A stretch of DNA of 64,000 nt from assembly GCA_018806915.1 (NCBI GenBank), contig JAGKQI010000008.1:62001-126000 (forward strand), read 5' to 3'. Of the stretch, positions 1-64,000 are shown one piece after another. Positions within the stretch are counted from its first letter, which is position 1. Each line of letters begins with the position of its first letter. The DNA comes from Phytophthora colocasiae. Lineage: Eukaryota; Oomycota; Peronosporomycetes; Peronosporales; Peronosporaceae. The notes under the pieces were generated by a model. It had not been told where the DNA came from and made no database searches. It was given only the letters and a program-made list of their open reading frames with translations. A program made the position numbers and the translations under genes.

Positions 1-2212
1 GGCCAAGCCCAGCCACTTACGCAAGTCCTTCTGGTTCAAGGGAACCGGCCAGTCCACAATGGCCTTGACCTTAGCTGGATCAGCACGAAGGCCATGCTTC
101 CCAATGAAGCACCCTAGGAAAGGGATTTCTTCCGCGCCAAAGACGCACTTGTCCGCGTTGGCGTACAACTTGTTGGTGCGCATGCACTCGAGCACTGCTC
201 TCACGTGTTCCACGTACCTCGACATCAGTCTTCCCGTGCTCAGCACGACTGTGGACGAACACATCGTCAAAGTACGTTTGTGCGAATGCCCGTAGGGGCA
301 TGAACAGCTGCGTCACTAGACGATTGAACGTTGCAGGCGCATTCGACAGCCCTTGGGGCATGACGAGCCACTCCCAGAGCATACCGCTCGGGGTGCTCCA
401 CCGCTGTAAGCGGAATATCACTGGCTCGCATGAGCAGCTGATAGTACCCATCGACTAAGTCGAGTGCACTGTACATGGTGCAACCCACCATGTTGTTCTG
501 AAGAACATCGCTTCCTAGGAATCGGCGTCTGCGCCGGAATCGTGGCAGTGTTGAGCTTGTTAAAAGCGTGAACGATACGCCACTTGCCATTCGGCTTTCT
601 GACACAGAACGTTGGCGCGGGAATGCGGAGACTTGCTCTCGCGCACGAGACCCGCCGCGTGCTTCGCACGGAAGAAGGCGTCAATGACGTCGCATTGCTC
701 TTTAGGAAGAGGCCACTGTCGGGTCACGCGAGTACTTAGTTCCGGGAACTAAGTCGATCTCATGACGAACGCCTCGGTCGGGAGGCAGGCCACTCGGTGG
801 TTCCTTCGAGACAACGTCTCCATATTCCTTCAGCAAGGAGTGGAAGGGATCCGAGGGATTCTTGAGGATCTCCGATCCACTCCTGGCGTTCAACGCCTTC
901 TTGACTTCGGCCAAGACGGACTCGTCAACGAGGGACGACGAGTTTAACTCCTCCTCAGGTCGAACGATGACCACCTCGGCGAATTCGCCAGCCTTCAAGG
1001 CATCGCCAAAGTCGGCGAAGGACATCTCTTCTAGCTCAAGGAGCTTGTCAACACTTGGCAGAGTCGTCCAGCAGGACACTGCCTTCGGCACTACCGCCCA
1101 CTCCATCAACCAGAGTGTATAGCTGCCCACAGCCCTCCGGTGCGTCGGCACCCGACGTCACGGATGACTCAGACGCAGAGCGTCTCGCCCGAAGGGCCTT
1201 ACGACGTCTTCTGCCTAGCCGAAGATCGTCTACTCGACGGAGTACGTGCCGTCGCACAAGTTTCGGCCTCTCTCGGCCCAGTGTCAGGACACTCAGCGAT
1301 CCACTCGGTCGACGACCGATGCCGCTCAGCGGAGTACGTGCCGCTGCACAATCAATGACCGTAACAGGTCCAGTGTCAGAGACACTCAGCGATCGACTTG
1401 GTCCACGACCAGTATCACTCGACGGAGTACGTGCCGCCCCACAGTTCACGGCCTGGTAAGGCCCGATGCCATCGGCATCCAGTGACGGTCCATGACCGGC
1501 GTCACTCGGGTTACGTGAGCTTTGCCCACACGTTGACTCACTGCCAACCAGCGCTATGCGCTCAACAGGGCTGCGATCCTCGCACTCGGTGCTGTCCACT
1601 AACTCGGACACACCGACTTCCAGCATCATTGCCGACTCGGCTCGATGCTCGCGCCAATAGCGCTTCTGCTTCCTAGCAGAGGTGGGTTCATGACTCGCCA
1701 AAGCTCCACTAGGAGAGAAGTGCGTAGCACCTAAGGTCTTCGACCTCCAGTCGATCCATGGCTCGTGGCGCTCCAGCCACGCCATACCAAGGATGAGGTC
1801 GTACCTCGGAATCCAGGTCCAAGACCAAGCAGCGTTCCACGCTGTCGAAGTCCAGGAACTTCAGCCGTAGGTCCATCGGGACCTTGGCTGCCGTGACACG
1901 GACGCCCGTCGCTAGACGGACAGTGACGGTGTCACCTCTTCGCGCTCGAAGCGCCTATGCTTATTGCTTACTACCCTCTACGGTGGAGCGTCTGTCGTAG
2001 TTGCCAGACTCTCCTGAATCGATCAACACGATCCACGGCTTCTCGAAGCCCTTCACGTCCACATGGACGACCAGCAAGCCCTGCTTGCTCACACGTTCCC
2101 GTGTTCAAGAGCACGGAGCTCTTCGGGGCTGAGCCCCAGTGCCTCTCACGCACTGCAGAACTCAGTTCTTCCCCAGTAGACCGCCCCGCGTCTACTGGGA
2201 GCCGTCGTTTCC
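1..2212 (-). pseudogene. pol: pol of Gypsy A' (protease to RT, partial)
   Basis: Minus-strand polyprotein continuing from gag in the -1 frame. Order: aspartic protease around 2050-1760 with an intact D-S-G triplet near 2015-2025; a linker at about 1700-1100 holding three imperfect ~90-base repeats; an acidic segment (about 1080-720); then reverse transcriptase from about 700 with TFCVRKPNGKWR, GYYQLL and the catalytic YFDD at 263-274. RNase H and integrase lie beyond the left edge. Several one-base indels break the frame, as in element A. Family assignment is secure from the motifs; activity of this copy is unlikely as sequenced. Confidence 0.85.
2172..2212 (-). promoter_or_regulatory. gag-pol -1 frameshift region of A' (slip site altered)
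   Basis: Minus-strand stem CCCAGTAGAC/GTCTACTGGG (arms 2190-2199 and 2172-2181, 8-base loop) contains the gag TAG and is preceded by a 7-base spacer. The slip site reads AGGAAAC here because one G is missing relative to GGGAAAC in element A (24749-24755). The structure is intact and the heptamer is not, so this copy may not frameshift, or the missing G may be a sequencing error. Confidence 0.6.
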
Positions 2213-3166
2213 TGGGCAGAGCCCAAAGCGGGACCCGCGACAGGGTTGCGGCCATTCTGGCCGGCGCGCTCTTTTGCGCAGAGGGCAGTTGGGCCTCAGG
2301 TGTGTGGGACTACCACACGTGTAGCACCGACGAGTGCTCATACGCTGCACCGCAGCTCGTAGCTCGGCTACTTCATCTTCCAGCATAGCTGAGGTCCATG
2401 GGTTCAGGTCCCCGGACCCTGTGCTATTAGCACCGACCCTCGACAACTTAAAGTTGTGTTCAGCATTCAATGCCACGCTAACAGCGTCCTCGAAGGTGCG
2501 AGGATTCTGACGGAATGCCTCCCGTCCTGGCCACGCCAGCTCTCAGACCTTCCATGAAGATAGTCACAGTGACCACCTCCAGGTAGAGGATCGGCAGCCA
2601 TGCCGGCAATGAGCGTGCGCAGCTCTTGGACTATAGTCCACCAGGTCCTTCTTGCCCTGTCGGCAAGCGAGGAAGCGTGACCGCACGCGATACGCCTGGT
2701 TAGGTGGAGCAAATACTTGCGTAAGTTTGGCCTTAAGCTCACCCCAAGTGGGAAGGCCATTTCTACCGACGTCCCAGACGTCAAGGCCCATTCTCGTGCT
2801 CGACCTTCGAGCTTAGAGATGGCGAACGCCACGCGTTGGCCTTCCAACTGGAGCATAGCGGCCCCCATGGCCATCTCGACCTCTCGGATCCACAATAGGA
2901 GGTTCTCTCCTTCGTGCCCGTGAAAGGTCTTCACGCTGAGCGTGACGGGCTTAGCTCTCGGAGCAGGGGTAACCCCCTTTACATTCCGCTGAATGTGCTC
3001 AACGTGAGCGTTTTCGTACGAGGCAAATGCCTCCAGGCGCGCGTTTACGGCCTCTGGCCTTTGAGACGCAAGGTGCGCCATACCTTTAGGGCCCAGCAAG
3101 GACGTAAGCTTGTTAAGCGTGTCCCGCTGACTCAGAGTCAAGTGAGCGTATGCTTCTGGCTCCCAT
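2192..3166 (-). pseudogene. gag: gag of Gypsy A' (frameshifted)
   Basis: Capsid/nucleocapsid polyprotein of a Ty3/Gypsy element. The reading starts at the ATG near 3166 and ends at a TAG at 2192-2194. Visible parts are an N-terminal helical region (THLASQ-like), the Gypsy capsid core with AREWALTSG, and a C-terminal zinc knuckle [14 protein letters not shown] of CX2CX4HX4C type, expected to bind the element's RNA. Compared with the cleaner gag of A (24734-25704) there are several one-base indels, including one just after the start and others near 2530, 2580 and 2760. The protein therefore appears in three frames. The domains are certain; whether the indels are real is not. Confidence 0.85.
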
Positions 3167-3210
3167 TCTCACAGAGAAACAGTCTTCAACTCAGGAGTTG
3201 GATTGACTAC

Positions 3211-3221
3211 AAGTGCTACCA
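3211..3221 (-). promoter_or_regulatory. Primer-binding site of A'
   Basis: Two bases inside the LTR, the minus strand reads TGGTAGCACTT. It starts with TGG as expected for pairing with a tRNA CCA end. The same site follows the LTR of element A at 25749-25759. The tRNA species was not identified. Confidence 0.65.
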
Positions 3222-3223
3222 GA

Positions 3224-3634
3224 TGCAGCGGGGCTGCGTAGGTGTGCACGGCACAGAGGAAGTTGGGTTGACTCGTAGAGTCCTGCTTGCAAGGCACTAG
3301 CCTTCGGTTCTATACAAGAACCAAGTAGTCCACTAAATACAGGACTCTCACAATCAGTGTCCCTATAATAAAGGAACTAACACTAATTATGTAAAATGCA
3401 AACTGATTTTTATTTATTTTATTGCCAAATCCTGAATGTAACGGATTTAGTATCTAACATACTAAATCCTAATCAAATGTAATGTGTGGCTCTGAGCTAA
3501 CAGCCAGCAACTGGCTACATGTGTGACGTGTGAGAAACACTATGTGTTGTACACGGATCTGTGACTTGTGACCTGGATGGTGTATACCACACCTATTGTA
3601 GCCAAGGCGCGCAGCGCCGTGTAACCCCGTTACA
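3224..3634 (-). repeat. 5' LTR of Gypsy A'
   Basis: A 411-bp direct copy of the two LTRs of element A (18290-18701 and 25762-26173). Read on the minus strand it begins TGTAACGGGG and ends CCCCGCTGCA, with TG...CA ends. It differs from the A LTRs at a few positions, for example aatacAgg for aatacGgg and a small change in the AT-rich centre near 3425. The AT-rich core lies at about 3380-3480. Confidence 0.93.
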
Positions 3635-4540
3635 TTCTTCATTAATATGCACCTTGTGGAACCTTGCCCCGCGAACGGTTAATTCCATAAAGTGCCAAGC
3701 CAAGAAGTTAGACACGATACCGTAGACTGGCTCTTGGAAGCTTGGATCTCTCTCGAGGTTTTCGATCAGCATGGCCTCCGTTCCAATGACCATCTGCGCG
3801 GTACCCTTGTCAAAGTTGTCTTTTTTACACTCAATCACCATGATCTTGTGGCCTCTCTTGGTTACAAGACGATCAACGCGACCGAATGAGTTGAAAACCT
3901 CAGACTTGAAAGATACCTCCCGTCGCAGCTCTACGTTGTCGGCAGCGTCGCACTCGCGAACAACAGCCTGCATAACCTCGTCAACCAGGACCACCTTCTC
4001 CGCCTCGTTCGATATCTCAAATGTTCTGATCCCGCTTGTACGCAGCGTGTCGCGAACGGTCATGCGCAGCCGGTCAATTCCCTCATCTGAGAGCCCAGTT
4101 GGAGCAGGACAGAACAATGGAAGGTTGCCATTCTTGTCAAGGTAGACACGCTCGAGTTCGTCACGCCAGATAAAATCACCGAAAGCAGACCGGTGGGCGC
4201 GCTTCTTCCCCGTGACGTTTTCTTCGTGGCGATCTCGTCTGACATCTTGCGGATGTTTGCAACACGACAGCTGTGAACGCGCAGCAGAAGCTGATCCTCA
4301 AGCTTCGGACTCTCTTCGTGTTCGTTCTGCTCTTCTTGATCGTCTTCGGCGTCTAATTCGTCTTCTCGTGTTTTCGCCTTGCTCACAAGCGTCAGCCTCA
4401 GATGTTTCCTCGACCTGGTTGGCAAGACGGCTACGCGATGCACTGGCGCGCACTTGTCTGATCCTTGCCGTGTACTCAGAGACTTTGACAAGCGTCTCCG
4501 CGTTGGGGAAAAGCGTGGGCCCGACGTCAGGCTGGGACAT
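3635..4540 (-). pseudogene. Nuclease-like gene, frameshifted and cut by A' LTR
   Basis: Minus-strand coding remnant. It begins at an ATG at 4538-4540 (MSQPDVGPTLFP) and uses three frames: 4540 to about 4380, then about 4380-4220 with an acidic stretch (ELDAEDDQEEQNE), then about 4220-3635. The last part contains FGRVDRLV, about ten residues, then VIECKK and a downstream Q (GTAQMVIG). This D-x(n)-E-x-K spacing suits a PD-(D/E)XK restriction-endonuclease-like fold. Such domains occur in mobile-element and viral nucleases and also in oomycete CRN-type proteins, so the role is open. The 3' end is replaced by the A' LTR at 3634, and about 18 residues of apparent tail are LTR. It lies downstream of the capsid-like gene on the same strand, 233 bases away. 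Confidence 0.5.
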
Positions 4541-4773
4541 GGCGCGTGGCAGTTAAGCTGTCGATGTTATTGTAGCACGTGTCCAGCGTAAAAGAAAACT
4601 GCTAGAATTGCGTTGAATTGAATACGATTCAAAAAAAAATTGCGAACGTAATTACACATTGCATGTAGCTGTTATGTAACTTTACGACGGTTAGCAAAAC
4701 GGGAATATGTTAGATAATTTGTCGAAGAGAAACAGCCAAACAAATTGTTATAAAATAATTGCTTTTTTTTTGC
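4541..4773. other. AT-rich spacer between capsid-like and nuclease-like genes
   Basis: 233 bases, clearly more AT-rich than the flanks, with A and T runs (near 4630 and 4765) and TTATAAAATAA at about 4749-4759. No ORF or known RNA is visible. It could hold the terminator of the capsid-like gene and the promoter of the nuclease-like gene, both transcribed leftwards. No specific site can be assigned. Confidence 0.5.
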
Positions 4774-5982
4774 TCAGATGCCCTGGCGGATTTGGCCCAT
4801 GCCTGTGTCCACTGAAATCTCTCGTTCATACCAGATATGAGCTATCACGCGCATTTTAGCATATGTTTGGTTGGTACACTGAACGATCACCGACTTCGAG
4901 GCACCGTCTTCGCTCGTGAAGCGACGGCTGATATCGCAGGTGTAGTAACGATACATCGAGTTCCATAGCCGCTGGTTGAGTAAACCACTGCCCTGCTCTG
5001 GATTCAACCCTCCGTCTACACCCATTTGAACTACTTCGCACTGGAAGCTCTCCCAGTCCATCTGGAGCCCAGATTGCCACATTCCGCCGACTTTGATTTG
5101 CAGGCCGCTGAGCGCTGCGAATGGCCCCGTCCCTGACGGCTCATGCGTTGTCACAGAAACCTCAGGAGCGGTTGACAAGTTGACTAGAGTGCCTGAGCCA
5201 GCTGTTGCACCGTTCCCTGGATCCCCAATGAGAATCGGAATGAGAGTCACTCTCTTGGGGTTGACAATGCCTGGACTGATCGTCCCTGAGAACGACTGCA
5301 GCCGATCAATGTAGAAGCTGGTGACGAACCGCTCGAGATAGCGAATCGACTTAGTCTGAGTCAACGCGCGATCTACGTCGGGATTGGCCACGTAGTACGG
5401 CACGTAGCATCTGGCACTGACAAAAGGGACTGTGCAGCCGTTTACAGCGGTGCCGCATACATCTGCCGTAAACTGCCATGTGGATGCAGTGGCCCCAAAG
5501 ACAGTACCAGTTGTTCCAAGCATGCCAGGGTGTGAATGGCCGTACAGAGCTGTCGCGGCGGTTACTCCGTTAATGGATCCACCTGCTCCGGTCGTAAAAA
5601 CATAGCGCCCTGAATTGTAGTTCAAATAATTAAACCCTTTAAGGTTTTTGAGCGGCGGTAACTTCGCGCAGCAATCGCTGATGTCTTTGAGGCGGACTGT
5701 TGCCAAAGTCATGAGAGTGAAGACATCGTTTCCGACTGCGACAGCGCCTTGAGTGTAGTTGACGCTTCCTTTGCCTAATAGCGGAGCATTTTTGATAATG
5801 CCGTTGAGGGTAGTTGTGGAGTCTTTTGAGTTCGAGGTGTTGTTAATGAACTGTGCACGAGATTTGAAGCCCGGGTTTGATTCAGTAGGTAGAGTGAAGC
5901 CAGTCACAGCGGATACGCTAGTAGCATGCGGCAAGTTATCGAGACTGGTGTACGTACTTGTTCCATCCGGCATCTTGACCAA
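4774..5982 (-). CDS. Candidate viral-type major capsid protein (endogenous, 5' end at a Copia junction)
   Basis: A single open frame of about 400 codons with no frameshift. An ATG lies at 5971-5973, inside the sequence shared with the adjoining Copia fragment; the frame opens a few codons further up at a TTG. The protein is rich in Ser, Thr, Gly, Asn and aromatics, as expected of beta-strand capsid folds, with no signal peptide or membrane span. The middle (ARCYVPYY, then FVTSFYIDRLQ and VTLIPILIG) and the end (SGLLNQRLW, YRYYTCDISR, WYEREISVD) resemble double jelly-roll capsid proteins of Polinton-like or adinto-like DNA viruses. This is pattern memory, not a search result. The N-terminus may be lost at the Copia junction. 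Other viral or host beta-rich proteins remain possible. The conserved frame beside a nuclease-like gene suggests an endogenous viral locus. Confidence 0.45.
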   Translation of the reverse strand: MVKMPDGTSTYTSLDNLPHATSVSAVTGFTLPTESNPGFKSRAQFINNTSNSKDSTTTLNGIIKNAPLLGKGSVNYTQGAVAVGNDVFTLMTLATVRLKDISDCCAKLPPLKNLKGFNYLNYNSGRYVFTTGAGGSINGVTAATALYGHSHPGMLGTTGTVFGATASTWQFTADVCGTAVNGCTVPFVSARCYVPYYVANPDVDRALTQTKSIRYLERFVTSFYIDRLQSFSGTISPGIVNPKRVTLIPILIGDPGNGATAGSGTLVNLSTAPEVSVTTHEPSGTGPFAALSGLQIKVGGMWQSGLQMDWESFQCEVVQMGVDGGLNPEQGSGLLNQRLWNSMYRYYTCDISRRFTSEDGASKSVIVQCTNQTYAKMRVIAHIWYEREISVDTGMGQIRQGI

Positions 5983-6116
5983 GGGACTCGGCGGACCTCG
6001 TCACAAGGACTTAAGCTCATATCAATCAATCACTACTGAATTTGTATTCTACCAAATGACTTCCCTCCCCCTCGCAAGACAACCTCTGTGACGACCTTCT
6101 TCACAGCCGACGGTTC
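5967..6116 (+). mobile_element. Copia fragment (post-pol tail), left part of the tandem array
   Basis: Matches the end of Copia pol and its 3' tail as seen at 55165-55354, sharing the variants gaccaaggg and cctcgtcacaagg. About 35 bases of the CCTCGGCCTCC stretch are missing. It is cut at 6116 by Gypsy C and resumes at 26973; the last four bases GTTC (6113-6116) are the target duplication. Its left edge, CCGGCATCTTGACC, coincides with the 5' end of the capsid-like frame. Confidence 0.85.
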
Positions 6117-7443
6117 TGTGGTGAAGCGGACGAAAATTTTTCCCGGAGAGGCGATATCAGCCACGAACCCGAATAGAGTCGGAACGAGCGACAGGGGGGA
6201 CCTGTGATCCCCAGATCTGGGTCGAATCAGACGAAGGTACGATGGGTCCCACCGGGAACAGGCAACGGAGACACCGGCGGAGGAGCAAGTGGAGCGGTGT
6301 TCGTGGGTGATCCGAATCCTGCCGCAGTGTTCGTGTGCGATCCGAATCATTCCGTAGTAAGAATGGTGAAATCAAGGATTTTTTCGAGCGATCAACGATG
6401 ACTGGGTTCCAAGTGAGCACGATCGGCTTACCCTGGCGCCCCGAAGCCTCTAACAGCACGATCCTACTTCCCCTTGCGGCGACGAAGCGGCGGGATCACG
6501 CAGGATCACGCAATGATCCTCTCCCGTATAAGTACGAGATCAGCTCCGGATCAAGGTCAGCCCCAGGCGCGACGCAGACTCTTCTGGTGGCCTGATCCGG
6601 ATTCTTTGAAGGATTACCAAGCGGGATCAGGCAGCGATCAAGCCCCGATTAAGTGCGAGATCAAGCTTCGGTTAAGTGCGAGATCAAGCTTCGGTTAAGT
6701 ACGGAATCGGCTCAAGATCAGGGTTAGGGGAACCAAGCTAGGGATCAGCTCTGTAGCCAGTGTCATGTGATCGTAGGATAGTAAATCAGGATGGGATTAG
6801 TAGGCATAGGAATAACCATAAACAGAATCGAATTTGCCCTGAACCACTCAAGTGTCTTCGCTACGCCTGAAACCGGGAACCACATTGGCCCTACAAGCGT
6901 CAGGAAGGTAAGGATACGTGACCTAGTATAGCGGTTAAGTCTGGATAATATATTGGCCAGCTTTGCCCTATCTAGTGAACTATCCTTTAAGTGCATACAT
7001 CGGATCGGAAGGAATTGGTTGTTTAGCCTAAGGATCCAGTCGAATCTCGCCCTCTCAAGACCCCCGCTATCGGAAGCGGAAAACAACGGAAAGGAAGGGA
7101 CTGAATCCCAAACATTGGATTATTGGAAGACCTGGATCAAGAACCAGGCACCCGGATCAAGGCTCGAGAACTCGCCTACGACCGGGATCAAGTACCCCGA
7201 GGTGGAGTGAAGTACTTCCACGCTACCTCAAACCCCTGCGTCACGCAAGACTTTTTTCCGACCTACAAGACACCTTCAGAAGTCACCTGGAAGAGCGTAA
7301 CCCGCCTACCGACGGGTACACAAGGTGAATACTACACACAGCTAGATCACGGATCATCGGGGGACCCCTCCGTTAGTCGGTGTCTGGGCGCAAGTGGTGA
7401 TCATGATCTGCTACAAGATTTTGGCCAGATCCGCTCCACCACA
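6117..7443 (+). repeat. 5' LTR of Gypsy C
   Basis: 1327 bp, from TGTGGTGAAGCGG to CCGCTCCACCACA. The two ends form an inverted repeat matching at 12 of 13 positions, much longer than the usual TG...CA. It contains a short tandem repeat of about 23 bases (units of AAGTGCGAGATCAAGCTTCGG, here described by position 6649-6710). The partner LTR differs by substitutions and small indels. Confidence 0.9.
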
Positions 7444-9772
7444 ATGGTGCGCGTGCTTGGAACTTCTGGTGACTTCGGATATTACCGTGAGTCCCAAGAA
7501 GATGTCAAGGTAAAAGAAGAACAAGGGGAGAAGTGCCTACGAAGGTTGGATCGACGGAGGCATCGCTTAAAACGAAAAGATCCACAGATCAGCAGAGTTC
7601 TGGGAGGATCTCTACTGACAGGCACGAGGCAGACCTGGATCGCAATCCAGATCTCGAAGAAAAACCTCGAATTCCTCCCAAGGCCCCGTCGAGGGCCATT
7701 GCGGATCTCGATGAGAATCGAGATCCCCACACGAGCGATAAGGAATCAGCAAAGCTGAAACCTAATCTGCTCACCAAGTCCACTGTTGCCTCAAGATCGA
7801 CCAAGAAAAAGAAGATCAAGAGCACCCGGACGAAATTGAAGGCTCCAGACTCAGAGCCAGAAGATGTGATCAACCCAGGATCAACGATCACCAAGGACGC
7901 GATCGAGCAGGCCTACTACAGGAAGAGGCTAAGCGAGACCTTGCTTAACGATCCTGTTCTTACGATCATACAAGTCCGCCAGATCGGTAACCTCACCGGT
8001 TCAGTGTCGAAGCCCCGGACTAGCTCTGACCGCCTGAACGCGATGAAGATCCTACTTGATCTGCTCCAAGAAGCTGGTTTGGTGGCTGGAGAGTTCGACC
8101 CAAACTCTCTATTTGACTTGGAACTGCAAGCGATTCAATCTGCGACCCATGATCTATTCGATTCCCTCAAGATCTTGGTCGGCGAGCGCCCACTGACGCC
8201 CGACCCAGGCTATTAGACTGGGTCGTCATGCTACGCGTCAGCGACCTCGGAACCAGACTCAGATAGCCCGAGAAGGCTGCAACACATGTCGCTAGGGCCC
8301 TCCGGCGCCAAGTTCCTGAAATCGCGTATGAAGAAACAGGATACGCGATCGGTGGCTGCGAAGCTGGAGGTCAAGATGCCCGATCAACAAGAAAATCGCC
8401 GGATCCGGACGGACCAGACCGCGCCGACGACTAATTCCACTGGAACGAGCAACAAGTTGGACGACTACTTTCAAATGGCGATGGATCGTTTCTTAAAAGA
8501 ACGGAATCTCGCGACACCCCGATCGCCGATCAAAGGGGAGTTGGATGTTGAAATGGAGTCCGTCACGGCCTCGGATCCGGACGCATGGGAATACGATCCG
8601 GACGATCTGGGCATACCAAGTTCCGGTGGACAGATATCGAGTTGAGCCACGATCGCATCCGCGGCGATCGGTCAAGGAGGATCGTCGATGATCCAGCGGG
8701 TCCGGATCTCAGCGATCTCGGATCTGAAAGATTTTGCGGGTAAAGATCTGGACGAAGATCGCGCTCGGGCCTGGATCAGTAAAGTCAAGTCGGCGTTCCA
8801 GCGCGATCAGGCTACGGAAGAAGAGAAATGCCTCACGTTTGCAGATCTGATGGTGGGACCGGCAAAGAACTGGTACAGGCAGCTCAGTCGAACGACGAAA
8901 ACCAAGTGGGCGGATCTGTTGGACAGTTTCCAGACCCAATATTGTGGGTTGGGCATGTCGGTCGCGTGGCAATACTATCACGCTCGCAAGCGATCGGAAG
9001 AAACCCCTCTCGATTATCTCTACCGGCTCAACGTGGCGGCTTTACGTGCTAGACTGAAGATCAAGGATGGGAGCCCTAAGGCCCGCCGGGAACATGTAGA
9101 CCACTACATCGAGACATTGGGAGATCCGGAGTTAGCTGATCGGCTGACCCTACTCCGGCTGAGCGACGTCGATGAGCTGGAGGAAGTACTTCGTGCCCGG
9201 GAACGGGCGAAAAGCAGGCAGCGTAAATCTGTGTTCGGATCGAAGTTAGACAAAAGGCACCGGCCAGTGCCCCGGCAGCACCCACCCGAGCGGTGGTACG
9301 GGCGATCCAAACCCAAGATCCGAGCTCGGAATCAGAGGAAATATCCGGATCGGACGGATCCGACTCTGAAGGCGATCTCCGGAGGATATATCTTGCCGCG
9401 TCGGAAGACAAGCAGACCGGTACTGGGGGCGTTCCCCACCAACCGGATCAGTCGCGATCGCAGGCGAACGTGCAAGATCGAGGCCGGATCACGGATCGCA
9501 GGGGTACTTCAGATCATGATCGAGGTCGCTGTTCACACTGTGGATCGCGGAAGCATACGGATCTAGACTGCTGGAGACGTCTAACCTGTGATAAGTGCGG
9601 GAAGAGGGGTCACCCAACGGATCGCTGTCTGTATACCTGCCGTGGTTGTGGGGAGATCCATGAAGCTGGAGAATGCCCCATGGAAGAATTTTACAACCAG
9701 ATCCGCAAGTGGTACGATCCGACTCGATACGCTGGGTTGTTCCCCGAGAAGGTGGAGAAGATGTTAAACTAG
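7444..9772 (+). pseudogene. gag: gag of Gypsy C (frameshifted)
   Basis: A Gag of about 775 codons, from the ATG abutting the LTR to the TAG at 9770-9772. N-terminal MVRVLGTSGDFGYYRES and VKVKEE match gag of D, which supports this start. A basic/Ser-rich region follows, then a conserved block (NLTGSVSKP, LLQEAGLVAGEFD), an acidic WEYDPDDL segment and the capsid core (ARAWISKVKSAF, NWYRQLSR, QTQYCGLGMSVAWQYYHARK). Two knuckles end it: CSHCGSRKHTDLDC and CDKCGKRGHPTDRC (CX2CX4HX4C), plus a third Cys cluster CRGCGEIHEAGEC. One-base indels near 7530, 8210, 8640 and 9270 split it into about five frames. Gag packages the element RNA into cytoplasmic particles. Confidence 0.85.
7445..7461 (+). promoter_or_regulatory. 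Primer-binding site of C, overlapping the gag start
   Basis: TGGTGCGCGTGCTTGGA, starting one base after the LTR; the equivalent in D is TGGTGCGCGTGCCCGG at 41123. It begins with TGG for a tRNA CCA end. The preceding A makes ATG, the gag start, so the site is also codons 1-6 of gag. The tRNA was not identified. Confidence 0.65.
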
Positions 9773-9811
9773 GACGCTCGCCGGTTTGGAAACCGGTACG
9801 AGCCGAGCGTT
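9763..9811 (+). promoter_or_regulatory. -1 ribosomal frameshift signal at gag/pol junction of C
   Basis: Slip heptamer G TTA AAC (9763-9769, gag phase as spaced) is followed directly by the gag TAG. A two-tier hairpin follows: outer arms 9773-9780 and 9804-9811 (GACGCTCG with CGAGCGTT) and inner arms 9781-9787 and 9790-9796 (CCGGTTT with AAACCGG). After a -1 slip, reading continues CTA GGA CGC into the pol frame. The same arrangement is at 43424 (D) and 57127 (F), with the inner stem preserved by a G-U pair in D. Confidence 0.8.
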
Positions 9812-12800
9812 CTGAGTACTGCATCTATGCATATGTGAACAAGAAATCGAGAGATCAAGATAGGGAGAATTCGGATCTGCGCGGTAATAAATGTAAGTTG
9901 CATTCGTATACTGCTAAGATCGCGAGTCTTCCCCGGATCGATGAGTTCTCGCGATCTGGTGCGGAAGTGGCCTTGGATCTCAAGGAAGGAGAATCCAGGG
10001 GGTACTGGAAATACCACGCACCAGGAAAATGGTTCCGCCAAGCCAAGATCGCAGGCAAGATCAATCATGAAAGAGCGATCTTGCTCCTGGACACTAACGC
10101 CGAGGTATCCATCTTGGATACCGCCTTTGCTCGTAAGGTTGGGTGCCACTTTGACACTAGTCAGAGACAGGAATGTGTCGGGATCGGCGATAATGTGTAC
10201 ACCACCGAGGGAAGAACGAGGATCAAGATCACGCTTGCGGGATACTTGGTATACTTTTTCGATATTTGGATCGGGGACCTGTCCGGACAAGACGCCATCT
10301 TAGGTATGGATTTCATGATCCCGGCTGGGGTCCGGATGGATCTGGCGAAGGGATCGATGTGCTTACCTAATGAAGTGGGGATCCCACTTAGTGGTCGCAA
10401 GAGATTATACGGGGAGAAGGTAAGATCAGTAAAATTGGAGGAAGATCTACATATCCCAGTTGGGGGATCTGAAGAGACCGCATCGAGAGTGAAATTATCG
10501 GCGACGGAGAAATTATGGGTGACCAGAGGCGACCGATGGGTACCCACCGTGGTAAATGGACCCGGCCGAACTCGGTATTTAGTGATCACGAATTTGAGCG
10601 AGAAAATTTTACGATTGGATCACCAATTACATGTTGGAATGGTACTTGATCAGGAAAAAGTGCCTCGATTCCCCGGGTTTGTGTCGGTTGGGTCCCGGCG
10701 CTACATGGAGTGGCAGAACCTAGCTCTAGAGGCGACTGTGGACGCAAGACCAGAACCTCAGGAATCCGTAGGGATCCCCTTACCATCGGTCGAACGACCG
10801 ACCTACGTTACGCCGCGATCTATACTCCGCCGAGGTGGGGCAATCAAGACCGATCCTGATCCTGCACCAATATTGACATTGGAACCGCGATCACCGACCG
10901 ATACGGCCGAAGTCAAGGTCGCATTCATCGATCCCCAACCGGATCCCATGGATACCCCACCGATCACGATCAGTTCCGACAAGGCCCCGAGTGGCGAAGC
11001 TGGGGGCGGTGAGACTGAGACGAATGAGAGCTTGCCAGATCAGGCCCCAGATCGGACAGATCGGACATGCGAAGAAGAGATCGAGGTAAAAACAGAAAAA
11101 CCAGATTTCAAAATCGAGATCCGACATGTATCCGACGCTGACGCCGGCCCCACGGTTGAAAGCACCCCGATCCTGACGGCCAAGGACGATAGACTCCGTG
11201 ATCCATCAACGAACGAACCCGATCCGACATCTCCGGAAGGGATCGAGAACGCCGATCAGACCCACTTACACGAAAGCGGCGATTTTTCGGCCGAAGATCT
11301 AGCCGATAATCTCGCAGTAGTACCAGAAATCCAGATCTCCACCACTGAAGAAGTCAGGATTGAAGATCTACAAGTAGGAAATCCGGGATCGGCTACCCCG
11401 GAGGAGATCGAGAAACTTCGACATATTATTTGGAAGAAGCGACATCTCCTGATCGGGAAAGGAAACGCACTTCCTCCGGCGGCCAAGGGTGTTATATGCG
11501 ATATCGACGTAGGTGATGCAAAGCCGATTGCACAACGAGTCCGAAAGGTGGCGCCACAGTTCCGCGAGAAAGTATCGGATCTTATCAAAGGACTCCTAGC
11601 TGCCAAGATCATTCGGCCATCGACATCGCCATGGGCGTCTCCGATCGTAGTGATCATCAAGAAGAACGGCGTAGACATCCGACTATGTATCGATTATCGG
11701 CTGGTGAACGGTCTCACGAGGCTGATGATCTACCCAATGCCTCTGATCAATGACCTGTTAGAAGATCTTGACAAGGTTCTGTGGTATTGTTCATTAGACA
11801 TGGCGAGTGGATTCTGGGTTGTATCAATGACCGATCGAGCTCGCGCGATCTCAGCTTTCATCACCCCGTTCGGCCTCTTCGAGTGGAATCGCATGCCGTT
11901 CGGGCTGAAGAACGCCCTCAGATCTATCAACGTCTTGTGGACAACGCCCTATTGGATTTTTGAAGATATCCCAGTCAGGGAATACGGAAGACTCTGCAGA
12001 TGTGTTTGAATCAGGGATCCCGGAAGATCCTGGTCGCCCGTCGGTTCTAGGACGGAGATCATACATCGACGATATCTTGATCACGGCTGGAACATGGGAT
12101 CAAATGTGCGATCGGGTGGAAGACCTATTGGAGGCCTGTGATAAGTGGAATCTCCTCGATCAGTGTGGCGAAGAGCTTCTGGGGCATGGATAAGGTGGAA
12201 TATCTCGGACACAAAGTGTCGGTCGACGGATTGGAGGCAAACCCGAAAGACCTGAAGTCTCTGACGGATCTACCATTCCCTGGATCGCTCCGATCCATGC
12301 AATCGTTCCTGGGAAGTTTGAATTACTATAGTCGGTTCATCGAGGATTATGCGATCTATGCATCGGTCCTATATGAACTACGTGAGGTGGAGATTCGCAG
12401 AACTGAAGAAGCGACCCGATCTACGAAAGATCATGGATAGTACGGACCCGAGCACTCGAGATCCCGTTGCGCTTAAGTCGAATCAGGATGGATCACCAGA
12501 CACCTCGACTCAAAAGGGGATAGTACACCGGATCCCGACTTGGGGCGATGCCCCCTGTTCAAGCGAGGTCAGAAGCCAATCTGGCCCAAAGAGCTGGCGA
12601 CGAGAGGTGGGGTAGGGCACACAGGGCGTTTACAGCCTTGAAAACCAAGATCGCGTCGACCCCGATCCTTCGTCACTTCGACATGACGAAGTTACCCGTG
12701 GTGATCGTGTATGCTAGTGACTGGGCGATTTCCGCCGCACTAATGCAGGAACACGACCAGATCTACCACCCGGTCGCGTTTGCCAGCCGAACCTTGAAGA

Positions 12801-15576
12801 CGAACGAGCTAAACTATAATGTTGCCGAAAAGGAGGTGTTGGCTCTACTTCCGGATATTGGATCTACACTACACCCTGTTGGTGGGGCGTCGGATCAAGG
12901 TCCTAACCAGACACTCCACGCTTGCCTGGCTGTTCAAGTCTGCCGGCCTCCAAGGACGTCTGGGACAATGGTCTGCTCTTCTGTCCCCATGGACACTCGA
13001 GATCACGAAGTGTACGAAGGGAGAGGATGAGATACTGGGGGCGATCTCAGCTAATATAACGCCTAGATCGGAGATCGACGAAGCCCTGATCGCGATCGCG
13101 CCACAGAAGGAACCAAGACGTAAGATCCAGATGCCGATTCCCACCGTAGATCCAGGTGAGGAGCTATGGGTAGTAAGTTTTGACGGTTCGGCACGCGTGA
13201 AACGAGGAGGAGGCGCTTTCAGCGCGATCGTGTGGAGTTTGCCGGAGTGGAAAGTGATCAAGGCTAGATCAGACTATGCGGAGAGTCTTACTGTCAATGA
13301 AGCGGAATACCGTGGACTCTTGCTAGGTCTTGGCATGATCGCACAGTTAGAACGCCGCCGTTTGGTCGTTTGTGGCGATTCGAACCTGGTGATCCGACAA
13401 GTCCGAGGCGAGATCGACTGTAAGGCGCCAGGATTGACGTTACTGAAACAGAAAGTGCTGAATCATTTGCGGAATTGGGGAGATCACGAGCTTGTCCATG
13501 TGAAGAGAGACTGGAATGGGAGTGCAGATAGCTTGGCGAGTGCCGCGCTGCGACGAGGAAGCGGGATCGAAGTCCACGACGAGGCAGATCGATGCGATCT
13601 GATCACCCTGAATCGACTTAATGAGGTGTTGATCCCTCGAGTTGAAGATCGAACTGTGCAGAAGTGTCGGTCGTAGCCACGCGTGCAGCCCGAGCGCGAC
13701 CTGGTGCCGCTGTCCTGCGAGAGGAACTGATCCGGGAGATGCGGGTTGATCCGGATCAGGCGAGCCCAGAACGAGGAGGTCTGGATCGCAGGACTAAAGA
13801 AGTACCTGGCTGGGCAGATCGCGGATCTTACTCGAGCCGAATCTGGATCTTACGCCAAGATCGCCTCCGAGTACGAGGTAGACGAACAAGATCTGCTATT
13901 TTACTGCCCACCAGGGCCGAGATCAAGTGGTGATCGCGATCGCCTGATGAGACTTGTGGTCCCAGAAACGCTACAGCAGGATGTCCTCCACCACTACCAT
14001 ACGACTCGTTGATACGAAGGAAGCAACGTCATTTTGCCAAACCAAGCGCGAAGATTCCGCTGTCCCGGAACATGTTCGACCAATTCTTCAGGCATTCGCA
14101 TGCCGTGCATGACCGCCGGCAAGTGATGACTGGTTTGCAGCCAACGGGATGCCCCAGTTCCCATCATGATCACCAATTCGTCGGCTTTCAACTCTGGTCG
14201 AACGATTTCATCAATATCCGCAGCTCCGATGACATCAAGGGATCGGACGCACTTATCAGCGGATCCGAGATCATTTCCACTGGAGGGGATTATATCGGAG
14301 CGTGCAGCGATACGTAGGCGAGTGTGTAGACTGTGAGACCGGAAAGGGGAGACCCACGATCCGGGGCGAGTCGCCTGGGAATCTGCAAGCGACATACCCA
14401 TTCCAGATCATAGCGATGGATCACATACCCTCTCTGCCCAGATCCAACAAAGGCAACACCGAACTACTGATCTGGGTCGATCTGTTCACGGGATATGTGA
14501 TCGCAAAGGCTAGTTCCTCCCGATCGGCCCAGACCGTCGCGGAATCTTATGAAGAATGCGTGTTCCGCAGATTTGGTGCTAGCGAGATGATCAGGCACGA
14601 TCGAGAACCGGGCTTCATGTCCGACTTCTTCAGATCGTTCAATAGGATCCTGGGGCAGCGACAACGGGCGACGATGGCCTACCGACCACAGGCCAATGGG
14701 ACTGCGGAACGGATGGTGCAAACGGCCACTAGGGCGATCAAGATGTATGTTCAAGATCTCGATCAAAAGGACTGGGATGAATACGCGGAGAGATTGACTT
14801 TCGCTATTAACACGGCTCACGATCGGGTTCGGGGAGACACTCCTCACTATTTGGTACACGGATGGGATCCGAGGTCGACGTTGGAAGCGACGATCCCGAT
14901 CGGGTCAACCAGGCGCCATGACCGTGATCCAAGACGGTGGAGATATCGCGTTCAGAGATACTACCAGCAGTCGAGAGAACAGGTCAACGCTAAGCTGCGA
15001 GAGGCGATCGCAGACCGAGCTGATCGGCACAATGAGGATGTCGATCCGCATCAGATCGAAGCTGGATCACGAGTTTGGCTATACCTAGATCGTGTGAAGG
15101 AAGGGTATGCCGTAAACTCGCCCACCTTTTGGCACGGCCCGTTCCGTGTTGCAGAGAAGCTCAATGAATTCACGATCAAGCTGGAGATCGCGGGATCTGA
15201 TTACCATATCTTCCCGGTGGTCCATGTTTCTAAGCTAAAGCTGGTACGGAATTTCCCGGATCGACCGCGGATCGAGTTGACGGTAGATGAAGCAGATCGG
15301 CTCGATTTCGATGAGATCCTCCTTCCGGAGGACAGTTGGGTCCCAGATCTGGATGCCGATGAGTACGAAGTCGAACGGATCTCGGACATGCGAAGTGGGA
15401 AACGAACTCGCTACGGCCGGATCTATCGTGAATTCCTGGTGCACTGGGTCGGTTACGATGAGCCAACGTGGGTCGACGAAGCTGACCTTAACTGTGGGGC
15501 CATATTGAGCGCGTTCCTACGTGACCACGCTAATCGGAACCGGTTCGGCGAGATGCAGTCGCATGAAGAAGTGTAA
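9770..15576 (+). pseudogene. pol: pol of Gypsy C: PR, RT, RNase H, second RNase H, integrase, chromodomain
   Basis: Polyprotein read in the -1 frame from gag. The protease (about 10070-10320) has D-T-N at 10090-10098 where D-T-G is expected. An acidic spacer (10750-11350) precedes RT (about 11390-12330), with LCIDYRLVN, MPFGLKNA and YIDD at 12062-12073; frameshifts lie near 11920 and 12160. RT-linked RNase H is at about 12600-12980. A second RNase H at about 13160-13560 shows FDGSARVKRGGG, NEAEY, CGDSNLV and NGSADSLA, the DEDD set, as in archaeal-like RNase H of plant Tat and oomycete Gypsy elements. Integrase (13690-15230) has an HHCC finger broken by an insertion at 14006-14230, then D (AMDHIPS), D (RHDREPG) and E (NGTAERM). 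The chromodomain (about 15360-15510, YEVERI, VHWVGYDEPTWV) should steer integration to chromatin. Confidence 0.88.
14006..14230. other. 225-bp foreign insertion in the integrase zinc finger of C
   Basis: Homology to element D breaks after HHYH (about 14005) and resumes at GACATCAAGGG (14231), in the middle of the HHCC finger. The inserted bases match nothing else in the window. On the minus strand they are open throughout, with a protein-like reading (RPELKADELVIMMGTG, SRWLQTSHHLPAVMHG). No target duplication or terminal repeat is obvious. It could be a captured gene fragment or filler DNA at a repaired break; its source was not recognised. Confidence 0.6.
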
Positions 15577-15927
15577 GGGAAGTCAGGCGAGGTGACAGGG
15601 TTGCCTCGCCGTGATCGAGAAGCTGATGTGGAGGAGAATCCAGATCAGAGCGAGTTTTATATTTGTGTATATGCATGTGCGTAGGGAATTTGACGTTGGA
15701 AGATGGTGATCCGGGATGTCGAGATGGAGATGAAAGGGGATCACATTCCCAAAATGATGGAGTACGATGGAATGACTGTGGGAATGGAGATTACGAGAAT
15801 CACGAGTGGAGATTATGAGAATTACGAATGGAGATGGAAGAATGCAGAACGGCCCTGGATGGGGTTCCGAATCCGAACTCGGGGAGAAGCCCCGAGCCTT
15901 GCTGCAGGTGATCGAAGTTAGCACGAC
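15577..15927. other. Spacer between pol and the antisense ORF of C
   Basis: 351 bases between two converging stop codons. It contains an imperfect purine-rich repeat at about 15718-15840 (GAGATGGAGAT and GAGAATTACGAATGG variants). No coding frame is supported. It presumably holds the 3' ends of both transcripts. Confidence 0.5.
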
Positions 15928-17665
15928 TTACGGAGAAGCGGCCCCAGCGGGAGGAGGATTGAACTTGCCGATAAGGCGGGGGATCCTGGAAGCGGGATGG
16001 TTGACCGGGTCTTGCCGATACTGGTTACGCCACGGATCCGCCTCGTCACACTCCTCCAGAGCCTCGATCAGGTTCGCCGGCTCTGGGACGTTCGCGTTGG
16101 GATCCACCCGGTTGGCACACCGAGAGACCACGCCGGGATACCAACGGACCACATCCACCGCCGGAATGGGGAGGTGAAGGAAGAACGGATCCAACAAGAT
16201 GTCGAGATCGAACCACTGGTCGCGCATTATGGCGGGGAAGGAGGCAAGGAACTGGCGCCAAGCAGACCCAGCCCGACTCCGCCTGGCCTTGCGAGCAACG
16301 TAATACCGCTGCAGTTCGAGATCCGCATCTTGCATGGCAGAGGTGATTTCGAAGTTATGGGTGGCCTCCCAAAATGCCTGACGGTGCCGTTCCTCCAGGA
16401 CGCGATAGGTGGCGGCCACGGCCGCGAGGGGTGTTCCCTCCCTCTCGTGCAAATCGAGGTCGAACGTAAGGGGACCCGGGTTCGCGAAGTCGTTCCACGG
16501 CTCCAGAGCCAGCAGATCAAGCACGTTCACGCCCGTGATCAACTCGTTGAGGTATTCGGTGCCGGGGGTCGGTGCAGGCTCGGCCTGTATCTGGGAAGGG
16601 AACAGCCAACCCGAAGGGATCAACAACCGTTTGCCCAGAGAACTGGCAATCAGACCCACGATCGAATACTGCCCGATCACCTGCGGATCCCACGGTACGA
16701 TGTCAGCGGCCGCGAAGGTACGCTGCCGATCGTACCCTGGAATGAAAGAGGCGACCGGGAACAGGGGTGGTCGGAGCCCGAGAAGCGGGGAACCGCCGGG
16801 AGGAGGTGGCGGCGGTGACGGGGAACCCGGAGGTGATCCCGGAGACGGCGGGCCTGATCCATCCGGAGATGGGCTTGAGCCGTCCGGAGACCCGATCCAC
16901 GAGTGCCAGAAGGTCCGCCTCTCCGGAACCTGACCGGACTCGCGCCGGTGCGTCGAGATAGACCGTTGGCGGCCCATGTGTAGAATCTCGTCCTCCTCGG
17001 AGTCCTCCGCCTCGTTGGAACGTTCCGATTCGGCCTCAGAACTAGTTCCATTGCTGGGTTCTGGACTCTCGTCCTCTTCGGACGGCGATGAGAATGGGTG
17101 CTGGGGATCGTAGTCGGAGTCTTCCTCTTCCTCATCCGGCGAATCACCCTCGGCGGGGAGCGATCCGGACTGATCCGTCGGTGCTGGGGTCGGATCAGGG
17201 GCTGGAGTGTCGGTTTCCTCCCCTCCGGCTTGCCCAGAAGCTTGATCCGCCAACAGATCCAGCGGGCTCGCCGTTGATCCTGCCGGGGTCGGAACCACCG
17301 TTGGTGTGACAGGCTGGGTTGATCCGGGAGCTTCGGTAGCTGCAGTTTTTAGATCACGGGGAGCTGAGGAGCTCCGAGCTGGACGCTTGCGTGAGGAAGG
17401 AGGAACGGCCGGGGAAGCGGAGGCGCTTCGAGATCTTTTGGTGGCACGAGCCGCCCGTCGATCCGCGATCCACGAGGACAACCGAGCAGAGGAATCCTCG
17501 GCGTGATGCAGCTGTTGTTCGGCTTCGGCATAATCAGCGTCCAGCTCTTGATGAGCCTGTCGAAGCTCCGCGTTCTGTCGAGGCCGTGGATCGGGCGGAT
17601 CGGATCGAGTGCTCGCTCGAGGGCGTTCTCGGCGTCAAAGGGGACGAGGGAGGCGGATCGGACAT
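15928..17665 (-). CDS. Antisense ORF of Gypsy C
   Basis: A gene on the strand opposite gag-pol, between pol and the 3' LTR. It starts at an ATG at 17663-17665 (MSDPPPSSPLTPR), 103 bases from the LTR edge; one frameshift near 17535 joins it to the 517-codon frame 17481-15928. Parts: Ser/Pro-rich start, a short heptad segment (ELRQAHQELDADYAEAEQQL), a basic patch (RAARATKRSRS), a long acidic Pro/Ser linker, then a C-terminal globular domain from about 16740 with SGWLFP, LLALEPWND, FWEATHNFEI, RWYPG and EALEECDEADPWR. The same landmarks occur in the antisense protein of D (50720-53847), so it is a conserved gene, not a shadow. No known family was recognised. It is probably transcribed from a promoter in or near the 3' LTR. 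Confidence 0.75.
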
Positions 17666-17768
17666 CGTGAGGGAGTGGTGGTGCTTGAACGACTTGTGTT
17701 CCAGGTGGTGAATGTGGAAATAAACCCGAAGTGAGCTGCGGCAGCTCAACTTACGTGCTGGGGGCGGA

Positions 17769-18289
17769 TGTGGTGAAGCGGACGAAAAATTTTCCCGGAG
17801 AGGCGATATCAGCCACGAACCCGAATAGAGTCGGAACGAGCGACAGGGGGGACCTGTGATCCCCAGATCTGGGTCGAATCAGACGAAGGTACGATGGGTC
17901 CCGCCGGGGAACAGGCAACGGAGACACCGGCGGAGGAGCAAGTGGAGCGGTGTTCGTGGGTGATCCGAATCCTGCCGCAGTGTTCGTGGGTGATCCGAAT
18001 CCTGCCGGAGGGAAGAATGGAAATCAAGGATGTTTTCGCGCGATCAACGATGACGGGGTTCCAAGTGAGCACGATCGGCTTACCCTGGCGCCCCGAAGCC
18101 TCTAACAGCACGATCCTACTTCCCCGGGCGGCGACGAAGCGGGATCACGCAGGATCACGCAATGATCCTCTCCCGTATAAGTACGAGATCAGCTCCGGAT
18201 CAAGGTCAGTCCCAGGCGCGACGCAGACTCTTCTGGTGGCCTGATCCGGATTCTTTGAAGGATTACCAAGCGGGATCAGGCAGCGATCA
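17769..18289 (+). repeat. 3' LTR of Gypsy C, first part
   Basis: Starts TGTGGTGAAGCGG and matches the 5' LTR from 6117 until 18289, where Gypsy A is inserted. The last five bases GATCA (18285-18289) are duplicated at 26174-26178. It lacks three bases of a CGG repeat near 18130 and has GGGCGG for TTGCGG there relative to the 5' LTR. A weak G-rich stretch, GCTGGGGGCGGA, immediately precedes it and may be the polypurine tract. Confidence 0.9.
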
Positions 18290-18701
18290 TGCAGCGGGGC
18301 TGCGTAGGTGTGCACGGCACAGAGGAAGTTGGGTTGACTCGTAGAGTCCTGCTTGCAAGGCACTAGCCTTCGGTTCTATACAAGAACCAAGTAGTCCACT
18401 AAATACGGGACTCTCACAATCAGTGTCCCTATAATAAAGGAACTAACACTAATTATGTAAAATGCAAACTGATTTTTATTTATTTTATTGCCCTAATCCT
18501 GAATGTAACGGATTTAGTATCTAACATACTAAATCCTAATCAAATGTAATGTGTGGCTCTGAGCTAACAGCCAGCAACTGGCTACATGTGTGACGTGTGA
18601 GAAACACTATGTGTTGTACACGGATCTGTGACTTGTGACCTGGATGGTGTATACCACACCTATTGTAGCCAAGGCGCGCAGCGCCGTGTAACCCCGTTAC
18701 A
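18290..18701 (-). repeat. 3' LTR of Gypsy A
   Basis: 412 bp, ends TGCAGCGGGG and CCCCGTTACA on the plus strand. By eye it is identical to 25762-26173. Confidence 0.95.
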
Positions 18702-18713
18702 CCCTCCCCCACC
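18702..18713 (-). promoter_or_regulatory. Polypurine tract of Gypsy A
   Basis: The minus strand reads GGTGGGGGAGGG directly before the LTR start TGTAACGGGG, the expected place and composition for the plus-strand primer. Element B has a matching purine run at 58814-58826. Confidence 0.75.
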
Positions 18714-18806
18714 AAACCGTGGATACGGAGTATCTACAACTGTAGACATAACTGCCTTGTCAAGGCCTGTCACCGATAAAAGAAATCTCTCAACGAGAGT
18801 GCGCGG

Positions 18807-20630
18807 GTGCGCTGGCTCAACGAGCACATTCTTCAATTCTCCCCAGCGAGCCAACCGCTCCTGAGGTGTCCAGTGACCAGGCGTCTACGCCCCAGCGCCT
18901 CAGCGCTTTCCGGTCTGAGCCCTCGGCTCCTCTCACGCTCTCCGATTCGGAGTATTTCGCGGCGTCTCGCCTTCGCTACGGAGCGATGTTCAAGGCCAGC
19001 CCGACGTCAAGTGGTAGCGGTGGCTCACCCTTCGAGTACACGACAGCGTCGCCGACGCGCGACCCACGTCGCTCTCCTACAGAGGAAGGCGAGGTCGAAG
19101 TGGACTACGAGGAGTCCGAACAGGGCGATGCCCATGCGTCTCCTGCTCCTGCGAGCCCTCGGACGACCCGATCTGAGCTGCGCTCTCCACGCGATCCGCG
19201 TCGGTACTCAATTCCTCGGCAGCTGCGGCAGCCCAATCCGTTCCCGGAGGGACCTTCGAGCCTCGTGCTCAACGCGTTTGCGCAACGCACCACCGCTTCC
19301 TGCTCGCGATGAGCCAGAGTCACTCAAGGGAGTCGAAGACGCGATCACCAACCCTCTGGATGAGGCACAGGAGGCTTCCCTGAGCGGTGCTCCAGAGTCA
19401 CGTCGACCGGTCCAACGGGACATCGTGGGGACTTCGTCGCGGCGCGACTACGGCTTCGAGCCTCGCGACCCTGCCGAGCAGGTGAAGCAGTTGATGGCGC
19501 AGCCAAACCTGCATGGTTACGCCATAGGCAATCCTCCACGTACGGTGGCTGAGACTCAGCAGCGACAGGGGGCTCCATGAGCGTTTCCTGACCCCGCAGG
19601 TGTGCACACTCGCCGAGTATCGGCAACGCTTAGATAAGCAACGGCGACGGGAGTCTGTGCCTCAGATGAGGACTTATCCACTCCTGCTCCAAACCGGAGA
19701 GACCACCCGGGACTACATGGTCCATGTGGCCACCTGGGCCGAGGCTTCACGGAAGCTCGCGTCGTTTGACCGGCTCATGGAGAGCTGCGCCGAGGTGGAC
19801 GTCCGCCTCGCCCGAGGTCTACTCTTCCAGTACGCGAAGATACGCGTGCGGCCCGGCCGCTTTCCTCGTCACACGACGGCAGTGGCTCCCGCCTCTCAGG
19901 CCACTATCCCTGCTTCGCAGGATGCTCCCTTCAGTCTCCGAGGGAGACTCGCTGGCTGTGCCAGCCACGGACCAGAGCCTGAGCTCGGCTGCTAGTCCGT
20001 CAGCTTCTCACTAGTGGTGAAGCGGGTGTCGACCAGTGGTCGACCTCGAGCCCTTCGGGCGCCCCCGATCTTCGCGATCAAAAGCGTCCACGACGTCAGG
20101 GCAGTCCTGCCTCAGGGACCCTTCAAACTCCCACGAGTTTTGGGAATGAGGATATCCACGCCACTTCACCAGATACTGGTTTTGACTACGGTGGCGACGC
20201 CGCGCCCATCAGGCGCTCCACGTGGTAGTGGGGAGTCCCCTGCTCATCGAGCAACGGCGGAGGAGGCCGATTCGCTGCGGAACGCCGTACTCGATGAGTG
20301 TGACGAGCGCTATTTGTCGCATCGCGCCTGGTACCAACTCGATCACTCGATCGGTACTCTCCGGAGTCAGACTCAGTCCCTTCAAGGGGAACGTCGAGAG
20401 TGTTTGGCATTCGCATGCCCGTCTCGCTCATGACATGGAGGAGATTGAAAGCCGGATGGCTTGGCTCGAAGGTCCTCAGTCCCTGACTGCTCGCCTGCAC
20501 CAGCAGGAGCTTCCAGCTCGCTGAGTTGCGAGGTCAGGTGACGTTGCTGCTGCAGATGACGCAGCCTGGGCACGTGTCGTCGGTGCCAGCGCCTCCGCGC
20601 CTCACCCCGCGGGGTCCCGATATGGCTTAA
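18807..20630 (+). pseudogene. Antisense ORF of Gypsy A (frameshifted)
   Basis: Plus-strand coding remnant opposite the 3' end of pol. The best frame opens about 18.8 kb and runs to 19312 (SSDQASTPQRLSAFRSEPS; acidic EEGEVEVDYEESEQ), continues in other frames (19350-19578; 19600-19995 with YRQRLDKQRRRES and MESCAEVDVRLARG) and ends with a heptad-like tail (about 20430-20630) converging on pol. Layout and composition parallel the antisense ORF of B: acidic EEGE segment, central helical domain, C-terminal coiled coil. No convincing ATG is visible near 18.8 kb. It overlaps the antisense chromodomain coding of pol (20011-20250). Function unknown. Confidence 0.6.
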
Positions 20631-23600
20631 GCAAGCCGACGTAGAACACCGGGTGTGTTCGCATCCGCTTTGGCAAGTCAAGCGTGTATGCCAGGCCCTT
20701 CTTGGCCACGACCGTAAATGGTCCGATGAAACGCGGACGCAATTTCGTCTTAAAGACATTTGACACTGCATGTGTAGGTAGGTTCTTAGCGTTTAATAAA
20801 ACCTGGTCACCGACCTTAAATTCCCATACATTGCTTCTACCTTTTGTATCCGCTTGTTCCTTCTGAACGTCTTGGCTTTCAGCCATCGCGTCACGTACAC
20901 GGCGTAATACGCTCAATCTCACCGAGAGGAAGTCATCGACTTGTTTACGCACAGCAGAAGGGCTGATATCAGCAAGCTCGGAGTCGAGCGACGGCACAGC
21001 CTCTCCCCCACCAAGCCCAAGGCTACCGCGTGGCGGAGTGAGCGGAACGCGCGGGTGCGCAAGGCCGTTCACGTAGAACGGGTGAAGCCTGTCGAGGCAT
21101 GCACCGCATTGTTCATGGAGAACTCAACGAGAGGAGCATAAGCGCTCCAACGCTTCGGCGTTCCAGCGCATACGCTGCGGAGGATGTCCTCCAGAACGCG
21201 GTTCACGCGTTCGGTCTGACCGTCGGTCTGCGGATGGTCCGTCGTGGACATGTCCAGTCGAGTGCCCAGCACCTTGAAGACGGACGTCCAGAAGTGACCC
21301 GTGAAACGGGGATCTCGATCCGAGACAATGGTCTCAGGCAGCCCATGCTGGCGGAAGACCCGATCGATGAAGATCGTCGCTGTACCCAGCACCATCGACG
21401 GTGTCCGGCACAGCCGCCAGATGAGCCATCTTGCTCAGACGGTCAACAAAGACCACCACGCCCGTGTTGCCTGCCGAGTCCTTCGGCAGGCCAAACACAA
21501 AGTCCATACTTATGGACTGCCAACACCCAGAGGGTACAGGTAAGCTCGCCAAAGGCGCAGCCGCATGCGGCGAGGGTTTAACCCGCTGACACGTCTCGCA
21601 CGTGCGCACATATGTGCTGACCCACTTGTACATCTTCGGCCACCAGCACATGGAGCTCACCGAGCCGTACGTCTTCTCGCGACCGAGGTGGCCGCCTGTG
21701 GGTGTGTCGTGAGCCTCATAGAGGATACGGTACTTCAGATCCTCATCGTGAGGAACTACCACTCGTGGTGGGTCATCCTGACCCGTGCTGTAGTACAGCA
21801 GACCGCCTTCAGGCTGTAGCGTTGGAGTCTCGCCTTTAGGCGTCGTGACAGAGTCACCTTTGAGTCTTTAAACTCATCGCTCCCCAGAGCTTGGAGCAAC
21901 GCGACACAAGAGTCGTCCTGAGCGTACGCTGCTCGAACCATGTCCGTCACGGACGACGTCACCGAGGTGACATGAGATAACTCATACTCCGGGCGACGTG
22001 ATAACGCGTCAGCGAGGACGTTCTGCCTGCCAGGCTTGTACTTCACCTCGAAGTTATACTCCGCAAAGAAGGAGAGCCATCGGGCCATCCTCTGCGAGAG
22101 GTGAGGCGACTGCGTCGCTGTGCGTAGTGACGCATGATCCGTGTAGATCACAAACGGCTTGGAGCCGAGCAGGTGAACCCTGAATTTGACGAGAGCGTAC
22201 TTCATCGCAAGTAGCTCCTTGTCATGAACTGGATAGTTCTTCTCAGCAGCCTTGAGCTGTCGCGACTCAAACGCAATGACGCGTTCGCGCCCTTCGGCGT
22301 CCGCTTGTAGCAAAGCACTGCCGATGGCAAAGTCAGAGGCGTCACAGACGACAATAAACGGACGAGCGGGGTCTGGCAGCGCCAGTATCGGTGCCTGAAG
22401 CAGGCTATCCTTGATACAAGTGAACGCATTCTCGTGCTCGGCACGCCATACCCACTCGGCATCCTTCTTAAGGAGATCCGTCAGTGGCCGAAGCCAACTC
22501 AGCGTAGTTCTCGCTGTACTTGTGCAAGTAGTTGGCCAAACCCAGCCACTTACGCAAGTCCTTCTGGTTCAAGGGAACCGGCCAATCCACAATGGCCTTG
22601 ACCTTTGCTGGATCAGCACGAAGGCCATGCTTCCCAATGAAGCACCCTAGGAAAGGGATTTCTTCCGCGCCAAAGACGCACTTGTCTGCGTTGGCGTACA
22701 GCTTGTTCGTGCGCATGCACTCGAGCACAGCTCTCACGTGTTCCACGTGCACCTCAACGTCAGTCTTGCCGTGTTCGGCCTGACTGTGGACGAACACGTC
22801 GTCAAAGTACGTTTGTGCGAATGCCCGTAGGGGCCTGAACAGCTGCGTCACTAGACGATTGAACGTTGCGGGCGCGTTCGAGAGCCCTTGGGGCATGACG
22901 AGCCACTTCCAGAGCATACCGCTCGGGGTGCTCACCGCTGTAAGCGGAATATCACTGGCTCGCATGAGCAGCTGATAGTACCCATCGACTAAGTCGAGTG
23001 CACTGTACATGGTGCAACCCACCATGTTGTTCTGAAAGAACATCCTTCCTAGGAATCGGCGTCTGCGCCGGAATCGTAACGCAGTGTTGAGCTTGTTAAA
23101 AGCGTGAACGATACGCCACTTGCCATTCGGCTTTCTGACACAGAACGTTGGCGCGGAATGCGGAGACTTGCTCTCGCGCACGAGACCCGCTGCGTGCTTC
23201 GCACGGAAGAAGGCGTCAATGACGTCGCATTGCTCTTTAGGAAGAGGCCACTGTCGGGTCACGCAGTACTTAGTTCCGGGAACTAAGTCGATCTCATGAC
23301 GAACGCCTCGGTCGGGAGGCAGGCCACTCGGTGGTTCCTTCCAAGACTACGTCTCCATATTCCTTCAGCAAGGAGTGGAAGGGATCCGAGGGATTCTTGA
23401 GGATCTCCGATCCAATCCTGGCGTTCTACGCCTTCTTGACTTCGGCCAAGACGGACTCGTCATCGAGGGACGACGAGTTTAACTCCTCCTCAGGTCGAAC
23501 GATGACCACCTCGGCGAATTCGCCCAGCCTTCAAGGCATCGCCAAAGTCGGCGAAGGACATCTCTTCTAGCTCAAGGAGCTTGTCAACGCACTTGGCAAG

Positions 23601-24755
23601 TCGTCCAGCAGGACACTGCCTTCGGCACTACCGCCCACTCCATCAACCAGAGTGTATAGCTGCCCACAGCCCTCCGGTGCGTCGGCACTTGACGTCACGG
23701 ATGACTCAGACGCAGAGCGTCTCGCCCGAAAAAGACGCCTTACGACGTCTTCGCCTGGCCGAAGATCGTCTACTCGACGGAGTACGTGCCGTCGCACAAG
23801 TTTCGGCCTCTCGGCCCAGTGTCAGGACACTCAGCGATCCACTCGGTCGACGACCGATGCCGCTCAGCGGAGTACGTGCCGCTGCACAATCAATGACCGT
23901 AACAGGTCCAGTGTCAGAGACACTCAGCGATCGACTTGGTCCACGACCAGTATCACTCGACGGAGTACGTGCCGCCCCACAGTTCACGGCCTGGTAAGGC
24001 CCGATGCCATCGGCATCCAGTGACGGTCCATTACCGGCGTCACTCGGGTTACGTGAGCTTTGCCCACACGTTGACTCACTGCCAACCAGCGCTATGCGCT
24101 CAACAGAGGGCTGCGATCACTCGCACTCGGTGCTGTCCACTAACTCGGACACACCGACTTCCAGCATCATTGCCGACTCGGCTCGATGCTCGCGCCAATA
24201 GCGCTTCTGCTTCCTAGCAGAGGTGGGTTCATGACTCGCCAAAGCTCCACTAGGAGAAAAGTGCGTAGCACCTAAGGTCTTCGACCTCCAGTCGATCCAT
24301 GGCTCGTGGCGCTCCAGCCACGCCATACCAAGGATGACGTCGTACCTCAAATCCAGGTCCAAGACCAAGCAGCGTTCCACGCTGTCGAAGTCAGGAACTT
24401 CAGCCGTAGGTCCATCGGGACCTTAGCTGCCGTGACACGGACGCCCGTCGCTAGAACGGACAGTGACGGTGTCACCTCTTCGCGCTCGAAGCGCCTCCAG
24501 CATATTGCTGACTACCCTCAACGGTGGAGCGTCTGACGTAGTTGCCAGACGCTCCTGGAATCGATCAACACGATCCACGGCTTCTCAGAAGCCCTTCACG
24601 TCCACATGGACGACCAGCAAGCCCTGCTTGCTCACACGTTCCGTGTTCAAGAGCACGGAGCTCTTCGGGGCTGAGCCCCAGTGCCTCTCACGCACTGCAG
24701 AACTCAGTTCTTCCCCAGTAGACCGCCCCGCGTCTACTGGGAGCCGTCGTTTCCC
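20011..24755 (-). pseudogene. pol: pol of Gypsy A: PR, RT, RNase H, integrase, chromodomain
   Basis: Minus-strand polyprotein entered by -1 frameshift. The protease (about 24620-24290) has its D-S-G region disrupted by one extra base near 24560; DVILGMAWL follows. The linker at 24120-23580 has ~90-base repeats. RT (about 23270-22470) shows TFCVRKPNGKWR and YFDD (22798-22809). RNase H (about 22490-21960) has CDASDFAIG, YTDHASL and NVLADALSR. Integrase (21800-20640) has a finger (H...H, CETCQ), then SMDFVFGLP, VSDRDPRF and DGQTERVN for D-D-E and a GPY/F-like RPRFIGPF. A chromodomain (about 20235-20080; HYHVERLMG, then YLVKWRGYPHSQNSWE in another frame) ends near 20011. At least five one-base shifts break it. 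Enzymes copy and integrate the element RNA. Confidence 0.88.
24714..24755 (-). promoter_or_regulatory. -1 ribosomal frameshift signal at gag/pol junction of A
   Basis: On the minus strand: slip heptamer G GGA AAC (24749-24755) in gag phase, 7-base spacer, then a perfect 10-bp stem CCCAGTAGAC/GTCTACTGGG (24732-24741 with 24714-24723) with an 8-base loop. The gag TAG (24734-24736) is inside the stem. The -1 frame is open from here into protease. GGGAAAC is a known functional slip sequence in some retroviruses. Confidence 0.8.
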
Positions 24756-25704
24756 TGGGCAGAGCCCAAAGCGGGACCCGCGACAGGGTTGCGGCCATTC
24801 TGGCCGGCGCGCTCTTTGCGCAGAGGGCAGTTGGGCCTCAGGTGTGTGGGACTACCACACGTGTAGCACCGGCGGGTGCTCATACGCTGCACCGCAGCTC
24901 GTAGCTCGGCTACCTCATCTTCAGCATAGCTGAGGTCCATGGGTTCGGGTCCCCCGGACCCTGTGCTATTAGCACCGACCCTCGACAACTTAAAGTTGTG
25001 TTCAGCATTCAATGCCACGCTAACAGCGTCCTCGAAGGTGCGAGGATTCTGACGGAATGCCTCCGTCCTGGCCACGCCAGCTCTCAGACCTTCCATGAAG
25101 ATAGTCACAGTGACCACCTCAGGTAGAGGATCGGCAGCCATGCCGGCAATGAGCGTGCGCAGCTCTTGGACATAGTCCACCAGGTCCTTCTTGCCCTGTC
25201 GGCAAGCGAGGAAGCGTGACCGCACGCGATACGCCTGGTTAGGTGGAGCAAATACTTGCGTAAGTTTGGCCTTAAGCTCACCCCAAGTGGGGAAGGCCAT
25301 TTCTACCGACGTCCCAGACGTCAAGGCCCATTCTCGTGCTCGACCTTCGAGCTTAGAGATGGCGAACGCCACGCGTTGGCCTTCCAACTGGAGCATAGCG
25401 GCCCCCATGGCCATCTCGACCTCTCGGGTCCACAATAGGAGGTTCTCTCCTTCGTGCCCGTGAAAGGTCTTCACGCTGAGCGTGACGGGCTTAGCTCTCG
25501 GAGCGGGATTAACTCCTTTACATTCCGCTGAATGTGCTCAACGAGAGCGTTCTCGTACGAGGCAAATGCCTCCAGGCGCGCGTTGACGGCCTCCGGCCCT
25601 TGAGACGCAAGGTGCGCCATACCTTCAGGGCCCAGCAAGGACGTAAGCTTGTTAAGCGTGTCCCGCTGACTCGGAGTCAAGTGAGCGTATGCTTCTGGCT
25701 CCAT
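24734..25704 (-). CDS. gag: gag of Gypsy A
   Basis: Gag of about 324 codons from the ATG at 25702-25704 ([17 protein letters not shown]) to TAG at 24734. One apparent frameshift near 25500 separates the N-terminal part from the 246-codon frame 25474-24734. Capsid core landmarks are [33 protein letters not shown] and [15 protein letters not shown]; a single CX2CX4HX4C knuckle ([14 protein letters not shown]) precedes the end. It forms the particle shell and binds the element RNA. The start lies 58 bases from the LTR edge. The frameshift is absent in family logic and may be a read error. Confidence 0.87.
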
Positions 25705-25748
25705 TCTCACAGAGAAACAGTCTTCAACTCAGGAGTTGGATTGACTAC

Positions 25749-25759
25749 GAGTGCTACCA
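25749..25759 (-). promoter_or_regulatory. Primer-binding site of Gypsy A
   Basis: Minus strand TGGTAGCACTC, two bases inside the 5' LTR, matching the A' site except for the last base. Confidence 0.65.
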
Positions 25760-25761
25760 GA

Positions 25762-26173
25762 TGCAGCGGGGCTGCGTAGGTGTGCACGGCACAGAGGAAG
25801 TTGGGTTGACTCGTAGAGTCCTGCTTGCAAGGCACTAGCCTTCGGTTCTATACAAGAACCAAGTAGTCCACTAAATACGGGACTCTCACAATCAGTGTCC
25901 CTATAATAAAGGAACTAACACTAATTATGTAAAATGCAAACTGATTTTTATTTATTTTATTGCCCTAATCCTGAATGTAACGGATTTAGTATCTAACATA
26001 CTAAATCCTAATCAAATGTAATGTGTGGCTCTGAGCTAACAGCCAGCAACTGGCTACATGTGTGACGTGTGAGAAACACTATGTGTTGTACACGGATCTG
26101 TGACTTGTGACCTGGATGGTGTATACCACACCTATTGTAGCCAAGGCGCGCAGCGCCGTGTAACCCCGTTACA
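25762..26173 (-). repeat. 5' LTR of Gypsy A
   Basis: 412 bp, by eye identical to 18290-18701. It is followed on the plus strand by the target duplication GATCA (26174-26178). Confidence 0.95.
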
Positions 26174-26972
26174 GATCAAGCCCCGATTAAGTGCGAGATC
26201 AAGCTTCGGTTAAGTGCGAGATCAAGCTTCGGTTAAGTACGGAATCGGCTCAAGATCAGGGTTAGGGGAACCAAGCTAGGAATCAGCTCTGTAGCCAGTG
26301 TAGGATAGTAAATCAGGATGGGATTAGTAGGCATAGGAATAACCATAAACAGAATCGAATTTGCCCTGAACCACTCAAGTGTCTTCGCTACGCCTGGAAC
26401 CGGGAACCACATTGGCCCTACAAGCGTCAGGAAGGTAAGGATACGTGACCTAGTATAGCGGTTAAGTCTGGATAATATATTGGCCAGCTTTGCCCTATCT
26501 AGTGAACTATCCTTTAAGTGCATACATCGGATCGGAAGGAATTGGTTGTTTAGCCTAAGGATCCAGTCGAATCTCGCCCTCTCAAGACCCCCGCTATCGG
26601 AAGCGGAAAACAACGGAAAGGAAGGGACTGAATCCCAAACATTGGATTATTGGAAGACCTGGATCAAGAACCAGGCACCCGGATCAAGGCTCGAGAACTC
26701 GCCTACGACCGGGATCACGTACTCAAGAGGTGGAGTGGAAGAATTTCCACACCATCTCAGACCCCTGCGTCACGCAAGACTTTTTCGACCTACAAGACAC
26801 CTTCAGAAGTCACCTGGAAGAGCGTAACCCGCCTACCGACGGGTACACAAGGTGAATACTACACACAGCTAGATCACGGATCATCGGGGGACCCCTCCGT
26901 TAGTCGGTGTCTGGGCGCAAGTGGTGATCGGGACCTGCCCTAACGAGATTTTGGCAGATCCGCTCCACCACA
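26174..26972 (+). repeat. 3' LTR of Gypsy C, second part
   Basis: Resumes after A with GATCA (target duplication) and continues the C LTR to CCGCTCCACCACA. Its sequence ends in GTTC of the Copia target at 26973-26976. It includes the ~23-base tandem repeat (about 26185-26240) also seen in the 5' LTR. A few indels separate it from 6650-7443, such as loss of about 8 bases near 26300 and changes at 26725-26760. Confidence 0.9.
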
Positions 26973-28610
26973 GTTCGATATGCGCATCAGACGAATGCTA
27001 CTGCGGAACGCGCCAACCGGACGATTGCGATTATCCGGCGCAGCAGGCTTCACTTCGCACGTTTAGACAAGACGCGAGAAATCACTACCTGGCCCGCCTC
27101 GATGTCAAAAACGCGATACGCCTTCGAACGCTCTTCATAGCCCATAAAAATTTCTTCACGAGCCTTGGGGTCCCACTTGAGTCGCTTCTCCTTCGGCGTC
27201 AGGACGTAGGCCTTGCACCCGAAAACGCGCATGTGCTTCACGTTGGGCTTCCTCTTGTACACAATCTCAAATGGCGTCTTCCCTGGGACCTTGGGTGACG
27301 GCAGTCGATTCTTGATGTAAATTGCCGTCATCGCCGCTTCCGCCCAACTTTCGACGAATCAAACTTCGACGACGCCAATGTTGTTGTGGATGATGATGAT
27401 GATGTCGAAGATGCTGCAGATATCCTTGAAGACCTCGAGATTTCGAACGACCATGGAACGCGTGAATTCAAGCAGGCGGGGAAACGCAAGGCTCGTTCTA
27501 ACGCCGAGGAGCGTGAACATGTTCGTTGACCGCGTCGCAGTGCTGGATTAGAAGAAGCAAGCGCTCCGGACTCCGACCATCAAGAAGCCAAATCTGAAGA
27601 CAATGATGATGATGATGATGACTCAGCCGATGTACTGGAGCGCGAGTGCGAATGCAGTGGAGACGAGTGACAGCGCCGAGCCGAAAACGTTCCAAGATGC
27701 TGTGAGCGGCGAAGACCAAGTCCACTGGCGCAAGGCGATTCGAGGAGAACTCAAGTCGATGCGACTTCGTGGAGTGTTTCGTGGCGCCAAATTACCGAAC
27801 AACCAACGAAGTGGGTGTTCAAGATCAAGCGTAAAGCCGACGGGTCCATCGAGAAGTACAAGGCTCGACTCATCGACTACACCGGAGACGTTTTCGCCGG
27901 TGGTCAAGTACGTCACGCTGCGAATGATCATCGCTGTGGCCAAGTTCTTCAATTGGCCCCTCGACCAACTTGATGTGTTACCTTCAGGGCACCAAGTCGC
28001 ATGGACTCCGTTTTTCGCCGACCAAGGGAATCGACTTTCGTGGCTATTCGGATGCAGACTGGGCTGGTGACCACAGTGACCGCAAGTCGACTTCGGGCTA
28101 CCTGTTTCAAGTTCTTGGCGGACCTGTGTCGTGGGGATCCAAGAAGCAATCGAGTGTGTCTCTTTCCACGAGTGAAGCCGAGTACATTGCGCTCAGTCTG
28201 GCAATCCAAGAAGGCAAGTGGGTGCACAACCTTCTGTGTGAGATCCTCGACGCTGCAGGCGAAGACATCCTGGATCTGAAGATTTTCGAAGACAATCAGT
28301 CGTGCATCAAGATGACGAAGAACCCTGTGAACCATGGCCGCGCGAAGCACATCGACATCAAGTACCACCACATCCGTGATGAAGTCAAGCGCGCGTGAAG
28401 TGATCGTCGAGTACTGCAAGACTACGACCATGCTGGCCGGCATCTTGACAAAGGGACTCGGCGGACCTCGCAAGGACTTAAGCTCATATCAATCAATCAC
28501 TACTGAATTTGCATTCTACCAAGTGACTTCCCTCGCCTCGGCCTCCTCGCCTCAAGCCTCGGCAATCCTCCCCTCGCAAGACAACCTCTGTGACGACCTT
28601 CTTCACAGCC
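26973..28610 (+). pseudogene. Copia unit 1 (contains a 274-bp inversion)
   Basis: Begins right after Gypsy C with GTTCGATATG. Bases 27074-27347 are reversed relative to other units (integrase region from AEAAMTAIYIKNR to QVVISR), with a few bases lost at each breakpoint, so integrase reads partly on the minus strand. It then has the acidic linker, RT fragment and RNase H ([20 protein letters not shown]). It carries the TGA-generating T at about 27526 and the longer GAT run. Short indels occur near 27884 and 28393. Confidence 0.85.
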
Positions 28611-30259
28611 GACGGTTCGATATGCGCATCAGACGAATGCTACTGCGGAACGCGCCAACCGGACGATTGCGATTATCCGGCGCAGCATGCTTCACTTCGC
28701 ACGTTTAGACAAGACGTTTTTGGGCGGAAGCGGCGATGACGGCAATTTACATCAAGAATCGACTGCCGTCACCCAAGGTCCCAGGAAGACGCCATTTGAG
28801 ATTGTGTACAAGAGGAAGCCCAACGTGAAGCACATGCGCGTTTTCGGGTGCAAGGACTACGTCCTGACGCCGAAGGAGAAGCGACTCAAGTGGGACCCCA
28901 AGGCTCGTGAAGAAATTTTTATGGGCTATGAAGAGCGTTCGAAGGCGTATCGCGTTTTTGACATCGAGGCGGGCCAGGTAGTGATTTCTCGCGATGTCAC
29001 TTTCGACGAATCAAACTTCGACGACGCCAATGTTGTTGTGGATGATGATGATGATGTCGAAGATGCTGCAGATATCCTTGAAGACCTCGAGATTTCGAAC
29101 GACCATGGAACGCGTGAATTCAAGCAGGCGGGGAAACGCAAGGCTCGTTCTAACGCCGAGGAGCGTGAACATGTTCGTCGACCGCGTCGCAGTGCTGGAT
29201 TAGAAGAAGCAAGCGCTCCGGACTCCGACCATCAAGAAGCCAAATCTGAAGACAATGATGATGATGACTCGACTCAGCCGATGTACTGGCGCGCGAGTGC
29301 GAATGCAGTGGAGACGAGTGACAGCGCCGAGCCGAAGACGTTCCAAGATGCTGTGAGCGGCGAAGACCAAGTCCACTGGCGCAAGGCGATTCGAGGAGAA
29401 CTCCAGTCCATGCGGCTTCGTGGAGTGTTTCGTGGCGCCAAATTACCGAACAACCAACGAAGTGGGTGTTCAAGATCAAGCGTAAAGCCGACGGGTCCAT
29501 CGAGAAGTACAAGGCTCGACTCATCGACTACACCGAGACGTTTTCGCCGGTGGTCAAGTACGTCACGCTGCGAATGATCATCGCTGTGGCCAAGTTCTTC
29601 AATTGGCCCCTCGACCAACTTGATGTGTTACCTTCAGGGCACCAAGTCGCATGGACTCCGTTTTTCGCCGACCAAGGGAATCGACTTTCGTGGCTATTCG
29701 GATGCAGACTGGGCTGGTGACCACAGTGACCGCAAGTCGACTTCGGGCTACCTGTTTCAAGTTCTTGGCGGACCTGTGTCGTGGGGATCCAAGAAGCAAT
29801 CGAGTGTGTCTCTTTCCACGAGTGAAGCCGAGTACATTGCGCTCAGTCTGGCAATCCAAGAAGGCAAGTGGGTGCACAACCTTCTGTGTGAGATCCTCGA
29901 CGCTGCAGGCGAAGACATCCTGGATCTGAAGATTTTCGAAGACAATCAGTCGTGCATCAAGATGACGAAGAACCCTGTGAACCATGGCCGCGCGAAGCAC
30001 ATCGACATCAAGTACCACCACATCCGTGATGAAGTCAAGCGCGGTGAAGTGATCGTCGAGTACTGCAAGACTACGACCATGCTGGCCGGCATCTTGACAA
30101 AGGGACTCGGCGGACCTCGCAAGGACTTAAGCTCATATCAATCAATCACTACTGAATTTGCATTCTACCAAGTGACTTCCCTCGCCTCGGCCTCCTCGCC
30201 TCAAGCCTCGGCAATCCTCCCCTCGCAAGACAACCTCTGTGACGACCTTCTTCACAGCC
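28611..30259 (+). pseudogene. Copia unit 2 (least damaged integrase-to-RT frame)
   Basis: Frame 28687-29577 reads integrase C-terminus (RVFGCKDYVLTPKEK, MGYEERSKAYRVFD), acidic linker (VVVDDDDDVEDAADILEDLE) and the pre-RT segment ([28 protein letters not shown]) without a stop. It then shifts frame at the segment equal to RT start ([20 protein letters not shown], about 29466). About ten expected residues are missing between KARL and IDYTETFSP. After [10 protein letters not shown] the RT core is absent and RNase H follows (frame 29620-30357: [31 protein letters not shown]). It has C at the CGTCGACC site and the ACTCGACTCAG form. Confidence 0.85.
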
Positions 30260-31906
30260 GACGGTTCGATATGCGCATCAGACGAATGCTACTGCGGAAC
30301 GCGCCAACCGGACGATTGCGATTATCCGGCGCAGCATGCTTCACTTCGCACGTTTAGACAAGACGTTTTGGGCGGAAGCGGCGATGACGGCAATTTACAT
30401 CAAGAATCGACTGCCGTCACCCAAGGTCCCAGGGAAGACGCCATTTGAGATTGTGTACAAGAGGAAGCCCAACGTGAAGCACATGCGCGTTTTCGGGTGC
30501 AAGGACTACGTCCTGACGCCGAAGGAGAAGCGACTCAAGTGGGACCCCAAGGCTCGTGAAGAAATTTTTATGGGCTATGAAGAGCGTTCGAAGGCGTATC
30601 GCGTTTTTGACATCGAGGCGGGCCAGGTAGTGATTTCTCGCGATGTCACTTTCGACGAATCAAACTTCGACGACGCCAATGTTGTTGTGGATGATGATGA
30701 TGATGTCGAAGATGCTGCAGATATCCTTGAAGACCTCGAGATTTCGAACGACCATGGAACGCGTGAATTCAAGCAGGCGGGGAAACGCAAGGCTCGTTCT
30801 AACGCCGAGGAGCGTGAACATGTTCGTCGACCGCGTCGCAGTGCTGGATTAGAAGAAGCAAGCGCTCCGGACTCCGACCATCAAGAAGCCAAATCTGAAG
30901 ACAATGATGATGATGATGATGACTCAGCCGATGTACTGGAGCGCGAGTGCGAATGCAGTGGAGACGAGTGACAGCGCCGAGCCGAAGACGTTCCAAGATG
31001 CTGTGAGCGGCGAAGACCAAGTCCACTGGCGCAAGGCGATTCGAGGAGAACTCAAGTCGATGCGACTTCGTGGAGTGTTTCGTGGCGCCAAATTACCGAA
31101 CAACCAACGAAGTGGGTGTTCAAGATCAAGCGTAAAGCCGACGGGTCCATCGAGAAGTACAAGGCTCGACTCATCGACTACACCGAGACGTTTTCGCCGG
31201 TGGTCAAGTACGTCACGCTGCGAATGATCATCGCTGTGGCCAAGTTCTTCAATTGGCCCCTCGACCAACTTGATGTGTTACCTTCAGGGCACCAAGTCGC
31301 ATGGACTCCGTTTTTCGCCGACCAAGGGAATCGACTTTCGTGGCTATTCGGATGCAGACTGGGCTGGTGACCACAGTGACCGCAAGTCGACTTCGGGCTA
31401 CCTGTTTCAAGTTCTTGGCGGACCTGTGTCGTGGGGATCCAAGAAGCAATCGAGTGTGTCTCTTTCCACGAGTGAAGCCGAGTACATTGCGCTCAGTCTG
31501 GCAATCCAGAAGGCAAGTGGGTGCACAACCTTCTGTGTGAGATCCTCGACGCTGCAGGCGAAGACATCCTGGATCTGAAGATTTTCGAAGACAATCAGTC
31601 GTGCATCAAGATGACGAAGAACCCTGCTGAACCATGGCCGCGCTGAAGCACATCGACATCAAGTACCACCACATCCGTGATGAAGTCAAGCGCGGTGAAG
31701 TGATCGTCGAGTACTGCAAGACTACGACCATGCTGGCCCGGCATCTTGACAAAGGGACTCGGCGGACCTCGCAGGACTTAAGCTCATATCAATCAATCAC
31801 TACTGAATTTGCATTCTACCGTGACTTCCCTCGCCTCGGCCTCCTCGCCTCAAGCCTCGGCAATCCTCCCTCAAGAACAACCTCTGTGACGACCTTCTTC
31901 ACAGCC
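30260..31906 (+). pseudogene. Copia unit 3
   Basis: Integrase plus linker in frame 30336-30971, ending early because the GAT-run region differs from unit 2. The RT fragment is in 31116-31370. RNase H is broken at about 31508 by loss of one A. It is mosaic: it has the C form at CGTCGACC like units 2 and 9, but the downstream ACTCAGCCG form of units 1 and 4-8. Confidence 0.85.
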
Positions 31907-33556
31907 GACGGTTCGATATGCGCATCAGACGAATGCTACTGCGGAACGCGCGCCAACCGGACGATTGCGATTATCCGGCGCAGCATGCTTCACTTCGCAC
32001 GTTTAGACAAGACGTTTTGGGCGGAAGCGGCGATGACGGCAATTTACATCAAGAATCGACTGCCGTCACCCAAGGTCCCAGGAAGACGCCATTTGAGATT
32101 GTGTACAAGAGGAAGCCCAACGTGAAGCACATGCGCGTTTTCGGGTGCAGGACTACGTCCTGACGCCGAAGGAGAAGCGACTCAAGTGGGACCCCAAGGC
32201 TCGTGAAGAAATTTTTATGGGCTATGAAGAGCGTTCGAAGGCGTATCGCGTTTTTGACATCGAGGCGGGCCAGGTAGTGATTTCTCGCGATGTCACTTTC
32301 GACGAATCAAACTTCGACGACGCCAATGTTGTTGTGGATGATGATGATGATGTCGAAGATGCTGCAGATATCCTTGAAGACCTCGAGATTTCGAACGACC
32401 ATGGAACGCGTGAATTCAAGCAGGCGGGGAAACGCAAGGCTCGTTCTAACGCCGAGGAGCGTGAACATGTTCGTTGACCGCGTCGCAGTGCTGGATTAGA
32501 AGAAGCAAGCGCTCCGGACTCCGACCATCAAGAAGCCAAATCTGAAGACAATGATGATGATGATGATGACTCAGCCGATGTACTGGAGCGCGAGTGCGAA
32601 TGCAGTGGAGACGAGTGACAGCGCCGAGCCGAAGACGTTCCAAGATGCTGTGAGCGGCGAAGACCAAGTCCACTGGCGCAAGGCGATTCGAGGAGAACTC
32701 AAGTCGATGCGACTTCGTGGAGTGTTTCGTGGCGCCAAATTACCGAACAACCAACGAAGTGGGTGTTCAAGATCAAGCGTAAAGCCGACGGGTCCATCGA
32801 GAAGTACAAGGCTCGACTCATCGACTACACCGAGACGTTTTCGCCGGTGGTCAAGTACGTCACGCTGCGAATGATCATCGCTGTGGCCAAGTTCTTCAAT
32901 TGGCCCCTCGACCAACTTGATGTGTTACCTTCAGGGCACCAAGTCGCATGGACTCCGTTTTTTCGCCGACCAAGGAATCGACTTTCGTGGCTATTCGGAT
33001 GCAGACTGGGCTGGTGACCACAGTGACCGCAAGTCGACTTCGGGCTACCTGTTTCAAGTTCTTGGCGGACCTGTGTCGTGGGGATCAAGAAGCAATCGAG
33101 TGTGTCTCTTTCCACGAGTGAAGCCGAGTACATTGCGCTCAGTCTGGCAATCCAAGAAGGCAAGTGGGTGCACAACCTTCTGTGTGAGATCCTCGACGCT
33201 GCAGGCGAAGACATCCTGGATCTGAAGATTTTCGAAGACAATCAGTCGTGCATCAAGATGACGAAGAACCCTGTGAACCATGGCCGCGCAGAAGCACATC
33301 GACATCAAGTACCACCACATCCGTGATGAAGTCAAGCGCGGTGAAGTGATCGTCGAGTACTGCAAGACTACGACCATGCTGGCCGGCATCTTGACAAAGG
33401 GACTCGGCGGACCTCGCAAGGACTTAAGCTCATATCAATCAATCACTACTGAATTTGCATTCTACCAAGTGACTTCCCTCGCCTCGGCCTCCTCGCCTCA
33501 AGCCTCGGCAATCCTCCCCTCGCAAGACAACCTCTGTGACGACCTTCTTCACAGCC
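31907..33556 (+). pseudogene. Copia unit 4
   Basis: Same content as unit 3, with the TGA form at about 32475. One-base losses near 32150 split the integrase frame (two pieces, to 32163 and from 32145). Extra or missing bases near 32960, 32980, 33088 and 33290 split RNase H. Confidence 0.85.
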
Positions 33557-35209
33557 GACGGTTCGATATGCGCATCAGACGAATGCTACTGCGGAACGCG
33601 CCAACCGGACGATTGCGATTATCCGGCGCAGCATGCTTCACTTCGCACGTTTAGACAAGACGTTTTGGGCGGAAGCGGCGATGACGGCAATTTACATCAA
33701 GAATCGACTGCCGTCACCCAAGGTCCCAGGGAAGACGCCATTTGAGATTGTGTACAAGAGGAAGCCCAACGTGAAGCACATGCGCGTTTTCGGGTGCAAG
33801 GACTACGTCCTGACGCCGAAGGAGAAGCGACTCAAGTGGGACCCCAAGGCTCGTGAAGAAATTTTTATGGGCTATGAAGAGCGTTCGAAGGCGTATCGCG
33901 TTTTTGACATCGAGGCGGGCCAGGTAGTGATTTCTCGCGATGTCACTTTCGACGAATCAAACTTCGACGACGCCAATGTTGTTGTGGATGATGATGATGA
34001 TGTCGAAGATGCTGCAGATATCCTTGAAGACCTCGAGATTTCGAACGACCATGGAACGCGTGAATTCAAGCAGGCGGGAAACGCAAGGCTCGTTCTAACG
34101 CCGAGGAGCGTGAACATGTTCGTTGACCGCGTCGCGAGTGCTGGATTAGAAGAAGCAAGCGCTCCGGACTCCGACCATCAAGAAGCCAAATCTGAAGACA
34201 ATGATGATGATGATGATGACTCAGCCGATGTACTGGAGCGCGAGTGCGAATGCAGTGGAGACGAGTGACAGCGCCGAGCCGAAGACGTTCCAAGATGCTG
34301 TGAGCGGCGAAGACCAAGTCCACTGGCGCAAGGCGATTCGAGGAGAACTCAAGTCGATGCGACTTCGTGGAGTGTTTCGTGGCGCCAAATTACCGAACAA
34401 CCAACGAAGTGGGTGTTCAAGATCAAGCAATAAAGCCGACGGGTCCATCGAGAAGTACAAGGCTCGACTCCATCGACTACACCGAGACGTTTTCGCCGGT
34501 GGTCAAGTACGTCACGCTGCGAATGATCATCGCTGTGGCCAAGTTCTTCAATTGGCCCCTCGACCAACTTGATGTGTTACCTTCAGGGCACCAAGTCGCA
34601 TGGACTCCGTTTTCGCCGACCAAGGGAATCGACTTTCGTGGCTATTCGGATGCAGACTGGGCTGGTGACCACAGTGACCGCAAGTCGACTTCCGGGCTAC
34701 CTGTTTCAAGTTCTTGGCGGACCTGTGTCGTGGGGATCCAAGAAGCAATCGAGTGTGTCTCTTTCCACGAGTGAAGCCGAGTACATTGCGCCTCAGTCTG
34801 GCAATCCAAGAAGGCAAGTGGGTGCACAACCTTCTGTGTGAGATCCTCGACGCTGCAGGCGAAGACATCCTGGATCTGAAGATTTTCGAAGACAATCAGT
34901 CGTGCATCAAGATGACGAAGAACCCTGTGAACCATGGCCGCGCGAAGCACATCGACATCAAGTACCACCACATCCGTGATGAAGTCAAGCGCGGTGAAGT
35001 GATCGTCGAGTACTGCAAGACTACGACCATGCTGGCCGGCATCTTGACAAAGGGACTCGGCGGACCTCGCAAGGACTTAAGCTCATATCAATCAATCACT
35101 ACTGAATTTGCATTCTACCAAGTGACTTCCCTCGCCTCGGCCTCCTCGCCTCAAGCCTCGGCAATCCTCCCCTCGCAAGACAACCTCTGTGACGACCTTC
35201 TTCACAGCC
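33557..35209 (+). pseudogene. Copia unit 5
   Basis: Integrase frame 33633-34268 is open. The GGGGAAACG run at about 34076 has lost one G and the next segment has gained a base (GTCGCGAGTG), so the linker is shifted locally. RT and RNase H are split by several one-base indels (about 34430, 34470, 34610, 34690 and 34790). Confidence 0.85.
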
Positions 35210-36857
35210 GACGGTTCGATATGCGCATCAGACGAATGCTACTGCGGAACGCGCCAACCGGACGATTGCGATTATCCGGCGCAGCATGCTTCACTTCGCA
35301 CGTTTAGACAAGACGTTTTGGGCGGAAGCGGCGATGACGGCAATTTACATCAAGAATCGACTGCCGTCACCCAAGGTCCCAGGGAAGACGCCATTTGAGA
35401 TTGTGTACAAGAGGAAGCCCAACGTGAAGCACATGCGCGTTTTCGGGTGCAAGGACTACGTCCTGACGCCGAAGGAGAAGCGACTCAAGTGGGACCCCAA
35501 GGCTCGTGAAGAAATTTTTATGGGCTATGAAGAGCGTTCGAAGGCGTATCGCGTTTTTGACATCGAGGCGGGCCAGGTAGTGATTTCTCGCGATGTCACT
35601 TTCGACGAATCAAACTTCGACGACGCCAATGTTGTTGTGGATGATGATGATGATGTCGAAGATGCTGCAGATATCCTTGAAGACCTCGAGATTTCGAACG
35701 ACCATGGAACGCGTGAATTCAAGCAGGCGGGGAAACGCAAGGCTCGTTCTAACGCCGAGGAGCGTGAACATGTTCGTTGACCGCGTCGCAGTGCTGGATT
35801 AGAAGAAGCAAGCGCTCCGGACTCCGACCATCAAGAAGCCAAATCTGAAGACAATGATGATGATGATGATGACTCAGCCGATGTACTGGAGCGCGAGTGC
35901 GAATGCAGTGGAGACGAGTGACAGCGCCGAGCCGAAGACGTTCCAAGATGCTGTGAGCGGCGAAGACCAAGTCCACTGGCGCAAGGCGATTCGAGGAGAA
36001 CTCAAGTCGATGCGACTTCGTGGAGTGTTTCGTGGCGCCAAATTACCGAACAACCAACGAAGTGGGTGTTCAAGATCAAGCGTAAAGCCGACGGGTCCAT
36101 CGAGAAGTACAAGGCTCGACTCATCGACTACACCGAGACGTTTTCGCCGGTGGTCAAGTACGTCACGCTGCGAATGATCATCGCTGTGGCCAAGTTCTTC
36201 AATTGGCCCTCGACCAACTTGATGTGTTACCTTCAGGGCACCAAGTCGCATGGACTCCGCTTTTCGCCGACCAAGGGAATCGACTTTCGTGGCTATTCGG
36301 ATGCAGACTGGGCTGGTGACCACAGTGACCGCAAGTCGACTTCGGGCTACCTGTTTCAAGTTCTTGGCGGACCTGTGTCGTGGGGATCCAAGAAGCAATC
36401 GAGTGTGTCTCTTTCCACGAGTGAAGCCGAGTACATTGCGCTCAGTCTGGCAATCCAAGAAGGCAAGTGGGTGCACAACCTTCTGTGTGAGATCCTCGAC
36501 GCTGCAGGCGAAGACATCCTGGATCTGAAGATTTTCGAAGACAATCAGTCGTGCATCAAGATGACGAAGAACCCTGTGAACCATGGCCGCGCGAAGCACA
36601 TCGACATCAAGTACCACCACATCCGTGATGAAGTCAAGCGCGGTGAAGTGATCGTCGAGTACTGCAAGACTCACGACCATGCTGGCCGGCATCTTGACAA
36701 AGGGACTCGGCGGACCTCGCAAGGACTTAAGCTCATATCAATCAATCACTACTGAATTTGCATTCTACCAAGTGACTTCCTCGCCTCGGCCTCCTCGCCT
36801 CAAGCTCTCGGCAATCCTCCTCGCAAGACAACCTCTGTGACGACCTTCTTCACAGCC
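35210..36857 (+). pseudogene. Copia unit 6 (RT fragment and RNase H fused in frame)
   Basis: Integrase frame 35286-35780 ends at the TGA variant. Because one C is missing in TTGGCCCTCG (about 36206), the RT fragment and RNase H are joined in one frame, 36066-36755 (229 codons), running through the core-deletion junction ([19 protein letters not shown]). Confidence 0.85.
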
Positions 36858-38507
36858 GACGGTTCGATATGCGCATCAGACGAATGCTACTGCGGAACGC
36901 GCCAACCGGACGATTGCGATTATCCGGCGCAGCATGCTTCCACTTCGCACGTTTAGACAAGACGTTTTGGGCGGAAGCGGCGATGACGGTAATTTACATC
37001 AAGAATCGACTGCCGTCACCCAAGGTCCCAGGGAAGACGCCATTTGAGATTGTGTACAAGAGGAAGCCCAACGTGAAGCACATGCGCGTTTTCGGGTGCA
37101 GGACTACGTCCTGACGCCGAAGGAGAAGCGACTCAAGTGGGACCCCAAGGCTCGTGAAGAAATTTTTATGGGCTATGAAGAGCGTTCGAAGGCGTATCGC
37201 GTTTTTGACATCGAGGCGGGCCAGGTAGTGATTTCTCGCGATGTCACTTTCGACGAATCAAACTTCGACGACGCCAATGTTGTTGTGGATGATGATGATG
37301 ATGTCGAAGATGCTGCAGATATCCTTGAAGACCTCGAGATTTCGAACGACCATGGAACGCGTGAATTCAAGCAGGCGGGGAAACGCAAGGCTCGTTCTAA
37401 CGCCGAGGAGCGTGAACATGTTCGTTGACCGCGTCGCAGTGCTGGATTAGAAGAAGCAAGCGCTCCGGACTCCGACCATCAAGAAGCCAAATCTGAAGAC
37501 AATGATGATGATGATGATGACTCAGCCGATGTACTGGAGCGCGAGTGCGAATGCAGTGGAGACGAGTGACAGCGCCGAGCCGAAGACGTTCCAAGATGCT
37601 GTGAGCGGCGAAGACCAAGTCCACTGGCGCAAGGCGATTCGAGGAGAACTCAAGTCGATGCGACTTCGTGGAGTGTTTCGTGGCGCCAAATTACCGAACA
37701 ACCAACGAAGTGGGTGTTCAAGATCAAGCGTAAAGCCGACGGGTCCATCGAGAAGTACAAGGCTCGACTCATCGACTACACCGAGACGTTTTCGCCGGTG
37801 GTCAAGTACGTCACGCTGCGAATGATCATCGCTGTGGCCAAGTTCTTCAATTGGCCCCTCGACCAACTTGATGTGTTACCTTCAGGGCACCAAGTCGCAT
37901 GGACTCCGTTTTTCGCCGACCAAGGGAATCGACTTTCGTGGCTATTCGGATGCAGACTGGGCTGGTGACCACAGTGACCGCAAGTCGACTTCGGGCTACC
38001 TGTTTCAAGTTCTTGGCGGACCTGTGTCGTGGGGATCCAAGAAGCAATCGAGTGTGTCTCTTTCCACGAGTGAAGCCGAGTACATTGCGCTCAGTCTGGC
38101 AATCCAAGAAGGCAAGTGGGTGCACAACCTTCTGTGTGAGATCCTCGACGCTGCAGGCGAAGACATCCTGGATCTGAAGATTTTCGAAGACAATCAGTCG
38201 TGCATCAAGATGACGAAGAACCCTGTGAACCATGGCCGCGCGAAGCACATCGACATCAAGTACCACCACATCCGTGATGAAGTCAAGCGCGGTGAAGTGA
38301 TCGTCGAGTACTGCAAGACTACGACCATGCTGGCCGGCATCTTGACAAAGGGACTCGGCGGACCTCGCAAGGACTTAAGCTCATATCAATCAATCACTAC
38401 TGAATTTGCATTCTACCAAGTGACTTCCCTCGCCTCGGCCTCCTCGCCTCAAGCCTCGGCAATCCTCCCCTCGCAAGACAACCTCTGTGACGACCTTCTT
38501 CACAGCC
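36858..38507 (+). pseudogene. Copia unit 7
   Basis: Integrase is split near 37100 by one missing A. RNase H and tail are intact in 37868-38605. It has the TGA variant and the longer GAT run. Confidence 0.85.
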
Positions 38508-39949
38508 GACGGTTCGATATGCGCATCAGACGAATGCTACTGCGGAACGCGCCAACCGGACGATTGCGATTATCCGGCGCAGCATGCTTCACTTCGCACG
38601 TTTAGACAAGACGTTTTGGGCGGAAGCGGCGATGACGGCAATTTACATCAAGAATCGACTGCCGTCACCCAAGGTCCCAGGGAAGACGCCATTTGAGATT
38701 GTGTACAAGAGGAAGCCCAACGTGAAGCACATGCGCGTTTTCGGGTGCAAGTGACTACGTCCTGACGCCGAAGGAGAGAGCGACTCGCGGGACCCCAAGG
38801 CTCGTGAAGAAATTTTTATGGGCTATGAAGAGCGTTCGAAGGCGTATCGCGTTTTTGACATCGAGGCGGGCCAGGTAGTGATTTCCTCGCGATGTCACTT
38901 TCGACGAATCAAAACTTCGACGACGCCAATGTTGTTGTGGATGATGATGATGATGTCGAAGATGCTGCAGATATCCTTGAAGACCTCGAGATTTCTGAAC
39001 GACCATGGAACGCGTGAATTCAAGCAGGCGGGGAAACGCAAGGCTCGTTCTAACGCCGAGGAGCGTGAACATGTTCGTTGACCGCGTCGCAGTGCTGGAT
39101 TAGAAGAAGCAAGCGCTCCGGACTCCGACCATCAAGAAGCCAAATCTGAAGACAATGATGATGATGATGATGACTCAGCCGATGTACTGGAGCGCGAGTG
39201 CGAATGCAGTGGAGACGAGTGACAGCGCCGAGCCGAAGACGTTCCAAGATGCTGTGAGCGGCGAAGACCAAGTCCACTGGCGCAAGGCGATTCGAGGAGA
39301 ACTCAAGTCGATGCGACTTCGTGGGAGTGTTTCGTGGCGCCAAATTACCGAACAACCAACGAAGTGGGTGTTCAAGATCAAGCGTAAAGCCGACGGGTCC
39401 ATCGAGAAGTACAAGGCTCGACTCATCGACTACACCGAGACGTTTTCGCCGGTGGTCAAGTACGTCACGCTGCGAATGATCATCGCTGTGGCCAAGTTCT
39501 TCAATTGGCCTCGACCAACTTGATGTGTTACCTTCAGGGCACCAAGTCGCATGGACTCCGTTTTTCGCCGACCAAGGGAATCGACTTTCGTGGCTATTCG
39601 GATGCAGACTGGGCTGGTGACCACAGTGACCGCAAGTCGACTTCGGGCTACCTGTTTCAAGTTCTTGGCGGACCTGTGTCGTGGGGATCCAAGAAGCAAT
39701 CGAGTGTGTCTCTTTCCACGAGTGAAGCCGAGTACATTGCGCTCAGTCTGGCAATCCAAGAAGGCAAGTGGGTGCACAACCTTCTGTGTGAGATCCTCGA
39801 CGCTGCAGGCGAAGACATCCTGGATCTGAAGATTTTCGAAGACAATCAGTCGTGCATCAAGATGACGAAGAACCCTGTGAACCATGGCCGCGCGAAGCAC
39901 ATCGACATCAAGTACCACCACATCCGTGATGAAGTCAAGCGCGGTGAAG
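38508..39949 (+). pseudogene. Copia unit 8, first part (interrupted by Gypsy D)
   Basis: Many one-base indels at about 38750-39000. An extra G near 39324 and a missing C near 39509 restore frames across the RT fragment (39155-39523) and into RNase H (39505-39957). The unit is cut after GCGGTGAAG at 39949 by Gypsy D and resumes at 55132; the two parts minus the duplication make about 1655 bp. Confidence 0.88.
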
Positions 39950-41121
39950 TGTGGTGAAGTGGATTCAAATCAAGCCGGACAGGACGCAGAAAGACCACGA
40001 TGATGGGTGACGTGCGACAGTGGTGCTACGATAAGGACAGATCCCTGGAACTGGGTACCTACTCTAGGGCGGACCCTAAGTTAGGATCCACTTAGCCTGG
40101 CTGACTTAAGTTCGGATCCCACAGTCCTAAGTGCGGATCCTTCAGACCCAAGATCCTCGGATCCGGACGTCGAGATCCAGATTCAAGATCCTCGGCTCCC
40201 GAAGCCGGATCCCCAAGATCCGAGATCCTCGGATCCTAAAGCCGGATCCCCAAGATCCAAGATCCAGAGATCCAGATTCAAGTTCCTCGGATCCTGAAGC
40301 CGTAACCTTAAGATCCAAGATCCAGAGATCCAGATCCAAGATCCTCGGATCCAGATGCCGGATCCCGAAGCTAGATCCTTGGATCCAAACCCGGATCCTC
40401 AAGTTTTATGACATCAACGTGGTGAAGCAGTTGGAGGAGAGCCAGCATGATCTTAGATAGAGATTTGCGATGGGAAAGATAGGGTACAGGATGAGAAACT
40501 GGATAGCCATAAATCAGAGAGTCGAATTTACCTTCTAGTGCGCAAGTGGTTTTCTTCAGGACCTAAGACAAGGGAAGAGGATAGTGTATTGGCCTCCCCT
40601 TAGTCTTCCTGCAAGTTTCTTCGCATACCTAGATACAGCTAAGACCGGATCCCCGATTTGGCCGGCTTACCTTACGCTAGTGAAGACCCCGGATCCAACG
40701 GTGTTGATTGCTTAACCGTAGGATCCTTCGATATATCCACACCCTCAAGACCAACCGCTACAGGAGGCGGCAAGCAAGACAGTAAAGGAAAGGAAAAGGA
40801 GCCCCACACCCACCAAGGCAACCCCGGATCCAAGGATCCACAAGATCTTCGAGTCCAAGACCAAGATCCCCCCAACCAAGACCTGTGTGCAGGAATACCC
40901 ACGCAAGTCCAACCTCCCAAGTCCCCGCCAAGGACGTTCAAGCCCTCACGCCTGTGTACACTCTCCCGTTCCTGAGAGAGCAGATCCCGCCCACTGACGG
41001 GTACACAAGGTGAGCCTCAGCAACCCCACGGTTATCGGAGTACCCCCTCCGTTAGTCAGTGTCTGGGCGCCGTGTGTGAACGTTGGATCCCTGCTCATTC
41101 CAGCGGATCCACTACACCACA
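39950..41121 (+). repeat. 5' LTR of Gypsy D
   Basis: 1172 bp from TGTGGTGAAGTGGAT to ATCCACTACACCACA. The ends form an inverted repeat matching at 14 of 15 positions. It contains the GATCC repeat at 40140-40410. Confidence 0.92.
40140..40410 (+). repeat. GATCC-rich short tandem repeat in the D 5' LTR
   Basis: A degenerate repeat of units such as AGATCC, CGGATCC and CAAGATCCNGAGATCC. The same block is at 54135-54410 in the 3' LTR and, expanded, at 61858-62345 in E. The copies differ in number and order of units. Confidence 0.85.
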
Positions 41122-43433
41122 ATGGTGCGCGTGCCCGGATCTTTTGGGGACGGCGGATATCACCGTGAGTCCGAAGAGACTGTACAAGTGAAAGAAGAAC
41201 CGGGAGAAGAAGTGCCGACGGTCGTTGGATCGCCGTCAGCACCACTGAACGCTAGATCCACGGATCGGCGGAGCCCTGGGAGGAGCTCTGCCGACAGGAA
41301 GGAGGCAAGTCTGGCAACAGACTCGGAAGAAAAACCTCCCCCTCCTCCCCAGGTCCCTTCGGGGACCCCCGCGGATTGGAACGCGAGTTCTGATCCGCCG
41401 GGTGGGGACTCATCAGCGAAAGCTGTTGGATCTTCATCCACCACCACCACCCCCGCGCAGATCTCAGGTGGTAAAACGTCGAAGAAGAAGACGAAGACTG
41501 CGCGGAAGAAGCTGAGGGCACCAGGATCTGATGTCGACGAGAAGCCGGTGGTGAAATTGGAGTGGTCGTCGACCTAGCTGGAGGCTTCGTATCGCCAGAT
41601 CGCGCTCGAGTACTTCCTCCGGGAAGACCCTGTGGTGAGGATCCTACAACCCCAGTTGGTTGGATCCCTCACCGGCCCGATCACGGCGCCGGCGCAGTCT
41701 ACGAACAGTCTAGACAGCGCCTTGGACCTCCTCCGCCTGTTAGAGGAAGCTGGTTTCGCGGCAGGAGCTTTCGATGGGGACTCACTTTTCCGCTTGGACC
41801 ACGACAGGATCCGTATCGCAGCGGCTTCATTATTCAACCGACTGAAGCCCCTCGTTGGTGAACGACGAGCGACCCGGGATCTGGTGTCCAAGCTAGCGCA
41901 GTCCCCAAAGTATCAGACTGGATCCTCTCGATACGCCTCGGCGGAGTCTGAGGCAGGATCCGACAGTCCGTCTGAACTCCGACGTATGGCGCTCGGGCCT
42001 ACAGGTGCTGCGATGCTGGCAGTCCGTATGCCGACGGATGTCCCGGAGATCAAGCCAGCCCGAACGCGGAACACCTCGCGTAATCAGCCCCGTGCCATGG
42101 ATCCGCCGCATGCATCCACCAACAGGCTGCAAACCTATTTCCAATCGGCCATGGACAAATTCTTGAAGGAACAGCAGATGACTGCGGTTCCACGCACTGC
42201 GGATCCTGCGTACCGGGATGTCGAGATGGAGTCAGTAGGATCACACCCTGAGAACTGGGAGTATGACCCTGACGACCTTGACGGATTAGCTCCACGGCGT
42301 ACGGCGACGACTACCGCTGTATCCGTTACGGCAGGATCCAGCACGATTCAACGGATCCGGATCTCTGCAATATCGGACTTGAAGGAGTTCACGGGCAAGG
42401 ATCACGACGAGGAACGAGCAAGATCATGGATTACTAAGGTCAAGTCAGCCTTCACGAGAGATCAAGCATCGGACGAAGAAAAATGCCTTACCTTCGGAGA
42501 TCTGCTCACTGGTCTAGCGCGAAACTGGTACAGACAACTCAGTCGATTCACAAGGCTGAAGTGGAGTGACCTGCTGAAGGCCTTCCAGACGCAGTACTGT
42601 GGCCTCGGAGTCTCGGTGGCGTGGCAATACTACCACGCTCGCAAAAGATCCGATGAGTCGCCACTGGAATACTTGTATCGCTTGAACGTAGCAGGTCTCC
42701 GTGCGAGGGTGATGATCAAGGATGGAGATGCCAAAGCCCGCCGCGAGCACGTCGAACACTTCATCGAAACGCTCGGGGATGCGGATCTGGCAGACCAATT
42801 GACATTACTCCGACTTGCGGACGCGGATCAACTCGAAGACGTGCTGCGGGCCAGAGATCGCGCGAGATCCAGACAGAAGAAGCCGTCGTCAGGGGTCCAG
42901 CAAGTTCCGGCCGAAGACCACGACGGCCCCGCAGCCAACCGGTCCAACGCGTGCGATCCGTTCCATGCAAGTTGTAGAATCGGAGGGATCCGACTCCGAG
43001 GACTCCGGATCCGATGGTGAACTTCGCAGAGCATACGTAGCAGCCTCGAGTGAGCGACCGACTACCTCGACGACAGCCGGATCAACAGAGGCCAAGACAG
43101 GAACTTCGGATCCTAAGAAGATCCGGATCCAGCCCAAACCAGCTCGGATCCAACGCCACAAGATCGTCGACCACGTTTCTCCAACGAAGGCAGCGCTGCT
43201 CGCACTGCGGATCCAGGAAACATTCGGATCTTGGCTGCTGGAAGCGCCTTACCTGCCAGAAGTGCGGCAAGAAGGGTCATCCGTCGGATCGCTGTTTCTT
43301 CGTGTGTCGCGGCTGCGGAGAACTTCACGATCACGGCAAATGCCAGATGGAGGAGTTCTACAACCTCATCCGGCAGTGGTTCGATCCAAGTAAGCACATG
43401 CTTCCGGAAGCTGCCGAGAAGATGTTAAACTAG
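41122..43433 (+). pseudogene. gag: gag of Gypsy D
   Basis: About 770 codons from the ATG abutting the LTR to TAG at 43431-43433. The N-terminus MVRVPGSFGDGGYHRES matches C. A basic patch (KTSKKKTKTARKKLR), then LTGPITAPAQ and LLEEAGFAAGAFDGDS, an acidic ENWEYDPDDLDG, and the capsid core (RARSWITKVKSAF, NWYRQLSR, QTQYCGLGVSVAWQYYHARK) follow. The knuckles are CSHCGSRKHSDLGC and CQKCGKKGHPSDRC plus CRGCGELHDHGKC. Two or three frameshifts (about 41575, 42880-42900 and 43050-43190) interrupt it. Its role is as for gag of C. Confidence 0.87.
41123..41138 (+). promoter_or_regulatory. Primer-binding site of D, overlapping the gag start
   Basis: TGGTGCGCGTGCCCGG begins one base after the LTR. With the preceding A it forms the gag ATG. 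Confidence 0.65.
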
Positions 43434-43472
43434 GACGCTCGCCGGGTTTGAATCCGGTACGAGACGAGCGTT
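43424..43472 (+). promoter_or_regulatory. -1 ribosomal frameshift signal of D
   Basis: GTTAAAC at 43424-43430, then gag TAG, then a hairpin with outer arms 43434-43441 and 43465-43472 and inner 7-bp stem within 43442-43457 (CCGGGTT pairing with AATCCGG, including one G-U). It opens into pol in the -1 frame (LGRSPGLNPVRDERS). Confidence 0.8.
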
Positions 43473-46400
43473 CAACGTCTTACATCTATGCATATGTGAA
43501 CAAGAAAGCCATGGATCGAGTTAGCAACAAGCAAACGGATCTATTGGATAATACATGTGAACTTCATGGGAAACGTACGGCTAGAGTTGCAAGCTTCCGC
43601 TCTACAGACGATGAGTACCAGAGATCCGAGATCGCTATGTCCTTGGATCTCATGCCTGGAGAGTCACGCGGGTACTGGAAATACCATGTCCCCAGCAAAC
43701 ACTTCAAGCAGGCCAAGGCAACGTGCAAGATCAACAATGCCAAGTCCACCGTGCTTCTTGACTCGGGATCCGAGGTGTCGATTATCGATGCCGACTTTGC
43801 TCGTAAGGTTGGATCCCAGATTGATACTAGTCAAACACAAGAATGCATCGGCATTGGTGAGCAGCTGTATATTGCAGCAGGCAAAACAAGGATCAAAGTT
43901 ACCTTGGCTGGGTACTTGGTATACTTCTGCGATGTCTGGGTCGGCGAGGATCTTCCGCCCGACTGCGACGCGATTCTTGGCATGGACTTCATGGTACCGG
44001 CCGGGATCCGACTCGACCTGGGCGATGGATCCGTATGCCTGCACGACGAGATCCGTGTGCGACTCCATGGACGGCGGCAGATCTTCAGCGGCCGGGCTCG
44101 CCCGCTACTCCTCCAAGAAGGCATACGGCTGGAACCCGGCGAGATCTTCGAGCACCCGGACCGGATCCACCTCAAGGAGTATGAGAAGCTGTGGTTACGG
44201 AGAGGAAAGTAATGGGTACCGACGTTAGTACAAGGCCCAGGCAAGATCCGCTATCTACAACTTACCAACATTGGTGAGAAGGCGATCTCTCTCAACCACA
44301 ACGAAGAGATCGGCATGTGGCTGGCCGGGGATCACGTTCCCCGCACTCCAGGCTTCATCTCCGTCGGATCCAGGCGCTACCACGAATGGCAGAACCTCGC
44401 CATGAGCGCCACGACGGAGATCCCGCCGCCACCGCGTCCGAAGGAGCCATGGGAGCTTGAGCCGGCGGTGGATCGCCCGAAGTACACCGAGCCGAAGGGG
44501 ATCTTGAAGCGCCCTGTCCACACCGCTGTCGTGTCGCGCTGCCCCGGCTCGCCACCTACGTCGGACCGGATCCTTGAAGGAACGGCCGACTGGCGAGACA
44601 GGATCCAGTCAGGTGGATCCGATCCGTCAACGGCTAAGCTCCAAGCTCACCGCCGTGTCCGATTTGAGCCAGAGGCCACAAAGGACGTTGCGCCAGCCTC
44701 ATTGGACCAAGGGGCGTCCTCACACGCCCGTATCCGAGATCCACAGGCTCAAGGATCCTCTGGATCCTCTTCAGCTGGTCTGATTGAAGATCCGGCAACG
44801 TGTACTGTCTCTGGCCAGAGACTGGCCGCCACCGTTGAGGATCGGCAGCATGTCCGTGCGACGGGCGACGACCATCACTCCGACAAATCAGTCGGAGATG
44901 ACGTTTTGACGTGCCCTGGGGCGAATATGCATGCCCCACTGCCAAAGTTGGTATGGGCATGCAGCGCGATGCAAGGCGCGTCTAACGAGCCATCACACGC
45001 CTCCAACGGAGCTCTAGAAGCCGAAGGGGCCATGTCAACACGCCTCCTTGAAGATCCGGAGGGCTGCCCTGTCTCTGCACAGAGCCGGGACAATGATGCC
45101 GAAGGGTCGCCCCATAATCATGGGACAGGTGACCATCATTCAGATGGCACAGTCGGATCCAAGGTTTTGGGGTGCCCCGGAGCTCACAGGAATGCCCAGG
45201 AACTCGGAGCGCTACCATTATACGCGCCCGATCAAGACCTTTCAAATGAGGTGCCTCACGCCCCCCAACTCCGTCTACAAGCAAAGTCGGATCCTTACCT
45301 GACACAGCTTGAAGATCGGTGTCGCACATGCGACATGGGTCAAGGACGGGGCAGGTCCGAACAGTCGTCTGATTCCGCACTTAGTGGGGATCTGAGCTCC
45401 TCATATTCACACAAATATGAGCGAGCGGCGGAGATGGCCTGCAGGAAGGGCGCCGCCGATTGCGAGGCACCCAGGGCGATCTACGCGTGTACCAAGGGTG
45501 CTACAGATGCGCCTCGCCGAGGCGAAGACGATGGTGTGCGCCAAGGCAAGATTGAAGACTCAAGGGCGCCAGGGGATCCGGGTCAAGGCGTGACGGCACA
45601 AGAAGATCTGGACCAAGGGACGACGACGTGCGTGGAAGCGACGAAGACCTCAGAGGACGATCCGAGAGCTGGATGTGGTGCGCCGAAGAGTGATCCTGCT
45701 GTTGGAACCGGTTTGGAAGCGGGAGTGAAGTTGGAAGACTTACCAAAGCGAGGTGCCGCTCAGGTATCGGATCCAGCCACGAGGAAGCTGGATCCTGTGC
45801 ATCGCCTGACGTCCAGTGATCAGCCAGTAACTGGGATAAGTGGAGATCTGTTACTCGATCCAGGGTGTGGAGATCGTGAAGAAGTCTTCAGTCAGGGTCT
45901 CGAGGTTGGATCCCGACCGGATCCCGTGGCTGAGTCCCAGCCGGATCTCGAGGTTGGTGCCCAGCCGGATCCTGGATCCTTTGCCCGGTCACACGCTACA
46001 GTCGGATCATCGGATCTTGTCGTGAAATCTCGGCCGGATCCCAGTAACGCGGAAGATCACGTCGACGATGGAGTTTTTGTCCACGAGAATGGTGGATCCT
46101 ACGCGGAGGATCTTGAGAAGGAGATGGCGGTGCTACCAGAAGTTGTGACGGCAACGGTCGAAGTGAAGATCGAGGATCTCCAAGTGGGGGATCCAGCCTC
46201 CAACACACCTGAGGAGATCCGACGATTGGCGAACGAGATCTGGAAGTACAAGCACTTGTTGATTGGGAAGGGTAATGCCTTACCACCTCCTGCCGTAGGC
46301 GCGATCTGCGATATTGATGTGGAGACGCCAAAGCCAATTGCCCAGCGAGTGCGTAAAGTGGCACCGCAGTATCGCGAGAAGCTTTCGGATCTGATCAAAG

Positions 46401-49400
46401 GATTGTTGCAAGCGAAGATCATCCAAGTCTCAACGTCACCATGGGCCTCGCCAATTGTCGTGATCATCAAGAAGAATGGCGTTGACATCAGGCTCTGCAT
46501 CGACTACAGATTGGTGAATAGCCTGACGAGGTTGATGGTATATCCTATGCCTCTCATCAACGATCTACTGGAGGATCTCGACGCCGTGTTATGGTACTGT
46601 TCTCTCGATATGGCTAGTGGTTTTTGGGTTGTCTCCATGACGGATCGCGCAAGGGCCATCTCGGCATTTATCACACCGTTTGGATTGTTTGAGTGGAACC
46701 GGATGCCGTTTGGTCTCAAGAATGCCCCGCAGATCTACCAGCGTTTATTGGACAACGCACTCTATGGATTCCTACGGATCCCGCTACGGCCGGATCCGGA
46801 TCCGCGTTGGATCTTTTCCGAGATGGGATCCCAGAGATGAACGGTGAACAGTCTGTGCTGGGACGAAGATCGTATATTGATGACATCTTAGTGACCGCTG
46901 GATCCTGGGATCACCTGTGTGAACGAGTGCGTTTGCTGCTGGAAGCCTGTGACAAGTGGAACTTGTCGATCAGCGTGGCCAAGAGTTTCTGGGGTCTGAA
47001 GAAGGTCGATTACCTGGGACACCGAGTGTCTAGCGAAGGACTAGAGGCACATCCGAAGGACCGAGAAGCGCTGGTGGATCTTGCGTTCCCGAGATCGTTG
47101 CGCGCTATGCAATCTTTCCTGGGTAGCCTAAACTACTACGCTCGATTCATCGAGGACATGGCGGTCTACGCGTCGGTACTCTACGAACTGAGGGGGGTCG
47201 ACTTCGCGGAGTTAAGGTCCAGCCGCAAGATCCTGCAGCCAACCGACTCTGTGATCAAGGATCCCGAGGACCCGTCGAGCCCGAGAGATCCGGATGAGAA
47301 GTGGATCCATGCTTCAGCCGCCTTCGAGGCCCTGAAGAGGAAGATCGCTATGACTCCTACGCTTCGGCATTTCGATCCCGACAAGCAACCGGTGGTGATT
47401 GTCTACGCCAGTGAATGGGCCATTTCAGCTTCCCTGACGCAGGATCACGATGGAATCTACATGCCGGTGATGTTCGTTAGCAGATCCCTGAAACCGAACG
47501 AAGTGAACTATGGGATCGTAGAGAAGGAGGTGCTGGCCTTGCTAAGGATCCTGGATCTCGGATATTCCATGTTGGTTGGACGACGGATCCGGGTCCTAAC
47601 CAGGCACTCTACCCTCCGGTGGTTGTTCCGTTCTACCGGACTACAATGAAGGTTGGGCCAATGGGCAGCGCTGTTATCGCCTTGGACCTTGGAGATCACG
47701 AAGTGTACGAAAGGGGAGGACGAGATCCTCGGATCCCTCGCCGCAAGTATCACCCCGAGATCCGAGGTGGATCAAGCTCTAGTGAACATCGCCCCGAGGA
47801 AAGAGCCACGCCGAGCGATCCAGATGCCAGTACCAACCGTAGGACCGGAGTGAAGAGTTGTGGGTGGTTAGTTTCGACGGATCCGCCAGGGTGAAACGTG
47901 GCGGTGGGTCCTTCAGCGCGATCGTCTGGAAGTTACCTGAATGGAGGGTGATTAAGGCCGCATCTCGATACGCAGAGAACCTGACAGTCAACGAAGCGGA
48001 GTACAACGGACTTCTATTATGTTTCGAGTTACTCGAGGATTTGGCTAAGGGGCGACTTGTTATCTGCGGAGATTCGAATCTGGTGATCCGCCAGATGCGC
48101 GGCGAGATCGACTGTAAAGCGCCGGCCCTGACGTTACTGAGACAGAAGGCGCTAATGCGGCTTCGGGAATGGCCGGATCACGACCTGCTACATGTGAAAC
48201 GAGCGTGGAACGCAAGCGCTGACAGCTTGGCCAGTGCAGCATTGCAACGAGAGAGCGGGACTACAATCGACCAAGGGGCGGATCGCGAGGATCTCGTCAC
48301 TTTGAATCGGTTGGATGAGATTCTGACATCGGGATCCGAGGATCCGACACCACGGATCAGTGCAGTTGCTACTCGAAGACAAGCTAGAGAGGGGCGACCC
48401 CGAGTACTCGACGAGGAGTCCGTACAACGGTTGAGGATCGACCGGATCCGACAAGCCCAGGACGAAGAGACATGGATCTTCAACCTGAAGTCGTTCCTGC
48501 GGGGACAGCTGACGGATCTGACTGCGGCTGAAGCCAAGACGTGCCGCCTGCTGGCAGACAACTTCGAGTTGGACGAGGATGAGCTGTTGTTCTATTGCGC
48601 ACCTTCACGAAGGGCCGAAGCCGATCGAGATGGATTGCTACGACTGGTTATACCTGAGACGCTTCAGGCCGACTTGTTGCACCACTATCACAACAGTCTA
48701 GAAGGAGGACATCAAGGGATCGGCCGTACGTATCAGAGGATCAAGGATCACTTCTAATGGAGAGGACTTTTCAAATCTGTACAGCGGTTTGTGGGAGAAT
48801 GCGTGGATGTGAGACAGGCAAGGGGCGACCCACCATTCGTGGTGTATCGCCAGGCAACATTCAAGCCACCTACCCGTTCCAAGTGATCGCCATGGATCAC
48901 ATACCCTCGCTACCACGATCCGAGAAAGGAAACACTGAACTCTTGGTATGGGTGGATCTCTTCACTGGTTATGTGATCGTCAATGCGAATAACTCGCGAA
49001 CGGCCCAGGCCATCGCGGAGTCCTATGAGATCTGTGTGTTTCGTCGTTTCGGCGCCAGCCAGGTGATCCGTCACGACCGAGAACCTGGGTTTATGTCCGA
49101 CTTCTTTCGTGCTTTCAACCGGATCCTAGGCCAGCGCCAGAGAGCCACTATGGCTTACCGACCACAGTCAAATGGCACGGCTGAGCGGATGGTGCAGACA
49201 ATTACCCGAGCGATCAAGATGTATGTCCAGGATCCCGACCAGCGCGATTGGGCCGAGTATGCCGACCGATTCACTTTCGCCGTGTCTACTGCGCAAGAGC
49301 GGACTAGGGCGACACTCCATCTCTACCTCGCACACGGTTGGGATCCCAAGACGACTCTGGAAGCGCTCTCCGTGGGGAATATCGGACGTCGAGATACAGA

Positions 49401-50068
49401 TCCACGACGCTGGAGGTATCGGATCCAGCGACACTACCAACTAGCCAGGGCTGAGGTGAATGACCGCCTGAAGCAGGCGATCTCGGATCGTGCCGACCGG
49501 CAGAACGAGACGGCGACGCAACACCCCATCGAGGCCGGATCCCAAGTGTGGCTGTTCTTAGACAGAGTGAAGGAGGGATACGCCAAGAAACTGGCTCACC
49601 TGTGGCATGGACCGTTCCGTGTGGCTGAAATGACGAACGAGTACGCGGTTCGATTGGAGATCGCCGGTACAGACTATCATTTGTTTCCGGTGGTGCACAT
49701 CTCCAAGTTGAAGCCAGTCAGGACATTCCCAGACCGACCGAAGACCCAGTTGACAGTGGACGAAGCGGATCGCTTAGACTTCGACGAAGCTTTGTTACCG
49801 GAGGACAGCTGGGATCGTGATCTGGAAGACGATGAGTTCGAAGTCGAGCGGATCGCGGACGTCCGGACAGGACGACCCACTCGATACGGCCGGATCCGAC
49901 GAGAGTTCCAAGTTTTCTGGAAGGGGTATGAGAATCCTGGACGAAGCGGATTTGAACTGCGGCGCGTTACTGCATGAATTCCTCCAAGAACGAAGCAAAA
50001 AGAACCGGTTCCAAGCGATGCAGTCGCACGAAGAAGAAGTAGGCGACGGGGTGGATCTTCACTGGTGA
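43431..50068 (+). pseudogene. pol: pol of Gypsy D: PR, long spacer, RT, RNase H, second RNase H, integrase, chromodomain
   Basis: The protease has an intact D-S-G (43760-43768) and DAILGMDFM. An in-frame TAA at 44210-44212 sits in the conserved RRGK-WVPT junction. A spacer of about 500 codons (44500-46100) has an internal ~75-residue duplication. RT (46160-47130) has LCIDYRLVN, MPFGLKNAPQIYQRLLDN and YIDD (46873-46884), with a frameshift near 46800. RNase H is at 47290-47650, shifted near 47650. The second RNase H (47860-48260) shows FDGSARVKRGGG, NEAEYNG, CGDSNLV and NASADSLA. The integrase finger (HHYHNS, then H and CETGKG; one base lost near 48810; TAA at 48755) precedes AMDHIPS, RHDREPG and NGTAERM. 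The chromodomain (about 49830-49990, FEVERIADV, FQVFWKGYEN) is shifted near 49935. Not functional as sequenced. Confidence 0.88.
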
Positions 50069-50159
50069 GGGCGCTCGTCAGTGTGGAGAAGAGAAGACTG
50101 GCAGTTTACTGCGAGTGGACGCGATGTATGTTTGTATATGAAGAAAAGAAGACCGATTT

Positions 50160-50640
50160 CTGGAGAGGGGCTGGAAAGCAGGATCAGAACCTACGCTCGG
50201 ATCCCGTCTAGAGCTCGAGTTTGGGACGAATTTTCTACCTGGATCCTCGGGGCTCATAAGGGATATGTCTCGGAAGTTGGATCTTCGGATCCCGAGGCCG
50301 GGATCCCTGGATCCTCGAAGCGGATCCATTCTGGAAGTTGGATCTCCGGATCCCGGGCCGGATCTCGAGTTTGGAAGTTGGATCTCCGGATCCCGAGGCC
50401 GGATCCTCGAGTTTGGAAGTTGGATCTCTGGATCCCGAGGCCGGATCCTCGGATCCTCGATTTTGAAAGTTGGATCTCCGGATCCCGAGGCCGGATCCCC
50501 GGATCTTCGAAGTGGATCCATTTTGGAAGTCGGATCTCCGGATCCCGAGGCTGGATCCTCAGAGCTCTGAGTCGGATTTGTAGATCCAAAGGCTGGATCC
50601 CCAGTTTTGGATACTGGATCTCGAAATACATCTTAGCAAA
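50160..50640 (+). repeat. GGATC-rich tandem repeat between pol and antisense ORF of D
   Basis: Repeats of a core like GAAGTTGGATCTCCGGATCCCGAGGCCGG (described by composition; period about 45 with sub-periods) fill most of this interval. No coding frame is supported on either strand. Bases 50069-50160 and 50640-50719 are unremarkable. Confidence 0.8.
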
Positions 50641-50719
50641 ACTGAAGATGGAGGACATGGATACCAGGTGAAGGAGACAGAAGACGGGCAAGAAAATATA
50701 AGGAGTTACGCAATGCCGC

Positions 50720-53700
50720 TTACAAAGTTCTGGCCCTGGCAGCTTCAGCATCGAAATCAGGTAGCGATCGGACGAACTTCATGGAGAGTCGACTAGTGCC
50801 AAGGCTGGGGTGAGAGGATCCAGACCGGTAGTGAGTACGCCAAGGATCTTGGCGATCACAATCTTCGAGGGCAGCTAAGAGGCTCCGTGGAAGATCCGCT
50901 CCAGTGTCGACAGCCTCAGCCCCAGGATACCAAGTGACGTCTTCCGTCGGTAAGGGAAGTGGACGAAGTGTGGAGTCTAACCACAGATCCAAGTCGCAAC
51001 ACCCGGTCAGGCGCATCCTCTCGAAGATCTTGCTCTGAAGCTTGCGGTAGTTGCTCGGGCATGGGACCCGCGATTCTTTCGGCGGTGATAGAAGCTGGTG
51101 AACCAATTGTCCGCCTTCCGAAGCTCCATAGAGATGGGGAACGAGTGCGTGCATTCCCAGATCGCTTGCAGGTTGGCAGCCTCGAATGCGTCATACCAGC
51201 TCAGGATCTCCGCGAGATGGGGTGACAAGCCGGCTTGAAAGGTGTAAGGAGGCGGAGACTGGGACCTGAGACCCTTCCATGGCTCCGTCGCGTACAACTC
51301 GGTAATTTGCGCCTTGGAGATTAGATCTGGAGCGTAGCTGGACGGATCCATAGCACCACGACCGACACGAAGGGGAAACAGCCACCCTGGGCGATAACAA
51401 GCGGTCAGGCCACCGGCAGAGAGTGTTTGCAGACTCAGAAGGCTGACTTGGTCTGCGATCCAAGGGGCCACCTCTTCGGGAGACATCTCGCGTGGATCCC
51501 GAACAGCCGGAACGAACTCTTCTAATGGGCCGTACGCCTCGAACTGAAGCCCAACAATTCTTTCGAGAGAATCCGTCTGGTGAACCTCGGGGGACGTAGA
51601 ACGTGAAGGGCTGGATGCAACACTGGAGTGGGTAGTGGGGGCGTCTCGGATCTCAATGGGAGCAGACGCCGACCCGTCCCCCGACGAACGCCGACGCAGT
51701 TCCGACCGAGAGCGCGACATGACGGCCTTCAACTGTTCTTCATCAAATTCCTCCGACTCGCTGCCCGAGCCGGATCCTGGGTCGTCTCCCGCACCGGATC
51801 CAGCTGGACCTCCCTCACCGGAACCCTGTGATCCCTTAGGGGGTTTGGCAGCGGTAGCGGAAGACTTCGCGGGAGCTGTCGGATCCGGGATCTCTGAGAG
51901 TGCACTCGGCAGGGGTGCCTCAGCAGACTTGTCCGGAGATGGAACACGCTTGGGATCCGCCGAGTCTTGATCCTCCCCCGGTCGCTCTTGCGCCACGTCC
52001 CCGAAGTCGAGATCCGGATTGTCAGTCGCATCACCTGCTGTTTTGGAAACGGGAACAGGCGCAGGCTTGGACACCGCGGCAGAAGGATCTGCAGGATCGG
52101 CCTGACGCGATATCTTGTGCGGCGGCTCTTCTGTCGGGACAGAAGTTTCGCGTCGACGACGCTTGGCGGAAGAACCTTCTTGGGAAGTAGAAGACTCAGA
52201 CTGCGCGCTTGGGGCATTCGAGGAACTGCGCATAGCCATAGAGGCGATCGAGGCCAAATTACGAAGGGCCGACGTACGCTCGTCAATTACACTGCGATGC
52301 TCTTCTTCCAGGGCTAGGTGTTCCTGCTCGAGCGCGTCATACTTCGTTTTGAGACCTTGATGGTCGTGGCGAAGACGCTTGAGGTCTTCTTCGCTGGTCA
52401 CTGCCCGTGCCAACGACGCAGCCAGCTGCTCCGATTCACTCTTCAAGCGCTGGATCTCCATCCCCTTGGTGCCGAATAACTTGATCGCTTCCCCGGCGAA
52501 GATCTGCCTGGCCTGATCGCGTTCGAGGGTTATTGTGGAGATCTTCTGCGTGGCGCTTGTCCAGCTCTTGCATCGCTGCTGTGGACGCCCGGGCAGCCTC
52601 GTCGCGCTCGAGGCGGATCCGATCCAGATCCGCACGTATCTTCCTCTGTTCTGACGACTGGTTCCGGATCCGATCGAGCTCACGTTCGGCCTTCTCTCTG
52701 GCTTGGTCCGCCCGATCGCGTTGACGTTTTACTTTCGGCAGATCATCTTCGGCCCTCTGGAGACTCTTCTCGGCGCTCTGACGCTTGGATACGTTATTCT
52801 CAGACCGCCTCTGTTGATGCTCGATCTCTTCACGGGCGTTGAGGTTCTCTTGCGTCAGACGCGCCAGGTTTTCGCTGGCCCGGTCGAGTTTCTGGACAGT
52901 ATGCGTATGAACCCGATGGAGTTCCCCACGTCGACGTTCTGATTTGGCGAGAAGACTCTCCAGCTCATTGACCCTCTCGTTCCGAACATGAAGATCCAGT
53001 TTGAGCGACTCGACAGTCTTGACGAGATTTTGATTGGGGAGCTGCTTGAGCGATTCACGTAGCTGGTCACGGTGGGCCCGAAGATCTTCAATCTTGCGTG
53101 CTTGTTGGTCGCAACGGATAGCTGACTCCGCGAGCTGGACACTGGTGCGATTTTTGCTCGAGTAAGGCCGCATCTCGCGCGGTCTCCGCGTCTTTCAACT
53201 TCTCCTCCAATTCCGTTGAACGCTCTAACAGTTCCGAAGATTCTTTCACGCTGATGCTCAGAGTTCTTGAGCCAACCGGTACCACCACGGATGGATCCTC
53301 CCGCCGAGACGTCTTCCCAGCAATCTGCCGCTCGAGTCCGACTGCATAGTCCTGTAAGACAGCATAGGCTTCTGCTGAAGAGACCTCCAGATCCGAGTAT
53401 TGGGCCTTGAGGACGTCGAGCTCACGCAAGTGATCCTTGAGCCGATCCAGATCTTGCACCGCTTCCGCTTCCTTTTGCTTCGCCAGCCGGAGAGCAGCTT
53501 GAGAAACATTATACCGACGCTGCGCGAAGTCAATGAACGCTTGAGCAAGGTCCAGACGAGGCTGCAACAGACCATGGAGTTCTTTCATTGTGTCGCCGCG
53601 CCGAAGTGAGATCCCGGAGCACTTGTTGGTAGCTGGCCTGCATCTCAGCGTATCCATCGGAGAGAGACTGGAGGGAAGTAACGGCAGCATACACAGGATC

Positions 53701-53847
53701 CAGATCCGGGACCGTTGGAGTCGCGGCTACAGCGGGATCGGAAGGAGCGTGGTCACAATGGGGACATGGAGGTTGAGCCGCAGAGCGATCCTGACCGAAG
53801 AACACGGTGGTGTACGCGGAGGACCAGTCGTCGGCAGGCCGATCCAT
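50720..53847 (-). pseudogene. Antisense coiled-coil ORF of Gypsy D (frameshifted)
   Basis: A gene of about 1040 codons on the strand opposite pol. It starts at an ATG at 53845-53847 (MDRPADDWSSAYTTVFFGQD), 103 bases from the 3' LTR. A short Cys/His-containing start (PPCPHCDH) is followed, in another frame from MKELHG (about 53590), by about 350 residues of heptad-rich coiled coil (LEEKLKDAE, VNELESLLAKSERR), then a Ser/Pro/acidic linker with a basic patch (AKRRRRE) that could be a nuclear signal. The C-terminal domain (PGWLFPLR, ATEPWKG, WECTHSFPI, TWYPG, LEDCDRQDPWR) is shared with the antisense protein of C. Indels near 53150-53290, 52540 and 51050 break it; E has the same segment unbroken. 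Function unknown. Confidence 0.75.
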
Positions 53848-53950
53848 TTTGCAGAGGTCGCGATTTGAGGAAATGACGAGCCAAATTGGAATTTTGTATG
53901 GGAACGGCGTGATGCCGTTTGTGCGGCAACAACCTCGTCCCAGGGGCGAT

Positions 53951-55131
53951 TGTAGTGAAGTGGATTCAAATCAAGCCGGACAGGACGCAGAACGACCACG
54001 ATGATGGGTGACGTGCGACAGTGGTGCTACGATAAGGACAGATCCCTGGAACTGGGTACCTATTCTAGGGCGGACCCTAAGTTAGGATCCACTTAGCCTG
54101 GCTGACCTAAGTTCGGATCCCACAGTCCTAAGTGCGGATCCTTCAGACCCAAGATCCTCGGATCCGGACGTCGAGATCCAGATTCAAGATCCTCGGCTCC
54201 TGATCCAGATGCCGAGATCCAGATCCAAGATCCGGAGATCCAGATCCAAGATCCTGATGCCAGATGCCAGATCCTCGGATCCTGAAGCCGGATCCCCAAG
54301 ATCCAAGATCCAGAGATCCAGATCCAAGATCCAGAGATCCAGATCCCGAGATCCCGAAGCCGGATCCTCGGATCCCGAAGCTAGATCCTTGGATCCAAAC
54401 CCGGATCCTCAAGGTTTATGACATCAACGTGGTGAAGCAGTTGGAGGAGAGCCAGCATGATCTAAGATAGAGATTTGCGATGGGAAAGATAGGGTACAGG
54501 ATGAGAAACTGGATAGCCATAAATCAGAGAATCGAATTTACTTTCTAGTGCGCATGTGGTTTTCTTCAGGACTCAAGACAAGGGAAGAGGATAGTGTATT
54601 GGCCTCCCCTTAGTCTTCCTGCAAGTTTCTTCGCATACCTAGCTACAGCTAAGACCGGATCCCCGATTTGGCCGGCTTACCTTACGCTAGTGAAGACCCC
54701 GGATCCAACGGTGTTCATTGCTTAACCGTAGAATCCTTCGATATCTCCACACCCTCAAGACCAACCGCTACAGGAGGCGGCAAGCAAGACAGTAAAGGAA
54801 AGGAAAAGGAGCCCCACACCCACCAAGGCAACCCCGGATCCAAGGATCCACAAGATCTTCGAGTCCAAGACCAAGATCCCCCCAACCAAGACCTGTGTGC
54901 AGGAATACCCACGCAAGTCCAACCTCCCAAGTCCCCGCCAAGGACGCTCAAGCCCTCACGCCTGTGTACATTCTCCCGTTCCTGAGAGAGCAAATCCCGC
55001 CCACTGACGGGTACACAAGGTGAGCCTCAGCAACCCCACGGTTATCGGAGTACCCCCTCCGTTAGTCAGTGTCTGGGCGCCGTGTGTGAACGTTGGATCC
55101 CTGCTCATTCCAGCGGATCCACTACACCACA
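53951..55131 (+). repeat. 3' LTR of Gypsy D
   Basis: 1181 bp, starting TGTAGTGAAGTGGAT (one change from the 5' LTR) and ending CCACTACACCACA, followed by GAAG. The GATCC block is at 54135-54410 with different unit order. The preceding CCCAGGGGCGAT may serve as the polypurine tract but is weak. Confidence 0.92.
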
Positions 55132-55348
55132 GAAGTGATCGTCGAGTACTGCAAGACTACGACCATGCTGGCCGGCATCTTGACCAAGGGACTCGGCGGA
55201 CCTCGTCACAAGGACTTAAGCTCATATCAATCAATCACTACTGAATTTGCATTCTACCAAGTGACTTCCCTCGCCTCGGCCTCCTCGCCTCAAGCCTCGG
55301 CAATCCTCCCCTCGCAAGACAACCTCTGTGACGACCTTCTTCACAGCC
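55132..55348 (+). pseudogene. Copia unit 8, remainder
   Basis: End of RNase H/pol (VIVEYCKTTTMLAGILTKG) and the 3' tail, resuming after the D insertion. It carries the variants gaccaaggg and cctcgtcacaagg, shared only with the fragment at 5967. Confidence 0.88.
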
Positions 55349-56940
55349 GACGGTTCAATATGCGCATCAGACGAATGCTACTGCGGAACGCGCCAACCGG
55401 ACGATTGCGATTATCCGGCGCAGCAGGCTTCACTTCGCACGTTTAGACAAGACGTTTTGGGCGGAAGCGGCGATGACGGCAATTTACATCAAGAATCGAC
55501 TGCCGTCACCCAAGGTCCCAGGGAAGACGCCATTTGAGATTGTGTACAAGAGGAAGCCCAACGTGAAGCACATGCGCGTTTTCGGGTGCAAGGACTACGT
55601 CCTGACGCCGAAGGAGAAGCGACTCAAGTGGGACCCCAAGGCTCGTGAAGAAATTTTTATGGGCTATGAAGAGCGTTCAAAGGCGTATCGCGTTTTTGAC
55701 ATCGGGGCGGGCCAGGTAGTGATTTCTCGCGATGTCACTTTCGACGAATCAAACTTCGACGACGCCAATGTTGTTGTGGATGATGATGATGATGTCGAAG
55801 ATGCTGCAGATATCCTTGAAGACCTCGAGATTTCGAACGACCATGGAACGCGTGAATTCAAGCAGGCGGGGAAACGCAAGGCTCGTTCTAACGCCGAGGA
55901 GCGTGAACATGTTCGTCGACCGCGTCGCAGTGCTGGATTAGAAGAAGCAAGCGCTCCGGACTCCGACCATCAAGAAGCCAAATCTGAAGACAATGATGAT
56001 GATGACTCGACTCAGCCGATGTACTGGCGCGCGAGTGCGAATGCAGTGGAGACGAGTGACAGCGCCGAGCCGAAGACGTTCCAAGATGCTGTGAGCGGCG
56101 AAGACCAAGTCCACTGGCGCAAGGCGATTCGAGGAAGAACTCAAGTCGATGCGACTTCGTGGAGTGTTTCGTGGCGCCAAATTACCGAACAACCAACGAA
56201 GTGGGTGTTCAAGATCGCTGCAAAGCCGACGGGTCCATCGAGAAGTACAAGGCTCGACTCATCGACTACACCGAGACGTTTTCGCCGGTGGCCTCGACCA
56301 ACTTGATGTGTTACCTTCAGGGCACCAAGTCGCATGGACTCCGTTTTTCGCCGACCAAGGGAATCGACTTTCGTGGCTATTCGGATGCAGACTGGGCTGG
56401 TGACCACAGTGACCGCAAGTCGACTTCGGGCTACCTGTTTCAAGTTCTTGGCGGACCTGTGTCGTGGGGATCCAAGAAGCAATCGAGTGTGTCTCTTTCC
56501 ACGAGTGAAGCCGAGTACATTGCGCTCAGTCTGGCAATCCAAGAAGGCAAGTGGGTGCACAACCTTCTGTGTGAGATCCTCGACGCTGCAGGCGAAGACA
56601 TCCTGGATCTGAAGATTTTCGAAGACAATCAGTCGTGCATCAAGATGACGAAGAACCCACCTTGTGAACCATGGCCGCGCGAAGCACATCGACATCAAGT
56701 ACCACCACATCCGTGATGAAGTCAAGCGCGGTGAAGTGATCGTCGAGTACTGCAAGACTACGACCATGCTGGCCGGCATCTTGACAAAGGGACTCGGCGG
56801 ACCTCGCAAGGACTTAAGCTCATATCAATCAATCACTACTGAATTTGCATTCTACCAAGTGACTTCCTCGCCTCGGCCTCCCTCGCCTCAAGCCTCGGCA
56901 ATCCTCCCTCGCAAGACAACCTCTGTGACGACCTTCTTCA
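55349..56940 (+). pseudogene. Copia unit 9 (last unit, 3' end truncated)
   Basis: Integrase, linker and RT fragment in frame 55473-56306; as in unit 2 the linker has ACTCGACTCAG and the CGTCGACC form. One extra base near 56133 (GAGGAAGAAC) keeps the pre-RT segment in frame into [19 protein letters not shown]. About 95 further bases are missing at the core-deletion junction (CGCCGGTGGCCTCGACC, about 56290). RNase H reads in 56159-56716. The unit stops at CGACCTTCTTCA, where C-type Gypsy sequence begins. Confidence 0.85.
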
Positions 56941-57126
56941 AGGCGCCTAACCTGTGATAAGTGCTAGAAAAGAGGTCACCCAATGGACCGTTGTATATAC
57001 CTGTCGCGGTTGTGGGGAAATCCATGAAGATGGAGAATGCCCCATGGAGGAATTCTAAAACCAGATCCGCTAGTGGTACGATCCGACTCGACACGCTGGG
57101 TTGTTCCCCGAGAAGGTGGAAAAGAT

Positions 57127-57175
57127 GTTAAACTAGGACGCTCGCCGGTTTGGAAACCGGTACGAGCCGAGCGTT
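57127..57175 (+). promoter_or_regulatory. -1 ribosomal frameshift signal of F
   Basis: GTTAAAC at 57127-57133, TAG, and the same two-tier hairpin as C (outer arms 57137-57144 and 57168-57175, inner stem within 57145-57160). Confidence 0.7.
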
Positions 57176-57316
57176 CTGAGTACTGCATCTATGCATATGT
57201 GAACAAGAAATCGAGAGATCAAGATAGGGAGAATTCGGATCTGCGCGGTAATACATGTAAGTTGCATTCGTATACTGCTAAGATCGCGAGTCTTCCCCGG
57301 ATCGATGAGTTCTCGA

Positions 57317-57596
57317 TGTCGTGGGGATCCAAGAAGCAATCGAGAGTGTCTCTTTCCACGAGTGAAGCCGAGTACATTGCGCTCAGTCTGGCAATCCAAG
57401 AAGGCAAGTGGGTGCACAACCTCAACCTTACGAGCAAAGGCGGTATCCAAGATGGATACCTCGGCGCCAGTGTCCAGGAGCAAGATCGCTCTTTCATGAT
57501 TGATCTTGCCTGAGATCTTGGCTTGGCGGAACCATTTTCCTGGTGAGTGGTATTTCCAGTACCCTCTGGATTCTCCTTCCTTGAGATCCAAAGCCC
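57317..57596. other. Copia RNase H piece plus inverted protease segment inside F
   Basis: 57317-57422 is 106 bases of Copia RNase H (WGSKKQSRVSLSTSEAEY). 57423-57596 is the C-type protease segment in reverse, whose minus strand reads LLLDTGAEVSILDTAF with an intact D-T-G. Forward C-type sequence resumes at AGAGACAGGAGTG (57597). Protease coding is destroyed. Confidence 0.88.
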
Positions 57597-58354
57597 AGAG
57601 ACAGGAGTGTGTTGGGATCGGTGACAATGTGTATACCACCGAAGGGAGAACGAGGATCAAAATCACGCTTGCAGGATACTTGGTTTACTTTTTCGATATT
57701 TGGATCGGGGATCTGTCCGAACAAGACGCGATCCTGGGTATGGATTTCATGATCCCGGCTGGGGTCCGGATGGATCTTGCGAAGGGATCGATGTGTCTAC
57801 CTAATGAAGTGGGGATCCCACTTAATGGTCGTAAGAGATTATATGAGATCAGTGAAGCTGGAAGGGGATTTGAGTATACCGGTTGGGGAATCTGAGGAGA
57901 TCGCATCAAGAGTGAAACTATTGGCGACGGAGAAATTTTGGGTAACCAGAGGCGACCGATGGGTACCTACCGTGGTGGAAGGACCCGGCCGGACTCGGTA
58001 CTTAGCGATCACGAATCTGAGCGAGAAGATTCTACGACTGGATCACCGATTACATGTCGGAATGGTACTTGTATCGGTCGGATCGCGGCGTTATATGGAA
58101 TGGCAGAATTTGGCTCTAGAAGCGACAGTAGACGCAAGATCAGTACCTAAAGCACCCGTAGAAGCCCCGCTGCCGGCAGTCGAACGGCCAACTTACGCTA
58201 CACCGCGATCCATACTCCGCCGGGGTGGGACGACCAAGAACAATCTCGATCCTGCATCGACATCAACATCGGAACCCCGATTACCAACCTTCCGATCGAC
58301 CGATGTGGCCGAAGTCAAGGTCGCGTTTCTCGAAGAGCACAACCGGACCCCACG

Positions 58355-58813
58355 TGTAATGGGTCTACTTAGACCCACTAGGTGGCGTACACGTGCGCTT
58401 GCGTGTATGAGGAAGCGTGCAAATAGATTAGACTTAATTTAAGTATACTTATTTAAATAAGTATAATTAAATCAAATATAACTAAATTAAACTGCAAAAT
58501 ACCGTAAAATGAGAACTGTTATTGAATTTGGCATAAGCCAATTACGGACCTCCTAAAACTGTTTGTTATCTATTTCTAAAGGATCTGCCAACGTGTGTTG
58601 GCAGAAACTCTGCTCATTGATTGGTAGAAACCCGTTACTTTCTACCAATAATATGCACAAATGCACACGAACCACCCAATAATGTGGTTCGCCCATGTAT
58701 CCTTTGGTGTGTACAGCACACCAAGGTCTGAGGCCCATTTCCAACCTCTAACAGTTATCCTAACTATTAGAGTTACAAGTGGTACAACCACTTGTACGTG
58801 TAACCCCGTTACA
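58355..58813 (-). repeat. 3' LTR of Gypsy B
   Basis: 459 bp on the plus strand from TGTAATGGG to GTAACCCCGTTACA. The last 14 bases match the A LTR end; the rest is diverged. The centre (about 58430-58510) is very AT-rich (TTTAAATAAGTATA). Only one LTR of B is in the window, so the left limit rests on the TG and on the end of homology to C. Confidence 0.8.
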
Positions 58814-58826
58814 CCATCCCCCCGTT
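58814..58826 (-). promoter_or_regulatory. Polypurine tract of Gypsy B
   Basis: The minus strand reads AACGGGGGGATGG directly before TGTAACGGGG, parallel to A at 18702-18713. Confidence 0.7.
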
Positions 58827-58914
58827 AAGATTCGACGTATCGGTCTCGATACGTCAATCAACAGAACTTGACAAGACCGTCAAGTTCCCAAGAGAAATCC
58901 GAGTTGATTTCGCA

Positions 58915-60426
58915 ATGGACTCGCCAACGCTCACGTCTCCGTCCGCTTCTGCGGACGCGCAAGCCTCTCCTGCTGCTTCTGCAGCAGGAACAACAACCTC
59001 AGCAGTGCCTACTAGCACTGCTGCTTCCAGCGGTTCGACAGAGAAGCTCTCTGTCACCGACTACCATGCTCTCCACAAGGAGAAGCATGCGAAGAAGACT
59101 TCTTCTTCGCTAGCAGGGATCAAACACCCTGTTGTTCCTCTCAAAGAACTCTTTGGAGAGGACTATGAAGACATCGTCGACTACTACGACGACGATGTCG
59201 AGGAGGGAGAGCTTGATGACAAGTCTCCCGCTCCCGTGTCTTCGTCCGAAGACACGTTCAACCCACTCGTGGGGTCTCGACGACCTCGTGTTGAGGTCTC
59301 GGACGCTTCAAGCTCGAAGCGTCCGCGCAGTGATGACGAAGCGTCCCCCATGTTGAGGGCGCTCACTGCTCCACGCACTGATCCTCCAGTGCGTGCACCA
59401 TGGCTGCCAACTGAGGCACAGATCCATGTGTGATCCGGTGCTAGCTCACCACCGAACCCGATACTGTTGTATGCATACAACAGTATCAACGACGACGACG
59501 TCGCCGCTGAGATTGTCTTTGAGTCCGAGACTCAAAGACGCGACTACTATATCGGGCTCTTCCATGAGCTCCGATACTATGCAGCGAAGAAGACTTCGCG
59601 CAAGAGCAAAGTGCCCGAGTGGCAGGCACTTTGTCAGTCGTGGAACGCCTTTGTTGAAAACTTCAACAAAGACCCGAAGGCATATCGCGAGCGCGTTGCT
59701 GCGGCTCGTGAACGCCTCCGTGATCAGTCCATGGAAGCGGGGATCCCATGTGCCATTCCCTTCGGCACACCCTGCCCGTGTTGCCAACCCTGGGCAACAC
59801 GTCTCTCAGAAAGTGATCTCCTGGGGTACACGGTCGTCCGTGTACCCGATCACATCAAGGAGCTTCGTGGTCGTCTTGAGCCACGCGGAGCTCCGAGTGC
59901 TGTGGCTGACCGCAGCGCTCCTCATGCAGGGCTTACCCCTGCAAGTTATGGTGGGCTTCGTAGGCCCTTACCGTTTCCGGAACGTCCTCCATCAGGACGT
60001 TCCGCGGCTCCCATGAATCTCGATGGGGAGGAAATCCTCTCCAACGAATACGAAAACGAACCCCTTGAGAGTTCGTTCTCTTATGAGCCACAATCCGCTC
60101 CACAATCCAGCGGATCGCTCCACGCGCGTCGCGCAACGGCGGCGGAGGGGGTGGGAACACTCCCTCCGCATGGTCAACGCTATGACCATGACAATCGTGC
60201 CCTGCACAATCGAGTTGCTGCGCTGGAGCAGACACAGAGCGCTGAGATAGCTGCTCTGAAGCAGGAGGTTCGTGTCCTCCGTGCTGAGGTCTGCGAGGCA
60301 GCTCAGACAGCCTCGAACCTCTCGTCCGGTCTTGGGACGAGAGTGAACCGGTTGATCGACCGTGTCGACGGTCTCGAGAAGGCCTTCCAGGCCTCTCGCA
60401 CTCCTCAGTCGGACTACCAACCCTAG
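58915..60426 (+). CDS. Antisense ORF of Gypsy B
   Basis: A 503-codon frame from the ATG at 58915 (MDSPTLTSPSASADAQ), 101 bases from the LTR, to TAG at 60424-60426, with a single in-frame TGA at 59431-59433. Parts: low-complexity Ala/Ser start, LKELFGEDYEDIVDYYDDDVEE acidic region, Ser-rich linker, a helical domain (SETQRRDYYIGLFHEL, WQALCQSWNAFVENF, ERVAAARERLRD) with PCPCCQPW, and a C-terminal coiled coil (HNRVAALEQTQSAEIAALK, RVNRLIDRVDGLEKAF). The helical domain (similar to Gag-like or structural proteins in feel only) matches the counterpart in A near 19600. Its last ~494 bases are antisense to the pol chromodomain (59933-60622). Unknown function; a structural or nucleic-acid-associated role is a guess. 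Confidence 0.75.
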
Positions 60427-61141
60427 GTAGTCCGTGCTGCACGTACGGCTTCAACCGCCCGACGTAGAAGGTCGGGTGGAGCCTCATGCTGGACGGTATG
60501 TCCAGCCGGTACGCGTTGCCGTGCCGTTCAAGTACTTTGAACGGCCCAATGAATCTTGGAGCAAGCTTGCTTGCTCCAAAGTCAGACACTGCATGTCTAG
60601 GTAGGTTTTGTGTAGCTAACAAAACTAATGAACCCTTTCGAATTCATTTGTGTTGCCTCTACCAACAGTATCAGCGTTCAGCTTCTGTCGATCGACAGAA
60701 GCTGCGATAGCATCTTGGACAAACCGTATGACGGCTTGTCTTCGCTGGACAAAGTCTAGCGCACCCGAGCTGAATCCTTTCAGCTTGTCGCCCTTGTCAG
60801 CAGCAGGCCCTGCCTGATCGCTATCATCTCTCATGTCTGTTCCCGGCACAGACATCGCGCGCTCGTCCCTGCTCGAACGAGACGTCGCACGCGTCACCGC
60901 AGCTGATAGTGTGCTGCTATCAGTTGCATTCTGCGGTTGTTCGGACGCAACCGTCGGAATTTTGCGAGTGCATACTTCATGGCAAGGAGCTCCTTGTCAT
61001 ACGGGATAGTTACGCTCAGCTGGCTTCAGCTGACGCGATTGATAGTAGACTACACGATCACGCCCTTCGTGATCGTGTTGCATCAATGCACATCCGATTG
61101 CAAAGTCGGATGCATCGCACACTACGTGGAATGGACGATCT
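59933..61141 (-). pseudogene. pol: pol of Gypsy B (RNase H start joined to integrase C-terminus and chromodomain)
   Basis: From 61141 leftwards: RNase H start (DRPFHVVCDASDFAIG, YYQSRQLKPAERNYPV, ELLAMKYALAKFR), then an abrupt switch near 60945 to the integrase tail. After a stop near 60625 comes LATQNLPRHAVSDFGASKL, the GPY/F-like RFIGPFKVLERHG and YVGRLKPYV. A Ser/Arg/Pro linker precedes a full chromodomain (IRWIVERIVAHK, FRIRWRGFPPHRDSWEP, VPETVRAYEAHHNL) ending at 59933. The RT-RNase H boundary to integrase catalytic core is lost, so this copy cannot act alone. The chromodomain frame is clean. Confidence 0.85.
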
Positions 61142-62534
61142 TGTGGTGTAGTGGATCCGCTGGAATGAGCAGGGATCCAACGTTCACACACGGCGCCCAG
61201 ACACTGACTAACGGAGGGGGTACTCCGATAACCGTGGGGTTGCTGAGGCTCACCTTGTGTACCCGTCAGTGGGCGGGATCTGCTCTCTCAAGAACGGGAG
61301 AGTGTACACAGGCGTGAGGGCTTGAACGTCCTTGGCGGGGACTTGGGAGGTTGGACGTGCGTGGGCATTCCTGCACACAGGTCCTGGTTGGGGGGGTCTT
61401 GGTCTTGGACTCGAAGATCTTGTGGATCCTTGGATCCGGGGTTGCCTTGGTGGGTGTGGGGCTCCTTTTCCTTTCCTTTACTGTCTTGCTTGCCGCCTCC
61501 TGTAGCGGTTGGTCTTGAGGGTGTTGATATATCAAAGGATCCTACGGTTAAGCAATCAACACCGTTGGATCCGGGGTCTTCACTAGCGTAAGGTAAGCCG
61601 GCCAAATCGGGGATCCGGTCTTAGCTGTATCTAGGTGTGCGAAGAAACTTGCAGGTAGACTAAGGGGAGGCCAATACACTATCCTCTTCCCTTGTCTTGA
61701 GTCCTGAGGAAATCCACTTGCGCACTAGAAGGTAAATTCGATTCTCTGATTTATGGCTATCCAGTTTCTCATCCTGTACCCTATCTTTCCCATCGCAAAT
61801 CTCTATCTAAGATCATGCTGGCTCTCCTCCAACTGCTTCACCATGTTGATGTCATAAACCTTGAGGATCCGGGTTTGGATCCGAGAAACTAGCTTCGGGA
61901 TCCGGCATCTGGATCCGAGGATCTTGGATCTTGGGGATCTGGCATCTGGATCCGAGGATCTTGGATCTGGATCTCTGGATCTTGGGGATCCGGCTTCAGG
62001 ATCCGAGGATCTTGGATCTGGATCTCTGGATCTGGATCGTGGGGATCCGGCTTCAGGATCCGAGGATCTTGGATCTGGATCTCTGGATCTGGATCTTGGA
62101 GATCCGACTTCAGGATCCGAGGATCTCGGATCTTGGGGATCCGGCTTCGGGAGCCGAGGATCTTGGATCCGGATCTCAGGATCTGGATCTTGGACATCCG
62201 ACTTCAGGATCCGAGGATCTCGGATCTTGGGGATCCGGCTTCGGGAGCCGAGGATCTTGGATCTGGATCTCGACGTCCGGATCCGAGGATCTTGGGTCTG
62301 AAGGATCCGCACTTAGGACCGCTAGATCCGCACTCAGTGCCGTGGGATCCGCACTTAGGACTGTGGGATCCGAACTTAGGTCAGCCAGGCCAAGTGGATC
62401 CTAACTTAGGTCCGCCCTAGAGTAGGTACCCAGTTCCAGGGATCTGTCCTTATCGTAGCACCACTGTCGCACGTCACCCATCATCGTGGTCGTTCTGCGT
62501 CCTGTCCGGCTTGATTTGAATCCACTTCACCACA
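61142..62534 (-). repeat. 3' LTR of Gypsy E
   Basis: 1393 bp; on the plus strand TGTGGTGTAGTGGAT to ATCCACTTCACCACA. It is about 210 bp longer than the LTRs of D, mainly because the GATCC repeat (61858-62345) is expanded. Confidence 0.9.
61858..62345 (-). repeat. Expanded GATCC repeat in the E LTR
   Basis: Tandem blocks of about 60 bases (for example starting GGGGATCCGGCTTCAGGATC) repeated with variation, inside which GATCC/GGATCT units recur every 6-13 bases. It corresponds to 40140-40410 of D. Confidence 0.85.
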
Positions 62535-62635
62535 ATCGCCCCTGGGACGAGGTTGTTGCCGCACAACGGCATCACGTCGTTCCCATACAAAATTCCAATT
62601 TGGCTCGTCATTCCTCAAATCGCGACCTCTGCAAA

Positions 62636-62953
62636 ATGGATCGGCCTGCCGACGACTGTTCCTCCGCGTACACCACCGTGTTCTTCGGTCAGGATCGCTC
62701 TGCGTCTCAACCTCCATGTCCCCATTGTGACCACGCTCCTTCCGATCCCGCTGTAGCCGCGACTCCAACGGTCCCGGATCTGGATCCTGTGTATGCTGCC
62801 GTTACTTCCCTCCAGTCTCTCTCCGATGGATACGCTGAGATGCAGGCCAGCTACCAACAAGTGCTCCGGGATCTCACTTCGGCGCGGCGACACAATGAAA
62901 GAACTCCATGGTCTGTTGCAGCCTCGTCTGGACCTTGCTCAAGCGTTCATTGA
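62636..62953 (+). CDS. Antisense ORF of E, first frame
   Basis: A 105-codon frame from the ATG at 62636 (MDRPADDCSSAYTTVFFGQD), 101 bases from the LTR. It contains PPCPHCDHAP, a small Cys/His cluster, then LQSLSDGYAEMQASYQQVL. It overlaps the next frame by 59 bases in a +1 relation. The same overlap occurs in D (53530-53690), so it is either a shared frameshift, a recoding site or two genes. Confidence 0.7.
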   Translation: MDRPADDCSSAYTTVFFGQDRSASQPPCPHCDHAPSDPAVAATPTVPDLDPVYAAVTSLQSLSDGYAEMQASYQQVLRDLTSARRHNERTPWSVAASSGPCSSVH

Positions 62954-64000
62954 CTTCGCGCAGCGTCGGTATAATGTTTCTCAAGCTGCTCTCCGGCTGG
63001 CGAAGCAAAAGGAAGCGGAAGCGGTGCAAGATCTGGATCGGCTCAAGGATCACTTGCGTGAGCTCGACGTCCTCAAGGCCCAATACTCGGATCTAGAGGT
63101 CTCTTCAGCAGAAGCCTATGCTGTCTTACAGGACTATGCAGTCGGACTCGAGCGGCAGATTGCTGGGGAAGACGTCTCGGCGGAGGATCCATCCGTGGTA
63201 CGGTTGGCTCAAGAACTTGAGCATCAGCGTGAAGAATCTTCGGAACTGTTAGAGCGTTCAACGGAATTGGAGGAGAAGTTGAAAGACGCGGAGACCGCGC
63301 GAGATGCGGCCTTACTCGAGCAAAATCGCACCAGTGTCCAGCTCGCGGAGTCAGCTATCCGTTGCGACCAACAAGCACGCAAGATTGAAGATCTTCGGGC
63401 CCACCGTGACCAGCTACGTGAATCGCTCAAGCAGCTCCCCAATCAAAATCTCGTCAAGACTGTCGAGTCGCTCAAACTGGATCTTCATGTTCGGAACGAG
63501 AGGGTCAATGAGCTGGAGAGTCTTCTCGCCAAATCAGAACGTCGACGTGGGGAACTCCATCGGGTTCATACGCATACTGTCCAGAAACTCGACCGGGCCA
63601 GCGAAAACCTGGCGCGTCTGACGCAAGAGAACCTCAACGCCCGTGAAGAGATCGAGCATCAACAGAGGCGGTCTGAGAATAACGTATCCAAGCGTCAGAG
63701 CGCCGAGAAGAGTCTCCAGAGGGCCGAAGATGATCTGCCGAAAGTAAAACGTCAACGCGATCGGGCGGACCAAGCCAGAGAGAAGGCCGAACGTGAGCTC
63801 GATCGGATCCGGAACCAGTCGTCAGAACAGAGGAAGATACGTGCGGATCTGGATCGGATCCGCCTCGAGCGCGACGAGGCTGCCCGGGCGTCCACAGCAG
63901 CGATGCAAGAGCTGGACAAGGCCACGCAGAAGATCTCCACAATAACCCTCGAACGCGATCAGGCCAGGCAGATCTTCGCCGGGAAGGATCAAGTTATTCG
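62895..64000 (+). CDS. Antisense ORF of E, coiled-coil frame (open to window edge)
   Basis: From the ATG at 62895 (MKELHGLLQPRLDLAQAFID) the frame is open for 368 codons to base 64000 with no stop. Almost the whole length is heptad-rich and charged (KQKEAEAVQDLDRLKDHLRE, LEEKLKDAETARDAALLEQ, AREKAERELDRIRNQSSEQR), so a long parallel coiled coil is expected. No membrane segment or enzyme motif is seen. In D the homologous region is broken by indels and continues into a linker and a C-terminal domain shared with C. The intact frame across more than 1.1 kb opposite pol argues for selection or very recent activity. Known family not recognised; superficial similarity to myosin-tail-like proteins is only compositional. 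Confidence 0.8.
   Translation, partial: MKELHGLLQPRLDLAQAFIDFAQRRYNVSQAALRLAKQKEAEAVQDLDRLKDHLRELDVLKAQYSDLEVSSAEAYAVLQDYAVGLERQIAGEDVSAEDPSVVRLAQELEHQREESSELLERSTELEEKLKDAETARDAALLEQNRTSVQLAESAIRCDQQARKIEDLRAHRDQLRESLKQLPNQNLVKTVESLKLDLHVRNERVNELESLLAKSERRRGELHRVHTHTVQKLDRASENLARLTQENLNAREEIEHQQRRSENNVSKRQSAEKSLQRAEDDLPKVKRQRDRADQAREKAERELDRIRNQSSEQRKIRADLDRIRLERDEAARASTAAMQELDKATQKISTITLERDQARQIFAGKDQVI

Follow-up and report, generated by a model that had tools for sequence, protein, structure and literature searches.

Antisense coding in five Gypsy copies

The window, which is the whole 64,000-nucleotide (64-kb) stretch of the Phytophthora colocasiae contig that was analysed, contains five Gypsy copies, here called A to E. 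Element D is bounded by a 5' LTR (39950..41121, plus strand) and a 3' LTR (53951..55131, plus strand), which start with TGTGGTG (as in the 5' LTR) or TGTAGTG and end with CACCACA, and the target-site duplication GAAG stands on both sides of the insertion. The gag-pol of D (41578..50068, plus strand) contains frame breaks and covers RT, an RVT_3 RNase H, an integrase and a chromodomain-like tail. The antisense gene lies at 50720..53847 on the minus strand, from an ATG at 53847, which is 103 nt from the 3' LTR on its inner side, to a stop at 50720-50722. A family protein with an unbroken frame (L010, 1038 residues) aligned end to end on this gene in five successive frames (53847-53584, 53585-53154, 53155-52463, 52710-50953 and 51055-50723), and D is therefore a full-length but frame-broken copy. 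A domain profile placed the conserved C-terminal domain at approximately 50723..51548 (minus strand), where it spans two reading frames (51010-52728 and 50723-51190). The longest frame in this stretch was 573 codons, and the maximum in 200 dinucleotide shuffles was 373. The D antisense feature is real, and all antisense copies within the window are damaged. The coordinates that the first-pass annotation had given for antisense coding opposite gag-pol in A to E were exact when checked in the window.

The antisense genes of E and C belong to the same family as that of D. The E gene (62636..64000, plus strand) is cut by the window end and adjoins an LTR at 61142..62534 (minus strand). E and D are 94% identical in DNA over 1974 aligned bp, the LTR part included, and have in common a first frame break near codon 88; the earlier proposal that D and E share a coiled coil is borne out. 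The C gene (15928..17665, minus strand) starts 103 nt from the 3' LTR of its element (17769..18292, plus strand; 5' LTR at 6117-6643), and its longest frame of 568 codons exceeds the shuffle maximum of 372. Of the family protein, this copy keeps residues 1-29 and approximately 384-948; the part in between, most of the coiled coil, is deleted, which is why only the C-terminal part of C had looked shared. An unbroken C-family protein (L032) matched the L010 protein with 34% identity over 269 aa (E 7e-38) in the C-terminal domain, confirming that C and D have this domain in common. Among 77 scored genome matches to the C family, frames of approximately 1000-1020 codons were frequent. Furthermore, a search with the relative P0010 gave 52 matches that included C and D copies, and two loci taken from this list, L044 and L045, carry a third type of antisense gene with the C/D domain.

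The pol proteins of this family contain two RNase H domains. In the D-family locus L009, PF17917 (E 2.5e-20) and PF13456 (E 1.8e-6) were both found, and the C pol matched PF13456 (E 1.7e-13) and, at E 7e-4, below the cut-off of that family, PF17917. A chromodomain was scored in C (E 6.9e-7) and in L044 (E 6.8e-6), and none was found at E<=0.01 in the L009 pol or the D fragment. The pol of A and B, which ends in a chromodomain (scored in L039 and L037), is of another chromodomain type, which fits the division of the five copies into two lineages. Two repeat features were also observed around D. Short-period GGATCC / GATCTTGGATC repeats occur in the D spacer (50272-50622), the D LTR (54135-54420) and the E LTR (61860-62320), and a tandem array of approximately 8 units of 1650 bp, Copia-like by eye, lies to the left of the D insertion (26900-40050).

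In A, the frame-broken antisense gene extends over 18752..20630 on the plus strand (18807-20630 in the first-pass annotation), next to the 3' LTR of A (18289..18701, minus strand; 5' LTR at 25761-26173). Its longest frame, 257 codons, lies within the range of the shuffles (maximum 374), and the A frame is made credible by a frame of 679 codons in other copies (L039 and L040), where it starts inside the LTR and has no ATG within the first 132 codons. The B antisense frame (58915..60426, plus strand) is full length with one in-frame stop; its longest frame is 330 codons against a shuffle maximum of 308, and a better copy (L037) has 552 codons. The end of the B pol with its chromodomain (59933..60643, minus strand; scored in L037) overlaps this frame by approximately 490 bp, and in the better copies the antisense frame reaches into the pol end on the opposite strand by about 614 bp in A and about 488 bp in B. 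A position between pol and the 3' LTR, which had been claimed for all copies, therefore applies to C and D and only in part to A and B. In both A and B the antisense frame extends over the pol end and has a heptad-rich tail. The claim that they share a helical domain and tail was not upheld: a B profile found nothing significant in A, and the profile-profile probability was 2.3%, a weak test with a single sequence on the A side. Nor did the C/D profile find anything significant in A or B. Instead of one conserved gene in all five copies, there is one family in C, D and E, and the genes of A and B are without detectable homology to each other or to the C/D profile.

When L037 was compared with five other copies over the B overlap (42 distinct changes), 7 of the 42 altered both proteins, against a chance expectation of 46%, and 13 of the 20 changes that altered pol were silent in the antisense frame, against 37%. 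These small numbers point to coding on both strands in the B overlap. The B protein had at least 605 relatives (8000 scored), and those named to species among the 120 listed (P0013-P0132) are Phytophthora hypothetical proteins. Two further observations were made on the A family. The LTRs of A are identical (413/413) though its gag-pol and antisense frames are broken. Recent copying of an already dead element would explain this, as would gene conversion or assembly indel errors; the last, if it were the cause, would bear on the frame breaks of D and E too. Positions 1-3634 of the window, 97% identical to 22534-26173, are a second fragment of this family.

Frame length and selection across the family

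In the genome searched (92.5 Mb, 105 contigs), the E protein matched at least 136 stretches (101 scored of 242 candidates). Twenty family loci of 10 kb each (L009-L028) were taken from the upper part of the list of antisense matches, and because they were chosen in this way they say nothing about the fraction of elements without the gene, nor can the share of broken copies be read from them. The integrase was on the other strand, tail-to-tail with the antisense gene, in all 20 loci, and an antisense frame opposite to gag-pol was also present in L044, L045, L037, L039 and L040. An unbroken antisense frame of 1090-1116 codons was found in 8 of the 20; six of these have in frame the family ATG, which lies approximately 100 nt from the inner end of the 3' LTR, giving proteins of 1031-1056 residues, and two (L018 and L026) are without it.

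The codon alignment comprised 12 of the 20 loci (eight unbroken and four partial, the eight broken ones being dropped), and all 66 pairs were computed. Across the deepest split between subfamilies, dN/dS was 0.14-0.18 by NG86 and higher, 0.26-0.37, by YN00. An excess of third-position changes was evident between L009 and L021, with 211, 162 and 462 differences at codon positions 1, 2 and 3, respectively. Seven pairs were also computed by region. In the five that span the deepest split, dN/dS was 0.11-0.13 in the N-terminal half (the coil), 0.34-0.44 in the linker and 0.07-0.10 in the C-terminal domain; in the other two it reached 0.20, 0.51 and 0.16, respectively. There was no sign of positive selection on the C-terminal domain in the pairs computed. 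Recent pairs, with dN/dS of 0.32-1.12, behaved as expected of copies decaying after insertion. For pol, nine of the codon-aligned loci gave 0.05-0.10 in most deep pairs. Over the same subfamily split, dS was 1.2-1.4 for the antisense gene and 0.13-0.49 for pol, and antisense dN also exceeded pol dN; the higher antisense dS may in part reflect exchange between elements.

These data bear on whether the frames could be compositional, the GC-rich complementary strand merely happening to be open. Such a reading would accommodate the window A copy, with its longest frame inside the shuffled range, and the recent pairs with dN/dS up to 1.12, but frames of approximately 1100 codons in the better copies stand against a longest frame of 362 codons among 200 dinucleotide-shuffled versions of the L010 gene, dN/dS between subfamilies is far below 1, the same domain is found in five named species, and in C and D no pol lies opposite the antisense gene. 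Unless the alignment is wrong, the selection test refutes chance, to which we give next to no credence. A second possibility is that the functional product is the antisense RNA and not a protein, for example in silencing or copy-number control, and antisense non-coding transcripts have indeed been described for other elements (PMC7264820); given that selection acts on codons and most strongly in the C-terminal domain, we consider an RNA product very unlikely. A selected protein-coding antisense gene is therefore strongly supported at the level of sequence, and it is almost certainly a real gene of the element.

Apparent exchange of the antisense gene between elements

For the 20 loci, trees of the antisense gene and of the integrase recovered the same main groups except for L012 and L013. 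These two are mosaics: L012 has an antisense gene from one D subfamily and an integrase from another, and L013 also shifts. The antisense gene is thus inherited mostly with its element, and some mosaics have different pol and antisense histories. A sharper break was observed between C and the third type of antisense gene, which was read in two elements only (L044 and L045). Between L044 and C, DNA identity is 92% over pol and up to approximately 100 bp past the pol stop, beyond which only patches of approximately 120 bp align at 70-71%; around the LTR edge a single 127-bp patch aligned, at 70%. At the protein level, their integrases are 96.6% identical over 447 residues (dS 0.27), whereas their antisense C-terminal domains are 52.7% identical over 281 residues with dS beyond saturation. 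Similarly, L045 and C are 92.5% identical in pol DNA and 52.9% identical in the antisense domain, and the antisense domains of L045 and L044 are 97.5% identical.

The antisense gene therefore seems to be an exchangeable cassette on a near-identical pol. Recombination between pol and the antisense stop is the simplest reading, and it would perhaps occur by template switching during reverse transcription. Because U3 and the antisense gene adjoin at the 3' end of the element RNA, they would tend to travel together. L012 fits such co-travel, but L022 and L027 do not, their LTR edge grouping with another subfamily than their antisense gene.

Elements with one pol backbone can have completely different cassettes, and no known homologue ties the antisense gene to retroelements; these two points could also be taken to mean that a separate gene, a nested element or a captured host gene merely sits in these elements as a passenger. 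This appears highly improbable, since the gene lies inside the LTR pair and site duplication of D, adjoins the integrase in every one of the 20 loci and has trees mostly congruent with those of the integrase, and several diverged types hold the same place. A gene that belongs to the element is preferred here. Going further, the antisense gene and the adjoining 3' LTR might form a swappable self-specificity cassette, in which the protein would recognise the LTR of its own element and thereby select the active copies; a newly acquired cassette would then escape the old control. Related phages may likewise differ only in their immunity region. The point just past the pol stop at which identity between C and L044 or L045 ends would fit such a cassette, as would the single 127-bp patch that aligned around the LTR edge, and the LTR edges of L022 and L027 fit it poorly; we regard the idea as speculative and rather improbable.

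The antisense protein and its possible role

In the D-family protein, the N-terminal half is rich in heptads and approximately 270 residues at the C-terminal end form a conserved domain; the protein also has a basic patch and a variable linker. Heptad windows cover 476 of 1038 residues (mean 113 and maximum 300 in shuffled sequences), and no transmembrane stretch is apparent in the 1038-residue protein. The C-terminal domain was also found in C, in L044 and L045 and in five named Phytophthora species, and 25 columns are invariant across 15 sequences; all species named among the listed relatives of the antisense proteins are Phytophthora. A Pfam scan of the L010 protein gave 0 families at E<=1, and none of the scanned family proteins of D, C, B and A showed a Pfam domain to which a function has been assigned. 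Weak matches to DUF724 (best E 7.7e-4), perhaps only an effect of the coiled coil, were seen in three of 15 relatives of the C/D protein. One structure model was of middling confidence (pLDDT 65, pTM 0.64), and no fold was identified from it.

Antisense ORFs near the 3' LTR, which the first-pass annotation mentioned for plants, are documented in the Gypsy elements Retand, RIRE2, Grande (gene23) and PvRetro13, where they lie between pol and the 3' LTR and where a nuclear or regulatory role has been proposed (PMC11963269; PMC7264820). The Grande antisense protein has been reported to be nuclear (PMC7264820), that of PvRetro13 to have an SMC domain (PMC11963269; PMC7264820), and the TRP28 domain of Retand has been reported as probably DNA-binding (PMC11963269). 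The genes described here are alike in being long ORFs antisense to gag-pol at this position. Unlike them, they reside in an oomycete host and encode proteins that are unrelated as far as compared, PF04195 (TRP28) being absent at E<=1 from the family proteins of D, C, B and A and from the 25 listed of the 39 families matched by the 15 C-terminal-domain sequences. Moreover, the A and B frames overlap the pol chromodomain, and cassettes are exchanged on a near-identical pol.

Taken together, a selected gene opposite gag-pol, a coiled coil, a basic patch and the plant cases lead us to propose, with a probability of roughly 0.72, that D, E and C carry a selected antisense gene of their own element that encodes a nuclear accessory protein acting on that element. 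A promoter located where the 3' LTR borders the interior of the element would drive an antisense mRNA, and the protein would enter the nucleus and multimerise via its coiled coil. Its C-terminal domain might then act on the DNA, RNA or integration complex of its own element or on target chromatin, and transcription or integration would be tuned, as has been proposed for the plant antisense ORFs. The nuclear accessory or regulatory role, taken as a separate part of this proposal, is argued by analogy and is tentative, at somewhat under even odds, and any exact target would be a guess.

The promoter side was inspected in several copies. According to Roy et al. 2013 (PMC3599244), the oomycete initiator reads YCAYTYY and is found most often within 50-100 nt of the start codon, and an antisense promoter in the retroviral 3' LTR is known (PMC7264820). 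A motif of this class lies at 53869..53876 (minus strand), approximately 29 nt before the D antisense ATG. It was found at -28 to -30 from the ATG in 10 of 10 D/E starts, even though the subfamilies have different bases in it. All six C starts have it at -69 and -13, L044 has it at -92 and -80 and L037 at -10; none was found before the window B start and two A starts, and 22% of shuffled 125-mers contain one by chance. Between subfamilies with a coding dS of approximately 1.2, 181 or 182 of 198 positions (91-92%) match in the stretch from -236 to -36; since the end of the LTR and the primer region for the second strand lie within this stretch, it need not be a promoter. The last 36 nt before the ATG are less alike (23/34).

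Two other roles for the protein were weighed. It might aid assembly, or entry of the pre-integration complex into the nucleus, and not control expression; the coiled coil and basic patch would suit such a particle or trafficking protein, and a nuclear-entry role of an accessory protein has been discussed for plant elements (PMC7264820), but the antisense gene would come from another transcript than Gag and no Gag or capsid similarity was found in Pfam, so that this role is unlikely, with a chance of perhaps one in five. It might also be a counter-defence factor that blocks host silencing of the element. Consistent with this are the exchange of cassettes and a fast divergence, in that both dS and dN of the antisense gene exceed the pol values over the same split. 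However, a dN/dS of 0.07-0.10 marks the C-terminal domain as conserved, and the pairs computed gave no indication of positive selection; a counter-defence factor is accordingly rated as improbable, somewhat below the particle role. A nuclear accessory protein that acts on the element encoding it remains the preferred reading.

The HTLV-1 protein HBZ has a leucine-rich coiled coil, a basic patch and a bZIP domain. It resembles the D-family protein in its coiled coil and basic patch and in being encoded by an antisense gene that adjoins the 3' LTR, and differs in that the predicted L010 protein is four times longer and has neither bZIP nor any other Pfam domain at E<=1. The mussel Steamer-like element MchSLE-1 (PMC10974842), likened here by description only, also has an antisense mRNA of an LTR element, in this case in an animal. 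Among oomycete elements, Chronos Ty3/Gypsy (PMC5348765) resembles the C/D-type pol in combining a Gypsy RNase H, an RVT_3-type RNase H and an integrase, and resembles C and L044, though not the L009 pol or the D fragment at E<=0.01, in its chromodomain; the 2017 main text on Chronos mentions no antisense gene and contains the word 'antisense' 0 times.

The first-pass annotation considered this set of genes undescribed. That judgement appears to hold for the antisense genes of oomycete retrotransposons, the chromodomain overlap and the cassette exchange, all apparently new in that no paper on them was found in the open-access literature (most subscription journals lie outside it), and does not hold for the layout, which is already well described in plant Gypsy elements. 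Long selected antisense genes in several oomycete families would place this layout in a distant kingdom with unrelated proteins, and the oomycete elements that carry them already share the double RNase H and the chromodomain with plant elements. The exchange of cassettes on one pol backbone offers a ready comparison for finding the function of such genes, those of plants included. Finally, an antisense gene of a retrotransposon would explain many Phytophthora 'hypothetical protein' entries, those related to the B protein among them, and such entries may inflate gene counts.
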